DNA from: Anadara kagoshimensis
Lineage: Eukaryota; Mollusca; Bivalvia; Arcoida; Arcidae
DNA: 64,000 nucleotides
NCBI GenBank assembly: GCA_021292105.1
Contig: CM037871.1
Location: 51,794,200 to 51,858,199, forward strand
Direction: 5' to 3'
The notes beneath the pieces are model-generated. The model did no database searches. It saw only the letters and a program-made list of their open reading frames with translations, and was not told the origin of the DNA. Positions 1-64,000 of the stretch are shown piece by piece. Made by a program: the position numbers and the translations under genes. Position 1 is the first letter of the stretch; the number at the start of each line of letters is the position of its first letter.

Positions 1-82
1 ACGACCGTTTTGTGCTATAACAGTTAACATTGGTATGATATGTAATTTTCATGAATAAATCTGATATAACTTTAATTTGTAG

Positions 83-3000
83 ATGTAACCGCCTTGATCT
101 TTAAGCGACCGTTATCATTCGAGTATAAATCTGGACAGTGGGTCAGAATCGCCTGTCAGACACTTGGGCAGAGAGAATTCCATCCATTTACTTTGACATC
201 CGCGCCACACGAAGAGAACCTAAGTCTCCACATAAGAGCAGTAGGACCCTGGACAACAAATCTCCGACATGCTTATGATCCGAATAATATTGAACCAGGA
301 AATTCTTTACCTTTGGTATGACAATGACAAATTATAAATAACCACATTCCATAGAGATTCTTTGTGCTTTAAATTATTTTTTGTGTACTATCAACATACA
401 TTGTATCTTGCTACAGAGCCCGTCTATATAGACCTTTCGTCTGTTTATAGCAACAGTTTATATGTGTAATATAATTAGATACCCCTCTTTCTGTACCAAT
501 TGACTCCTAACCCTTAGTGTATTTTAAACATTATTCTTGTAAGGTTATCACTTCTAAATTTATTTTGAAAAGGCACTTAAGGTTTTTTACTCTTTGTACA
601 CAAACATTAAATTTGACTGATACATTCACGCCCTTCTATATAAAATGAATCAAAGGCCATTTTTCGTCAGTACGCTGGATGGTCTTTATGTATATTTTAT
701 TATATATATTTTCTGGAAAATTATAAAGAAAATATATTTTAACAACAGTGGGCTATTGTTTTTAGTTAAAATATTTCAGTACCACACTTCTCTGAACAAA
801 AGCAGTTTATTTGAACTAGGCAATTTTTTAATTCTGTAAGGAAGTAAATTTTTATTTTTGACAATGTACTTTGTTTTTCTAGCTGTTGTTAGACGGGCCA
901 TATGGAGAAGGTCATCAGGATTGGTATAGATATCAGGTTGCCATTTTAGTTGGCGGTGGTATAGGTGTGACGCCATTTGCTTCCATTTTGAAAGACATAG
1001 TGCATAAGTCACGCATTGCAGATCTACGTTTTCCCTGTAAAAAGGTATAATACCATCATTCATTTTATTTAACTCTTTCAAATTTAATTAATAAATTACA
1101 ATTTTTGTGGTTCATGTTAGCTTGCATGTTACATGAAAATTGCAAATTTCCAGTAAATTATATAAAGCAGATTTCATTATTTGATATCACTACTAGTATA
1201 TTATTGATTAAAATTATATAAGTTTATCCAAATTTATCTTCGATTTATTTGAAGATCATATTAAAATGCTTCTTTCTTTCTCAATTTTTGATTTCACGCG
1301 CCGGGTTTAGCTAGCAAAACAGGAGGTGTTCACCCTTCTAGAGAACCTGACCGTACTTCTTTCACGGGCAAAAGTTCATATATTTACTTGATGTGCAAAT
1401 TTTAGAAATAACCTAGCTTTTCAATTAGTAATTTGAATATAAAAAAGATGTTTTTGCTGTAGCAGAGATTATAAGAAAATATTGGAACTTTAATGAATAT
1501 TGGTAATATAGAGATCGGCAACATAGAAATATCTGATAAAAAGTAATTATAACGTAGCGAATATTATGCTTTTATTTCGTCAATAGGAATAGTTTGTAGC
1601 AGAATGGTCAATTGAACAGTCCATGTCATTTAAAAAGTATTTTTCCTTTCAATAACCAAGTGAAAATTACAGTCAGTTTCTTTGTCATAATTTCTGTTCA
1701 TGATCAACATTATTTTAATCTCGTATACTTACAAATTTACCAATTATATGTATCTATTTTATTTTTGTAGGTTTACTTTCTATGGGTGACACGTACACAG
1801 AAGCAGTTTGAATGGATGACAGACATTATCCGTGATGTAGAGAGAGTTGATGAGAATAACTTTGTAGATGTCCATATATTCATCACACAGTTCCAGGAAA
1901 AGTTTGATCTTAGGACTACTATGCTGGTAAGAGCGGCAAAATGCAACTAACTCTGAAATACAAAAACAAAAAAACTTACTGTCTCAATTTTATCTGTAAT
2001 ACAAAGATATATTCTTTTATTTCTCAATAACAAAAAAAAGACAAATAATTTCAATTTTTTATAATTCAATTTATAGAACCTTGATGAAAGCACATACAAA
2101 CAACAAAAATAACAGACAACGGTCTGATCAATCCAATTGCTTAAAACAAAGGAAAATTGAATTATAATGGTTTAAGTATCCAGTATGAGTATATGAAATA
2201 TTAGTAATTTCTGTATTTCAAAAAAAAATCTCAGCTACAAGTAAATACTGATAAGAACAAATTGAACTTATTCAAGAAATTTCCATACAATTTGACATTG
2301 GTATTCCTTCTCTATTAAAACTTTTAAGAATGTATTCTTCCGACGAGTCCAAAGTTGTTCACAGTTTAATGCGATCATTAAAATTCATTAAAATATTTCA
2401 ATAGTGTTATATATTTATGAAATTATTTTCAAACAAGATTTCAACGAGAGTGGAACGTTAGAAGAATAATCCTTTTTTTCAAAATTTTATATACATTAAT
2501 AAGCAATTTCTTATATAATATTCCTTAATAATAACTTTTGTATCTATTTTATATAAACAGTATATCTGCGAACGTCACTTCCAAAAGATTGCTGGAAAAA
2601 GCTTGTTCACTGGTCTAAGTGCTACCACTCATTTTGGACGTCCACAGTTTAGAGGAATTCTGGAGTCTATACAAAGCCTTCACCCTGATGTAAGTAATCA
2701 ATAAATTATTTTAATTTAAATTTTAAACATTTTAATACATAACAGATTATGAAAATTGGTACATATATAGTTGTTACGAAATATCCTCTAAACATTGACT
2801 TGGCATATAGATAGATCTAGCTTACCCAACAACACTCCTGATGTGCAAAGCATTACACTATTTAGTTCAATTTATGTATAATGATAAAAACATTTAAAAC
2901 GTTTTTATTTTTTAAAAGACAAAATAAACTGAAGTATGTTGATGTTCTTACAAACGGACACAAATCACACCACTGGGCTTCATTCTACCGTTGTATAAGC

Positions 3001-3247
3001 CTTATTACGGAACTTTCAGTTTTATGTTCGGCAGGTAATTCTGCATTATGCATTTTGCTGCGATAGAATTTTGGTAGTTTTACTTGCTTCAGTTTTCTAT
3101 TTATACATGTTTTTATTTCAGGTCCAAAACATAGGAGTATTCAGCTGTGGACCACCTCCACTTACTAATGGTCTAGATAGAGCTTGTTCTGAAGTCAATA
3201 AATATGAGACCGGAACCACATTCAAACATCACTTTGAAAATTTCTAA
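83..3247 (+). CDS. DUOX: Dual oxidase, C-terminal five exons (5' end outside window)
   Basis: This is the 3' end of a dual oxidase, a membrane NADPH oxidase that passes electrons from cytosolic NADPH through FAD and heme to oxygen and yields H2O2. Coding exons read as 83-315, 883-1044, 1771-1926, 2561-2689 and 3122-3247 (stop TAA 3245-3247), all with AG acceptors and GT donors; every internal junction is phase 0. Visible motifs in order: FAD site [11 protein letters not shown] followed by [10 protein letters not shown] (exon 1); NADPH loops [11 protein letters not shown] and [16 protein letters not shown] (exon 2); [10 protein letters not shown] and [10 protein letters not shown] (exon 3); LFTGL and THFGRPQF (exon 4); [17 protein letters not shown] and the terminal HHFENF (exon 5). 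The end matches DUOX rather than NOX5 as I know these families. The peroxidase-like domain, EF hands and heme-binding helices must lie upstream. No frameshift or stop was seen. Confidence 0.94.
1275..1430 (+). repeat. Dispersed repeat family D, decayed copy in a DUOX intron
   Basis: The intron between the second and third visible DUOX exons holds a worn copy of the family D core (GTTTAGCTAGC, ACAGGAGGTGTTCACCCTTC). It is clearly related to the copies at 5.2, 11.3 and 44.2 kb but has many substitutions. Confidence 0.6.
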
Positions 3248-3258
3248 TCTATATATGT

Positions 3259-3525
3259 TCTATATATGTGGATATTGGACTTGTATTGATCTATATGTGT
3301 GTAAATTAGACTTGCACTGATCTATATATGTGGAAATGAGACTTACACTGGTCTATATATGTGGAGATGAGACTTACACTGGTCTATATATGTGGAAATG
3401 AGACTTACACTGGTCTATATATGTGGAAATGAGACTTACACTGGTCTATATATGTGGAAATGAGACTTACACTGGTCTATATATGTGTAACTTGAACTTC
3501 TATTGATCTATATTTGTGGAAATGT
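3259..3525 (+). repeat. 31-bp minisatellite just after the DUOX stop codon
   Basis: About 8.5 head-to-tail copies of a 31-bp unit (TCTATATATGTGGAAATGAG followed by ACTTACACTGG) start at 3259, 3290, 3321, 3352, 3383, 3414, 3445, 3476 and 3507. The central five copies are nearly identical and the outer ones diverged, as expected when an array grows from its middle. The array begins 12 bases after the stop codon, so it should be transcribed in the DUOX 3' UTR. Confidence 0.93.
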
Positions 3526-5165
3526 TATTTGCATTATTGAAACAACATTACAGAAAACGTTTATTTAATTTCAATAACATTTGGTTTTTATAATCTTATA
3601 TCACAAAAGACACATTGATAAGCTGTAGATCTATGATTAAGCATTTCTTTATTTTTTCATTTACAGGTTACTTATGTAATATAAGAATTCTTTATTCAAA
3701 TTTGAGATGGATTCCTTATAATAATATAATTGTATACTGTTTTCGCGGTGTATAAAATTTTATCTTTTGCAGTCGATTTTTACAACATTTTTTTTATTTA
3801 AAAACAACGAAGAATTTAATTCCTGCTAAATGGTTAGAAGTCTTATCTGTAAAAAGCACAATTATAGCAACCAAAAAGAAGAATATAAGTGGGCAAATAT
3901 TTAGATATTTTATTAGCCAAAAATCTCAGATTTTATTTCTTTGTTTTATAATTTGCTTAGAACTGTAGCACATGTAGATATTGCCTGCAATCAAAATATA
4001 TCGGATGGTATTTATAGAAATGGATTAATATATTTTTGTGTGTATCAATTTTTCGAAACTTTTATGGTGGTGTATCCAATACATTCCTCAACTAAACAAG
4101 GTTTGACCTGTTATATATTTAAAGATAATGAATTTGTTGCTTTATTTTTAGATCGCAATTTATTTGACATTAATTTTTCCAAGGAAAATAATGTAAAAAA
4201 GATTACAGGACATTTGTTACATGAAGTCAACAATCATTGATACACACAAAGATATGTTCGTACATGACAAAAATCCCTCATTCCAATAGTTGTATTTCAG
4301 GATAAAAGTCTTGCAAATGAGTATAGATTTTTATTTAAGTTCTTGTATAGGAAATTAATTTTTGAAAATTATCATTTTTTAAATTCGATTTTGCTGTAAA
4401 AAAGCTTAGAATATACTTTTAACAGTTAGTCTATATATAATTACAAGTTATGCAAATATTGCAATCAAGTTTATATACTCTACTTACAATCTCATGTTTA
4501 GCTGATGCAACAAATAAAACTTGCTTAAATATATTTTTTCAATATTGTCATTTCCGCTATTATTTTGTGTGCTTATTATTGAATTTTTATGCAATAAAGT
4601 ATTCAAAAATTGGTCATTCCATTTTAATGATGCACAAATTGCCTTATCAGTTTTTGGCACATATACATGAAGATGCATAATATATTTTATCCTCTTTTGT
4701 TCTTCTAGTAATTTGTTTATTATTGACAATTTATAAATCTTAAATCGGTATCTATATTAACCGGACAAAAACTTAGTCTGTCCTAATTGTACATTGTAAA
4801 CTGCGAGATTCATGGAAACCACGCATATGAATTATTTTATTGAAACACACTATACCATTAGAAACGCATTGTTACGTCATTTGACGCTGTTTAAAAAGTT
4901 GTTATTTTTTCAATCAAATACATCGACTTGTCACATCAATAAACGATGTATAATGTCGTACCCAATGTAATTAAGGGTAGTTCAAGTGTCATTAATGCGT
5001 ATATACAAATCTGCTTTTTGTTCCAAGAAAATACTAATTATTGAGTAGTTTGTAAAAGATTGAGTTAAGTTAGTCAACTTGTCTTGTTGCCGGCTGATAT
5101 AAATTCAAGATGATTAATGAAATAAACTCGTGTAACATCATATGTTAACCATTTTATAATTTCCA
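3526..5165. other. AT-rich intergenic stretch, probably including DUOX 3' UTR
   Basis: No exon, transposase or recognisable repeat was found. The small open frames here have AT-rich low-complexity translations. AATAAA hexamers occur near 4594 and 5121 and could be DUOX polyadenylation signals, but the sequence does not decide between them. Confidence 0.5.
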
Positions 5166-5169
5166 TTTA

Positions 5170-5640
5170 ATTGCTTAGATTGCAAGCCTAGGCTTATCAG
5201 GACCCTCACAATGTCACCACAGTTGATGTCTCAGTGTCTAGGATTGTCCTGGACATATTTGACCCCCATATTTCCATGTTACTTCCACACAATTTTGATT
5301 ACACGCGTGGCAGGTGTAGTTAGCTAAACAGGAGGTGCTTGCCCTTCCGGAGCATCCGGCTTCACTTCCCTGGTGGAAGTTCACGTGTCTAACCTGGCTT
5401 GTCAGTTCCAAAGTTTTTACTTTGCTTCTGGATTGTGATTCGGACATGGATTAGTATTTTTGTTTTTGATGAGAATGCGTTCACACATGACGGATGCAGC
5501 TAGCATGACTGGAGGTTCTTATACCCCGGAGCACTTAACCTTACTTTCAAGTTTACGTGTTCAATTAAAGTTGACAGTTTTCAAAGTTTTACTTTGCTTT
5601 TGACATTATGTTTGAACAAGTATCGGTATGTTTGTGTGTG
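5170..5640 (+). repeat. Family D retroelement 3' end, two tandem partial copies
   Basis: The first copy (about 5178-5460) starts in the decayed coding end (words GCAAGCCTAGGCTTATCAGG and GTCCTGGACATATTTGAC). It runs through the core GGTGTAGTTAGCTAAACAGG, AGGTGCTTGCCCTTCCGGAG and CACTTCCCTGGTGGAAGTTC to GGACATGGATTAGTAT. A second, more diverged copy lacking the coding part follows directly (about 5462-5640). The copy at 44.1-44.6 kb has the same tandem arrangement. Confidence 0.8.
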
Positions 5641-5988
5641 ATTACTTTTGAAATCACATATATTGTATACATTTGAAATGTTAATGTATCTGTCACAAAT
5701 ATTTAGGGGAAACTAAAGAAGGTTTAATATTCCGCTTGATGAAGGTTAGCCATTTTCTCAGATGGTACTCGGGTTTCTCTCATCATTCGAGAACTGACCA
5801 CCTCGATAGAAATCTTGATTGAGTTTAACACTTTTACTTCACTCCAATATTTTTCAATAATATCGAAATGCAAAGTAGCCAAGAAGCAATGGTGAACTTG
5901 AAACTGCATTTGGATACTTTAGTTTATTTAACTTTTCCCCAAACAATATCTTCTAATTAAACAAAAAAAAGTAATATGTAGTTAATCT

Positions 5989-6154
5989 AAGAATTGAATT
6001 GCGCTTTTTACGTTGTTATCGGGGTGTAACAACGTGAAAATTATCACAAATTGTGTAAAACCGAGTAGCGTAGCGAAGCGGTTTTACGCATAATTTGTGA
6101 GAATTTTCACGTTGTTACACCCCGATAACAACGTAAAAAGTGCAATTGAATTCT
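5989..6154. repeat. Long near-perfect palindrome (foldback element)
   Basis: Two arms of about 70 nt, beginning AGAATTGAATTGCGCTTTTT and ending in its near-complement GCAATTGAATTCT, face each other across a loop of about 15 nt near 6063-6078. The arms contain ACGTTGTTATCGGGGTGTAA and its complement. Part of this arm sequence (GTGTAACAACGTGAA) recurs alone near 7347-7361, so the palindrome may be one end of a longer element. Confidence 0.88.
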
Positions 6155-6159
6155 TATAA

Positions 6160-7695
6160 TTACAAAACCAAAATTTAACATTTTTTAAGCTGACCTACAT
6201 TTCTGAACTGATCAGCTGATTTTCAGAAAATCGACGTTACAAGGCCGAACTGCGTAGTGATACAATAAATGATATCTTTATGAAACGATAAAATATCCGA
6301 TAAAAAAGCTGAAATAGTTTTGAATTTATATCTTTTTATTCATTTTTTAGTTATTTTCAGTCAACGTATAAATTATGTTACATTTAAATTCATTGACAAT
6401 AAGGGATTATATTATGTCTCGCGATCATAAAAACAAACAACACTTTGTACAACGTCATACGTGACGGCCAAACGTTTGTAGGACAGGCGTGTTTACATTT
6501 TGATTTTACCCACAACATAAGAAAAACTGCATTGGTTGAATGAACAGTGTTGTTAAACCCTGAAATCAACTATTGACATGAAATTAATGTTTTCTTGGAT
6601 GAATCAATGTTTTACCACCTATGGAATGGATGCGAGATGAGGGATTCTGTCACCAGTGGTAGCTGTATGGGCTGATCAGGGACATTTGGAGAAGGTAAAC
6701 AAGCGGTACGGGTGAACATTAGACTGGAATATAGTATGATATCAATTTTATAAATTATTATTGGCAGGCCTACCATTATCATCAAGATCCAGTTCAGAAT
6801 CAACCATCTGGCTTATGTACACACTGGCATTGCATTCTTCAAAATATTTGTCCTAATCCCCGGTTATACATTGTCTTGGGGAAATAAAATGTCTTTGCTT
6901 TCAAAAGGATGCTTATGTGGTGAATTTCAAACAAAACACCCCGCACTGAGGTTTGGCATCCGTGAATACCATGGTGCGTGTCATATTGCTTATACTTAGG
7001 CCTATATAGACACATAAAATGCTCGGTGACGAAAATGGCGATTTTGAAAAATATTTCATTAATATATAATCTTAAATGTAAATTATTAAAAATATCGGTG
7101 AAAATTAATCAGAACATGTTTGAATTAAATTTTCAAAATTTGAATTTATAAAAAAAAATCGAAGTATTTTAATTTTTCTGTGTGAAATCGTTCCCCATCT
7201 CCCAGTTTGTTTACAATCTTAAAATGGCTGTTCAGAGATGGGTAATCCCCGAAACAGGCCCAAAGTAGTTCCGGTAGAAAACGTTGTTATTGGAAAATAA
7301 CACCGTGTATTTGCAAGACGACAACCAATGAAAATGCTCTAAATTGTGTAACAACGTGAAGTTTGTAATTATATACATGTACATGTATGCCGTAACTATA
7401 GAAATCGAAAGAAAAAAAAAACCAAATGAAGTGTAACTGAAAAACGTATATATATCAAGATCATATAAACATATGTACAGAACTGTCGACTGTGGACGGG
7501 CACTTTAAATCATGCCAAAAACAATATTCAATGGTGTTGTAGTTGAATTAATTTCGGTATACATTTTTAATAACAATGTTCCTTAAAATTTATAATACAT
7601 ATGATAAAAATCAAAATATGCCTTATTCTTCAATACTAAGAACCAACAATCCATTACATGTAAATCAATTATAAAATCATATATGAAACCACAGT
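6160..7695. other. Intergenic stretch without recognisable gene
   Basis: AT-rich sequence with no supported exon. Near 7264-7365 it contains words also found in the foldback-rich region at 17.3 kb (AGTTCCGG) and an arm word of the 6.0-kb palindrome, suggesting relics of the same repeat class. Confidence 0.4.
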
Positions 7696-7699
7696 TATA

Positions 7700-7930
7700 T
7701 TTTATCGTAGTATGCCACAAATGGCAAAGGTGTTTTACCTCCAAGTCAAGACATTTTATATCAAGATGGACAATACCTGGAGAAAACAATTGCGACCACC
7801 TTTTGGCAAATGTGCTGACAAACTTTCTCATATTAGAATCTGTGCTGAATGGGATTCGAACCTAGACGTGGTAAGAGGCGCTGTGATACGTACAAGCGCT
7901 TGAGACCACTCGGCCACCCAGTCGCTACAA
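7700..7930 (-). repeat. tRNA-derived SINE (family 1), minus strand
   Basis: Read on the minus strand, the head at 7925-7838 resembles a leucine/serine-type tRNA: A-box GGTGGCCGAGTGG and B-box GGTTCGAATCCC, separated by a long variable region. It is followed by a body (GAGAAAGTTTGTCAG, TTTTCTCCAGGTA, CATCTTGATATAA) shared with the copies at 24.64 and 53.43 kb. A normal tRNA 3' acceptor pairing is not evident, so this is a SINE and not a tRNA gene. Confidence 0.8.
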
Positions 7931-7934
7931 CACA

Positions 7935-9008
7935 AGTTATAAGTCGGACAAATAAAAAATATCTTACCTTGATGTTGCAAAATGCATTGTCTTCTACATA
8001 ATGTTACACATTGCAAAACATTAGAGACAAGCAACATCTAGATACATGTATGTTGACAAATACAGTTCCGTATAAGAATATAGATAACAACTGTCATGGG
8101 TTGTTTTTGAATGCAATATTTTAATACAAATTCAAAACAACACATGACAACACAGTAAAAGCGCTTCAGTGCATAACCCTGCTTGTTTTATCTGCAAATA
8201 AAAAGCAGGTTTTCAAACACAAAACGCTTGCTTCTAATTATAGATCGCTTAATCATCGAGTGTTTAAAATAAATCGTTACGTCATACATCGATTTAAGCA
8301 AGGCGTAATGAAAAATGGCTCATATTTAATCCGCCATACCTCTTTTCGTGCTACTTTTATTTTCGTGTAAAGTTGCCAACAGTAACAAACCGCTAAAATA
8401 AAACTTTCGCGAATATTGTTTTGGCATAAAAAATTTCCAATTCTACTGATGACGCTAAAATGAAAGTATCCGAACGAATATCTTGAAATAGCGATTCTCG
8501 AAAAAATTTCTGATTTACAAAATATTCGATAAACTATGTATAGGGCATTTTGGTAATTTTCAGTAAATTCCCGATTCATCGTCATCGTCTGTCAAGTAAG
8601 ACTGGCGTTATAAAGAGGTTTGGCAATTAATAGAAGAAGGCTGACAAAGAAAAACATAGAAGAAATGGATTTTGGACTTAAGTGAGATGGCAAAATTAGA
8701 ATTATGGAGAATATCATAACGAGATTTCACTGTACTTATACAAATCATTGATTTTTTTTATCGTATTGCATATCAAAATTAAAGACGTTTCAGAAAGACG
8801 TTTTAACACGTGTTAGAAAATCGTAGGCAGTAATGGCTGATAACAGATGTAGATATAACACAATATCATGACAAGTATTTAATTTATATCAGAGTCTTGT
8901 TCAATGAATTCATATTTCTTTTGTATTAGTACAAACAATATGATTTAGTGTCGGAAGATCGTCACCTCATAATGGTCTATAATAAAGTTCACGGGATATG
9001 TACAGTAC
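7935..9008. other. Intergenic stretch, nothing recognised
   Basis: No exon-like sequence, repeat core or RNA gene was recognised. A minus-strand open frame of 102 codons at 8277-8585 has no family motif and looks like chance. Confidence 0.4.
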
Positions 9009-9011
9009 ATG

Positions 9012-9150
9012 TATAGGCAAACAACATTGACCTGTCCATTTGACCTTTCATTAGGAATATGTTTGAAATTGATGTTTCCCGCAATGCAGACAAATATCAT
9101 ACTCAGTATTTAAGTTAAAGGTCAAGCGGACAGGTCAATATTGTTTGTTA
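9012..9150. mobile_element. MITE family A, short copy (about 139 bp)
   Basis: Terminal inverted repeats of about 35-40 bp: left end AACATTGACCTGTCC then TTTGACCTTTCATT, right end GGTCAAGCGGACAGGTCAAT then ATTGTTTG. The same ends bound elements at 15522-15848 and 23506-23740. No coding capacity; this is the shortest of the three. Confidence 0.87.
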
Positions 9151-9154
9151 GAGC

Positions 9155-10062
9155 TTCTGTTAACTTTTATATTTCTTTTCTTGTCAAATTGGTAACAACA
9201 TAGTCAGAACTATCTGAGTCTCTAATAAAGGTAAGTTGTTTCGTGGATACATGCTTTAAATGACTTTTTTGGTGATTTTTGTTAATTCTTGTAATTTTTT
9301 GGATCTTATTTGCAAAATCGTAACATGACCGTTCATGAAATAATATAATGTTTTTTTTTATAACAAGAGGCATTTTTTTTTAGAAAACATAGTTCATCTA
9401 CGTTGACATGGGTGAAATCGATTGCGCCATTTTAGCCTCCTTTTGCTCCACAACCTATTTGCGCCAGTATATCATTTCCGCTACCAATTTTTTTTAAACC
9501 CTTAGTCCTTCTGCTCCAATACAGTAGTACCCAACTGCCTCACTTTATTGAGAGTGCGAAGGAGATATGAACAATAATTTTACTTCCCTCCTTCTTTATC
9601 CGGTCTTTCGGACATCATTTCTGTGGCTTTACGTTTGCATGCTACTCGTAAAATTTGACGTTTTAACTTCCCAGTGTTAGTTTCATTATTATTTCATTAG
9701 AGTGGGTACTTGTTTTATTAATATACATCTAATTCTATTATGTGACTATACCGAGTTATTTTCTTTTTGTTTTGTAATTATTTATTTTAAACAGAATATC
9801 TCTAGATCACTACTCACGATATGTATTTGAAACACTTACCTATTAACATTTACTTGTATAACATGGACTTATTTTTTAATACTTTTAACCTTATTGCTTA
9901 TTATCTTGGTTACACCGAGTTGTATTTTTTGCCAGAAATGCAGAAGATATTAATTTTTACTTATATAATATAAAATGATGCAAAACCTAACTTAGTATCA
10001 TTTTTAAACCTTATCACAAAACTTTAGCCCATGTCCCTACCACAAAATTTAAGTAAATAAAA
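9155..10062. other. Intergenic stretch, nothing recognised
   Basis: No coding exon or named repeat was recognised. A cluster of CCT/CTCC words at 9430-9610 has no clear structure. Confidence 0.35.
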
Positions 10063-10065
10063 AAC

Positions 10066-10155
10066 AAACATGCCTGTCCATGTTTCAATCACTATACCAG
10101 CAGCAAAGTATAATCTTTGAAAACTGGCGAATTAAGTGAGGCCGGGTGATCCGCG
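10066..10155 (-). repeat. Family D fragment, minus strand
   Basis: Contains the minus-strand family D words CCAGCAGCAAAGTATAATCT and GTGAGGCCGGGTGATCC. The core GGAGGTGCTTACCC part is missing. Confidence 0.6.
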
Positions 10156-10159
10156 CGTG

Positions 10160-11115
10160 ATTGACAAATAAATGCATATATCTATCAGGAATTAAAACAA
10201 AAAAGATCAAAAGAAGTAATTCGATACAATTTAAACTTTCATTGTAAAATATTTCAGTAATATCGAAGTTTTAGCTTAACCAAAATTGCGGTTTTATAAT
10301 GAAAAAATCTCCATTTTAAGCTATTATTCAAGATTTACAAACAAATGATGGTTGGTTTTCCATTATATTTTCGATCCTTATATATTCTTAAAGATAAAGA
10401 ATTGCAGTTTTATTAACATTTGCAATAAAGTCTTATCAGTTATTATGGTAACAGATCTACATCTAATTTGCATAAATTTTAATATTGTTTCTGAAAGTAT
10501 ATCCTAACTGAATAGTTTTACTTTTGACAATTTACATTGAATAGACAAACAAGAAATGATTATAAGCAATTAAATTATTGTTATAACAAATTTTAGCAAT
10601 ATCCAACTTCTATTACAATTCTTAACTCCGGTATGATTTTTTCAAACTGAATAATATTCATGAATATATTATTGGAATAGCGTAGCTTTTTTCCCCCGTC
10701 ACGATTCTTTTAACTGGTATAGATAAAATTGGTTGATGAAATAAGTTTGTCTTGTTGCCAAGTGAACTAACACATTGGGTAGTGGCTTTTCATTTTTCTG
10801 CCATAGTTCTTTTAATTATATTTGGGATGGTAGAGGAAACGTTTACATAGGGACAAAAAGTATATGACAAGCGAACTGAGAAAATGTACATGTCTAGCAC
10901 CTAGCACTGGTATCAGCCAGACCGTCAGTGATACGTACATAAGCAGTAGATAAGACAATTCAAGCAGGGTCACTCATAGCTAGATAAAACAAGGTGTTCA
11001 GAGAACAATGTTGAACATCAGTGAATTCCATACAAAGTGAAATATGTTTTATTGATAACTGGTTGTAAAATAAGATTTACCAGATCGATTAAAGGGCGGA
11101 AACTCGCGTGCCGAA
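10160..11115. other. Upstream region of the EEP-like gene
   Basis: AT-rich, with no recognisable repeat. Since the coding start of the downstream gene directly follows a splice acceptor at 11620-11621, a 5' untranslated exon and promoter may lie here, but I cannot locate them. Confidence 0.3.
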
Positions 11116-11121
11116 AGTAGC

Positions 11122-11160
11122 ATAATAATAATAATAATAATATAATAATAATAATAATAA
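11122..11160. repeat. (ATA)n microsatellite
   Basis: About 13 ATA/AAT trinucleotides with one interruption. Confidence 0.95.
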
Positions 11161-11215
11161 AGATCAGAAACTGAATAAGGACAATCAGGCTCAACCGTGG
11201 TGGGAGACTTGGTAA

Positions 11216-11405
11216 TCAACAATCAAAAACAAACATACTAATCTATGTCCGAATCACAATCCAGAAGCAAAGTAAAAACTTTGGTACTGACAAGTTAGGT
11301 TAGACACGCGAACTTCCACCAGGGAAGTGAGGCCGGGTGCTCTGGAAGGGTAAGCACCTCCTGTTTAGCTAGCTACACCCGCCACGTGTTAAATCAAAAT
11401 TGTGT
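11216..11405 (-). repeat. Family D retroelement 3' end, minus strand
   Basis: A well-preserved minus-strand copy: ATCACAATCCAGAAGCAAAG, GAACTTCCACCAGGGAAGTG, GGTAAGCACCTCCTGTTTAG, CTACACCCGCCACGTG. The truncation point lies before the coding part. It sits about 220 bp upstream of the EEP-like gene's first coding exon. Confidence 0.85.
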
Positions 11406-11625
11406 GAGATATGTCAATCAAAGATCCTTGTCTTGCATACATTTATAACGAACATATATCATGTGGACGACTGAAGGCGAACGACCAAAAATCTTTGAAG
11501 GTTTAAGACGCCCTTACCAATGTGATAGGACAAAGTGTATTAGTCTCTGTTCACCCCGTTGTCTGAATATGTAATAAAATTAAAATAACATATAAACAGT
11601 ACTGTATTTCTTAACTTTCAGAATA

Positions 11626-14600
11626 ATGTTATTCCTGGCCACTACTTTAGTTTGCGCTGTTGCTGGCATGGTGATGGCAGAGGACGAAGTCAAAACAGAT
11701 AAAAGTCGAGAGGATATCCTTCTTTATGAATTAGGACTGAAAAAGAGAATTGTGACTTATAATACAGATTTGATTCCAACAGCCTGTGCCCCCTCTGATA
11801 CATCTGAAAATAAACCAGTCCAATGTTCATATGAGCAACGTCGTGCGGAACAGATTAAAGTAATAAACAAGGACCAGTACTTGGTCGAGTTCATGTGCTT
11901 ACAAGGGGTATTTTATGAGCGAGATGCATTGGAAATAATTGAGAAAACCAAACCACATTACCCTTACGCATACAGCTTTGTTCATGATGAAGACGGCAAT
12001 TTGAAGGAATTTGGACCTCCCTGTTCGGGCGAAGACGCTTTGATCCTCACGTTTTTGGCTGTCTGCGAATACAACATGTGTTTTGTCTTTGATACTGTTG
12101 AAGAAAGATTTGGCTGTTTGAAAGAGAAGTGTGGTATTGACTTCATCAAGCACTTATCTGCTGATTGCATTACTTGTTTCTTCTTGGGTACCGTCAACAA
12201 TCCAGCAGAGGAATGCTTAATGAAGAAATATGCATTTAACCCAACTGGTCTACTTGTATTAAGTAAAGCAGAGCTTCTGGACAAGAAGAGGGCAATGTAC
12301 AACAATCAAACTGAACTTATACGTAGAGGATTTCTGGATGTAACTGTGAGTTTATATAAAATGTGTTAATGTTTAATAATACGTCACATAGTTAGCTATG
12401 CATTCAACAATAATTTACTTACATGGAGATAGGTGAAGTGGCAGGTACTCAGGTCAATGTGCAGGGGTGGTTCTTTAACTTGCCACGCCTGTCATGACAC
12501 GGGTCACCGTGTTTAAGGCTCTTCCGAAGGACCCCATGATTTTCATTTCTAAATACCAAGTGCTTGGCGAAAGAACAGTCACTACCCATTTTCAAGTCTT
12601 GATCAGACCTCGGTCATGGTTCGAACCTACGGCCTCCCACATACGAATCGAGCACTTATAGAGGTTTTATAAGCGATGAAGCAAAAATAGTTGTTAAACA
12701 TTGTTACCTCCATTTCCTATTTTCTATGGTTAAAGGTACCTCTTCCAGCCATTGGTTTAAAAAATATAAGCAATTTTACAGATACCATGGAACAATGGCC
12801 CAGAAGAGCCTAGAAGCTAAAGAAAGAATATCTAAATCTTCAAATTAATATTTATGGATTCTAATCAATACTCATTACATGTATTTACATAAAACCGACA
12901 ACTAACACATTTTTTTAAATTTCATTACAATTTAATTTTATTTAATTATTTTTTTGTAATTATAGGTTAAAGGGATTGGAAGAATCTTGTGTACACAGTT
13001 AACAGAAAACCTCGGGAAAAACTACGTGGAATGTAAGTACAGTCAAACTTGTCTAAAAAGGCCACGAAAGGGAACAGTAAAAGTGGCCTTTTGGGCTGGT
13101 GGCCTTTACATACAGGTTCAAATAATATGAATGAAAACAATTGGGATACAATTCTGCTGGCCTTTTTTAATCAGGTGGTCCTTATATAGAGGTATCCTTT
13201 AAGGGTGGTTTGGCTGTATCTCTAAACAATTTCTTTGCGTTATTTTTTTAGTTCCATGAAATGGTATCTTCTTAAAGTAAGCAATGACAAAATATGTAGT
13301 TTTTAATTATATACAAAATCACATGCCCTTTTAATTTTAATCATAGAAACCATCTTTGAGCAAATGTCAAATGTTATTGAATTATATACATAATATCACA
13401 TCTTTTTAATTTTCGAATTCATCACAGTCAATCTTTTGAACAGTTTTCATGTGTTGCTTTTTTAATTCCGTGAAATATAATACAAAATTAGCCATTATCA
13501 ACTTTTTTAATTATACCCTACACTACATGTATAACAAAACATAAAACACAAATATTCATTTCCCGACCAGCCCGCCGTAGACGATAGCCATGGATTTATT
13601 ACAAGTTATATAAATATATAATTACGTGATCAACAGATGCACCAAAACATTAACATTATACCAGTATCCAATAATCAGATTATACACCCAAGTCTTCGAC
13701 AATCAGTCGTCCAGAAAAAACTCAAACGGTTTTTTAACCGAAAAGAGAAATCTGTGTCCGAAAGACATGCACATTTTGTCGCATGAGGTGGTGCTCAGAA
13801 CGTCACAATAATATCGGACTATTAAATAATACAAGTTAAATAAATCAATAGATAAAATTTGATTTGAGTTGTTATCCCGAACACGGGCGGCTAGAGAATC
13901 AACAGCAGGCCTACCTGCTCCACGCTTTAAAACACGTGATCATATACTACACTGCCATGGGTCCTTTCAATGGCATCACCCTGTTAACACGTACCGTGTA
14001 TACATTATTTTCCCACTATTGGATAAAACGCGGGAAAATTCACATACAAAATGCCACACACTTTATATTTCCATCAAGGAGACCACCCTTCTATATTTTG
14101 TATTTGCAAATATTAGCAAATCATCGGATAGCTAGTTTTTTAATCATATACAAATTACGGCATCTTTTAACAATTATTCCATCTTTGAACAGTTTTTATT
14201 ATTTTTACCAATTTCATGCCGAAATAATAATTTAAAAAATAGGAAATGGCAAATACACGAGGTTTTGAATTATATACACAATGCCACATCATTTACATTT
14301 CATCTCCGAGTCAATCCTTTCAATTTTTGTCTCATGCATTTTGTTCAATTCTATGACATGACATGAAATAACTTCAGAAAATTAGTAAAATGTCAACTAG
14401 TGTTTTCATGAAATACAAAACGCCAATGTTTGTTTCATTTTCATTTGAACATTTCTATGTCTTTATGTTTTATTCAGTTTTGTGACATGATAATTTTACA
14501 AATTAGCAAATTAGCTACTTCTTGAGTATATATAAGGGGATATAAAATTTCACATCTTCACATCCTTTTCATTTTCATAAATTTAAATGTTTAAATTTAT

Positions 14601-17600
14601 ATGTTCCATTAGCATTTTACTTATTCCATGACATAATATAACTGTCTTCATATAAAATTATTAAATGACAACTATTTTAATTACATGCAATTTAATATAT
14701 AAATATAATTTGCAGCTGAAAAAAAACTTGCACTTGGCAAAACCAAAACAACCAATACAATCACTGAGTTTGTCGTAAGATATTTTATAACATCAGTCTA
14801 GTAGTCTCCCTTTTTACCACTACGCTTTTTAAAATAGTGTATTACGAGGATTATCCCCCTTTATACCTAAAATAGACCAAAAATATCAATTTATAAAAAA
14901 TAAATAAATAAAAGTTGAGTAGTGGTGTTTTATGTCCCAGTCAAGCATATTTCACTTATATCAAGACGTCGCCAGATATAGGCGAGGTACAGATATTTTG
15001 TCAGTGCGTTGCGCTGAAGGCATTGTACTACAACAGGGTTCTTTATCGTGCCACGCCTACATTGAGACTGGATCTCGTTTATTGTAAGTTCCCATCCGAA
15101 AAAAACGAATCTTTCATTTTTTCGCCTATAGCTGGTGACGTCTCGATGTAAGTGAAATATTCTTGACTAGGACGTAAAACCTCATTACTCAACTCAACTC
15201 CAAAATGATGACATAGTTTGTGCGCGTGTTCAAATTTTTAAGATTTTGTACTAATAGAATTTAACATTAACTTTTATTCTAATTAAGACAAATTCACACC
15301 TGCTAGTTCAATAATTACGTTATGTTGGTATATATAGAACCAACCGTTTGTTTCTATGGAAATACGATTATACTTATATAAATATCACAGCACATGCTGT
15401 GTATTGGCCATCAAATACGTGTATCAAGTTGTGAATAACATCTAAAAGTCGCAAAAAAACCAACCCACCTGGAATACAATCGAGTAAGGTCGAGGGTATG
15501 ACAGGATAAACTTCAACTTGTTTAGGCAAACATCATTGACCTGTCTGCTTGACCTTTCATTAAGAATATTCATGTTGAGGGATCCATCCAATACACGAGT
15601 AGTGTTAGGATTCACAGGGGATATAAACAATATACATGCTTAGTGTTCTCATTATTTAGACGTAATCCCTATATAAACAATATACATGCTTAGTGTTCTC
15701 ATTATTTAGACGTGATCCCTATATAAACAATATACATGCTTAGTGTTCGCATTATTTAGACGTGATCCCTATATGTAAATGCTCTCGTCAATCATCAATA
15801 AACATTTAACTGATAGGTCAAGCGAACAGGTCAATGTTGTTTGTCTATAATTGTTTTATTGTATAGACGGGTAGCCTTTGAATACAGTTGTTTGTTGTAG
15901 CCGTTTTTACTGTATTGACAGGTATTAGTTATAGACAGGTGATATTTTTTATAGACATTAATGCTATACAATGTTTTACTGTATAGACAGGGTGGTCGCT
16001 ATATCAGGGTTTACTTTATAGACATTGTGTTCTCCCATGACAAGTCATGTAATATAGAAATATTCCATTGAAGATACCCATGGTGGATATTTCTTTCTTG
16101 CACCCCAGATAGAAAAATCCATAAAAAGAGAGGTGCAAGATAATAGCCTACATGCTGTTTTCCCCTGAAAATGTTATCAACAAAATCAGAGGTGTATCGA
16201 AAGTTGAAATTGATTTAAAATTGAAAAATTGTACTTTCTGATGCAATTCCATATTATACCAGTTTTAATTGTTACAGCACTAGACGGCCGTTTCGGAATA
16301 CAATTCCTCATCAGTAGTGCTTAGACCAAAATTATGAAACCAAAATGTTTGGAAGATGTTGAAAACTTACCCAAAGGACCAAAATATATTTTACCAAATT
16401 AAGCTAAGGAAATACTTTGCATGAGGGGGTATACCTTAGTTTTTTAGAAATTTCAAATTTTAACTTTCAGGAAATTTAGAAGAAATAGAATCAATCACTA
16501 CTTGTGGTGCCAGATAAGGAAATCTCAACCCTCGTTCTAATATATTTGGTCCAGAACTCGGCAAGCCTCGTTCTGGACCAAATATATTAGAACTCGGGTT
16601 GAGATTTCCCTATCTGGCACCACAAGATTAATCCTCTATGGGTCGCGCATGCAAATTGGCGCTGGTAGCGTCATAATCGAAAGACAATTGCATGACGTCA
16701 TCATGTGGGGAACATGACGTAATTGTGCGGGAAAAAGACACAAAAGTCTTTAAAATTTAGGGTTTTTTGAGTGCGTTTCAAATGTTTATTTTGGGAGTTT
16801 AGGATAAATAATTTTGTATTGTAGTTTATATACTTTGTATAAACCAAAATCACCGATGGTGATATTTATTTTTAAGCAGAATGTTGAATAACAAAGTTAA
16901 TTTTTTCCATCATGGCGTCGGTGTCTATGTAAATCGAATTTGAAGCCAAATATTGACATTAAAATTGGAGAAAAACTATCCATTATGAGTTTATCCGTGT
17001 AGGATAGGGAAATCTTACCCTCGGGATGGAATTTCTGGCTGAAATCTCCGAAAGCCTCGTCTCTGACTGAAATGTTCAACCCCTCGAGTGAGATTTCCCT
17101 ATCCTACATGGATACTCATAATGGATTCTTATATTTAAGGAATGATTGTAATTTTTTTCTATCTATGACCCCATAGATAGAAAAAAATTACAATCATTCC
17201 TTATAATTAAATTAAAAAATAAGTTCAATATTCATAACATTCAAGCAATCTTTTATTAAATTATACACAAAAAACCAGCGCATTAAAACAAAAAAACGGC
17301 ACATTAATCTAAAAGCGGAACACAGCTGATAGCCAATGGCAACCATGTAAACAATACGTCAATGACGTCATCGGAGAAATAAAAAAGTAGTTCCGGCATG
17401 CTTCAAAAATTCTGTCTATGGGATCATAGATAAAAAAAATTTACAACACTGGACAGTATTAAAATTTAATTATTCTCCCATCTCTAAATATGGAAGATCG
17501 AAGTATCCATGTATAGTAGGAAAGCCATGTGGAATATTTCTGTGTTTTATCACGTGTTTTGTTGGATTTCATCACGTTGATTTTCAGTGACGTCACAATC

Positions 17601-20600
17601 AAAACAATTGAATGACGTCATTCTATGGAGAACATGACGTTTAATGCGGAAAAATGACATCCAAGTCTAAACATTTACTAGAAAAATTCATTGCGATTCA
17701 AATGTTTATTCTGAAAGATTAGAATAAATAGATTTGTTTTCTAGTTTATACATTTTGTATATAAACGAGATATTCAAGTACATTCTGTCCGATGGTCATA
17801 TTTATTTTTATGTAAAACTTAAATAACAAAGCTAAATTTTCAAAGATGGCGTCGATGTCGATGTAACTTCTTTTTAAAGCAAAATTAGTCATCAAAATGG
17901 GAGAAAAAGAAGCCTCGTCACTGACTGAAATATTTAACCCCTCGTGTGAGATTTCCCTATCCTACACGGATACTCATAATAGATTCTATTACTATTTAAG
18001 TAGAGGTGGTCGCTATAGCAGTTTTTCCCTGTATAGAAAGTGTGGTCTTTAAATGAAGTGATGCTACAACAGGTTTAACTGTTATAGACTGTTATATTAT
18101 GGACTAATAAGACTTAGAGTTATTTCTCTTTGAATTATGAATGAATACCCCATGAATATCTGTATGTAAACCCCAATTTATAGGTTTATGACGTATGCAT
18201 TATCTGACGTCAGGATGACGTTGTTAGCTAAAAAAATGTCTACCTACATGAATAGAGTGTTGTCTTAATCATTCTGTATCATAACACCCTGACCACGAGA
18301 ATATATTACATGGTGTCAGAAGTAAATGCGACTTTATTGCATAGGAAATGACAGACCTTAGTGGTATTCCGACTCCCTGTATGGACTGGGACAGCAGTAA
18401 TCTTCCAGAGGCGTGGAAAAAATTCACATGCCACGTGAACTTGATTTTTCAAGGACCTCTCAAGGAGAAAGAGGAAGACGTCAAGGTAAACTACTTACTT
18501 CTTTGGGTTGGCGACCGTGGTCGGGACATCTACAATACATGGGAATTAACGGGCGATGACAGGAAGAAGCTCAAACCCCATCTTGATAAATTCCAGCAAC
18601 ATGTACAACCGAAACTCAACCCGATATTTGCGAGGTACAAATTTAGTAATGAACTGCAGGGAACACAATCTATTGAACAATATGTAACCAAATTGCGTCT
18701 TATAGTGAAAGACTGTAATTATACAAATGCAAATGAAATGATACGAGATCGTATTGTTTTTGGGACAAATTCTGTCAAGGTCAGAGAAAAGCTTATCCAG
18801 GAAGGACAAACATTGACACTTGAGAAAGCTATCAGCATAGCTCAGTCACATGAATATTCGCGAGAGCAGCTTAAGTTAATGTCAGGACAGCCATCAACAT
18901 TGTCATCGACTTCGGATGTGCATTCACTTAGGACAGCAGCCGCATCGGGACACAGATTTCAAAAACGTCGTCATGAAGGTCACCGAGGAGGACACGGCAA
19001 AGCACATGGTGGACGTCACAGTGACTCTTATTCACAGTGTGGTAATTGTGGTAATAGACATAACAAATCTGACATTTGCCCTGCTAAAGGCAGAAAATGT
19101 AATAACTGTCATAAACTTAACCATTTTGCTAAAATGTGCAGATCTAAACATGTGAATGTTAATGAAATTACAGGTAACCCACAACCAGAGGCGTCCCTGT
19201 CCCATAGTCCAAGTTCTGCCCAGATCCAGACTTGTTTATTGATTCCATTAATGAAAGTAATGGTAAACTTAATGTACAACAAGATAAGGCATTTGCAACT
19301 TGTGCTATTGGTCCAAGTTCAGTCCCAATTAAGTTCAAACTAGACACAGGATCCCAAGTTAACATAATTCCTTTGAAGGAATATCAAAAATTAAATATCA
19401 AAAAGTCACTTCATAGGTCAGATCGTACATTATCGGCATATAACGGTGGTTCACTACGCGCTGTCGGATTCGGAACGGTCAAGTGCCAGTATCGCGATAT
19501 TACCCGCGATATAGAGGTTTACGTCATCGACACCGATTCACCTCCGATATTAGGTCTTGGAGATTGCGTTGCATTTGAGATAATACAATTTGTCTATGCT
19601 GTCGAGACTGTACCAAACGCGATAATCGAAGGCGGAGTTCCGATGAACAAGGAATCCGTTCTCTCGGATTATGGAGATAATTCAAAGGTATCGGTAATTT
19701 CCCTGTGTGAGTGCAAGATTCATGTAGATCCATCGGTCGAACCCGTGGTTCACCCGCCGAGACGCGTTCCGGTCGCTGTTCGCGACAGACTTAAAGCGGA
19801 ACTAGATCGAATGGAAAGTCTGAATATCATTACCAAGGTAACCGAACCGACTAATTGGGTTTAATTCTCTTGTAGTTGTGGAGAAAAGCTCCGGAAATCT
19901 GCGCGTATGTCTTGATCCGCAAGACTTAAACAAGGCAATCAAAAGGCCACATTACCCGCTCCGTACACTAGACGACATATTGCCACAATTAACAAACGCC
20001 AAGTACTTTACGAAATTAGATGCCAGATCAGGCTACTGGGCGATCAAGCTGGATCACGAATCGTCGTTACTTACTACATTTAACACGCCTTACGGTAGGT
20101 ACCGTTATCTACGCTTACCGTTCGGATTGAAATCTTCACAAGACGAATTCCAGCGAAAGGTTGATGAATGCCTCGAAGGTATTCAAGGAGTTGTCACAAT
20201 CGTTGACGATATCCTTGTATATGGTAGTACACGTTTGGAACATGACCTGAATTTGCGAAGAGTGCTCGATAGAAGTCGCCACAAGGGCATCCGTTTTCAA
20301 TGTAGACAAGTTAGAGGTAGGCGTTACGGAAGTTCGCTATTTCGGTCACTTGCTCACATCATCTGGTCTCAAACCAGATCCTAACAAAGTATCTGCTATA
20401 CACGACATGAAACCGCCGAAGAACCAGGGCGAACTAGAGACATTTCTTGGCCTAGTTAATTATCTAGCCAAATTCGCGCCTAACGTTTCAGAAGTAACCG
20501 CACCACTTCGTCAGTTACTTATAAAAACCAACGAGTTTGTATGGGATACACCTCAGTCACAAGCGTTTAACCGAGTCAAAGACATTATTACCAAGAGTCC

Positions 20601-23600
20601 TGTCCTTGCGTATTTTGACCCGCAGAAACAGCTTACGTTACAGGTTGATGCTAGCAAATACGGATTGGGTGCTGCGTTACTTCAAGACGGAAGACCAGTA
20701 TGTTACGCATCGAAATCGTTGACGTTTACCGAACAAAATTACGCAAATATTGAACGCGAAATGCTTGGAATCGTATTTGGTTGTCATAGGTTTCATGAGT
20801 ATGTTTACGGACGGAAAGTGACCGTCGAAACAGATCACAAGCCTCTCGAGTCATTGCTAAGAAACCATTACATGTCGCGCCACCAAGATTGCAGCGAATG
20901 CTTTTCAGCATACAAAAATACGACTTGGACATTCGCTATAAGCCGGAAAGGACATACCTGTCGCGGATACGCTAAGCCGTAACTATTCGGAAGACACTAC
21001 AGTAAATTTATCGGACAAGGTAGAATTACAAGTACATTTTGTCTTAGCTAACGTACCGGTTAGCGATTGTCGCTTACACGAAATCCGCACCGAAAACACA
21101 AAAGATAAGATACTTAGCAAACTCATGGAAATCATCGATGAAGGTTGGCCACACCTCCGACGTCAATGCCATTCATCCGTTATTGAGTTCTGGAATTACA
21201 GAGACGAGTTATCTGTCATAGATGGTATAATTTTCAAAGCCGATAAAATAGTGATACGCTTAGCATGAGGTCTTACATGCTCAATGCAATACATAGTGGT
21301 CACATGGGTATCGAAAGATCTATCCAACGAGCTCGAGATGTTTTTTTTTAACTATTTTGGCCGAAAATGAACGACGTATCACGAATGTCGTTAAGCAATG
21401 TGCTGTATGTCAGGAGAACCGGAACTCGCCTCAAAAAGAACCTCTGATTTGCTCAGATGTTCCAGATTACCCTTGGCAGGTAGTCGCTACAGATCTGTTT
21501 TATTGGGATCACAAAGATTATATGGTCATAGTCGATTATTACAGTAGGTATTTCGAAGTATACCAGCTGTGTAATACTCTCAGTAGCACTGTTATCAGTA
21601 AGTGTAAGAATGCTTTTTCGCGTCACGGCATCCCGGAAAAGGTAGTTTCGGACAACGCGATGCAGTATACTTCGAGCGAATTCACCGATTTCGCCAGAAC
21701 ATGGAATTTTACACATGTTACCTCAAGCCCGAGATATCCACAAAGTAACGGTCTTGCCGAAAGAACAGTTCAAACTGTTAAGCGTCTTTTTACAAAATCG
21801 AAGTTATCAGGCATTGATCCACTTATTAGCTTGCTTGAATATCGTACAACACCGCTTGATATAGGCTCATCACCATCTCAGCTTCTGATGGGACGTAGAT
21901 TACGTGCCGCATTACCAGTTACCGTTCAGCACATGGTTCCGGAAATACCAGTTAATGCGCGTGATAAAATGATATCTAGCCGAATGCGTGCGAAAAAACA
22001 ATACGATAAAAATGCTAAACCAAGAAAAACACCGGAAGTTGGAGAATCTGTTCGCTTTCAAAAGTTTGACAAAAAATGGAATCCAGCCGTTATAGTTAAC
22101 AAACATAACGGTCGTTCTTTTTCATTGCTAGATCAAAACGGTACGATTTATCGCCGCAATACATCACACATCTTGCCAACAGCGGAGAAACGCGAACAAA
22201 TTACAGAACCAGAGTATCGCACGCTCGCGGATAATATAAATTCTCAAAGTGCACCAGTGTCGGAGACAGTTAAATCAGTGTCGGATCCAGTTAAATCACC
22301 TGGGCCTATCACCATGTCCAACTTACCCTCACAGCCATATATAACACGCTCTGGTCGTGAGGTTAAACCCAGGATTATTCCATCCATGTAAATACTTACT
22401 TTGTTCTTGTTTATTACGTTGACGTTTTATTTCAAGTTTCACAAATTAGTGACATTAATATCAGATGTGGCAATGTGTTTCAGTGACTTTTATTCAGTTT
22501 AAAAGGAAGGGGATGTTATATTATGGACTAATAAGACTTAGAGTTATTTCTCTTTGAATTATGAATGAATACCCCATGAATATCTGTATGTAAACCCCAA
22601 TTTATAGGTTTATGACGTATGCATTATCTGACGTCAGGATGACGTTGTTAGCATTAAAAGAAATGTCTACCTACATGAATAGACGTGTTGTCTTAATCAT
22701 TCCTGTATCATAACACCCTGACCACGAGAATATATTACATAGACAGTGTGGTCTTTATATGGAGATGGACACTATAGCAGGTTTTACTATATATACAGTG
22801 CGGTCTTTGTAAAGAGGTGGTGACTATAGCAGGTTTTACTCTATATACAGATGGTCTTTATATAGAGATGATCACTATTGTATATACAGGTGGTCTTTAT
22901 ATGGAGACGGTGACTATTGTATATACAGGTGGTCTTTATATAGAGATGATGGCTAGTGTATATACAGGTGGTCTTTATATAGAGATGATGACTATTGTAT
23001 ATACAGGTGGTCTTTATGTAGAGATGATGACTAGTGTTTATACAGGTGGTCTTTATATAGAGACGGTGACTAGTGTATATACAGATGGTTTTTTTTAGAG
23101 ATGATGACTATTGAAGGTTTTGTTGTGTAATTATTATTTGCAATGAACCTGCTTGTATATGGAATAACATAAAGTGTATTGAAGACTGCGTTATAACAGA
23201 CTAGATGAATATCTCCAATATAGTCTTCATTGTCTTCAATTTTCATCCTTTAAGAAACGTTGCCAAAAATAAAAGCCTGCATCTATAAAATATAACTACA
23301 TACTTATTAAGTACCAGGTATTGCCGGTTAATTTTCCTACATTTTTTATAAAAAAAAAATTATTCATTGAGAGCCTAGATCCCTGAACACGCATCTTAAT
23401 GGTGATTTCTTTAGAGATTTGGATGTTTGACGGTACTTTGCATTATAAACAAAATGTGTGAGACTAGTCTGAGAACATCAGGCTATTATTCATGTCTGTG
23501 ATTTGTAGAGTCAAACAACATTGACCTGTCCGTTTAACCTTTCATTTTGAATAAGTCATATAGTCATATCCATCCAATACATGAATTAGAATTCTCGGTT

Positions 23601-26435
23601 AAAAATTAAATAATACCCGTCAAGTAGTTTTTCCATGAGGTAGACTAAATAATCACTTGTGTTCCCTACACACAAATGCGACTGTCTTTATAGAATTGAA
23701 TTAAAGGTCAAGCGGACAGGTAAGTGTTGTTTGGTCTATAATAAAGATATATTGCTGAACAAAAACCATTGCTTATAGAGGCACCAATTAACAGCCTTAC
23801 GTAAATAATATTGAATTAATGTAAGATTAATACCGCTGATATCAGGATACAAATGGGAGAAATGTGGAGTTATAAATCACGGCTTTCACCAGTTGATCTT
23901 TTACCACGATGATTTTTACATCTTAGGAGAAAACAGTGTTTACTGATATATGTAGGTCCATAAAACTGTTGCTTTACAACAAATGTTTGCAATGCGGGCA
24001 CATTTTACATTTTCAATTTTTATTAAAACGGATGATAGTGAGGACAGAAAGAGATAAATAATGAGGACATTATAGAGATATGATGTTGTGATGTTGGTAC
24101 CGTTCTGATTCTTTTTTTCAATTCTGCATCAGTAATTTTTCACCTATGATTTTCGCGACGATTTATAGAAATAAAAGTTGCTGGGGTTTTTTAACGAAGC
24201 ATCAGTGATTTTTCAGCTATTTGCGACCAGATATAGAAATGAAAATAAGATTCGTTAGGAACTAACCTGCAATATTAGGACCATTTTAATGCGAGGACAC
24301 ATCATATGTATTCCATTATAAATATAAATAATGTTTTTAAACATTGTATATCATGAACTGTCAATATACGGACAGGAAATATGGCATTGTCATCAGAAAA
24401 CGTCGGTACGAGTTATAAGTATTACTTAACCTAATGCTTGGAAATTGGAGTATAGGTTTATAAGTATAGTTTTAAACGCATTCAAATCTCCTGAAATTTT
24501 GGCCTCGAAAGAATGTGTCATAATATATCTTTATGCGCATTCTGCATTATTTATCTTTCATGGATGGTTATATCCATGAGAGAAAGTATAACCAGTTTAT
24601 CTGGTCTTGTCTTGGTTGCCTACTTCCTCCGTTTGTTAGGGCCTCGGTGGCCCAGTGGTCTAAAGCACGCGCGTACGGATCACAACTACTCTCACCGATG
24701 ACTTTCGAGTACCACTCGAGACAGATCCTTATGTGAGAAAGGTTGTCAGTTCGTTTGACCGAGGTCCTTTCTCCGGGCACTCCGGATTCCTCCTCTTTTT
24801 CCAAAACAGACCGCTTCGATATAAGAGAAAAGAATGGACGTTAATCAATGTTAATCCACTTCAGTGCACTCCGTTAGTTGTTGAGTTTTCTTGATTAAAT
24901 TGGCTTTTTGTCAAACACAATGCATTTTTCTTGTACAAATTAAATCTCTTCTTATTTTCTTTTATCATATAATTTAGTGAACGATGAGTACGGATCATAT
25001 GAAGCTAAGAACCAAAGAGAGCTTGAGAAGTTGTTTAATTATGTTAAGGACGTGCCAAACGTTATAATTGCTGGCGACATGAGTATAAGTCCGATAATGT
25101 TCAGAGGCGGTAGTATTAAACCCCAGTTTGAAGAACGGGTGTCGTTTATCCACCACGAGAACTTCCTTGACCCAGTTGCCGACCACTTTGAGTTTGTCAG
25201 TGTTGGTTGTAGTGTTTGTATTGGTAACCCTATGGTACAGAAGCGATATAAAGAAGAAGGGGCGGGCACAGACGGGTACCTGTTTGACCATATTTTGGTC
25301 CGTGGATTTAATGTGTCCAGGAAGTTGGTCAACAAAATGAATGCTGATGTGAGTATTGAAATAAATACATTTGACTAAAGTGTTCAGTTGTTTGGGGTTT
25401 GTACCGTCCTGGCCGGGTCTGACCTAGACTTAAAAATGGTAGCGACTGTTCTTTCGTCTAGCACTCAATATTTAGAAATAACTGAGCCTCCCGTAGACAT
25501 TTAAAACCGATAACCCCGTGTCATGATGGACAGGTAACATTGTCCTGAACGCACTGTAACGGTAAAAATTTCTACCACCTAACCTATACCTGGAGACGAC
25601 ACGATATAAATAAAAAATTCTTAAAGAGGACGTAAAACTCTTTCAATTAATCAAATAAATATATTCCAGTTTATCCAGAACAAACACATTTGCAATTTTT
25701 CTCAACTTCCGATTTATTTTTTTCACTCAAATTGTCCAGAAAACCGTTGATTGCAATTTTACTTCAACACTGTTGTCTTGGAAACTCTGTGTTAAAAACT
25801 TACAGAGTATAATCATTTTTTTTCATTATTCTGAGCAAGTAGTCATTGAGTGCAGGAGTTCATAATTTGCACGTAACCTGTTAAATTCACATAATTTACC
25901 AATATGCATATTTATGGATCACTCATGATTGTGAAGAATGTGGGATGGTTACGTCTGTCAGTTCTACCACCTCTGGACAGCGTCCAAAGCTTGAGATTGT
26001 ATAATATGTGAACTAGATATATATGTTTGACTTTTCTTATCTTGTTAGATTGTGTTATCATTGTCTTGTATTATGTTCTTGGTGTTTGTTGCATTGGTTG
26101 TGGCAAATAAATTACATGCTTTTCAGTTGCAATGTCCCATCTTTTATTGTAAAATGTAAAGAGAGGTCATGATGTTTTTTAAATCAAACATGAGAACTAC
26201 TAACCCTTTATTAATAAAATTTATATAAAAAACATTTCAGACGTTCCGTGTATTTGAAGAAACTTACAACAACAATCATCACCCGTTGTCCAGTCACTAT
26301 GGTTACCTGATAACGCTGTTGTTGACTGATAATTACAAGGAAGTTGATATCGCTGCTAGACGAGCTGAACTGATAGCTGAAGAGCTGAAGTCTGAACTGG
26401 AAGCTGAACATGAAAGGTCAGAGGAAGAAGAATAA
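11626..26435 (+). CDS. Secreted EEP-superfamily (sphingomyelinase/DNase I-like) protein, probable pseudoenzyme, 4 coding exons
   Basis: Exons read as 11626-12345, 12966-13032, 24978-25348 and 26241-26435 (stop TAA 26433-26435), about 450 residues. Donors are GTGAGT, GTAAGT and GTGAGT; the codon split at 13032/24978 rejoins in frame. Residues 1-18 form a signal peptide ending AGMVMA. EEP landmarks: VTYN (43-46), CLQGVF (91-96), GLLVLSK (208-214), RILCTQL (246-252), VIIAGDMS (291-298), FDHILV (365-370), SSHYG (403-407). A cysteine-rich insert (eight Cys, 133-197) precedes GLLVLSK, and the tail (about 423-450) is charged and probably helical. Family members normally hydrolyse phosphodiesters. 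Here the usual Glu of QE is Gly94, the His of THL is Gln251, the Asn of GDxN is Ser298 and the Asp of SDH is Ser404; Asn46, Asp296, Asp366 and His405 remain. I infer a secreted, catalytically weak or inactive paralogue. The start codon lies 5 bases after an acceptor AG, so a 5' UTR exon is likely upstream. The family call is fairly firm, loss of activity is inference. Confidence 0.76.
12425..12660 (-). repeat. SINE family 2 (MetaSINE-like), minus strand, in intron 1
   Basis: Minus-strand copy with body words GGTTCGAACC, AGTGACTGTTCTTTCGCCAA, GGTCCTTCGGAAGAG and GCAGGCGTGGCA. It shares these with copies at 25.4, 28.1 and 60.85 kb. I recall very similar sequences from molluscan SINEs. Confidence 0.75.
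13038..13218. mobile_element. MITE with TACAGTCAAAC... ends, at the start of the giant intron
   Basis: The left end TACAGTCAAACTTGTCT and right end AGGGTGGTTTGGCTGTA are imperfect inverted repeats; TA at each end fits a TA target duplication. The interior mentions GTGGCC/GGCCTTT repeatedly and includes GGTGGTCCTTATATAGAGG, related to the minisatellite units at 15.85 and 22.74 kb. It begins 5 bases inside the intron. Confidence 0.75.
13220..14905. other. AT-rich intron sequence, nothing recognised
   Basis: Part of the giant intron of the EEP-like gene. It is very AT-rich with diffuse repetition of words such as TATACACAAT and CATTTTCAT, suggesting an old degenerate repeat, but no unit could be defined. 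Confidence 0.35.
14910..15195. repeat. Inverted pair of SINE tails (foldback)
   Basis: The left arm (TTTTATGTCCCAGTCAAGCA, TATTTCACTTATATCAAGAC) is the approximate reverse complement of the right arm (GACGTCTCGATGTAAGTGAA, ATATTCTTGACTAGGACGTA), with a central SINE-2 body fragment (TTTATCGTGCCACGCCTAC). This is two SINE-2 3' ends head-on. Confidence 0.72.
15522..15848. mobile_element. MITE family A with internal 50-bp tandem triplication
   Basis: Ends are GGCAAACATCATTGACCTGT and AGCGAACAGGTCAATGTTGT, as in the 9012 and 23506 copies. Its extra length comes from three near-identical 50-bp units starting at 15621, 15671 and 15721 (ATATAAACAATATACATGCT...). Two units carry GACGTGATCCC and one GACGTAATCCC. 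Confidence 0.87.
15849..16030. repeat. Diverged minisatellite, left remnant
   Basis: Irregular units of about 35-45 bp built around GTTTTACTGTATAGACAG and GGTGGTCGCTATA. The same unit type resumes at 18000-18089 and 22740-23110, on the far sides of the foldback block and the LTR retrotransposon. Confidence 0.75.
16240..16500. repeat. Dispersed repeat family E
   Basis: Core ACTAGACGGCCGTTTCGGAA, ACAATTCCTCATCAGTAGTG and CCCAAAGGACCAAAATATAT, then GGTATACCTTAGTTTTT. Related copies lie at 31.3, 38.9, 39.25 and 56.2 kb. It has no reading frame. Confidence 0.72.
16501..16626. repeat. Palindrome with 57-nt arms
   Basis: The left arm 16501-16557 (CTTGTGGTGCCAGATAAGGA...) is nearly the exact complement of the right arm 16570-16626, with a 12-nt loop TCGGCAAGCCTC. 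The same loop caps a different stem at 59461-59480. Confidence 0.93.
16980..17124. repeat. Imperfect inverted repeat
   Basis: CCATTATGAGTTTATCCGTG and AGGATAGGGAAATCT on the left face AGATTTCCCTATCCTACATG and ATACTCATAATGG on the right. The centre holds AAGCCTCGTCTCTGACTGAA, related to the 59.4-kb hairpin. Confidence 0.87.
17129..17210. repeat. Short-loop palindrome
   Basis: Arms of about 38 nt (AAGGAATGATTGTAATTTTT / complement) flank the 4-nt loop ACCC. A half arm (CTATGGGATCATAGATAAAA) reappears at 17416-17440. Confidence 0.93.
18000..18089. repeat. Minisatellite remnant between the foldback block and the LTR element
   Basis: Units GAGGTGGTCGCTATAGCAG and CCTGTATAGAAAGTGTGGTC match those at 15.9 and 22.75 kb. 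The last five bases (TAGAC) are the left target-site duplication of the LTR retrotransposon. Confidence 0.7.
18090..18310 (+). repeat. 5' LTR
   Basis: Starts TGTTATATTATGGACTAATA and ends GAGAATATATTACA. At 221 bp it is shorter than the 3' LTR, differing around GTTAGCTAAAAAAATG, GAATAGAGTG and CATTCTGTATC. Confidence 0.95.
18311..18328 (+). other. Primer-binding site (probably tRNA-Leu)
   Basis: TGGTGTCAGAAGT directly follows the 5' LTR. It is complementary at 12 of 13 positions to the 3' end of an animal leucine tRNA (CAG type) as I recall it. The tRNA assignment is inference. Confidence 0.65.
18348..19343 (+). CDS. Retrotransposon Gag, 331 residues
   Basis: Structural protein that packages element RNA. 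The frame from ATG 18348 to TAG 19341-19343 is intact. The N-terminal two thirds (FTCHVNLIFQGPL, NYLLLWVGDRGRDIYNTW) look like a retrotransposon capsid. A basic His/Gly/Arg-rich linker (about 200-228) leads to two zinc knuckles: CGNCGNRHNKSDIC, which is atypical in spacing, and CNNCHKLNHFAKMC, a standard CX2CX4HX4C. The protease frame overlaps the gag end by about 110 bases in the -1 frame, the usual arrangement for programmed frameshifting, but I saw no clear slippery heptamer. Confidence 0.9.
   Translation: MTDLSGIPTPCMDWDSSNLPEAWKKFTCHVNLIFQGPLKEKEEDVKVNYLLLWVGDRGRDIYNTWELTGDDRKKLKPHLDKFQQHVQPKLNPIFARYKFSNELQGTQSIEQYVTKLRLIVKDCNYTNANEMIRDRIVFGTNSVKVREKLIQEGQTLTLEKAISIAQSHEYSREQLKLMSGQPSTLSSTSDVHSLRTAAASGHRFQKRRHEGHRGGHGKAHGGRHSDSYSQCGNCGNRHNKSDICPAKGRKCNNCHKLNHFAKMCRSKHVNVNEITGNPQPEASLSHSPSSAQIQTCLLIPLMKVMVNLMYNKIRHLQLVLLVQVQSQLSSN
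19232..22391 (+). pseudogene. Retrotransposon Pol (protease, RT, RNase H, integrase), frameshifted
   Basis: The polyprotein is split over frames. Protease: KLDTGSQVNIIP near 19337-19372. RT: FTKLDARSGYW near 20006-20040, LPFGLKSSQDEFQ near 20116, VDDILVYG near 20203-20226. RNase H: QVDASKYGLGAAL near 20640 and ETDHKPLESLL near 20830. The integrase zinc-binding region keeps only CAVCQ; its core has ATDLF, VSDNAMQYTS and NGLAERT (D, D, E) in 21357-22391, ending in a GPY/F-like segment. Frame changes are apparent near 19862, 20298, 20862, 20960 and 21341-21360 (a T9 run at 21341). Most look like one-base gains or losses, so either recent decay or sequencing error could explain them. Confidence 0.92.
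22501..22513 (+). other. Polypurine tract
   Basis: AAAAGGAAGGGGA lies immediately before the TG of the 3' LTR, where plus-strand priming is expected. Confidence 0.88.
22514..22739 (+). repeat. 3' LTR
   Basis: 226 bp, TGTTATATTATGG...ATATTACA, followed by the TAGAC target duplication at 22740-22744. Confidence 0.95.
22745..23110 (+). repeat. 39-bp minisatellite, right remnant
   Basis: Units GGTGGTCTTTATATAGAGAT GATGACTATTGTATATACA repeat with a 39-bp period (for example at 22889, 22928 and 22967). The units nearest the LTR element resemble the older type at 15.9 kb (GCTATAGCAGGTTTTACT), and the later ones are more uniform. It contains a 93-codon open frame that is only a repeat translation. 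Confidence 0.9.
23506..23740. mobile_element. MITE family A, third copy
   Basis: Ends TCAAACAACATTGACCTGTC and AGGTCAAGCGGACAGG...GTTGTTTG. It shares interior words (CATCCAATAC) with the 15522 copy but has no 50-bp tandem units. Confidence 0.85.
23745..24630. other. AT-rich intron sequence, nothing recognised
   Basis: Still inside the giant intron. Near-repeated phrases (CATCAGTAATTTTTCACCTA at 24126 and CATCAGTGATTTTTCAGCTA at 24200) suggest a small, old local duplication. Confidence 0.4.
24635..24835 (+). repeat. tRNA-derived SINE (family 1), plus strand
   Basis: Head with A-box-like CGGTGGCCCAGTGGTCTAAA and a damaged B-box, then body GTGAGAAAGGTTGTCAG, TTTCTCCGGGCACTCCGGAT, CCTCC, AAAACAGACCGCTTCGATAT. 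This is the same family as the copies at 7.7 and 53.4 kb. It ends about 140 bp before exon 3 of the EEP-like gene. Confidence 0.8.
25390..25670 (+). repeat. SINE family 2, plus strand, in intron 3
   Basis: GCCGGGTCTGACCTAGACTT, GCGACTGTTCTTTCGTCTAG, CCCCGTGTCATGATGGACAG and the tail GATATAAAT...GAGGACGTAAAACTC, ending in CAATTAATCAAAT. The head is missing. Confidence 0.75.
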
Positions 26436-26480
26436 AGCTGAACTTCTACGATCTATTCAAGAGAAACAAGAGATCATTTT

Positions 26481-26486
26481 AATAAA
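26481..26486 (+). promoter_or_regulatory. Candidate polyadenylation signal of the EEP-like gene
   Basis: AATAAA 46 bases after the stop codon, the first hexamer downstream of the coding region. Confidence 0.6.
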
Positions 26487-26559
26487 AATACTGATTATTT
26501 CAAAATTCCCGATATCATTATTTTTTTAAATAAAAATACCTAATTAATACACTGATACA

Positions 26560-26720
26560 GTACAGACCCGGCCTGTCGGAATTTTAACACGTAGCTAACG
26601 TAAAGGAGTCGAAATCGCTGGAAATTGATAGCTTGTGAACGAGAGATGAATGTAGATGATAGCTCTCGAGTTATAGCTAATGTCGAACGGTCGATTCGGC
26701 ACCAATTCTTTAGCCTAGTG
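26560..26720. repeat. Dispersed repeat family F
   Basis: GGCCTGTCGGAATTTTAACA CGTAGCTAACG ... GGCACCAATTC. Related sequence occurs at 30.2, 30.56, 32.7 and 59.58 kb. There are no coding features. Confidence 0.55.
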
Positions 26721-26889
26721 TTAAACTTTCCTGCACCGTATCATAACTCGATCCTCCTTTGTTTTAAGGTCTTTAATTGGTCAGACCTTTTTCCGTTTGC
26801 ATTGGCTCTCGGTCATGTATCGTGGACGAACAACGAAACACACGAAACAAAGCTATTTTTGCTTGCTATGATTGTAAAACTACATTGAA

Positions 26890-27940
26890 TGATCAATACC
26901 TAATTTGCTGTTTAAAAATTATTTAATTGAATTATAAGAAATGAAATTGGATTTTGTTTTTGTTATAGAAAAATGACAGAACAAATTTGAACATGTATAC
27001 ATGATTCGCTCCGCAATTTACATGAATGTCCATTTTTTCATTTTTCCATAGCAAAATGAGAATATGATTATTTTACTTCTATAATAAATCATATTTTGAT
27101 ATTTCTTAAGTGTTTAAGATTTATAAATAATATTTTTACTCTGCTTCTGGATTTTGATTTGAACACGGATTAGTGTGTTTGTTTAAGATATAACCTCAAC
27201 ATGTTATATGCCAAGTTTCTCTTTTACTAAAATGTTAAAATAATGTAAAATTGAAGATATCAAAATACCATAAAAATTAAATTATTTTGTTTATTTTTAA
27301 ATCCATGGAACTTTCTTCCAACGGACAGAAATGATTTCAAATTGTTATTCCGGTTATTAATTTGAAGTAGTTTAAAGTAGCTATTGTAGGTTCGAAACTA
27401 GTCTCACCAGTCTTCATGCGGTACAATACAACCATTTAGAATGATGCAATATTGGGACTTTTGATCTGAAGCCTAGGTGAAATGTTTAAGTTGAGACAAA
27501 TACAATATATATTGATGAAATAATTTTTCAGCTTCCATCATAATAGGGTTCGCCGCTGTAAGACGTAATAAACGTTAACAACCTTAACGTTTTGGAAGAC
27601 GTTTGTATGTATGTCGCGAATTCTCGGAATAACGTCGTTGTTACGGGAAAACGTGAACTTTCAATGAAACAATAACTCCGCACAAATGTTAGAGTTTATC
27701 GCGTGGTACAGCTGTGGACCTATTGTTTGCAACAGATTTATTTTGTTTCCGATCAAGCAAAAACCCACAAGAATCATCCGACAATTCCAGCAGACTGGCT
27801 TAAACGTGCCTTTTGTATCACAGGAACCAACACTAAATATCCATTCGGGCGACACATTAGTGCAGAAGACTAAGCGAAAGAGCCATTAAATGGTGTAATG
27901 TTGTGTTACATCCCTCTTATATCGAGGCGTTTAATGGAAT
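26890..27940. other. Intergenic stretch
   Basis: Nothing recognised except a short family D 3' fragment at 27130-27190 (TTTTTACTCTGCTTCTGGAT ... CGGATTAGTGTGTTTG). The 67-codon open frame at 27686-27889 has no family motif. Confidence 0.4.
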
Positions 27941-27954
27941 GGTGGTGGACACCG

Positions 27955-28080
27955 GACTCTGTGAAGAATAGCACAACTTTGTGTCGATAGGGCCAGACTG
28001 AGTGGGATCGAACCTTGTCAGTGACAGTCGGTGTGATACATAAATGCGTACTTTAGACAACTCGGCCATCGATTGATTAA
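27955..28080 (-). repeat. tRNA-like SINE head, minus strand
   Basis: On the minus strand: ATGGCCGAGTTGTCTAAAGT (A-box) and GGTTCGATCCCACTCAG (B-box). It abuts the tail of the next SINE (28080-28440), so one SINE probably inserted beside the other. Confidence 0.7.
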
Positions 28081-28440
28081 TTTATTGAATGGGTTAACGT
28101 CCAGTCAAGACTATTTCACTTATATCCAGACGTCACCAGCTATACGTGAAGTGGCAGAAATTTGACTTTTGCAGTGTGCTCAGGGTAATGTGCAGGGAGG
28201 AATCTTTAAATAGCGTACCACGCCTGCTACGAGACATCGATTTTTAAGCTCTCTTCTGAAGGACCTCGTAACTTTCATTTCTAAATATCATGAATATTAT
28301 TATCAAGAAGTATCTTTCTTAGCGAAAAAACAGTCACTTTCTATTTTCAAGTCTTGGTCAGACCCAGCCGGGGTTGAACGCGGACCTCTCACATACGCAG
28401 AACTCTACTAACTGAGCTACCGTAGTCAGTGTTAAACAGC
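28080..28440 (-). repeat. SINE family 2, near-complete, minus strand
   Basis: Read on the minus strand: tRNA-like head GTAGCTCAGTTAGTAGAG and GTTCAACCCCGGC, then GGTCTGACCAAGACTTGAAA, AAAGTGACTGTTTTTTCGC, GCAGGCGTGGTACGC, GCTGGTGACGTCTGGATATA and the tail GTGAAATAGTCTTGACTGGA ... CAATAAATTAATCAATC. This is the most complete copy in the window. Confidence 0.83.
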
Positions 28441-28732
28441 TCGGTAATCGAGCCATCCAAGATTAGATCAAGCAATGGACAGGTTTATCAATAGATGTGA
28501 GAATGGTTTTTATCCAGACTGATGCAGAACAGAGCTGACAGAGACATTATGTCGCTTTTATGCGACTTATTTTTTGGCTAGGTTACAATGCAATGAGTGA
28601 AAATTAGGCTGATATAGTATGATGAATGCCGTGAGAAAGGGGCGTTGCCAAACATAACACATCGGCAAGAAAACTCCACATAAAAGCGACACCAAAACTT
28701 TCATTTGGTGACGCCTTGATATAAGTTAGATA

Positions 28733-28735
<3 letters not shown>

Positions 28736-28772
<37 letters not shown>

Positions 28773-28782
28773 GTGCGTTTCT

Positions 28783-28831
<49 letters not shown>
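28736..28831. repeat. (CT)n and (TA)n microsatellites
   Basis: A CT run at 28736-28769 and a TA run of about 46 bp at 28786-28831, separated by 16 bases. Confidence 0.97.
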
Positions 28832-28833
<2 letters not shown>

Positions 28834-28839
28834 AAACTA

Positions 28840-30130
28840 AGATTTTTTATTTGTTCGCTCTTCAGTCCCGTAGCCCTTATGAGACAATACAAAGCTAATT
28901 AAAGAATAAAACGTACTTATATATATCTTTATCTAATTAAGGAATGATGTATTTCTTTCAAAATAAAGACTTCTCTGATAAATATCAAATATCAGAATAT
29001 TTAATTTCATTTCAATATTATAGCTTTATCCAATCATTTTTGTGTCTCGCCGATATAATTTAAATCGATTTTTACCAGTGAACCGTCTGTCATGCCGATA
29101 TTAAAAAACGGTACGTCTTCTGTAATTAAATTTGCTTTGCATCAATTTCCCATAAAATACAAAAAAGAATAAAACTTAATTTCTCATCTTCGGCAAAAAG
29201 GAGTTCTAAAATATATCATTATTGCGTTAAATGGTACGCGAACACTCAGAGGTCCCGTTCACACGCCATACGCCGCCATTAGTTTTCATCTTGGGACCAG
29301 GAGACAAACAGAATTTGCGATGTTGTCAACAAAAGCGAAGTATCCCCACCGCGGTACCCAGCTCAATATATCAAAATGTCGAGTTTACTCCATGTCGAAA
29401 TCTTAATGCCGTGTGTTTACACGTAAGTTTCGATCCGTTTCCCACAACAACGCTTGCTTTTATTAGATTAACACTTCTATGGCTAGTGCCTTTGTCGCTT
29501 TGCGAAGTCTCATCATAACGTTTTCAATCGATCGCTGGGTAGTGAAACCCCCTCTGTGATTGATAAACAGTTTATAAATTGATCAGAATAGAATTGCCAA
29601 ACCACTAAGGGCAGTCCCGCATAATGAAAGTATAATTAATGACATTTTGAAGGTGGAAAAACTTAATAAACCTCCGTGTGTAATCTTATTAGAATTGGTT
29701 GCTCTTTCACGGTTCTCACCGGTAGAGTCCCTTGTAAGATATTATTCTACGACAACATATTATTCTGAACAGATTTCACATCCAAATTAGTCCAATAAAT
29801 CGTTTTAATGCGCATGCCTAATAATGTTATTGTGTTTTACAGTTCTTATTAAATACTGTTGTTTATTTTCTTTTTAACGCCCGTGATTAAGAAAAACTTA
29901 TTTTATTTTCTGACGCAAAATATCAGAAAGCATAAACACTGTAGTTATTCTCTGTAGAACGATTTTAAGCTTTTTTTTTCTTGTCTTTAATTTCAGTGTG
30001 TAGATTACAGCCCGCCAGAGAATTAAACTGATTTTACAGCTTGCTACTTTAAATTTGATTAGAACTTTGTAAAATGAAAACCATATTGCTTTTTCTTGTG
30101 AAAATTTAATTTATAACTTGTGAACCCAAG
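28840..30130. other. Intergenic stretch
   Basis: No supported gene. The 95-codon frame at 29231-29518 has balanced composition and ends near a donor-like GTAAGT at 29422, so a decayed or unrecognised exon is conceivable, but no family motif is convincing. Confidence 0.35.
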
Positions 30131-30135
30131 TAGAT

Positions 30136-30885
30136 TTTTGACACCCCAATTTAGTATCTGTAAAATAACAAAAATAACAAACTTAATTAACAAAAATATA
30201 TACAGTACAGGTCTGTCGAAAGTTTAACATTATACTGGCGAATTGGTGCCGAATCTCATTGTTAGCTATTTATAGAACTTTTTAGCAGCTGCTTTCTATC
30301 TCTTGGCAACTTTTTGGCAAATAACCATCAATATCCCGGCATGTTCGACTGCTTTACATTTTTAACAAGATATTTCAATATGCAACTTCAACAATTAACT
30401 TTGCAATAATGTTAATCAATGCAGGGGTTTTTACGCAATGTACGCTGTTATGCTAATTACGCTTCGTCAAAAATGCAAATCAGATTACCATGCAACTTTT
30501 TGACACCTCAATTTAGTATCTGTAAAATTACAAAAAAATAACAAACTTTTTAAAACGGTACAGGTTTGTCGAAATTTTAACAATATACTGACGAAACAGC
30601 TCATTGTTAGCTATTTATATAGATCGGCAACTTTTAGCAGCTGCTATCTATCTCTTGACATTTTTTTGGCAAATAACCATCCACATCCCGACATGTTCGA
30701 CTGTTTTTATTTTTAACAAGATGTTTCATTTTGTTAAAATAACTTTGGAAAAATTTAATTCCTTTTTAACAAGATGTTTAATTATGCAACTTCAACAATT
30801 ATGTGCGCAATAATTATTATTATTATTTATTTTGCAATTTTACGCTGTTATACTAATTACGCTACGTACGTCAAAAATGCAAATC
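30136..30885. repeat. Diverged tandem duplication, two copies of about 360-390 bp
   Basis: Copy 1 (30136-30495) and copy 2 (30498-30885) share in order TTTTTGACACC, CAATTTAGTATCTGTAAAAT, CTCATTGTTAGCTATTTATA, TTTTAGCAGCTGCT, GGCAAATAACCATC, ATGTTCGACTG, GCAACTTCAACAATTA and TACGCTGTTAT. Each carries a family F core. Copy 2 has extra internal insertions. Confidence 0.85.
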
Positions 30886-31322
30886 ACAAAGTTCGGAAGA
30901 TAATACGTGACTTCATAGATAAAACGGATTCATACAAAGTCATGTGATTTATGATATTTATAGCCATAAAAATCCCATGTTAATTGCCAATGAAGATGTT
31001 TTCAAATAAAGGATGAAGAAAAAAACCGATGTTTTTTTTTCCAAATTACGAGGTCACCGATCTTACCATTTCTGTTTGGTACATGAATATAAAATGTACT
31101 GTTACCATACGTCATCAAAACAAGATACAACTTATTTATAGAAGAATTAAACCTTCAGGTAGAAGAATGCCATGAAACCACATGTTCTGAAAGAGTAACT
31201 ACTTCTTCGAAAGTGTTAAAACGTCAGTATCAACACTAACATAATATAGTTATGACATGTTCAAAACAGCAAGTCAATAAGTTTCCATCTTGTCCGGGTG
31301 ACTAGTACCCTTATTGATCTAG

Positions 31323-31445
31323 TATTATACCAATATTAATTTTGTAGCACTAAATATACCAGTTTTACCAGTTTTAATTTAAAAGCAGTCGTTTTGGAAA
31401 CCAATTCCTCGTCAGAAATAAAACGATTTTTTATTTGCAAGTTTT
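31323..31445. repeat. Family E fragment
   Basis: TATACCAGTTTTACCAGTTT, then GTCGTTTTGGAAACCAATTC and CTCGTCAG, a worn relative of the 16.24-kb core. Confidence 0.55.
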
Positions 31446-31704
31446 TGTCTAATGTATGGCAGATTTTTCACCTGGAACGAGATAAGCTGAGTTCAAAACA
31501 GCAAAATATAGTCCCCGAAAACGGAATTCCTCTTTTTTCCAATGATTGATTGTTTCTCTCACATTAATATTTTACATCATTAAAAGCTAATGTAAAAATC
31601 ATCTTTTAAATTCCTGTATAAACTGAGAAAGATAGACACTTGATTTAACCCCATCAAATCATTACCTTGTTTGCAATGGGTTATGAATTGACAGTTGTTG
31701 ATAG

Positions 31705-31800
31705 CTAATCATGAAGTGCTTATACTTCCGGAACACCCGTTCTCACTTTTCTGGCGGAAGAACCCGGTTTTTTATCTTTTGATTTAAATGTTAACTGGTA
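31705..31800 (+). repeat. Family D fragment
   Basis: AAGTGCTTATACTTCCGGAA, CACCCGTTCTCACTTTTCTG and GCGGAAG, diverged from the core. Confidence 0.55.
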
Positions 31801-31815
31801 TATTCGTATTATATA

Positions 31816-32240
31816 CAGGGCGTTTCAGAAAACATGTACCCACTTTAAATGGTCATAACTATGCTGATACATATGGTAATCACTTGAAATAAAATACACG
31901 AGAAAGGTATCTCACTGAAATTTGTTTAAACATGAGCACAATGAGCTTTCTAGTACATTTAGAAAATAATGTATTTCAATGCGTTCCGACATTGAATGTC
32001 CCCCACACTCACCAGATTTAAATCCTTCAAACTTTTTCTTGTGGGTTATCTTAAAGATCATGTATAGTTTCCCCCTCCCTCCGACTTAAGTGAAATTTAA
32101 ATTTGCCATCAGGAGAGAAATAAGAAAGATATCTGTTGATACATGTGGAAATGTAACTAAGAAGTTTAGAGAGAGGGATAAATTGGTATTGGACAACAAA
32201 GATGGTCATTTGGAGCACATCATCAATTGAGGTAAAAATG
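31816..32240 (+). pseudogene. IS630/mariner-superfamily transposase relic
   Basis: A decayed DNA transposon. CAGGGCGTTTCAGAAAACAT at 31816 looks like a terminal repeat. From about 31998 the frame reads CPPHSPDLNPSNFFLW, the signature around the last catalytic acidic residue of this family. After one frame change near 32045 it resumes with KFAIRREIRKISVD ... DNKDGHLEHIIN and a stop at 32227-32229, the typical C-terminus. The N-terminal DNA-binding part and the first catalytic residue are absent, so most of the element was lost internally. Confidence 0.7.
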
Positions 32241-32586
32241 ACTGACATAAACATTATTTTTCTGTATATTATGAAAATTCTTTGATTTTGATATGTGTAT
32301 TTGGTTGGTTACGTAATACAGTCTTCAAGCAATATCCAAATAAAATTGTACAGCGATAAGCTTTTCACAAATCTAAAATTTAATATAAAGTGTTTATTGT
32401 TATTAATTTTATTAAGACGCAAAGTTTTAAATGTTTGTGTTTTTGTTTAATCAATTTTGAAATAAATTTCCAGTAATAGTGATCCAGGAGACAGTTGGTA
32501 GACAGACACACGTGAAATTCTACATCGTGTCTTCAATTCAAATAAAGGGATTGTAAATAGGAATTATTAAACTCATACACACAAAC

Positions 32587-32588
<2 letters not shown>

Positions 32589-32646
<58 letters not shown>
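32589..32646. repeat. (CA)n microsatellite
   Basis: About 29 uninterrupted CA units. Confidence 0.98.
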
Positions 32647-32652
<6 letters not shown>

Positions 32653-32689
32653 TCTATAGAATGTATTTATTGTTGGGAAGCTATTGTTA

Positions 32690-32840
32690 CAATACATGCC
32701 TGTCGGGAATTTAACACTGAGCTAACGAATTGATGTCGAATCGAAAGCTAATCACCTACTCTCGTTACATATATCAACAATTGTTGTCGTATATATATCA
32801 GCAGCTTTTCGGTCACTAGGTATTCTCAGCAGCTGATCAT
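32690..32840. repeat. Family F copy
   Basis: ATGCCTGTCGGGAATTTAAC ACTGAGCTAACGAATTG ATGTCGAAT, then TATATCAGCAGCTTTTCGG and CTCAGCAGCTGATCATC, related to 26.56 and 30.2 kb. Confidence 0.6.
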
Positions 32841-33835
32841 CAATTCTTTTCATTACCTCAATGTTAAACTTTAGACATATCTGTACTGTATATATGTATT
32901 ATAATTTATTAATTAATTACGTATTTATTATCTTATATATTTCTGTATTATAACAAATTTACTCGGTCATGTTGTGTGAAGGATTGTGAGTTCTATAGAA
33001 TAAAAACAGATTACAACTTAAAAAAAAAATCATCCACAAAATCGAAAGTATTTCTTTAGTAAATGATATCAGGTTTGTTTTTGTTTTTGTGATCATCAAC
33101 GGTACTCCCGTAGAGAATAAATTTCAACGTTTCCTTCAGCAATTCCTGTCCACCTGTAGAGGTAGAAAGAGGATAGTGGTTGATAGACGCACGTGGAATT
33201 TTAAATCGTGTTTTCAGCTGCAAGGGAATGGAAAATGTTAATTGCTTAGCTAGCTTATCTAGCTGCACAGTCCCCCCCCCCCCCCCATTCTCCAAGCATT
33301 TTACAGTAAACGTTAGCACTGAAGAGCAATGGCTAATGTAAAACTGATCTTCAAATTAACATTCTAAAGTCTGATCGAGGTTGATTTCATCTCTTCGCCT
33401 CTTTATTTTGAATAAATTAAATTATGAAATTCATATATAAAAGTAAAAGGTTTTCTTTATAATATCTGCTACCAAGCCTTTTTGTTTTTGTTTAAACCAA
33501 CATTATTATACACAGAGAGCAACTTTCACGGGATTTCTTTAAAAATAGGTGTGAGCAATTTCTGTCGCATTTGGAGTGGTAGATAGAAACATTTGGAGTG
33601 GTGAATAAACACACGTGAAAGTCTACATCGTGTCTTCAACTCAAACATGGAAAATATTAATAACTAACCTAGATGCACAATTTTCCCTATTCTCCCAACA
33701 TTTTAAAGCAAATGTTAGAACAAAAGAACAATGCCTGATGTAAAACTGATCCTCAAACTAAGGCTCTAAAGTAAGATCGATGTTGATTTCACCTCTTCGC
33801 CTCATTCTTTTCATAAAATCCATATAAAAACTGAT

Positions 33836-34098
33836 AGGTTTTCTCTATGACACCGGATAAGTTTGTACTTTTATTTTAGGTTTTCTCTATGACACCGGAT
33901 GAGTTTGTACTTTTATTTTAGGTTTTCTCTATGACACCGGATGAGTTTGTACTTTTATTTTAGGTTTTCTCTATGACACCGGATAAGTTTGTACTTTTAT
34001 TTTAGTTTTTTCTATGACACCGGATAAGTTTGTACTTTTATTTTAGGTTTTCTCTATGACACCGGGCGAGTTTGTACTTTTATTTTAGGTTTTCTCTA
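33836..34098 (+). repeat. 42-bp minisatellite, about 6 copies
   Basis: Unit AGGTTTTCTCTATGACACCG GATAAGTTTGTACTTTTATT TT. Copies differ at one or two positions (GATAAG, GATGAG, GGCGAG) and one copy is a base shorter. It directly follows the triplicated segment, whose last copy supplies the first unit. Confidence 0.95.
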
Positions 34099-34119
34099 AA
34101 ATACTTAAAATAAAAGATT

Positions 34120-34600
34120 TAGACTTATACCTCAATAATGACGCCTAGGAAACCTATATTTTAAAAAAAATGATCACAAACGTGATGACTTCAATTTTTC
34201 CAGTACCAACATTCCTTTTCTATGTAGCAATATACCTGCTTCTCTTGCTTATGGTGTATTTGTGTCTAATTAATATGCTACTTAATATGGAACTTTATAC
34301 AACGAAGCAGTCTGCTTACAAATGAATTGTTTTTCCAGGGATATTGTAAGCCTAGGCTTATCAGGACACTCAAAATGTTTTATGGCCGTTATCACAGTAT
34401 TGTTGATAAGTTTGGTATTTCTGTGTCCAGAATTGACCTAGATATATTTGACGTCCCATAGTTCCTTTCACTCAGTGTTGATTACACACTTGGCGAGTGT
34501 AGGTAGATAAACAGGAGGTGCTTACCCTTCCGGAACACCCGACCTCACTGTCCTGGTGGAAGGTCACCTGTTTTACTTAACAAGTTAAGACAGCTGTTGT
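34120..34600 (+). pseudogene. Family D retroelement, long copy with decayed coding end
   Basis: Upstream of the repeat core there is a worn reading frame: KRDDFNF near 34163-34183, then IPFLCSNIPAS and AYGVFVS up to a stop near 34268. After frame changes comes KPRLI ... TLKMFYGRYHS and DKFGISVSRI, ending in a stop (TAG) at about 34459-34461. The usual 3' UTR follows (TTGATTACACACTTGGCG, AACAGGAGGTGCTTACCCTT). The motifs resemble the C-terminal part of a reverse-transcriptase retroelement polyprotein that I recall from many aquatic animals; the clade is uncertain. The RT itself is not present. Confidence 0.75.
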
Positions 34601-35430
34601 AAAACAAGTTGAGATTTAATCCCATAATCATATTGGTTTTGCTATTTGAACAAAATATGCAGTAAAAACATTATAATTAATCAACCATAATTGTTGTCCT
34701 AACTACATTTAATATTTCGGAGCTGATTTTAAGTAAAATCATCAGTCGCCCACATTTTATTAAGTTGCATCCTATGTTTAGTCTGCCACAATCTATTATT
34801 CCTTGTTATGAATATTTAATGACAGAATAATGCTGTAGAAATATAGAAAACTTCCGTTTTTAACTTAAAATACAATATTTTATCATTCATGTGCATATCA
34901 AAAAAATATAAATGAGGTCAAATGATTTTTTTTTTATCTTTTCACCGGTCCCTTATTGCCGTTTTGCATAAAGTCATTCAACAGAATAATTTATTAGTTT
35001 AACACTCTACATATATATGACATTCAAAAATTGTCTTATATGATTCATTTTAAGTCTATGTATAATTTTTTATCTGATTTCTAGATTGGCAGAGCAAACT
35101 AAAAACTTCTGGGTAAAATTTAGGCTCACAATACAGAATTGTCTCCCTTTTCTAAAGAGAATACTATTGTATAAAACAAAATGTCTTGATAGACAGCTAT
35201 CGCTCGAAAAGTTCAAATAAAACTTGTTTGATTTATATAATATTGAAAAAGACATCGCTTGTAATAAAAAAAATAGAAGAATTTAGAAAAAATGACAGAA
35301 GTTTCACCATATATTTTCATAACCAGTAAGAAATAAGGGTTTTGCATTCATGTATGAATATAATTATTGTTAAAACATTATTATAAATATTACTTAATTA
35401 TTTCTTGATAACAACACGTGCTGTAGATTG

Positions 35431-35433
<3 letters not shown>

Positions 35434-35467
<34 letters not shown>
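35434..35467. repeat. (CT)n microsatellite
   Basis: About 17 CT units. Confidence 0.97.
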
Positions 35468-35469
<2 letters not shown>

Positions 35470-35470
<1 letters not shown>

Positions 35471-36790
35471 ACCATTTAATATACATGTATACATGTATAT
35501 GCTAATTTATATCATACAGGGTATTATAGAAGTTGTAAATATATATTGGATGTGAATAAAAATAAATATATAGAGGATCTTAGACGAGTGGGGGTTTAAT
35601 ATGAAATTTATTAAACGAGTTTAATAATTAAATATGCCACGAGCCGAGTCTAGGTCAAAATCACCTCCAAATTAACTGCGCAAGTTAGAATATAGTTCTA
35701 TTTAGTTATAGTAAAAGTAAATTAATCTCCTAAAATAAAAAGGCAAAACCCGTATGTAAGTTTAAATTATGTTATATTTTTTCGAATGCATCAAAATTAT
35801 TTTTCAAGGAATCGGAAAGTCTTTAAAAGTCTAAAAATACACAACAGAACGACAGTTTTCAAATGACGTCATTAGGCAAGATCAGAAGCGCGAGAACTAA
35901 TTATGTCACAATCAAGTGATATTACATGGGTACCTGTGTAATATAAAAAATATTACACCGTTTTATTCCATCAATAAACAGGAGGGTTATGTGATATAAA
36001 AAAGTTACATCATGGAGATATTTTAAAATTGGAATACTCCATCTTTACATCCATCAGTATTAAGGATCAAGTACAGCCCTATATTTCTTATTCTGAATGA
36101 AAAAATAATCCAAATTGTAATTCAGATAAATAGTAAACAGGATCATTATTGTCTATATTAGTGAACTATTACTATATTAGTGGACTACTAAATGATATTT
36201 TGATAAGAAATTTATCTGATTTTTTTTAAATTCGTCTCTTGTAAAATAAGTTTTAGAATCAATAATATTGATATACCCTCCTAAGTTCATGAATGGCATC
36301 GGGTTCTTGTCTAGATAGAAATATTACTATTTAACCTCTACTTTCTGAAGATATATCATCATTTGCTATCGTTAGTATTTTACTGTTTTACAAAACCGAT
36401 TGCGATTAGGGCCATCTGCCCATCCCGAAGCCCTCATAATAGCTGTCAGCACATTAATCATATATATATATTATAATTTCCTTGCAAAATTGACAGTTTT
36501 GTAGTGACTCATTTTTTTAAGGCTGATGATCACTCCTTAAAATAGCAGGTGAGGAATTATTACATCAGCCTGCGTATTATTTACCTGAAAACATATTCCC
36601 AACTTTTTGTCAGTTTAAAAAAGGAGTCAATACACTTTCAAGAATTCGTCAATACTTCAATTTATAAGGCTTTTGTACATGTAATATTCATATGTTCATT
36701 TGATATGGATGTTTTCGAGGTACAAATACCTGTCCATTTTCAAACAACAATTCCAAAAGAAAAGTTAAAAAATACTTTTAAAAGTTGCAA
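35470..36790. other. Intergenic stretch
   Basis: AT-rich with no supported exon. A segment at 35600-36010 (GCCACGAGCCGAGTCTAGGT, GACGTCATTAGGCAAGATC, ATTACACCGTTTTATTCCAT) resembles in style the foldback-rich repeats at 17 and 59 kb. Confidence 0.35.
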
Positions 36791-36794
36791 ATTA

Positions 36795-36870
36795 AGCTGA
36801 ACGCGTGAACGTTCACCAAGGTAGTGTGGACAGGTGCTCCGGACGGAAATGCACTCCGACTAACTTGCTT
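36795..36870 (-). repeat. Family D fragment, minus strand
   Basis: ACGCGTGAACGTTCACCAAG, GGACAGGTGCTCCGGACG and GAAATGCACTCC, a diverged minus-strand core. Confidence 0.55.
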
Positions 36871-36874
36871 CAAC

Positions 36875-38130
36875 GGACATGTATGATATCAACAACTAGA
36901 ATGAATGAAAGGTAAGCATGTGCATATAAGTTGAGGAATGGCAACTCAAATGTCTGTATGACAGTTTTATCATTCTACCTTCTGCTTCTTTGTCGAAAAG
37001 TATCATTATGTAAGGACGAGTCTGATTGGCTATCAGCTATAGGTTCAATCACTTTTATCCAACATTTGAAAAATCCCTTTTCACACTGTTTCAACATTAG
37101 ATTTACAAACCATTGATTAAAGATTATTTACCTGTAGTTTAATCAGTTACTTTTCACTACCAGAAAAAAAAGTCTTTAATTTAAAAGTATTTAAAACATT
37201 TAAATGTCATATTTTTACTAAAAATGCAAAATTACTATGTTAAATTTTAGATATTAAAAAGTTTCATTAAAAAGTTTCATTTGCTACCTTTATAAAATTC
37301 AATAAAGTTTAAATATTTAAATAATAAAACATCTTCGGTTTTTAAATCAAAAGTTAAAAATAACTATAAAGAATAAATAAGTATTTCAATGATTAGAAAT
37401 TTAAAAAATCCTACCTAACTTAAATTTTAAAATTGATGAATTTATATTTTAAGAAATGTATTTGATTTATTCTTTCAGGTATTTTCCATCAAAGAGCAAT
37501 TAGGGGTTGGAATGATTTAGAAATTGGTTATTGTGCTTAATCATTTGAATTTCCTACATGATGTATATTTTAAAAATTATTTGGTGATGATTTAAAAATT
37601 ATGTTACTGTTAAAAATTAATGTGATGCCTGTTTGATGCTTTAACTGCTACAATATATTTTCTAAATGTAAAAATCAATACTTTATGTAGATTTGCAATA
37701 AGGTTATGTCCTGGGAATATTATTCCAAAATAGACTATATTTTATATTTTACAAATAAGGTAATGTTCTTTGTATATTTTACAAAATGAAGCATATTTTA
37801 GATTTATACCCAAAATATGTTGGATTTTTTTCATATCTGATTGGAATTTTTCCAACTGATAAATGGTTTTTGGATTTTGTTTCCATACATATTTTCATTT
37901 GGATGAATTCCAATTGGAATTCCAATTGTTTTTTTTTTTCAATTACATTTTAATAAAAAATGGATTTCTTAATTTGTTTTATTTAAAGGAACTTTAACGT
38001 TACATACTAATTTTCTACACCAGAAGTCCGGCTGCAGGTTTTATTACTATTTTTTAATTTAAATTAAATAAATCGGGTGCAATGCAAATCACTGAAGATC
38101 TTTCAGAATAAAGCTCCAGTTTTCATTTAA
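36875..38130. other. Very AT-rich intergenic stretch
   Basis: Nothing recognised. Around 37140-37960 poly-A/T words and TTTTAAAA dominate, including an imperfect palindrome near 37910 (CAATTGGAATTCCAATTG). Confidence 0.45.
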
Positions 38131-38134
38131 CCAG

Positions 38135-38396
38135 GTCCCCAGTTTCACAATAATTCCTTCAATGGGATTTTCCTTAACTTATTTTTAAGCAATTTTGGCA
38201 ATCTTTTTTGGAACTTGAAATAAACATTTTTGACAAAATCAAATACAAATATTAAAAGCATGTAGTGATCTTCAACATGTCATCTTAAATTTTCGAATAT
38301 CTTAGAATTTAACAAAATTATTCAGCTTTCAAATTTGTCAGATTAAAGTTAAGGGAAATATTAGGAGAGGAATGATTGTAAACTGGAGTCTGGTTT
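38135..38396. mobile_element. MITE family B, copy 1
   Basis: Left end CCCCAGTTTCACAATAATTC and right end GGAATGATTGTAAACTGGAG are inverted repeats, with inner arms TTTTCCTTAACTT and AAAGTTAAGGGAAAT. The same structure occurs at 52012-52246 and 56387-56643. Confidence 0.8.
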
Positions 38397-38599
38397 CTTT
38401 AATCTTAAGAAAGGTAAAGGTGTAAATTTCCCTGTTCACAACACCCAAGCGCACTTATTGTTTCCATGCTCGTTTGGTGTCATCTATTTAACATAAAATT
38501 TACATTTCTCCATATCAACATCAGAAATGTTGAATAAATGTGAAGACATTTAGCAATATTGCCATATAGAGAAATGCTAAATAGGGTTTAATAAAAAAA

Positions 38600-38665
38600 A
38601 AACCATAAAAATCCATGCCCGAATCACAATCCAGAAGCAAAGTAAAAAAATTCGAATTGAGAACT
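38600..38665 (-). repeat. Family D 3' fragment, minus strand
   Basis: ATCCATGCCCGAATCACAAT, CCAGAAGCAAAGTAAAAA. Only the extreme 3' part of the family is present. Confidence 0.65.
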
Positions 38666-38924
38666 TTTTGCTATTTTGAAAATACCACCAGAAATTGAAA
38701 TTATATTCAGGTATATATGGAATCATAGTAGCTATTTGTATGATAGCAGCCTGTTATCCCATAGATAGCTCATTACTATAACAAAATAACTGGAGGTCAT
38801 GTAAGGTATCTATAGCTGAGCTGTCCTAGGGTTTCCATGGGTTTGCAAAGATTGTCATGCCATACATGATGCACATACACCTTCATTACCTAGAACAACC
38901 AAACAAATAAATGAATTACATATT

Positions 38925-39500
38925 ATACAAGTGTCCATTTTACAGCACGAGACAACTGTTTCGGATTACAATTCCACATCAGTAGTGCTTGAACGAAAAT
39001 TTTAAAACCAAACTTTAATATCAAGGGGTTGAAAAAATATTCAAAGAACTAAAATATATGCAACTCAATTTAGCTTTGGAAAGAGTATACCTTAGTTCTT
39101 GAAGATTTTAAGATTTCAACTAACGCCAAATTTAGATAATAGTATATATTTCTGACAATACAAAAGGGTTGGCGGCTGAGTTTGTGATCTCCTCAGGGAA
39201 ACATCCACCAGCAGAATACCGGTTTACTGGTTTAAATAACATTTTATACCAGTGTTTATTTTTCAGTTATAGACGACCGTTTTTGGAATACAATTCCTCA
39301 TATGTAGTGCTTAGATTGAAATTGTAAAACTAAATAAATTTTAAGATCTTGAAAAAATACCCAAAGAAAAACTTTGCATAAGGGAGTATACCTTAGTTTT
39401 TGGGGATTTTCCTATTTTTACTAACAGCAAATCAGTAGTGCTTGAACCAAAATTGTGAAACCAAAATATCTTCAAGGATTGAAGAAATATTCAATTTAGC
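38925..39500. repeat. Family E, two or three consecutive copies
   Basis: Copies begin near 38930 (GAGACAACTGTTTCGGATTA, ATTCCACATCAGTAGTGCTT) and 39245 (GACGACCGTTTTTGGAATAC), and a third partial starts near 39428 (AATCAGTAGTGCTTGAACCA). Each is followed by AACCAAA...TTGAAAAAATA. Confidence 0.75.
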
Positions 39501-39664
39501 TAAATTAATCTAGGGTAGTACTTAGCATTAATAAACAAACAGGCATTATCTTCTCTGGTAATACATTTACTTCTATTGCTGAAACATCTGAATAAATTGC
39601 AAAATTTATTGTATTAATAGAAGCATCTAAAGGAGAAAGATGCAGATGCAGAAATCTCAATGAT

Positions 39665-39805
39665 ACTTACTTACCCTTCCGGAGCATCCGGCCTCACTTC
39701 ACTGATGAAAATTTACGTATTTATATTAATTTGTCATTTTCAAAGTTGTTGTTTTTTTGTGCTTTGGAATTGTGATTTGGACAGGGATTGGTATGTTTGT
39801 TTTTG
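39665..39805 (+). repeat. Family D copy
   Basis: CTTACCCTTCCGGAGCATCC, GGCCTCACTTCACTGATG, then TTGTCATTTTCAAAG and GTGATTTGGACAGGGATTGG. It is truncated before GGAGGTG. Confidence 0.75.
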
Positions 39806-39972
39806 AATAAGACGATATTTATTTTACTTGTATCAAGTTTTAAGAACTGATAATTAGAAATAACATATTTGTACATCACGCGTAACACATATAGATCCAC
39901 GCGTACTTTGTGTAAATTAACAAACTGACTTTAACCTTTTCAATGCCAATGTTTCTTACCACCTCATTGGCG

Positions 39973-40191
39973 TCAATGGCAACAGTGACTTAATGACTTT
40001 TGTAACTGTAAACAAGATTTTTTGCCATACAAACTGACCCCAGCCAAAACCATAAATGCGGGTGCAAAGGCACCGCGTTTAACGAATTTATCTCTTTGGC
40101 GATCACATTGATTACCATGGATGTAATAATTATTATTTTCTAGGGCCATTACTGACAACCAAGTAAAACACGGCTTCGTCTCTGGTAACAT
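39973..40191 (-). pseudogene. Possible Tc1/mariner transposase fragment
   Basis: A 72-codon minus-strand frame contains FVKRGAFAPAFMVLAGVSLY, resembling the segment before the second catalytic Asp of Tc1/mariner transposases (typically VMVWGGIS). No catalytic residue or terminal repeat is visible. It could be chance; a profile search would decide. Confidence 0.33.
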
Positions 40192-40199
40192 AGTTTTCC

Positions 40200-41600
40200 C
40201 ATTTGCCGTTATTTAAATGAAGATATAGGCACCATGTTCGAGCACGTCGTTTCTGGATCCGTGCGTTATTTAGTTAATGGACTGGACGCTCCTTAAGTAG
40301 ATAAGCGTTGGGTATACGTTTAATAATTTTGTTTACAGTTCCAACGGAAGCATTTATTAGCTATCTCACGTTGGAGTTGGATAAATTCTAATTTATGATA
40401 TGACGTATTTTTTGATGACATCAGCAGTAGCTGCTGTGAAACTTTTTTATTTATTTTTTATTACCTTATTTCTGATTTATATTGCCAGAAATTCCTTTGT
40501 GATATTTGATTGTATAGTCCGGTACACAGAAGCATTGGAAATATTATATCCCATAATTTTAATTGTTTTATAATCTTTCATATTCTTTCATGTTCATATT
40601 CAACTTCAAAAGTCCTAAAACAAAGTCTTGCATAACGTCGTTCGTTTTCCGTCTAAATATCACGTACACTGTGCTCGTACACTGTGTCATAAAACTGACA
40701 AGGAAGACTGTTTTGTACTGAATCCATGCCTGAAAAAGGAAGCGATACGTGTTACGTTATAAACTGAACAGGTCTCATATGTTGAGTTGAAATATTTTGG
40801 CGACAGTCTTTTAACCAGATTTCACATAATTTTGCATAAAGTCTGCTTCATACTAATTTTTTGTATCTTGGCTAACTATTTTGTAAACGAATGGCGAATG
40901 ATTTATTTGTTTAAGGCGTTTTCAAATTTAAAATGATGGACAGTGGTGCTTAGTGTAAAACATCGAAAACTTTTATACCTTTTCACGAGATAAAGTATAA
41001 GAAGAAAGAATTTTAGGAATCCATTATTGATTATGACCAGTCAAATATTATAAGAATATACATGCGTGGGTAGTTTATATATAAGTTGTAAAAACACCTA
41101 TTTGTTTTTGTTGAATAACGTGATAAGGATGGACTACTCTCTGAACACGTGTGGTTAGCCATTCTATAAAATAATAAGGTCAAACCTCAAGGTTGTTGCA
41201 ACAAAAAATATGTTTATGTGATTGTTTTCAAGTAAGGTGTAATTATTCTCCATAAAAATTCTAACAATTTCAATTTAGTGGAATTTGTTTTGTTTTTATT
41301 TTTATTTATTTTTTTTTTTTGTCAATTAAAGTTGTAATATTGTGTTTTACGTGTATAATTAGGGTTTAACTCCATTAATGTATGAACAAATTTTCAAGAA
41401 TAAAATATGACGTAACTAATTTAAACTTTCTGGTATAATATTTAATATTTGTTTTAAGATTCTAAAAAATAAAATTTTATTTAAAAAAACTTATCATATA
41501 ATTACTGGTGGCCAAATACCGTCAACATGAAAGCAAAAATGTATTCTTTATTTTCAAAATTAAAAAAAAACCATTCGACTCTATTGAGTAAATTTTTATG
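40200..41600. other. Intergenic stretch, nothing recognised
   Basis: AT-rich, with no repeat core or exon. A poly-T tract lies at 41300-41322. Confidence 0.4.
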
Positions 41601-41609
41601 AAACAAACC

Positions 41610-41770
41610 AATTGATGTCCAAATCACAATCCAAAAGCAAATTAAAAACTCTGAAAACTGAAAAATAAAGTTAAACAAGTGAACGCCCACAAGGAAAGTG
41701 AGGCCGGGTGTTACGGAAGGGTAAATACTTCCTGTTTAACTAGCTATTCCCTGTGTCATCAAAACTTGTG
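41610..41770 (-). repeat. Family D copy, minus strand
   Basis: AATCACAATCCAAAAGCAAA, AAGGAAAGTGAGGCCGGGTG, GGAAGGGTAAATACTTCCTG, TTTAACTAGCTA. Confidence 0.8.
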
Positions 41771-41774
41771 AGGA

Positions 41775-42583
41775 AAAGTAACACGGTAATACATGCATTG
41801 GACGTCAAATATACCTAGGTTAATTTGAAAAAAAATCTTTGTCGCATTTTCGAGACTTGTAATGGGAAATTGTATGCGCATGTATAATAAGTTGTGTGTT
41901 TTCTTTCGTCTGATTTTGTAAATATTTATGTTAACATATAAATCATGCAAAATGTTTCCGACATTAAGTCATTTATTATTATAAATCACATAATTATATT
42001 TTGTGACTGGTGTAATTCAAATGCTTACAAATGTATATTTGTATTTAGCCAGGTGAAATGTAGGGATGGTGTATATATTACTTGGTCTAGGACCGAATAA
42101 TGTATTTTTTAAACATATTAAGACACACTGCATAATGACATAATGACAAAACGGTGTACGTTTGTGTTACTACTAATACATTAAATGGCCGTTGTATAAT
42201 GTATAAATGTAGCTTATTTATTTATAAATTTACATAAATTCATTTATTTATTAATTATTTGGAATGTAAAGCTTTACCTTTACTTTAAAGGATCTAAAAT
42301 TAGAGAATTAAACATTAAAACAATAATAGAATCTTGCAATTTTTTTCAAAATCTACAGCAATCACCCGAAATTAAGACTTAGCGAAAAAACTTGTGCTTG
42401 CTTAACATTCAATAAAGCATTTAATATGCAAAGTCAACTAAACTTTAAAATCTTAATTATTAAATAAATTAAATATAACGTTTTATGGTGGATTTTGATT
42501 ACATTTATTATTACGGAGAATAGTCTCTATCCCTAGAATACCTGAATTAAAAAACAATAACCAAACCAATTTATCTATTTGTT

Positions 42584-42641
<58 letters not shown>

Positions 42642-43640
42642 GTGTGTGTGTATGTGATAGAATTTGATTCGGCCCTTCTCTCTTTCTCATTTCAACATCT
42701 TAAAATATTTTTATTTCTTCACTCTGCTTTGGGTTGCTTTCGGTATTTAATCAAAGCCGTAATTATAAGTTTCCAATGTACATTAAATATATTAAGAGAG
42801 CTAAAAATTATTCAAATCTTCATGCGTCCACAATATGGTTACAAAAACAATGGTCATATTTAACATACATCATTAAAATTACTGTATGTCACATAGGCAT
42901 ATATATTTAAAAACCCTATTCATATCAGATATTTGGTTAAAGAATTCGTTTATCTCCGATAGACGTACATCCGTGTCTAAATTGAGTCATTCATATTTAA
43001 AAGTTCCATCTTTGGATAATCTCTCAAATCAGTTAATAATTAATACAAACTCTGTTTTTAAACTACATTGATTAGTTTTATGTATTCCGAATTCCATTAT
43101 ATACATTCTATTTCTTGTTGAATCTGATATTTGTATTATTGTGAAAATACAAATCGAAATGTTATAAAAATAGTATTGTTAAAGTGTAAACACGTGTTTT
43201 AGTTCGCGTTGCTGTCGTGAGACACGCGAAAAAATATTTGAAGTACAGAAAAATGTAAATTAAGTTTTAAAATATTTATTTAAGATATTATGATAAATTA
43301 TTTTTATTTCATTTATAGTTAAATGGGTGTCGGTAAGACGGCAAATAAAAGATACAGCATTGGAAAATTTATTTTAGCTTACCTGTACATCAAGGTTTCT
43401 GCTCCATTCAAAAGGGATTGACTTATTGTTTTTTTTTTAAAGTACAACATTTTGAGGTTTGACTTATTGTTAGTTATGTCAACAAATGTTAAAGAATATA
43501 CAAACGCAACTACGGTGCTTTCGAATAGAGCAATACTTTCTAAGTTACCACACTCAAAAAATATTTTGTAGCATGCCTTCATAACTTTGTAATCAGAATA
43601 AGTATAAGCTATTCATATTCAAAAATAAACTATGCTTAAT
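41775..43640. other. Intergenic stretch with (CT)n microsatellite
   Basis: A CT run occupies about 42586-42638 (some 26 units), followed by a short GT stretch. The open frame over it is a repeat translation. Nothing else was recognised. Confidence 0.55.
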
Positions 43641-43789
43641 CGCTCAGGTGTATATGATTATCTTCAAAATAGAATTGTATCTTAAGGGGAAAATCATGGG
43701 TAGACCAAGACGGTATTGCTTCTATGAATCCTTTTGGACGGACTAAATAAAACCATACATTGATAATATTTTCATGTACATGTATTTGT

Positions 43790-44575
43790 TTTTCTGTCAA
43801 AAAAGAGAAACTAACATACAGTGAGTTGAAAAATGATTCCTCAAATTCTGCTTCATATTTGGACATATACCTGAATTATGACGCCCACGAAATGCTATAT
43901 TTAAAACTTTATGACAAACGTGATGACTTCAATTTTTCTATTGTCAACTTTCCTTTTATGCAACAATATACCTGCTTCTTCTGCTTATGTGTATTTGTTT
44001 CCAAATAATACGCTATGGTAGAGCTTGTTCCCACTACGGGGACTTTATACAGCGGAGCAGTTGCTTACAAATAAATTGTGACTCAGTCGATATTGCAAAC
44101 CTAGGTTATCAAGTTCCTTAAAAGTGTTATGTAATGTTGATATGTTTGATGTCTCTGTGTCGTGGATTGTCCTGATATATTTGACATCCCATAGTCCATG
44201 TTCCTTTCACACAATTTTATTTACACACGTGGCGGGTGTAGCTAGCTAAACAGGAGGTGCGTACCCTTCCGGAGCTCTCGGTCTCACTTCCCTGGTGAAA
44301 GTTTACGTGTCTAACCTGACTTGTCAGTACCAAAATTTTTACTTTACTTTGTGATTCGGACATGGATTAGTATGTTTGCTTTTGATTTGGATTACACATA
44401 TGACGGATGTAGGGGGGTTATCATTATCAGGAGGTGCTTACCCATCCGGAGCACCCACCATCACTTCCTGGTGTAGTTTCACGTGTTTAACTTTTTCAGT
44501 TTTCAAAGTTTTTTCTTTGCTTTAGGATTGTGATTTGAACATGACTTGTATCTTTGTTTTGATTACATTTCTGAG
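43790..44575 (+). pseudogene. Family D retroelement, longest copy, with tandem 3' UTR copy
   Basis: An open frame ending at 44008 reads SELKNDSSNSASYLDIYLNY (about 43823-43882), then KLYDKRDDFNFSIVNFPF. After a frame change RYGRACSHYGDF lies near 44011-44046, and TTGATGTCTCTGTGTCGTGG onward matches the SVSRI end of the 34-kb copy. The 3' UTR-like core follows (GGCGGGTGTAGCTAGCTAAA, CAGGAGGTGCGTACCCTTCC). A second core copy without coding sequence is appended at 44390-44575. It encoded the C-terminal part of a retroelement protein and is now broken. Confidence 0.78.
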
Positions 44576-45034
44576 TAAAATAAGTAATTTAAAAAAAATA
44601 ATGTTATTGTCAAATAAGGACAATGCCAGTTTCATACAAGCGCGGGTCAGCGAACTAAAAACGATTCATAGATTCAAATTATATATCAAACCAAGCAAAT
44701 CTTCATGAGTGGCATTTTCTTGACTTCTTGGTGTAAAACCACCTACCCACATTTATAATTGTTTGATTATATTTCAAATGTAAAGGCAACGTTGAGTTAA
44801 ACATTAAAAAGTTAAAGACTTCTGTCTTCTTCCATGAAATTTAACATAACACTAAACTCATTTACGTAAAATGACTCTACTAAAATGATTAACATATATA
44901 TATACTTGCAAATAGTAGGGGTATTGGTAAATGATATTAATTCGTCTTCATTTATTCTGTTATTTTTGTTATATAATAACAACATTCATAGCCAAAAGGA
45001 GAATCTATATTTAAAATAAAAATAACTTGATTAG

Positions 45035-45175
45035 CTTACCTTTCCGGTGTACCCGCCCTCACTTACCCGGTAGAAGTTGACGCGTTAAATTTAATTTGCC
45101 AGTCTTCAAAGGCTTATTTTACTTTGGCTTTATGGTTTGGACATAAAATGGAATGTTAGTTTGTTTTTATTTTTC
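45035..45175 (+). repeat. Family D copy
   Basis: GCTTACCTTTCCGGTGTACC, CGCCCTCACTTACCCGGTAG, AAGTTGACGCG, then TTGCCAGTCTTCAAAG and GGTTTGGACATAAAATGG. Confidence 0.7.
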
Positions 45176-45179
45176 ATGT

Positions 45180-46610
45180 GGTTTGTTAATTATGTTTTAT
45201 TCATTTGACGCGCAGAATTGTTGTCGTCACTGGATCTTTTTACAAGAGACCCTACCGGATAACGGAGTGAAGAATTCGAAATAAACAGGGCAAAAACAAC
45301 TGCCAAAGACGTATGCCAAATTTTAAAAGTTATACGGATGTCGATGACACGAAGGATCTGACGGTTATAAAACTAACCCATGGCGCCAAGTTCCTCTTTC
45401 GATTGTCCTCATGAGTCAATTATCACCGATTAAAACTCACCCCTTAGCCTTAAAGGTAAGAAGTTGGTAAAGACAAAGCAGTTGTCAAGATGTTATTTAA
45501 TAATTGTAACATCGTAAAACAAGACATTTGTGAGCTACTGGTCACTTAGTATACCTCCTCGCTTTAACATTTGAAATCGGCACTTGCGGCTTGGTACCTC
45601 ATCATGAACTCGCAAACAAATTTTTAAGTGGCTGGGTTAGGTAGTCACTGAGAAAACTGTAACAAAATGTTTGTGACAGACAGACGGAAGGACAGGGGTA
45701 AACCAACATTCTTTGAATCGAATCAGGGGAATAAATATTTGGATTCCCACAATTTAGGTCTGTACACTACTTATGAGTAATTTTATTCCAAAGCGGTGGC
45801 TAGTGCTGCAAAATTTAAACAGAATAAGTAAAATAACAAATCACTCTGCCTCTTTAAGCATCCCAGGATACCGTGAACCCAGGAGTCAGAAGAACACATT
45901 GCTCTGTTTCTTAGATTTTAAAATATTTCCAAAAAACTAAGCATGCTTCATTCAAAGAATTGCCTTAGGTGGATTCGGTAAAATATTTTTTCTATTCAAT
46001 GTTTTTGAATTTTCACAATTTAGGTCCGACTACTGATTATATGGAATTTTATTGCGAGACGACTGTATACTGCTTCAATTTTTTCAGGTTTAGTAAAATT
46101 ATGATTTTGACAAAAGCGTATTTACTATACAAAATAGAATGAACTGCAAATATAAATGCAAATGTCGTGAGGTTAAATCTTTATATTCGTGAAGATTCAT
46201 CTATTATATTCTTGAAAAAACGCCAACAAAAAATAATATGAAAGTTTATATTAAATTTCATTCATTTGTGATTTAAAAAAATTGGAATAAGAGATGAAAT
46301 TAAAAATCCTTGTCTTTGAGTTCAAGTTAGTGCAATGGTCGGGTTTATTATCCTGCTGGCCAAAGTATAGGTTAGAGTTGTCATGTTTGTCAACACACTG
46401 ATTTCAGGAAACTATCCTTCTCTCCTGGCAACGACATAGCGAGGGAAAAATATTTTTATGCTTTTGGTCATTGACAAGGAAATTTAATTCTCTTGTCCAA
46501 CTGGACAAATCTTTTACTGCAAAACACATCTTCATCTCGTCCTCATCGAAGTAAAGACTGGAGAGAAAGTCCCTTATAACCAATGGAAACTCTTAACGGT
46601 GACGTAGCGA
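45180..46610. other. Intergenic stretch with old repeats
   Basis: No gene. GTGACAGACAGACGGAAGGA at 45671 resembles the GACGGACGG-type repeats at 53.05 and 53.33 kb. GTCGGGTTTATTATCCTGCT at 46339 recurs as GTCGGGTTTGTTATCCTTCT at 47519. Confidence 0.4.
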
Positions 46611-46614
46611 CACA

Positions 46615-46760
46615 ACAAACATCCGGAGCACCCGCTATCACTTCATTGGTGTAGTTTCACGTGTTGAACTTATTTTGCCAGTTTTTTATTTTTTTCCTTG
46701 CTTTGGGGTTGTGATTTGAACATGGACTTGTATCTTTGTTTTTGATTACATTTCTGAGTA
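46615..46760 (+). repeat. Family D copy
   Basis: CATCCGGAGCACCCGCTATC, ACTTCATTGGTGTAGTTTCA, CGTGTTGAAC, then TTGTGATTTGAACATGGACT. It matches the appended tandem copy at 44390-44575 more closely than other copies do, including its downstream TTTCTGAGTAAAATAAGTA. Confidence 0.75.
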
Positions 46761-46818
46761 AAATAAGTATTTTTTTTTAAATAATGTTATTGCCCAATAA
46801 AAAGACAATGCCGGTTTC

Positions 46819-47186
46819 GCCAAACTAAGGACATAAGACACCCCTCACCAAACTAAAGACATGGGACACACCTCACCAAACTAAAGACATGAGACACTCC
46901 TCACCAAACTGAAGACATGAGACACTCCTCACCAAACTAAAGACATGGGACACTCTTCACCAAACTTAAGACATGAGACACTCCTCACCATAATAAAGAC
47001 ATGAGACATTCCTCACCAAACTAAAGACATGAGACAGTGCTCACCAAACTGAAGACATGAGACAGTGCTCACCAAACTGAAGACATGAGACACTCCTCAC
47101 CAAACTAAAGACATGAGACACTCCTCATCAAACTGAAGACATGAGACACTGCTCGCCAAACTAAAGATATGAGACACTCCTCGCCA
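46819..47186 (+). repeat. 28-bp minisatellite, about 13 copies
   Basis: Unit CACCAAACTAAAGACATGAG ACACTCCT. Variants include CTGAAG for CTAAAG and AGTGCT for ACTCCT, with paired variants at neighbouring units, as expected of slippage or unequal exchange. Confidence 0.96.
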
Positions 47187-47454
47187 GTCTATGCTCAATA
47201 TCTTTTTAAGGATAAAAAGGTGAAGTTATTGGACATAGAGATTTTCAGCTTGAAGTGAAATTTGAAAATTGTGCAGCGTGTGCAGACTTTTTTCAATAAT
47301 GTCAGATACAATTTTAATCTTTCACACTTAATTCCTTTTAAATTGGCATTGTGGTTTTAAAAAAAGTTTTCGAGCTTGTAGAGGACGCATTACCATGTCA
47401 TAAGCTCCTCAATGTGTAAAAGAGTGGCATTGTCGAGAAGTGACTTCTAAAATG

Positions 47455-47505
47455 TTTTGCTTATATACGTGGCGGATGTAGCTTACTAAACATGAGGTGT
47501 TATTA
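47455..47505 (+). repeat. Family D fragment
   Basis: ACGTGGCGGATGTAGCTTAC, TAAACATGAGGTGTTA. Confidence 0.6.
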
Positions 47506-47904
47506 ACTGTTTTAACTCGTCGGGTTTGTTATCCTTCTGACCAAAGTATTGATGGGGGAATCGTTTTGTTATCGTCCTGCAGCTGGTCAATGAACGAATG
47601 GATTGAAATTGAGTGGAGACCCCATTGTTTAGGGAAATGATTCAATTTTCTTACTTGTGGAGGAAACGTTTGAATGCAGATAACTATATTTGTTCTGCTC
47701 ACCAAATTCTAAAAATGCACTTGTTGCCTCACATGCCAAATGTTTTACAGCCTCCATCAAGCCCATTGCATGGACAGGAGAGCCATTCTTCTGTTGTCCT
47801 ATTACCCAAACTATTGAAAACAAAGATATTATTTTCCTGTGTTTCTAACCAAATCAAAGGCGGAATAGAGATACTGATGTCATTAAGCATAGATTGTTCA
47901 CGCT

Positions 47905-48968
47905 GGTGCAAGGAATTCCACAAGTAAACAAAATTAGACCAAAAATATTGATATAACCTCACATAAATAAAACCTATGTTGAATAATATCAATTTTTCTA
48001 TTGCACAATATACAAAAAGGAGAACTGACAAGTTTCATTTTAAAAAGAAGTTTATCATGTGGTATAAATCTATAAATGTTTTTATACTGAAACGCTTGTA
48101 GTTTAGTTTCAATACAGCAATGAAATGGTAAACTATAAGTAGAATTTAAAAGTCTTTTTTAATATCATCAAATATATTTGTGGCTGTTTCAAGTTTTTTT
48201 TCATGAAACACAAGTAAACAAAGTTGGATGTAGTTTTTAGAATATTGATATGTTTTTCGTTCTTCTAATAATATTTGTTCTCTGTTAAAGGGAAATGGTG
48301 TTATGTATTTACTAGCAGTGCAGGATTGCAGAACGTAAACTTTAATATTCAAAGAAGTTTATTTTAAAGCTGAATTAATTTTTTAAAACTGCCTGAGAAA
48401 ACAGTTCTCCATTAGAGTCTATAATATCCATAATATAAAAGATTCCTTTTTCATACCAATGTTATAAAAAAAATCTTTTCTGTTCATCCTCATGTTTTCA
48501 TAATATCACACAGATTTTTTGTATATGTTTGTTTTAATAGTTATATTTCTATTTGAGAATTTAAATAGCTTTTGCTTATTTTTCATGAAAAAAAATTCTG
48601 CCAGCTGAAACAATCCTTATTATTCCTGTTTCTTTCTTGTTTGTAACATATTCTTCGTCGTTCTGTGATTAGTCACGTACATCATTGACTCACTTATTCT
48701 TTTAACATGAATCTTTCTTGCAATATAATTGATCTTTGGTGATATGATTTTTATAGCAAGTTTTTCTTATCCTTAAGACTGGCAACAAATTAGCACCAAG
48801 TACTCCATATGACTATCAAGCTGTATGTATGTTTTTGCATCTACCTATGTTCAGTTTTTTGAAATATTGTGCAACAGAAAAATTGCTGTTAATGATAGAT
48901 TTTATTCATGTGAGATTATTTCAACATTTTGGTCTAACTTTGTTTACTAGTGGAATTACTTGCACCAA
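47905..48968. mobile_element. Inverted-repeat pair 0.8 kb apart (possible non-autonomous DNA element)
   Basis: The left arm 47905-48030 (GGTGCAAGGAATTCCACAAG, TAAACAAAATTAGACCAAAA, TTTTTCTATTGCACAATATA) and the right arm 48838-48968 are reverse complements at roughly 75-80 percent by eye. The interior is AT-rich without a transposase. An open frame of 104 codons (47613-47927) overlaps the left arm and has no recognised motif. Confidence 0.7.
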
Positions 48969-49167
48969 TGTGACCATATTATCTTTATCTCAGATTTTTC
49001 TTAACTAAAGCTAGCAATTTTAGCAGTATTTTATGTTACTTTAATGAAAATGTCTCAAAAAAATTAACTTAGGTAGATGCAAAAATCATACATGCCTGAG
49101 ATTTTTTTAAATTCCCTAAAACTACATGGTGGAAAAGTCTAACGTGATTAAATAGACTGTTTTAGTC

Positions 49168-49529
49168 GCCTCTGTTTATGAGGCTAAAATAAAAAATAAA
49201 AACGGCAGGGTAGGTAATCGGTCATTAACAGGTCCGATCTTTGTTTTGAAACGTTAGAAAAATTATCTTGTTTTCAAATAAATAAATGTTTTATTGTATC
49301 CTAAACATGGTGGGTTTGGCATGAGGTGCTTACCCTTCCGGAGTACCCGCCTCTGTTTATAAGGCTAAAATAAAAAATAAAAACGGCAGGGTAGGTAATC
49401 GGTCATTAACAGGTCTGATCTTTGTTTTGAAACGTTAGAAAAATTATCTTGTTATCAAATAAATAAATGTTTTATTGTATCCTAAACATGGTGGGTTTGG
49501 CATGAGGTGCTTACCCTTCCGGAGTACCC
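49168..49529 (+). repeat. 181-bp near-identical tandem duplication
   Basis: Two copies (49168-49348 and 49349-49529) from GCCTCTGTTTATGAGGCTAA to ACCCTTCCGGAGTACCC differ at only about three positions. Each ends in a family D fragment (GGCATGAGGTGCTTACCCTT). The second continues into more family D sequence, so it probably represents the original junction and the first a recent copy. Confidence 0.95.
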
Positions 49530-49596
49530 CAGTCTCACTTCCCAGGCGGAAGTTAACGTGTTACTTTGCTTTGGAATTCTCGCTTGAACATGGATA

Positions 49597-49630
<34 letters not shown>
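49490..49630 (+). repeat. Family D copy ending in (GT)n
   Basis: GAGGTGCTTACCCTTCCGGA, GTCTCACTTCCCAGGCGGAA, GCTTGAACATGGATAGACG, then about 15 TG units at 49600-49630. Confidence 0.8.
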
Positions 49631-49631
<1 letters not shown>

Positions 49632-49634
49632 TGG

Positions 49635-51540
49635 ACAAGTTGTTCCACCCTGAACAATAAGCTTTATTTTATTAAGTGATGTTGAAGTACACTTACACAT
49701 AATGCTTTTCACAAGATATACAGATTCTTGGATGTTTTTCGATGTACAAAATGAAGTTATTATTTTTACTAATTTTCAGAAGAAAGTTTCAGACCGAAAA
49801 AAATGGAATAAACCAACATATATCAAAGTTGTTATTATTTTTTTATTAACCGAACTTTTTTCGAAAATGTTTCGGTACAAAACGGATAAATCTGGCAATT
49901 ATGTTTGAACTATTTGAAATTATCTAACAATTGTGGTTTATTAGTGTGTTTCTGTTAAGTGTTAGCAGTTGCCTTTATCTAAAAAAACATTAAAAAGTAC
50001 TCTTTAAAAACAGACATAAGATCATTAAAATTTGATATAGATTGGTTCATTTTAGATCTGACAACAACCTCCTTCATCTGCTTTTTCAAAGTTCGTCACC
50101 CAAACTCTTTTTAAAAAGCTTAAAGTTTAATTGAACTGCTTTAAGTAAAGTTAATTACGGTCGCAAAATAAAATGAAAATCACAACATTAAAAGAAATTA
50201 TTTAGTAAGAAGTGGATTGCACTAAATGTATTGGTGAGAAACCAGCGTTTCGCCACACAGGTCGCACTTGATTGGTGAAAACCACACACGTAGCTTTTGC
50301 GTGCTACCTTAAGTATCTCAAAAAGTTCTTTAGTGTGTTTTAAGTCAACATTGTTGAACTGGTATCATAATTGTAACTCTATTTTTGTATATACAAACTA
50401 TTTATTAAAAACTGCCTGAACAATATGAAAATAGATTATGATCAACCATTAAAAGTTGATAGCCTTATCAAGTGAAAGATTAAGACTTGAGTTTCCATTT
50501 ACACTGAACCGCCCAATCACGCCCACCCTATTGTACGGACCTGAGTGTAAACATTCTAATTCATTGATCCCTTGTTTGGTAGAAAATACAACATATAAAC
50601 ACCATTCATTTAACTTAAATGGCGTCGTATACATATTAAATTGATAAATTAGAATCGACAGACGCTTAAGAAAACGCTATCAAACCATTCTTTACTTAGA
50701 GATCACCATGATGGACAGTCGAGGACAACTTTATGACGGATGAAAGGGGTTTCTGATCAACTCGTGTAGTTAATGATTTTTAAAGGGGAAATTAAAACAC
50801 TGTGAAAGCTAATTACTGGGATATAGAACTTGAAGTCTTTCATGTACATCTGTTTTAACGGCGACAGTTGGCCACAGAGGGCTTTATGGAGCCGCTTATA
50901 TCAAATAAAATAATAGATGTAACAGATTCAATAATTGACGTATTGTTAGTGGTCAATTTGTAAAGTGTATACATTCAGTTCTATAAACTTAGAGTAATAT
51001 TAAAATGACATTTTCAATATTTCTGATGAGTCAATGGTTCTAGACAGATTTAGGTATAAAGCGTGTTATATGACTCTATAAAACACGGGTAAACACTTTT
51101 CCCTGTCAAGTACGTGTAATTGTTTAAACTGAAATCGGAAATTGAAAAATATAAAATTACATATCAATAGCTTTTTTCGGTATATCAAAAAATATTTTTG
51201 CTTTAACATAAATCGTATTGATATTCTTAACGGAAATATCGTATGAAGCTGAAGTTTTTAATACAAAATCAATTGTCGATTATTTTAAACAAACACGAGT
51301 TGAAGACAACCGAATATTGTGAATTACCTGAACGCTAAATAAAGCTTTACTAAATGATTACATGTCATTTTAATGGTTTTAGATTTGGATAATCTTATAT
51401 GTGTAAATATTTCTTTATTATATCTATGTTTCGTGTTGTCTAACTGTTGGTACATTGATTTATACAACAAAAAGCATTGAATTTTTATTTGAAAATTACG
51501 TAGGAGGCAACAATGTAGTCAAAGATACACAACAATGCGA
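49635..51540. other. Intergenic stretch, nothing recognised
   Basis: No repeat core or exon. Open frames here (for example 49702-49908) lack family motifs. Confidence 0.4.
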
Positions 51541-51544
51541 ATCA

Positions 51545-51860
51545 AACACAAAAATACCCATGTCTTAAATGCAATCCCAACAGCAAAGTGTCAACTCTGA
51601 AATTTAACACGTCAATTTCCACAGAGAAGTGAGACCGGATGCTCCAGTAGGGTAAGCACGTTACTGCACCCACCAGGTGTAAAATTAAAATTTAGAATGT
51701 AGGTTTCATGTACAGGATAATTTGGGATATAGAGACAACATACGTATCAACAATGTTGTGATGACGGATATAAAGCCTTTATTTGTCCCTAGGCTTACAA
51801 TACAATACAATTTACAATTTATTTGTAAGCAATTGTTTCGTTGTATAAAACGTGGGTGTC
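51545..51860 (-). repeat. Family D copy, minus strand, with part of the upstream region
   Basis: The core is at 51570-51700 (AATCCCAACAGCAAAGTG, GAAGTGAGACCGGATGCTCC). Further right on the same strand, GTCCCTAGGCTTACAATACA and TTTATTTGTAAGCAATTGTT match the coding-end words of the 34.3- and 44.05-kb copies, so this copy retains part of the decayed coding region. Confidence 0.65.
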
Positions 51861-52011
51861 TTCACATTTATCCAACATTTGATATTTTGATATAGGGAAA
51901 GGTAAATTTTATGTTGGATAAATGACATCAAAGGAAAATGGAAACAATAGGATGACCTGGGTACTGTGAGCATGGGAATTCATTCCTTTACCTTTTTGAA
52001 GATTAGATTTA

Positions 52012-52246
52012 CCTGGCTCCTGTTTCACAATAATTCTTTAACTAAAATTTTACCTGTACTTTACTTAAATCTGTCAATTTATGATTTTGGTAAATTTTAA
52101 AATATCCTTGAATTTAATGTGTGATTTTTAAAGATTACATAAAATATATTTAGTTTTGTCAAAAATGTTTATTCTAAGTTCCAAAGATTGCCAAAATTTG
52201 TCAAGGAAAATCTTAGTTAAAAAATAATTTGAAACCAGGGGCCTGG
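52012..52246. mobile_element. MITE family B, copy 2
   Basis: ACCTGGCTCCTGTTTCACAA on the left faces TTGAAACCAGGGGCCTGGT on the right. Inner arms are AATTCTTTAACTAAAATTTT and GAAAATCTTAGTTAAAAAAT. Confidence 0.85.
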
Positions 52247-52846
52247 TAAAATGAAAACGTAAGCTTTATTTTGAATTCTTTAATTTTGTTTGCTTGTTTT
52301 TGAGAATTTCGAAATTTCAATCAAATTTAAAAAACATCCAACATAATTATTTTGGAAAACATGTAAAAACTATAATGGGGAAAAAATTCTAAATAATTTT
52401 AATTTGGTAAAAATCCAAAATATGCTCCATTTCGGAACAAAAAAATCCAATTGGAACAAAGTCTAAAATATGATTCATTTTCGATAAATTTTGCATAGTG
52501 GGAACAAGCTCTCCGAGGACCAGACAAGATAAACAAAATACCGAACCCACGAATGATAAAACCCTTGCTTTTGACAGGCACGGGAATTAGTGTAAAAGGC
52601 ATCCAGTAGTGTTATTGAAGGCCTGGAGATAGAAAGACGGTCATTTCATTTTTACAATAATAGGTCACATTTAAAAACAAGCTTACAGTTAGTATTGCAA
52701 GCAATACATGTTCCCTGTCGTTGAAAGTTGGAAATTAAAAGACCAAACGTGTAAATAATGTTTAATATAGGGTATGCTGGTCTGTCAAATAAAAGTGTAA
52801 ACATGGTATAGGGGCAAACATTCATTTAAAATATATCTTGAGTCAA

Positions 52847-52867
52847 ATATATATATATATATATATA
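52847..52867. repeat. (AT)n microsatellite
   Basis: About 10 AT units. Confidence 0.9.
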
Positions 52868-52899
52868 AATCACAAATAAGTTTATTGCTGAAATTATAT

Positions 52900-53395
52900 T
52901 GATAATCAAGAGAAAGCTAACAGAATCTGGTCACATGACCAATCAACGGCAACAAACTTTAAATATGCAACACATTTCAATCAAAACCCTTCAGTAGTTT
53001 AGGAGTAGTTGCGAATACACGTTCTCTGAACAGGTAGAAAGATTGACGGACGGACGAACGGACAGATAAACAGATGGACGACAAACACATAGAATTATGA
53101 TGTCTCCTAATACATACCACCTTTAAAGTATACCAACTTTCAAACTTAAAGCTTTAAAACTTGATTTTAATCAACATGTGTATCTCGATCAAACAGAATA
53201 CAGAATCTGGTCACATGACCAACCAACGGCAACCACCTTCGACTATTTCTGGATAGTTTCAATCAAATGCCTTCAGTAGTTTAGAAGGAGTTGCGAATAC
53301 AAGTTCTCTGAACAGTCAGGCAAATTGACGGACAGGTGGACAGACAGACAACGACAAACACTATAGTCCCCTCCGGTTGTACCGACAAGAGACCA
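52900..53395 (+). repeat. Two tandem copies of a 200-bp GACGGACGG-type repeat
   Basis: Copies at about 52905-53100 and 53195-53375 share AGAATCTGGTCACATGACCA, ACCAACGGCAAC, TTCAGTAGTTTAG, GAGTTGCGAATAC and GTTCTCTGAACAG, then GACGGACGGACGA or GACGGACAGG. The spacing suggests duplication of a larger unit including AAAGCTTTAAAACTTGATTT. Confidence 0.78.
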
Positions 53396-53424
53396 ATAAG
53401 CCTTATTTTCAAGCGAACAAAAAG

Positions 53425-53620
53425 CCAACAGCCTGAGATCCCCAAACCTAGCGGTCTAAAACTGCTGCTAACGAAAATCGGTTCGAATCCTACTCGCTGG
53501 GTATATTACTCGTAGTGTACACGTTTGTCAAGTTACTTGACTTGAGTCGGTGATTTCTACCGGCACTTCTTCGCCATCCAAGAACTGATCGCCTAGATAT
53601 AAATGCAAGGGTCTTGATTA
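53425..53620 (+). repeat. tRNA-derived SINE (family 1), plus strand
   Basis: A degraded A-box region (CCTAGCGGTCTAAAACTGCT) and B-box CGGTTCGAATCCTACTCGC are followed by GTTTGTCAAGTTACTTGACT, TCGGTGATTTCTACCGGCAC and AGAACTGATCGCCTAGATAT AAATG, the body shared with the 24.64-kb copy. Confidence 0.78.
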
Positions 53621-53699
53621 CGGCTCTGTGTGCGATTTTGATAATGTAGATATGCTAACTATGTAGTCTTTAGTATACATTTATACTTTGATATACACA

Positions 53700-54985
53700 A
53701 ATGTATTTTTTAATTTCCGTTGAAAAAATAAAAAATAAAATAAAGTCGACTGCAATATTTTTATTAATATTGTTTATGGTGATTTCATAGTACTTTCTTA
53801 TGATTACTCATGTGTTATTATATTTATATTTTTGTATTCATTTTTTGTACGATTAGTTTAAACGATATTGTATTCACAAAATACAATGTTACAATAACAT
53901 ACATATACATTATGAACAGGATTCGAAACAAGACCAAGGTCTTATGTAAACTCGTCTCCACAGTACATAAACTTATAACTATGTACGATTAGAGATAAAT
54001 TTTGGCGTAAAACTCTGTCTTCGACCACATCGCTTAAGCACAGAGGTCCCCGATTGAAAAAGAATCCATTAAACATTCTTACTTCAAATGATAAAATAAA
54101 GAATTAATTATTTGTTCCTAAAATATTGCTATAAAATTTTATGATTAATTTTGTTTACCGCGTTAATGTTCTCTTATAATGTGTACAAACATTTATTTAT
54201 GGTTAAAGCGTTAAGTTGTTATTTCAGGTTTGACAGCAGTGGCGTAGCTCCCTATACGCCACGGCGCACAGGCGTGCACATCAATTTTCCTTCATTTATT
54301 ATTATTATCATTATTTATACAATGTCTCTTAATATACAAGATTCTAGAAGAAAAATATGAAACAAAAACCTAACTAATCTAATGGATTTTTTTTATGTTT
54401 ACACCATACGCACTAGATGTTTTCCGGAAATATAATTAGCCCTGTATGTTTCCAAAGAAAGGTTTTTAATTCACACTCGTCTTCCTGTGTTGATCTCTTT
54501 CGCCCTCAAATTGAAGAAGGCGGGTGATTCTAATATAGAAATAAGTTCTTTTTATACCAGTCACGCCGTCACAGTCATATGAATCAACATCAAAGGCAAC
54601 TTCAAGTTTGAGCAGGGAATCTGAGAAAATTTCATTTCTAAGTCAGCGTTTTTGGCCAAGCTATCCAGACCCTGCAACACTGAGTCACAGCATTGTAGCA
54701 ACCAACTTTGAATTTTTTTTTTCAAAGTGCGTTGCTTCACTGCATGGTGATCGATCCTAATGGCAGCCGTGTGAAGAAAAAAATAACTGTGATTTTGAAG
54801 TGTTTACTTTTTTACTTCCTCGAAAAAATGTCCGTAGGAGGTGACAAATCATCCCTGAAAAAGACAGACATGACCAGGGATTAACCTCACAAATAACGAC
54901 TTTCAAAGCCAGTTATATAATACAGTAAAACCCCGACTCAGCGGTCAATTTGTTCAGAAATTCTTTTTCCCGTTAAAGGGTTTTT
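53700..54985. other. Intergenic stretch
   Basis: No supported gene. Around 54236 a short GC-richer phrase (GTGGCGTAGCTCCCTATACG, CCACGGCGCACAGGCGTGCA) suggests the edge of an unidentified repeat. Confidence 0.35.
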
Positions 54986-54989
54986 GCTA

Positions 54990-55120
54990 TTTAAGAAATG
55001 ACATTCTGATCATGGTACATGTATTTCAAGGGGTAATGAAAGATAGTGTGGCGCGTGCCAAATTCGATGAAGGGCGAACCCCTTGAAATACCATGAGCAG
55101 AAATGTCATTTCTTATATTT
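54990..55120. repeat. Foldback with 40-nt arms
   Basis: AAGAAATGACATTCTGATCA, GGTACATGTATTTCAAGGGG faces CCCCTTGAAATACCATGAGC, AGAAATGTCATTTCTTA. The sequence beyond it (CACATGACCACGCGAACCCC, GACATGACGTAATATTGCGG) resembles that beside the 16.6- and 59.3-kb foldbacks. Confidence 0.82.
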
Positions 55121-55399
55121 ACAATTCTTTCTTTTAATAAATATCTTGTACCTTGGCGCTATTTTTTCCATATTTGCTCGTGTGATATAGGGTTTTAGCC
55201 ATGCGAGATCGGCGTGTCTCACATGACCACGCGAACCCCTGTGTAGGACATGACGTAATATTGCGGGAAAAATGATACACATCAAGGGTCATGACCCCCA
55301 TTGTCTTCCATCGGGAATTGCAAAACAATTGCTTCTGTATGTTTCATCGAAGACAGGTACAGTCATATTGTAAATATAATTAAGTAAGAGAGACTTATT

Positions 55400-56185
55400 A
55401 AGAACAAAGACATCTTGAAACTTAAACAAAATTAAATTTGGGGTTACCTATAATCATTATATTCGGAGGTTATCAAAAGTGTTTATTTTGTTTATTACGT
55501 GAAGGATTGATTATGCTTTGTATATTTGTACACATTACCGGTATATCATTCTATGGTGCTTTATATTGCATATTCGTACACAAAGTATTATACTATGTTT
55601 TGCTGCGCTTATTTCATTTTATACTTGTAGGCACATGATGGTATTCATCTGCTGTATTTCTGCATCGGCCACAACTTTAATTATTAAAGTATATGTATAT
55701 AACTTTATGGCAGTAATAATAATGGACAATTCGCGTGTGGTATGTCGCTTAAGGTGGAGTGATTTGTCATCGGCTTTTCTCGGTGGTAGTCTTCTGCTGT
55801 TGCTGGCCAGATCTTGCAGGGTGGTTGGTTTGTCAGCTTTGTTTAGCTGATGTCGTTACTATGGTTACCACTTCCTGTGTGTTCCCATGGGAAGTGCGTT
55901 TCTACTGGGCTTCTCTCCGGTAGTTCGTTACCAAGTACTGTTGCTTGGGTGTTTGACAGATCAGGGCACCTGGCTGGGTCGACTGTCATGTTTGTTGCCT
56001 GCAGGGTCTGGTCACCAATGTAAGTGGCATTCCATTTGGTGTTTTATTGTATAAACTAGTTTAATAATAAACATGTGGCCAGTTTCAGCCAAACATTTTG
56101 TCTTGTTATCTTTACCCATCAATCTGTAATAATCATTATATAACTACTTGAAAAGTTTGGTAATGTATAATTATTCAGGTTTCTA
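55400..56185. other. Intergenic stretch, GC-richer patch at 55730-56060
   Basis: The patch (for example GTTGCTGGCCAGATCTTGCA, GGTCACCAATGTAAG) stands out in composition from its AT-rich surroundings. Its 110-codon frame has no recognised motif. It could be an unrecognised LTR, repeat or noncoding exon. Confidence 0.3.
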
Positions 56186-56189
56186 TAAT

Positions 56190-56335
56190 TACATATTATA
56201 CCAGTGTTAATTTTACAACACTAGACGACCGTTTCGGAATACAATCCTCATCAGTAGTGCTAGACCAAAATTATGATTCTAAATTTATTTTTTTTCCCAA
56301 GATGTTGAAAAGATACCCAAAGGACCAAAATATAT
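56190..56335. repeat. Family E copy
   Basis: ACACTAGACGACCGTTTCGG, AATACAATCCTCATCAGTAG, TACCCAAAGGACCAAAATAT. It runs almost directly into MITE B copy 3. Confidence 0.8.
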
Positions 56336-56386
56336 TAGAGCTACAGGAAAGGTGCGGCGGCCTCGATGATGTACATAAAAGTAATC

Positions 56387-56643
56387 CCTGGCACCAGTTT
56401 CACAATCATTTCGTAACCAAACTTTCCTTAACTTATATCTGGCATTAAAATCGGAATAATTTTGTTATTTTTTTAAGATATTCATGAATATTAATTGTCA
56501 ATTTGATGATCAAAGTTATCTTATTACATGTATTTCTATATTTGTCGATCTTAATCTTTTTATTTTAAGTACAATAAAACACTTTTGCCAGATTTAAGTT
56601 AAGGAAAATCTTAGTTGAGAGATAATTGTGAAACTGGTGTCTG
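56387..56643. mobile_element. MITE family B, copy 3
   Basis: Left CTGGCACCAGTTTCACAATC, right GATAATTGTGAAACTGGTGT. Inner arms are CTTTCCTTAACTTATATCTG and CCAGATTTAAGTTAAGGAAA. Confidence 0.88.
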
Positions 56644-56744
56644 TATGTATAATAAAGTTTTCGATACTAAAGAACAACATGTTATTGTTTTTAATGTTAT
56701 TTCTGTCTCAATACTTATACAATGGACTTTATTTAGAAACTTCA

Positions 56745-57020
56745 CAGTGGAACATATTAGTTAAATCTATAATAAATGCAAAACAAACAGAATGGAGGTC
56801 ACAAGGCAAAGATTCTGATCAAGAATTTTGTCGCTTTAAAGCCATATATCCCAAACTCTCATCATCAGTATGGACATTTGCATCCAACAGACAGGAACTT
56901 CATATTGCACGCTAGATTGCTTAATTATCAGTAGTTCCTAGGCAACAAGCTGACAATACTTGTGATTTCTGCGACTGTCGATATCATGACCTTCTGTCTC
57001 ACACATGTGGCAGCAGCTAG
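56745..57020 (+). pseudogene. Possible non-LTR retrotransposon C-terminal fragment
   Basis: The frame at 56628-56915 contains QWNILVKSIINAKQTEWRSQ and LSSSVWTFASNRQELHIARL. After a stop and frame change comes FCDCRYHDLLSHTC near 56969-57010, a CxC...HxxC knuckle-like motif. The order (tryptophan-rich helix, then a small zinc-binding motif) resembles the region after the RT domain in some non-LTR elements. RT itself is absent and the call is tentative. Confidence 0.33.
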
Positions 57021-57040
57021 TGTCTACATGAAATGATATA

Positions 57041-57266
57041 CTGTAAACGTATTTATATATATAATTAATTTCGCGTGTATTTATTTTCGCGGTATAGGAA
57101 ATTTAGACATATCCGCGAAGTTAAATTTTCGCGACTTTGAAATGTGCCTCATAAAACAATCAGCATAATATAATTTTCGCTTGGTATTAATTTTTGCGCA
57201 AATCAAACGACCGCCAAATAAGCGAAAATTAGATATAGTAAACCGCGAACATAAATACGTTTACAG
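57041..57266. mobile_element. TTCGCG-rich MITE with 18-bp perfect ends
   Basis: TACTGTAAACGTATTTAT at 57039-57056 is the exact reverse complement of 57251-57268; the outermost TA at each side is probably the target duplication. The interior carries TTTCGCG words in both orientations. There is no reading frame. Confidence 0.9.
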
Positions 57267-57269
57267 TAA

Positions 57270-58403
57270 CATTTATTCTACAATGATATTACAGTATATA
57301 TGTAAATTATGTATTTATATCTTTTCGTTGCCTTAATTAGTAATTAAGTTTTGTTTTGTGTTGATTATTAAGTGTACCTGTAAATAACACTATATGTATC
57401 TCTGTAGTGGAGGAAATAAAGTCTGAATTGAATTTATTCCAATATTTATGTTTTGGACCTCAGTGAATTGAATGAAAGAACTAGAACTTTGATAAATAAA
57501 AAAACCAATAAACAATATCATAAAATCATATGGCATATGCATGCATCCACAGTAGTTTACTGTGTAAAATACACAAAAATTATACAGTCATGATAATAAA
57601 AACGAAAATCGATACAAAAATTTTCAAAATATAATATAATTCATAGAAGCGATTGCTAATTTTATTTCCAAAATTATTTGTACATTATATTAAAAACAGT
57701 GACAAAATCTTTCAAAATATTTTTATAACAAAATTAAAAGAAATGATTGCTAATTTCATTTTGTAACATCAATTAAGCCAGAAGACAGTAGCAACGAAAA
57801 GTAATTAAAGGCTACATTAATACAAGAAAGAACTGATATAATTTTGATCATCTAATATTTCAGCTATGTCTTCCAAACTACACCATATGTATGCTGATGT
57901 ATGGTTAAGAGTGAACAGCCATGTTGAAATATTGTCACGTTAAGGGTAATTGGTTACCGGTTTTGTGATTACTTTAGAGCTCTGGGGCGTGAAGATTAAC
58001 AGCTTGTAACAAAGAGTGGCATATGCCCATCTTCTTCTACAGCTTTTGCTTGCATTGGCAATAAGTTTCTCATTTCACGCATGATTGGATGTTTTCTTTG
58101 TAAGAAGATCCGACCTGATCAAAATGAGACACTTATGTAACTCCTTGAGTCAGTCGAATTAAATGAGTAAAGAGTAACCAAATTTATGATTCAACAATAA
58201 TTATTGTTCAAGGTCTGATATTATTCTTCTGTCCTTTTTTTGTTTCTTTAACATCTTTGAATACAATACAGGGCAGATAATTCTATTCCTTTTACCGGCT
58301 ATTCGATTTTCTTATGTGTAAAATTTATGCTTCAATTTGAACAAAAAGTTGTGTAATAACACCAGAATGAATGGACTTTAATTTATGTTCTTTTTGTTGT
58401 TAT

Positions 58404-58456
<53 letters not shown>

Positions 58457-58730
58457 AACAAAGATTTTGTTTTTAATCTAGTTCAGTATTTTTTTCAATT
58501 ATTCACGACGGGATCAGGTTTACTAAGGAATAATTTAGTACGCGTGAAATGTGCGAACGTGTTTGTATGGTCTGCTTTGTACTAGCTCACGCTAAGAGCG
58601 ATTTTAAGGTGCTAAGTCACGGAATCAATACGCCAGTATATATATCATTGTATAAAATTGTATAAAATAATATCTATATACCACATTGGAGTAGAAAATT
58701 GTGATACAATAATCACCATTTTCATACCAC
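57270..58730. other. Intergenic stretch with (GAT)n microsatellite
   Basis: About 17 GAT units occupy 58405-58455; the methionine-rich open frame over them is a repeat translation. Nothing else was recognised. Confidence 0.55.
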
Positions 58731-59134
58731 AATCATTTTCTCCCATGACAGGTCATGTAGTATAGAAATTTCTCACACCTGTGACATGGAAATCCCGCGT
58801 TTTTACCTATGTGGGATTTCCTTGTCTCACCCTAAGGTTGAGACAGGCTACACGCTAAATTTCCCGCGTAGTGATACCTGCTCGGGATTTATCGTTGAAA
58901 GGACTTAATAAGTTGAGAAAAGTTCCGAAGTCAACCAACAATTTCTCAACGTCACAATCACTTACACACGCTTAATTGATGACGTCATAATCATTTTACG
59001 TGAGAAAGTCAACAGAAATCGATTACGTCATTTTCAGTAGGCACAGATGGCGACATGAAAACTGAACATTTGATGCAAATATTTGTTTAAAAATCGCGTT
59101 TTATGTTGCAAATGTGTGAGAAAAAGAATCAAAC

Positions 59135-59277
59135 ACCAGTTACAGTGTAAGACAGAGATATCTCAAACGAGGGTGAATATTTTCTTGTCCAGAACGAGCT
59201 AAAGCTAAAGCTCGTTCTGGACAAGAAAATATTCACCCTCGTTTGAGATATCTCTGTCTTACCCTGTTACCGGTGTA
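59135..59277. repeat. Palindrome with about 65-nt arms
   Basis: GTAAGACAGAGATATCTCAA, ACGAGGGTGAATATTTTCTT, GTCCAGAACGAGCT is mirrored almost base for base after the short centre AAAGCTAA. Confidence 0.93.
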
Positions 59278-59409
59278 AGATTCTATTAATTCCATTGAAG
59301 ATACTCATGATGGATATTTCTATCCTCTATGGGTCGCGCGTGCAAATTAGCACTGGTGGCGTCATAATCAAATGACAATTGCATGACGTTATCATGTGGG
59401 AAAAACAAT

Positions 59410-59504
59410 CCTATGTAGGATAGGGAAATCTCATCCTCGGAGTTGAACATTTCTGTCAGAGACTCGGCAAGCCTCGTCTCTGACTGAAATTTTCCTATCC
59501 TACA
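59410..59504. repeat. Hairpin with the TCGGCAAGCCTC loop
   Basis: TAGGATAGGGAAATCTCATC ... GTCAGAGACTCGGCAAGCCT CGTCTCTGACTGAAATTTTC CTATCCTACAT. The loop is the same 12 bases as in the 16501-16626 palindrome, closed by a different stem. Confidence 0.88.
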
Positions 59505-59574
59505 TGGATACTCAAAATAGATTCTAATAGTCTCCAATTCATGTTGTAACTATATCCTATCATGCAGATGTAAA

Positions 59575-60030
59575 ATACACATTACAGAGGTTTGACAGAT
59601 TAACACCGTGCTAACGGAAAGAAATCAAACTTCGGCTGCCTAGTGGTTAAGATATGGATAGCTAATGGCAGTGGCGGATTTAGGGGAGGGGTTGCGGGGG
59701 TTGCAACCCCCCCCCTTGAAAAATTTAAAGAGGGAGAGAGAGTGAGATATTGACTGATTAAAATTATTTTCTTGGCCCCCATCGGCCCTAGACCCATCGT
59801 CTCTGGAAGCTCGCGCCTTCGGCGCTCGCATCAATCATTGATATAATTCTCATCCCCCTTTAAAAAAATCCTGTATAGTTCTCAACCCCCCCTTTAAAAA
59901 AATCCTGAATAGTTCTCAACCCCCCCTTTCAAAAAATCCTGGATCCGCCCCTGAATGGCCTCCAAAAACGAGGTAAAGCTAACGAGGGGCCGAGATGACA
60001 TGCCGTTTCGGCACAAATTCGTTCGTTATA
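59575..60030. repeat. Family F copy split by a TIR element
   Basis: CAGAGGTTTGACAGATTAAC, ACCGTGCTAACGG on the left, and GGTAAAGCTAACGAGG with GTTTCGGCACAAATTCG on the right. The 285-bp element at 59669-59953 interrupts it. Confidence 0.55.
59669..59953. mobile_element. 285-bp TIR element with AATGG target duplication
   Basis: Ends CAGTGGCGGATTTAG and CTGGATCCGCCCCTG are inverted repeats at 13 of 15 bases. AATGG flanks both sides (59664-59668 and 59954-59958). The right third holds three tandem units of about 34 bp (GTTCTCAACCCCCCCTTTAA AAAAATCCTGAATA). Confidence 0.85.
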
Positions 60031-60044
60031 TTTATATTTGGTGT

Positions 60045-60235
60045 GCCATAATTCCATGTTCCTTTCATTCCCAATTTTGATTCCACACATGGAGGATGTA
60101 GCTAGTTAAACAGGAGGTGCTTACCCTTCCGGAGCACTCAGTCTCACTTCCCATTAGAAGTCACGTATAACCTGATTTGCCAGCTACAACGTTTTTACTT
60201 TATTTTTGGATTTTGGTTGTTTGTTTTTCATTTAG
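60045..60235 (+). repeat. Family D copy
   Basis: TTGATTCCACACATGGAGGA, TGTAGCTAGTTAAACAGGAG, GTGCTTACCCTTCCGGAGCA. The upstream GGTGTGCCATAATTCCATGT is the last piece of the coding end and stop region. Confidence 0.85.
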
Positions 60236-60389
60236 TGTTAAACTTTTGACAGGTCTGTACTTTACATATCTATACTTTTAACAAATAACAGGATTGATTT
60301 GTACGATAACAACATGTTGTGGGCGTCTTGATTTTACCGGTGTCTACACCTGGACACATAATGTGAGAACAAAATAAATGCAATCACAA

Positions 60390-60555
60390 TCCTAAAAACA
60401 AACATAACAATCCAGAAAAATTCACAATCCCTAAGCAAACTAAAAACTTTGAATCTGGCAATTTAAGTGAACTTTCACCAGGAAGTGAGACCGGGTGTTA
60501 TGGAAGGGCAAACATCTCATATTTATCTAGCTACACCCGCCACGTTTAGCCAAAA
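60390..60555 (-). repeat. Family D copy, minus strand
   Basis: TTCACCAGGAAGTGAGACCG, GGTGTTATGGAAGGGCAAAC, CTAGCTACACCCGCCACGT. It faces the plus-strand copy 150 bp away. Confidence 0.83.
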
Positions 60556-60844
60556 GTTAATACTATGAACACTTGATGTACCAAATGATGTTAAATAGCA
60601 TTTACTTTGAGCAACACAGTAATTCGACATATTTATTTCGTTTTCAGAAAATGTGTTGTTGTTTTTTTTTTATAATTGGAAATGCCTTTACGTTGTTTTT
60701 ATCAATAAAGTTGCCTTTATAAGTGTCTTTATAAGAAAATTGTCTTTATACGTAAATATGTATTTCGATTTTAAAGATACTGTAAAACTATCTTTGCAAA
60801 TTTAAAAATATTTACTACGGTAGCAGAGTTAGGAGATATGTTGA

Positions 60845-61250
60845 CGGTTGGGGATCGAACCCCGGCAAGGTCTGAAGAAGACTTGAAAATAAGTAGTGAC
60901 TAATACTGTTCTTGAGCCTAGTACTCGACATTTACAAATGAACGTTACGGGGTCTTTCGGAAGAAACCTTAAATTCGATCCCCTTTATCAAAGCGGGCGT
61001 GGCACGTTAAAGATCCCTCCTTGCACATATCTGGTAATGTCTCGATATAAGTAAAATATTCTTGACCAGGACGGAAAACCCCATTCAATCAATCTACCCC
61101 TTCGCCTTTAGCTGGTAACGTCTCAATATAAGTGAAATATTATTGACTAGAACGTACAACCTATTCAATCAATCAATCTGCCACTTCTCTAATAGCTGGT
61201 AACGTCTCAATATAAGTATATAATATTCTTGACCGGGATGTAATTGGACC
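60845..61250 (+). repeat. SINE family 2 with triplicated 3' tail
   Basis: GGATCGAACCCCGGCAAGGT, GAAAATAAGTAGTGACTAAT, GGGGTCTTTCGGAAGAAACC, GCGGGCGTGGCACGTTAAAG, then the tail AATGTCTCGATATAAGTAAA ATATTCTTGACCAGGACG ... CAATCAATC. The tail unit (GCTGGTAACGTCTCAATATA AGT...) is repeated twice more, at about 61096-61170 and 61175-61245. Confidence 0.83.
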
Positions 61251-61374
61251 TATTTGATAAAAAATGTATTATATGTATGTTATTGTTGTTGGATACTTAA
61301 CAGGATATTTTCGAACAGATGTTTTTGTTATTTCTTTTCATTCATAGAATTTGGGTAATTGACACTCATTTCTC

Positions 61375-61375
<1 letters not shown>

Positions 61376-61423
<48 letters not shown>
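61376..61423. repeat. (ATT)n microsatellite
   Basis: About 16 uninterrupted units. Confidence 0.98.
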
Positions 61424-61429
61424 GACACA

Positions 61430-62100
61430 AAAATAAACGAATTTATCCAAAATGGAAATAAAACACACATTGTCCTTTATAAACAGCAATCACTCTGAAA
61501 TAGGAAGTTTATTTTCTCACAATATTAGTTGATAATTTGATAAACTGTGATGCCGAAAATATTATTGTGTAATTACCAAATCGATTTCTTCATTATTACC
61601 TTAACAAATATGTATATATTGATCCCGTTTTTGTATATTTCTACCATTTTTCTCACAAAAGGAAAATATTTGTGTAATTATTTACAACAGGTTAACGTAA
61701 ATAATTATGTGATCATTAGGTGCCAAATATTGCTAGGATTTGTTAACGCAATTACCAATGACAAATGTATGTTGAAGATGACTATATCACCAGACACACC
61801 GTGACAATTGATGTTATTGTTTTTGTTAGGATGAGGCAATGCAATGTTGTGTTTCTTAAAGTACAGTGAGAATTCCGCGTTTTGTTGTTCCATTTCAATG
61901 GATATCACTTACGTTCTGATCTCAGTTTCACAATAATTGCTTAACAAAGCAACATTGATCAGTGCTTTGCGTCTAAATTTGAGTACCGCGCTGCAATTCG
62001 GTACTTGTATTTAAAAAGTAAAACAGACAATAATATACATGACGAGTCATCCAATGTTTATGGGTCTTCTGCATCATCTTATGCCCAGATTAACTTCTAG
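61430..62100. other. Intergenic stretch
   Basis: Nothing recognised except a partial MITE B end near 61926-61952 (CAGTTTCACAATAATTGCTT). Confidence 0.45.
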
Positions 62101-62104
62101 GTAG

Positions 62105-62730
62105 GGAAATGAAAACGCGACATCACGTCCTAGAAGATGAAGCCAGGTCTGGACGCCTACTTGATGCCACCGACGAAGAAATGTGTAACAAAGTTCAGCG
62201 CCTGGTATACTCTGATAGGCGAATTAAGGTGGGAGAAATAGCGCAGACATGTATTAGACATTTCACATGGTACCTAGCGTTTTAACTATATTACATGCTC
62301 GTTTAGGTATGAGCACGCTTACAACCTGTTGGATCCCTATAGTGCATGGGTCTCCGATGACAAAGAAATTCAAGACGTCAACCATCTGCTGGCAAGGTGA
62401 CGGCCACTGTCCTTTTGGGCGCAAAATATGTTTTTGTTGGTAAACTCTCCAAAGGGGTTTTGCTGCTACATGACAGCGCAATAGTCCACACTTGCAAAGT
62501 TAATGCCACACCCTGCCTATTGGCCTAACCTAGCGTCTTCCTATTCCCAAAATTGTAAAATGATATCCGATGGCGTCATTTCCGGTCTGACGAAGAAGTT
62601 GTGAAGACAGTTGAGGAGTGGGCCAATATGAAGGATCCTGGCTTTTTCAGTTCTGCGCGGGTGGCACTTGAGCACCATTGGTCTAAGTGCATCACACCAG
62701 AGCGCAATACATCGAAAAAGAAGAGGTGAA
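62105..62730 (+). pseudogene. Mariner transposase pseudogene, internally deleted
   Basis: Decayed transposase of the mariner group (cut-and-paste DNA transposon). The first frame gives VLEDEARSGRLLDATDEEMC and KVQRLVYSDRRIKVGEIAQTC (about 62128-62255), the standard region after the N-terminal DNA-binding domain. After degraded sequence (LHARLGMS near 62300) and a gap of several dozen residues that should carry the first catalytic Asp, it resumes with SPMTKKFKT, SAGKVTATVLLG and GVLLLHDSAIVHT (around the second catalytic Asp, near 62470-62490). It ends with FRSDEEVVKTVEEWANMKDP and a stop at about 62727. Several frame changes occur. No terminal repeats were seen. Confidence 0.85.
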
Positions 62731-62734
62731 TCTC

Positions 62735-64000
62735 AACCGGAAATAATTACGGCAGATTACTTATTGGCTCGCCCCCGTAGTTTTAAACAACCGGGCCCAG
62801 GCAAATTTAAAATATTAATTATTTTGTAAATTGTTAAGATATTAAGAAATTTTAATTTCAAAACTGGCTATTTATTTTTTTTCAAAAATTGCCAAAATTT
62901 TCCAGATTTAGGTTAAGAGAAAAACATCGAACACGGTCTTTAAAACCAGCAAAGATCTCCTTTAACTATGCATTGTCTCTAGGAAATAAGATCTTCCTTC
63001 TTAACTAAGGATGGCCCCTGACCTTAGCTATGCACGGTCTCTAATATGGCACTGACCGCTGTCTTTTAACTACAGACGAGCACGGTCGTGTCCCAAGTAT
63101 GTGCGGTCTCTAAAAACAACATAAAAATGTAAGCACACAAAACCAACAAAGACATCAATATCATCGGCCTTAATTCAATGATAAGATCCTTTACCAACTG
63201 TCAATGTAAACGATGAAATCTCTGGTATCGTTACTGTTATTTAACAAGATTCATTAAACCATATAAATGAACCATTTAAATCCGGCAAGTAAATTTACAA
63301 CCCACAATCTAATGATTTCTTCAATTGAGCGACTAATCGTGCTATTATCGCTTGAAGAGTTTTCTAATGGCATGAATCTCAATGAAATATTTGCTCACAT
63401 AAGGCCTTCTGACCTTGCGTGCAGCTCGCATTTTCTTCTCCAAGAATCCAATTGAGTAATGGAAATTAACAAACATTTACACGTATCACTCTCCTTTATT
63501 CTTTGCTAAATTAAATTATCTACCGGTTCTGTACTCAGAAAAATTCAATAAATTTTCCGGCTTTCATACCGTTTCATTTTTCCTTTTTGCTGATAAGATT
63601 TTCTGAATACCGCCTGCGAATTTCTAACGTGATTTACATGAAATATCGTGCATAGTGACCGTTAAGAGTTCCCTTTAGAAATGACTTGTCTTTTTATTTA
63701 CAAATTCTTCGCTACTTTATTTACTAACGTCGATTAAAAAGCAACTTTACGATGATTAAGATAATTGAATGAAGCTTCTATTGGTTGTAACTCGCCAAAA
63801 GCTGTTTACATGAAAGCTTTAGAAGACTATTTTGGTGCTGTGTTACAGATTTAAAACAAGTTTAAATATTTTTGACAGTTTCCCAGATTTTAGCTTTAAA
63901 TTCCGTGTAATTTTTACTAGTTTACTGTTGAAGTAAACGTTTAAATGACATTTATTCTGTAATTATTCTTAAATTAAGGAAGTTACTAGTTCTGATTGCA
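62735..64000. other. Right edge, no gene recognised
   Basis: AT-rich. A MITE B inner-arm fragment lies at 62885-62930 (CCAGATTTAGGTTAAGAGAA). Around 62960-63115 the phrase TATGCACGGTCTCTAA and variants recur about four times, an old short tandem. Confidence 0.45.

Follow-up and report, generated by a model that had tools for sequence, protein, structure and literature searches.

Our analysis indicates that a gene in the window (the whole 64,000-nucleotide stretch analysed here, C15:51794200–51858199, from an assembly of 1.115 Gb in 36 contigs) probably encodes a secreted, disulphide-rich pseudoenzyme. Judged from its sequence, it would be an old neutral-sphingomyelinase-like paralogue of the EEP fold which has lost four active-site residues, the metal-binding Glu and three others, and has been kept for a non-catalytic role. 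The basis for this is the exon structure, the homology to paralogues whose sites are intact, the loss of four of the eight site residues, strong constraint on the protein, and retention of the cysteines and most fold markers.

The gene lies on the forward strand in four exons, at 11626–12345, 12966–13032, 24978–25348 and 26241–26435, which join to 1353 bases encoding 450 residues and a stop. All splice borders are GT-AG, with the donors gtgagt, gtaagt and gtgagt and acceptors ending in tatag, tttag and ttcag. The in-phase joining of these exons to a protein of 450 residues, as proposed in the first-pass annotation, was reproduced, and the EEP landmarks were found in the order given there. Exon 1 (720 nt, residues 1–240) contains VTYN, CLQGVF, a cysteine-rich insert and GLLVLSK; exon 2 (67 nt, residues 241–262 and the first base of codon 263) contains CTQL; exon 3 (371 nt) contains GDMS and FDHIL; and exon 4 (195 nt with the stop codon) contains LSSHYG followed by some 40 C-terminal residues that form an acidic, charged tail. 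Intron 2 (13033–24977, 11,945 nt, phase 1) contains a Ty3/gypsy insertion. The N-terminus, MLFLATTLVCAVAGMVMA, is hydrophobic and signal-peptide-like when read by eye, and from this stretch the protein is predicted to be secreted. It has 15 cysteines and two N-x-S/T sites (227 and 374). A candidate mini-exon at 14716–14774, which would give a five-exon model, was rejected by eye, as including it would break the frame and the models of the paralogues lack an exon there.

A protein search of the organism's own genome with the window protein gave 13 matches. Four were its own exons, five belonged to a near-identical second copy of the gene (copy D, see below), and the other four lay elsewhere, at C19 ~28.42 Mb (paralogue A), C19 ~29.90 Mb (the twin of A), C19 ~51.19 Mb (paralogue B) and C11 ~33.24 Mb (paralogue C). 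With paralogue C as the query, 19 matches were obtained; these fell on the loci just named, on a repeated B exon 5 and on C19:53232304 (E 0.16). Since this search scores only the best candidates, the family comprises at least three divergent paralogous loci. In the opposite direction, paralogue A found exon 1 of the window gene by tblastn at E 8.6e-24 (E for a search of the window), and up to E 10 the three paralogues gave only scattered weak matches in the window beyond the four exons (best E 0.16).

The gene models of A, B and C have six exons each. The first copy of A has an open frame only with a non-standard donor, while its twin, in which an A-run is longer by one A, takes the standard donor. 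The earlier A model was used for alignment A1 with its profile and for the Pfam and contig searches, and the twin of A for the comparison of introns and identities. Exons 1–3 of the two copies of A are identical, the divergence over 3.5 kb of the locus is 6.8%, and the A-run in which one copy has one A fewer is in exon 4. A second copy of B exon 5 lies ~12.6 kb upstream of B (C19:51185351), and could belong to a broken gene of the family or to a further one.

The window protein is 31.7, 29.2 and 29.9% identical to A, B and C, respectively, and these are 35.4–36.0% identical among themselves. It keeps 53 of the 81 columns that are invariant in A, B and C, and nine of the ten invariant cysteine columns, the tenth cysteine being one column over. 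The first-pass annotation had described the exons and splice phase as conserved, and this held: the gene is homologous exon by exon to the three loci, and all three of its introns have same-phase counterparts. The introns of A, B and C are at columns 93, 246, 269, 323 and 397 (phases 0, 0, 1, 1 and 0), and those of the window gene at columns 246, 269 and 395 (phases 0, 1 and 0), so that the phase is the same in three of three and the column in two of three, the third being displaced by two columns where the alignment is gapped. Intron 2 of the window gene is at the column of intron 3 of the paralogues. These same-phase counterparts support the exon model without recourse to RNA. The two paralogue introns missing from the window gene are those at column 93, directly behind the codon of Gly94, and at column 323; exon 1 thus equals paralogue exons 1 and 2 minus their intron, and exon 3 equals paralogue exons 4 and 5 minus theirs. 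The absence of the intron behind this codon and the replacement of the Glu it once encoded may be one common event.

In summary of the likeness, the paralogues share with the window gene matching introns and phases, the same cysteines, 29–32% identity and, by eye, an N-terminal hydrophobic stretch. However, they have kept the site residues and have five introns rather than three. They also lack an insertion of 13–16 residues found around residues 52–67 of the window protein, and the acidic C-terminal tail, longest in the window protein, is shorter in A and missing from B and C.

The site motifs of A, B and C are intact: CLQE, SLQE and CLQE; CTHL, SVHL and CTHL; GDLN, GDIN and GDLN; YDH, LDH and IDH; and SDH. 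In the window protein, the Glu, His, Asn and Asp of EEP-fold enzymes are replaced by Gly94, Gln251, Ser298 and Ser404, at the positions where these changes had been proposed. Gly94 (GGG, 11905–11907) stands where the paralogues and the neutral sphingomyelinase SMPD2 (E49) have Glu; Gln251 (CAG, 12996–12998) replaces the His of CTHL, SVHL and CTHL; Ser298 (AGT, 25082–25084) replaces the Asn of GDLN or GDIN; and Ser404 (TCC, 26292–26294) replaces the Asp of SDH (all codons on the forward strand). We counted eight site residues, the equivalents of SMPD2 N15, E49, H136, D178, N180, D238, D271 and H272, where N180 and D271, the equivalents of Ser298 and Ser404, are taken by us to be active-site residues. 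Counted in the profile alignment, Asn46 pairs with N15, Gly94 with E49, Asp296 with D178, Ser298 with N180, Asp366 with D238, Ser404 with D271 and His405 with H272. Gln251 was paired with H136 by motif (THL at 135–137), as the profile alignment is shifted there. Asn46, Asp296, Asp366 and His405 are therefore retained (4/8), and the other four are replaced.

Measured against an active EEP phosphodiesterase or neutral sphingomyelinase, the window protein lacks the metal-binding Glu and the THL His, has the Asp but not the Asn of GDxN, and has the His but not the Asp of SDH. No acidic residue occurs within three positions of Gly94 in the protein sequence. In the SMPD2 study (PMC10682184), E49 binds Mg2+ and its replacement by Ala is enough to abolish activity; N15A, E49A, D178A and H272A abolish activity or nearly so, H136 is named as a catalytic residue and D238 as a proton reservoir. 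By comparison with its paralogues and with SMPD2 (PMC10682184), the window protein is an enzyme homologue without essential catalytic residues. The proportion of changed site residues (4/8) stands beside 28/81 changed among the columns invariant in A, B and C, and no enrichment is claimed.

Copy D lies on the contig of the window at a distance of 1.4 Mb, in the opposite orientation. Over all exons, 1352 bases were compared between the window copy and D, and 21 differences were found, 18 of them synonymous and three non-synonymous (V22A, N283K and E449D). This gives dS 0.068, dN 0.0028 and dN/dS 0.042 (Fisher P 2e-10), with the gapped codon of D left out and the constraint resting on this one close pair. 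The purifying selection predicted by the first-pass annotation (dN/dS below 1) is thus seen in one pair of copies, and the four substitutions are shared by D of the same genome. A homologue without its catalytic residues is therefore retained under purifying selection, as expected of a pseudoenzyme. Seven non-coding stretches nearby differ by 2.3–5.6% between the two copies. The comparison of paralogue A (earlier model) with its own twin gave seven synonymous and two non-synonymous differences (ratio 0.076), and the two ratios are not different (P 0.62). This suggests that constraint on the window protein is about as strong as on a relative whose site is intact.

The window was collinear with, and inverted relative to, C15:50.35–50.41 Mb (50355000–50413999) in the pieces compared across window positions 222–55462. 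Between 222 and 30376, identity to D was 92–97% in pieces of more than 900 bases, and 83% in one piece of 225 bases; it was 98% for 47000–49500 and 93% for about 52740–55462. Twins at comparable distances also exist for paralogue A (1.5 Mb) and for a PF03372 match on C9 (1.6 Mb), and a C18 pair, 16% different over 3.7 kb, falls outside that twin pattern. Those on C9 and C18 are possibly retroelements. From these comparisons, D seems likelier to be an uncollapsed haplotype than a duplication. If the two copies are alleles, 0.042 is a polymorphism ratio; it is a measure of constraint on the protein whether D is a haplotype or a duplicate. D lacks one base of an A-run in exon 1, and either it or the window copy may therefore be broken. 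A comparable A-run difference exists between paralogue A and its twin, and this points to assembly error as the source of the A-run differences.

The window protein alone matched no Pfam family up to E 10, and so gave no direct match to EEP (PF03372). Its two longest exons alone had no Pfam match either, and the joined protein found nothing in PHROGs and nothing in PDB up to E 10. A single NCBIfam match (E 0.13) was taken as chance. PF03372 matches three of the four profile members, A, B and C (best E 6.1e-13), the window protein being the non-matching member. It is assigned to the EEP superfamily through its exon-by-exon homology to these three paralogues, because they match PF03372. A search of PDB with the four-protein profile gave 15 sequences up to E 10, with SMPD2 first (8j2f, E 1.7e-7) and sphingomyelinase C second (7cne, E 0.0096). 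The other 13 matches, at E ≥ 0.015, included phosphoribosyltransferases, TNF-receptor fragments, Rab-33B and two EEP nucleases (1ako and 8ka3). DNase I belongs to the same fold superfamily as EEP proteins, and none of the 15 sequences up to E 10 was a DNase I chain.

Another link comes from a bacterial relative (L034, 281 aa, from a Flavobacteriales MAG), which is 32% identical to the window protein over residues 41–135. By eye, it keeps LQE, NTH, GDFN, LDY and SDH, and its own search of PDB gave 13 sequences up to E 0.01 with sphingomyelinases first (2ddr, 7.6e-12). The link to sphingomyelinases comes from the four-member profile and L034, since neither the window protein nor paralogue A, used as a single query, matched any PDB sequence up to E 10. 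L034 was the one confirmed relative among 40 pattern stretches in genome contigs, and none of the 24 pattern stretches in viral contigs was confirmed as a relative; both counts say little about origin. In a tree of the window protein, A, B, C and L034 (244 ungapped columns), the window protein adjoins L034 with support 0.884, on long branches and with L034 misaligned around THL; given this tree, the two introns that the window gene lacks may either have been lost from it or never have been gained. Taken together, the most fitting reading of the window protein is that of a secreted pseudoenzyme within a neutral-sphingomyelinase-like EEP family. By our reading, A, B and C share no conserved equivalent of SMPD2 Lys116, and for this reason we make no claim that they cleave sphingomyelin.

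Could the protein still be an enzyme whose chemistry has changed, with Asn46, Asp296, Asp366, His405 and the substitutes catalysing a different or slower reaction? Four of the eight site residues are indeed kept in both the window copy and D, and strong constraint cannot separate catalysis from binding. However, Gly94 sits at the position of the Mg2+-ligand Glu, where Ala alone abolishes the activity of SMPD2 (PMC10682184), the His, the Asn and the SDH Asp are also gone, and the neighbourhood of Gly94 offers no acidic substitute. We consider a changed chemistry rather unlikely. A recently disabled gene heading for decay would explain the changed site residues, the two introns fewer than in the paralogues and the one-base deletion in D, but the 18:3 excess of synonymous differences and the dN/dS of 0.042 (P 2e-10) argue against it. 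The window copy, some 30% identical to the paralogues, has an open frame and GT-AG sites, and the family cysteines are kept; decay seems very improbable. A processed or decayed pseudogene was rejected likewise, as three introns are kept, the frame of the window copy is open and constraint is strong.

The exons are known from genomic sequence rather than RNA, and a wrong or incomplete exon model, in which other exons bring the catalytic residues, was therefore also weighed. All three introns agree in phase with those of A, B and C, two of them at the identical column and the third shifted by two, and both Gly94 and Ser298 fall within long exons. We scanned the forward frames of window positions 11000–30000 and found no match to [CS]LQE, [TV]HL[TR] or SDH[YSF], while GD[LIF]N had a single match, GDIN at 15617, which stands alone, away from every homologous stretch. 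This indicates that no alternative exon there visibly supplies the lost residues. An error of this kind in the exon model is hardly to be expected.

If the gene product is a pseudoenzyme, the loss of the Mg2+-ligand Glu and of the His would leave it unable to hydrolyse phosphodiesters, and phosphodiesterase activity is presumed absent because these two are gone. The remodelled pocket (Gly, Gln, Ser and Ser) might then bind without cutting, most likely a phospholipid head group or a phosphodiester. Alternatively, the surface of the protein might partner or compete with the paralogues, and the acidic C-terminal tail could, speculatively, bind cations or a partner. A tentative proposal, drawn from sequence comparison and less probable than not, is that this pseudo-sphingomyelinase acts as a binder or regulator: it would occupy the membrane phospholipid head groups used by secreted A, B and C, or pair with these proteins, and so control extracellular phosphodiesterase activity.

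Among known systems, SMPD2 (neutral sphingomyelinase 1, PDB 8j2f) is a membrane protein. It shares with the window protein an EEP-type core and the motif order N, (E/Q)E, GL..SK, THL, GDxN, D(Y/H) and SDH. In contrast to SMPD2, the window protein has no equivalents of Glu49, His136, Asn180 and Asp271, and adds a cysteine-rich insert and a signal-like start; by our reading of the alignment, Lys116 of SMPD2 has no conserved counterpart across the family of the window protein. Bacterial sphingomyelinase C (PDB 7cne) and L034 have the EEP landmarks in common with the window protein, but L034 has intact site residues and no cysteine-rich insert. Pseudoenzymes occur in many fold families, and dominin/cavortin, the SOD-like proteins of bivalve plasma, are secreted pseudoenzymes that keep an extracellular enzyme fold without its reaction, although their fold is unrelated to that of the window protein. 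Full-text searches of an open-access library listed no paper that, judged by title and abstract opening, deals with a secreted EEP/sphingomyelinase-like pseudoenzyme. A secreted animal EEP pseudoenzyme whose dN/dS is close to 0.04, in a genome that also encodes paralogues with intact sites, would be a clean natural case, and the window gene raises the question of what role an enzyme fold has once its chemistry is gone.

The insertion in intron 2 is a Ty3/gypsy-type LTR retrotransposon (18090–22740, forward strand), with two near-identical LTRs of about 220–227 nt and matches to RVT_1, RNase H and rve. Its target-site repeat is short (TAGAC, by eye), and its coding stretches are in several frames. 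The element is missing at the matching site of D, which reads as an uninserted site. This suggests a recent, possibly polymorphic insertion. In the same intron, a repeat at 22739–23113 has many matches across ~19.5–22.6 kb of D, where it is several times longer.
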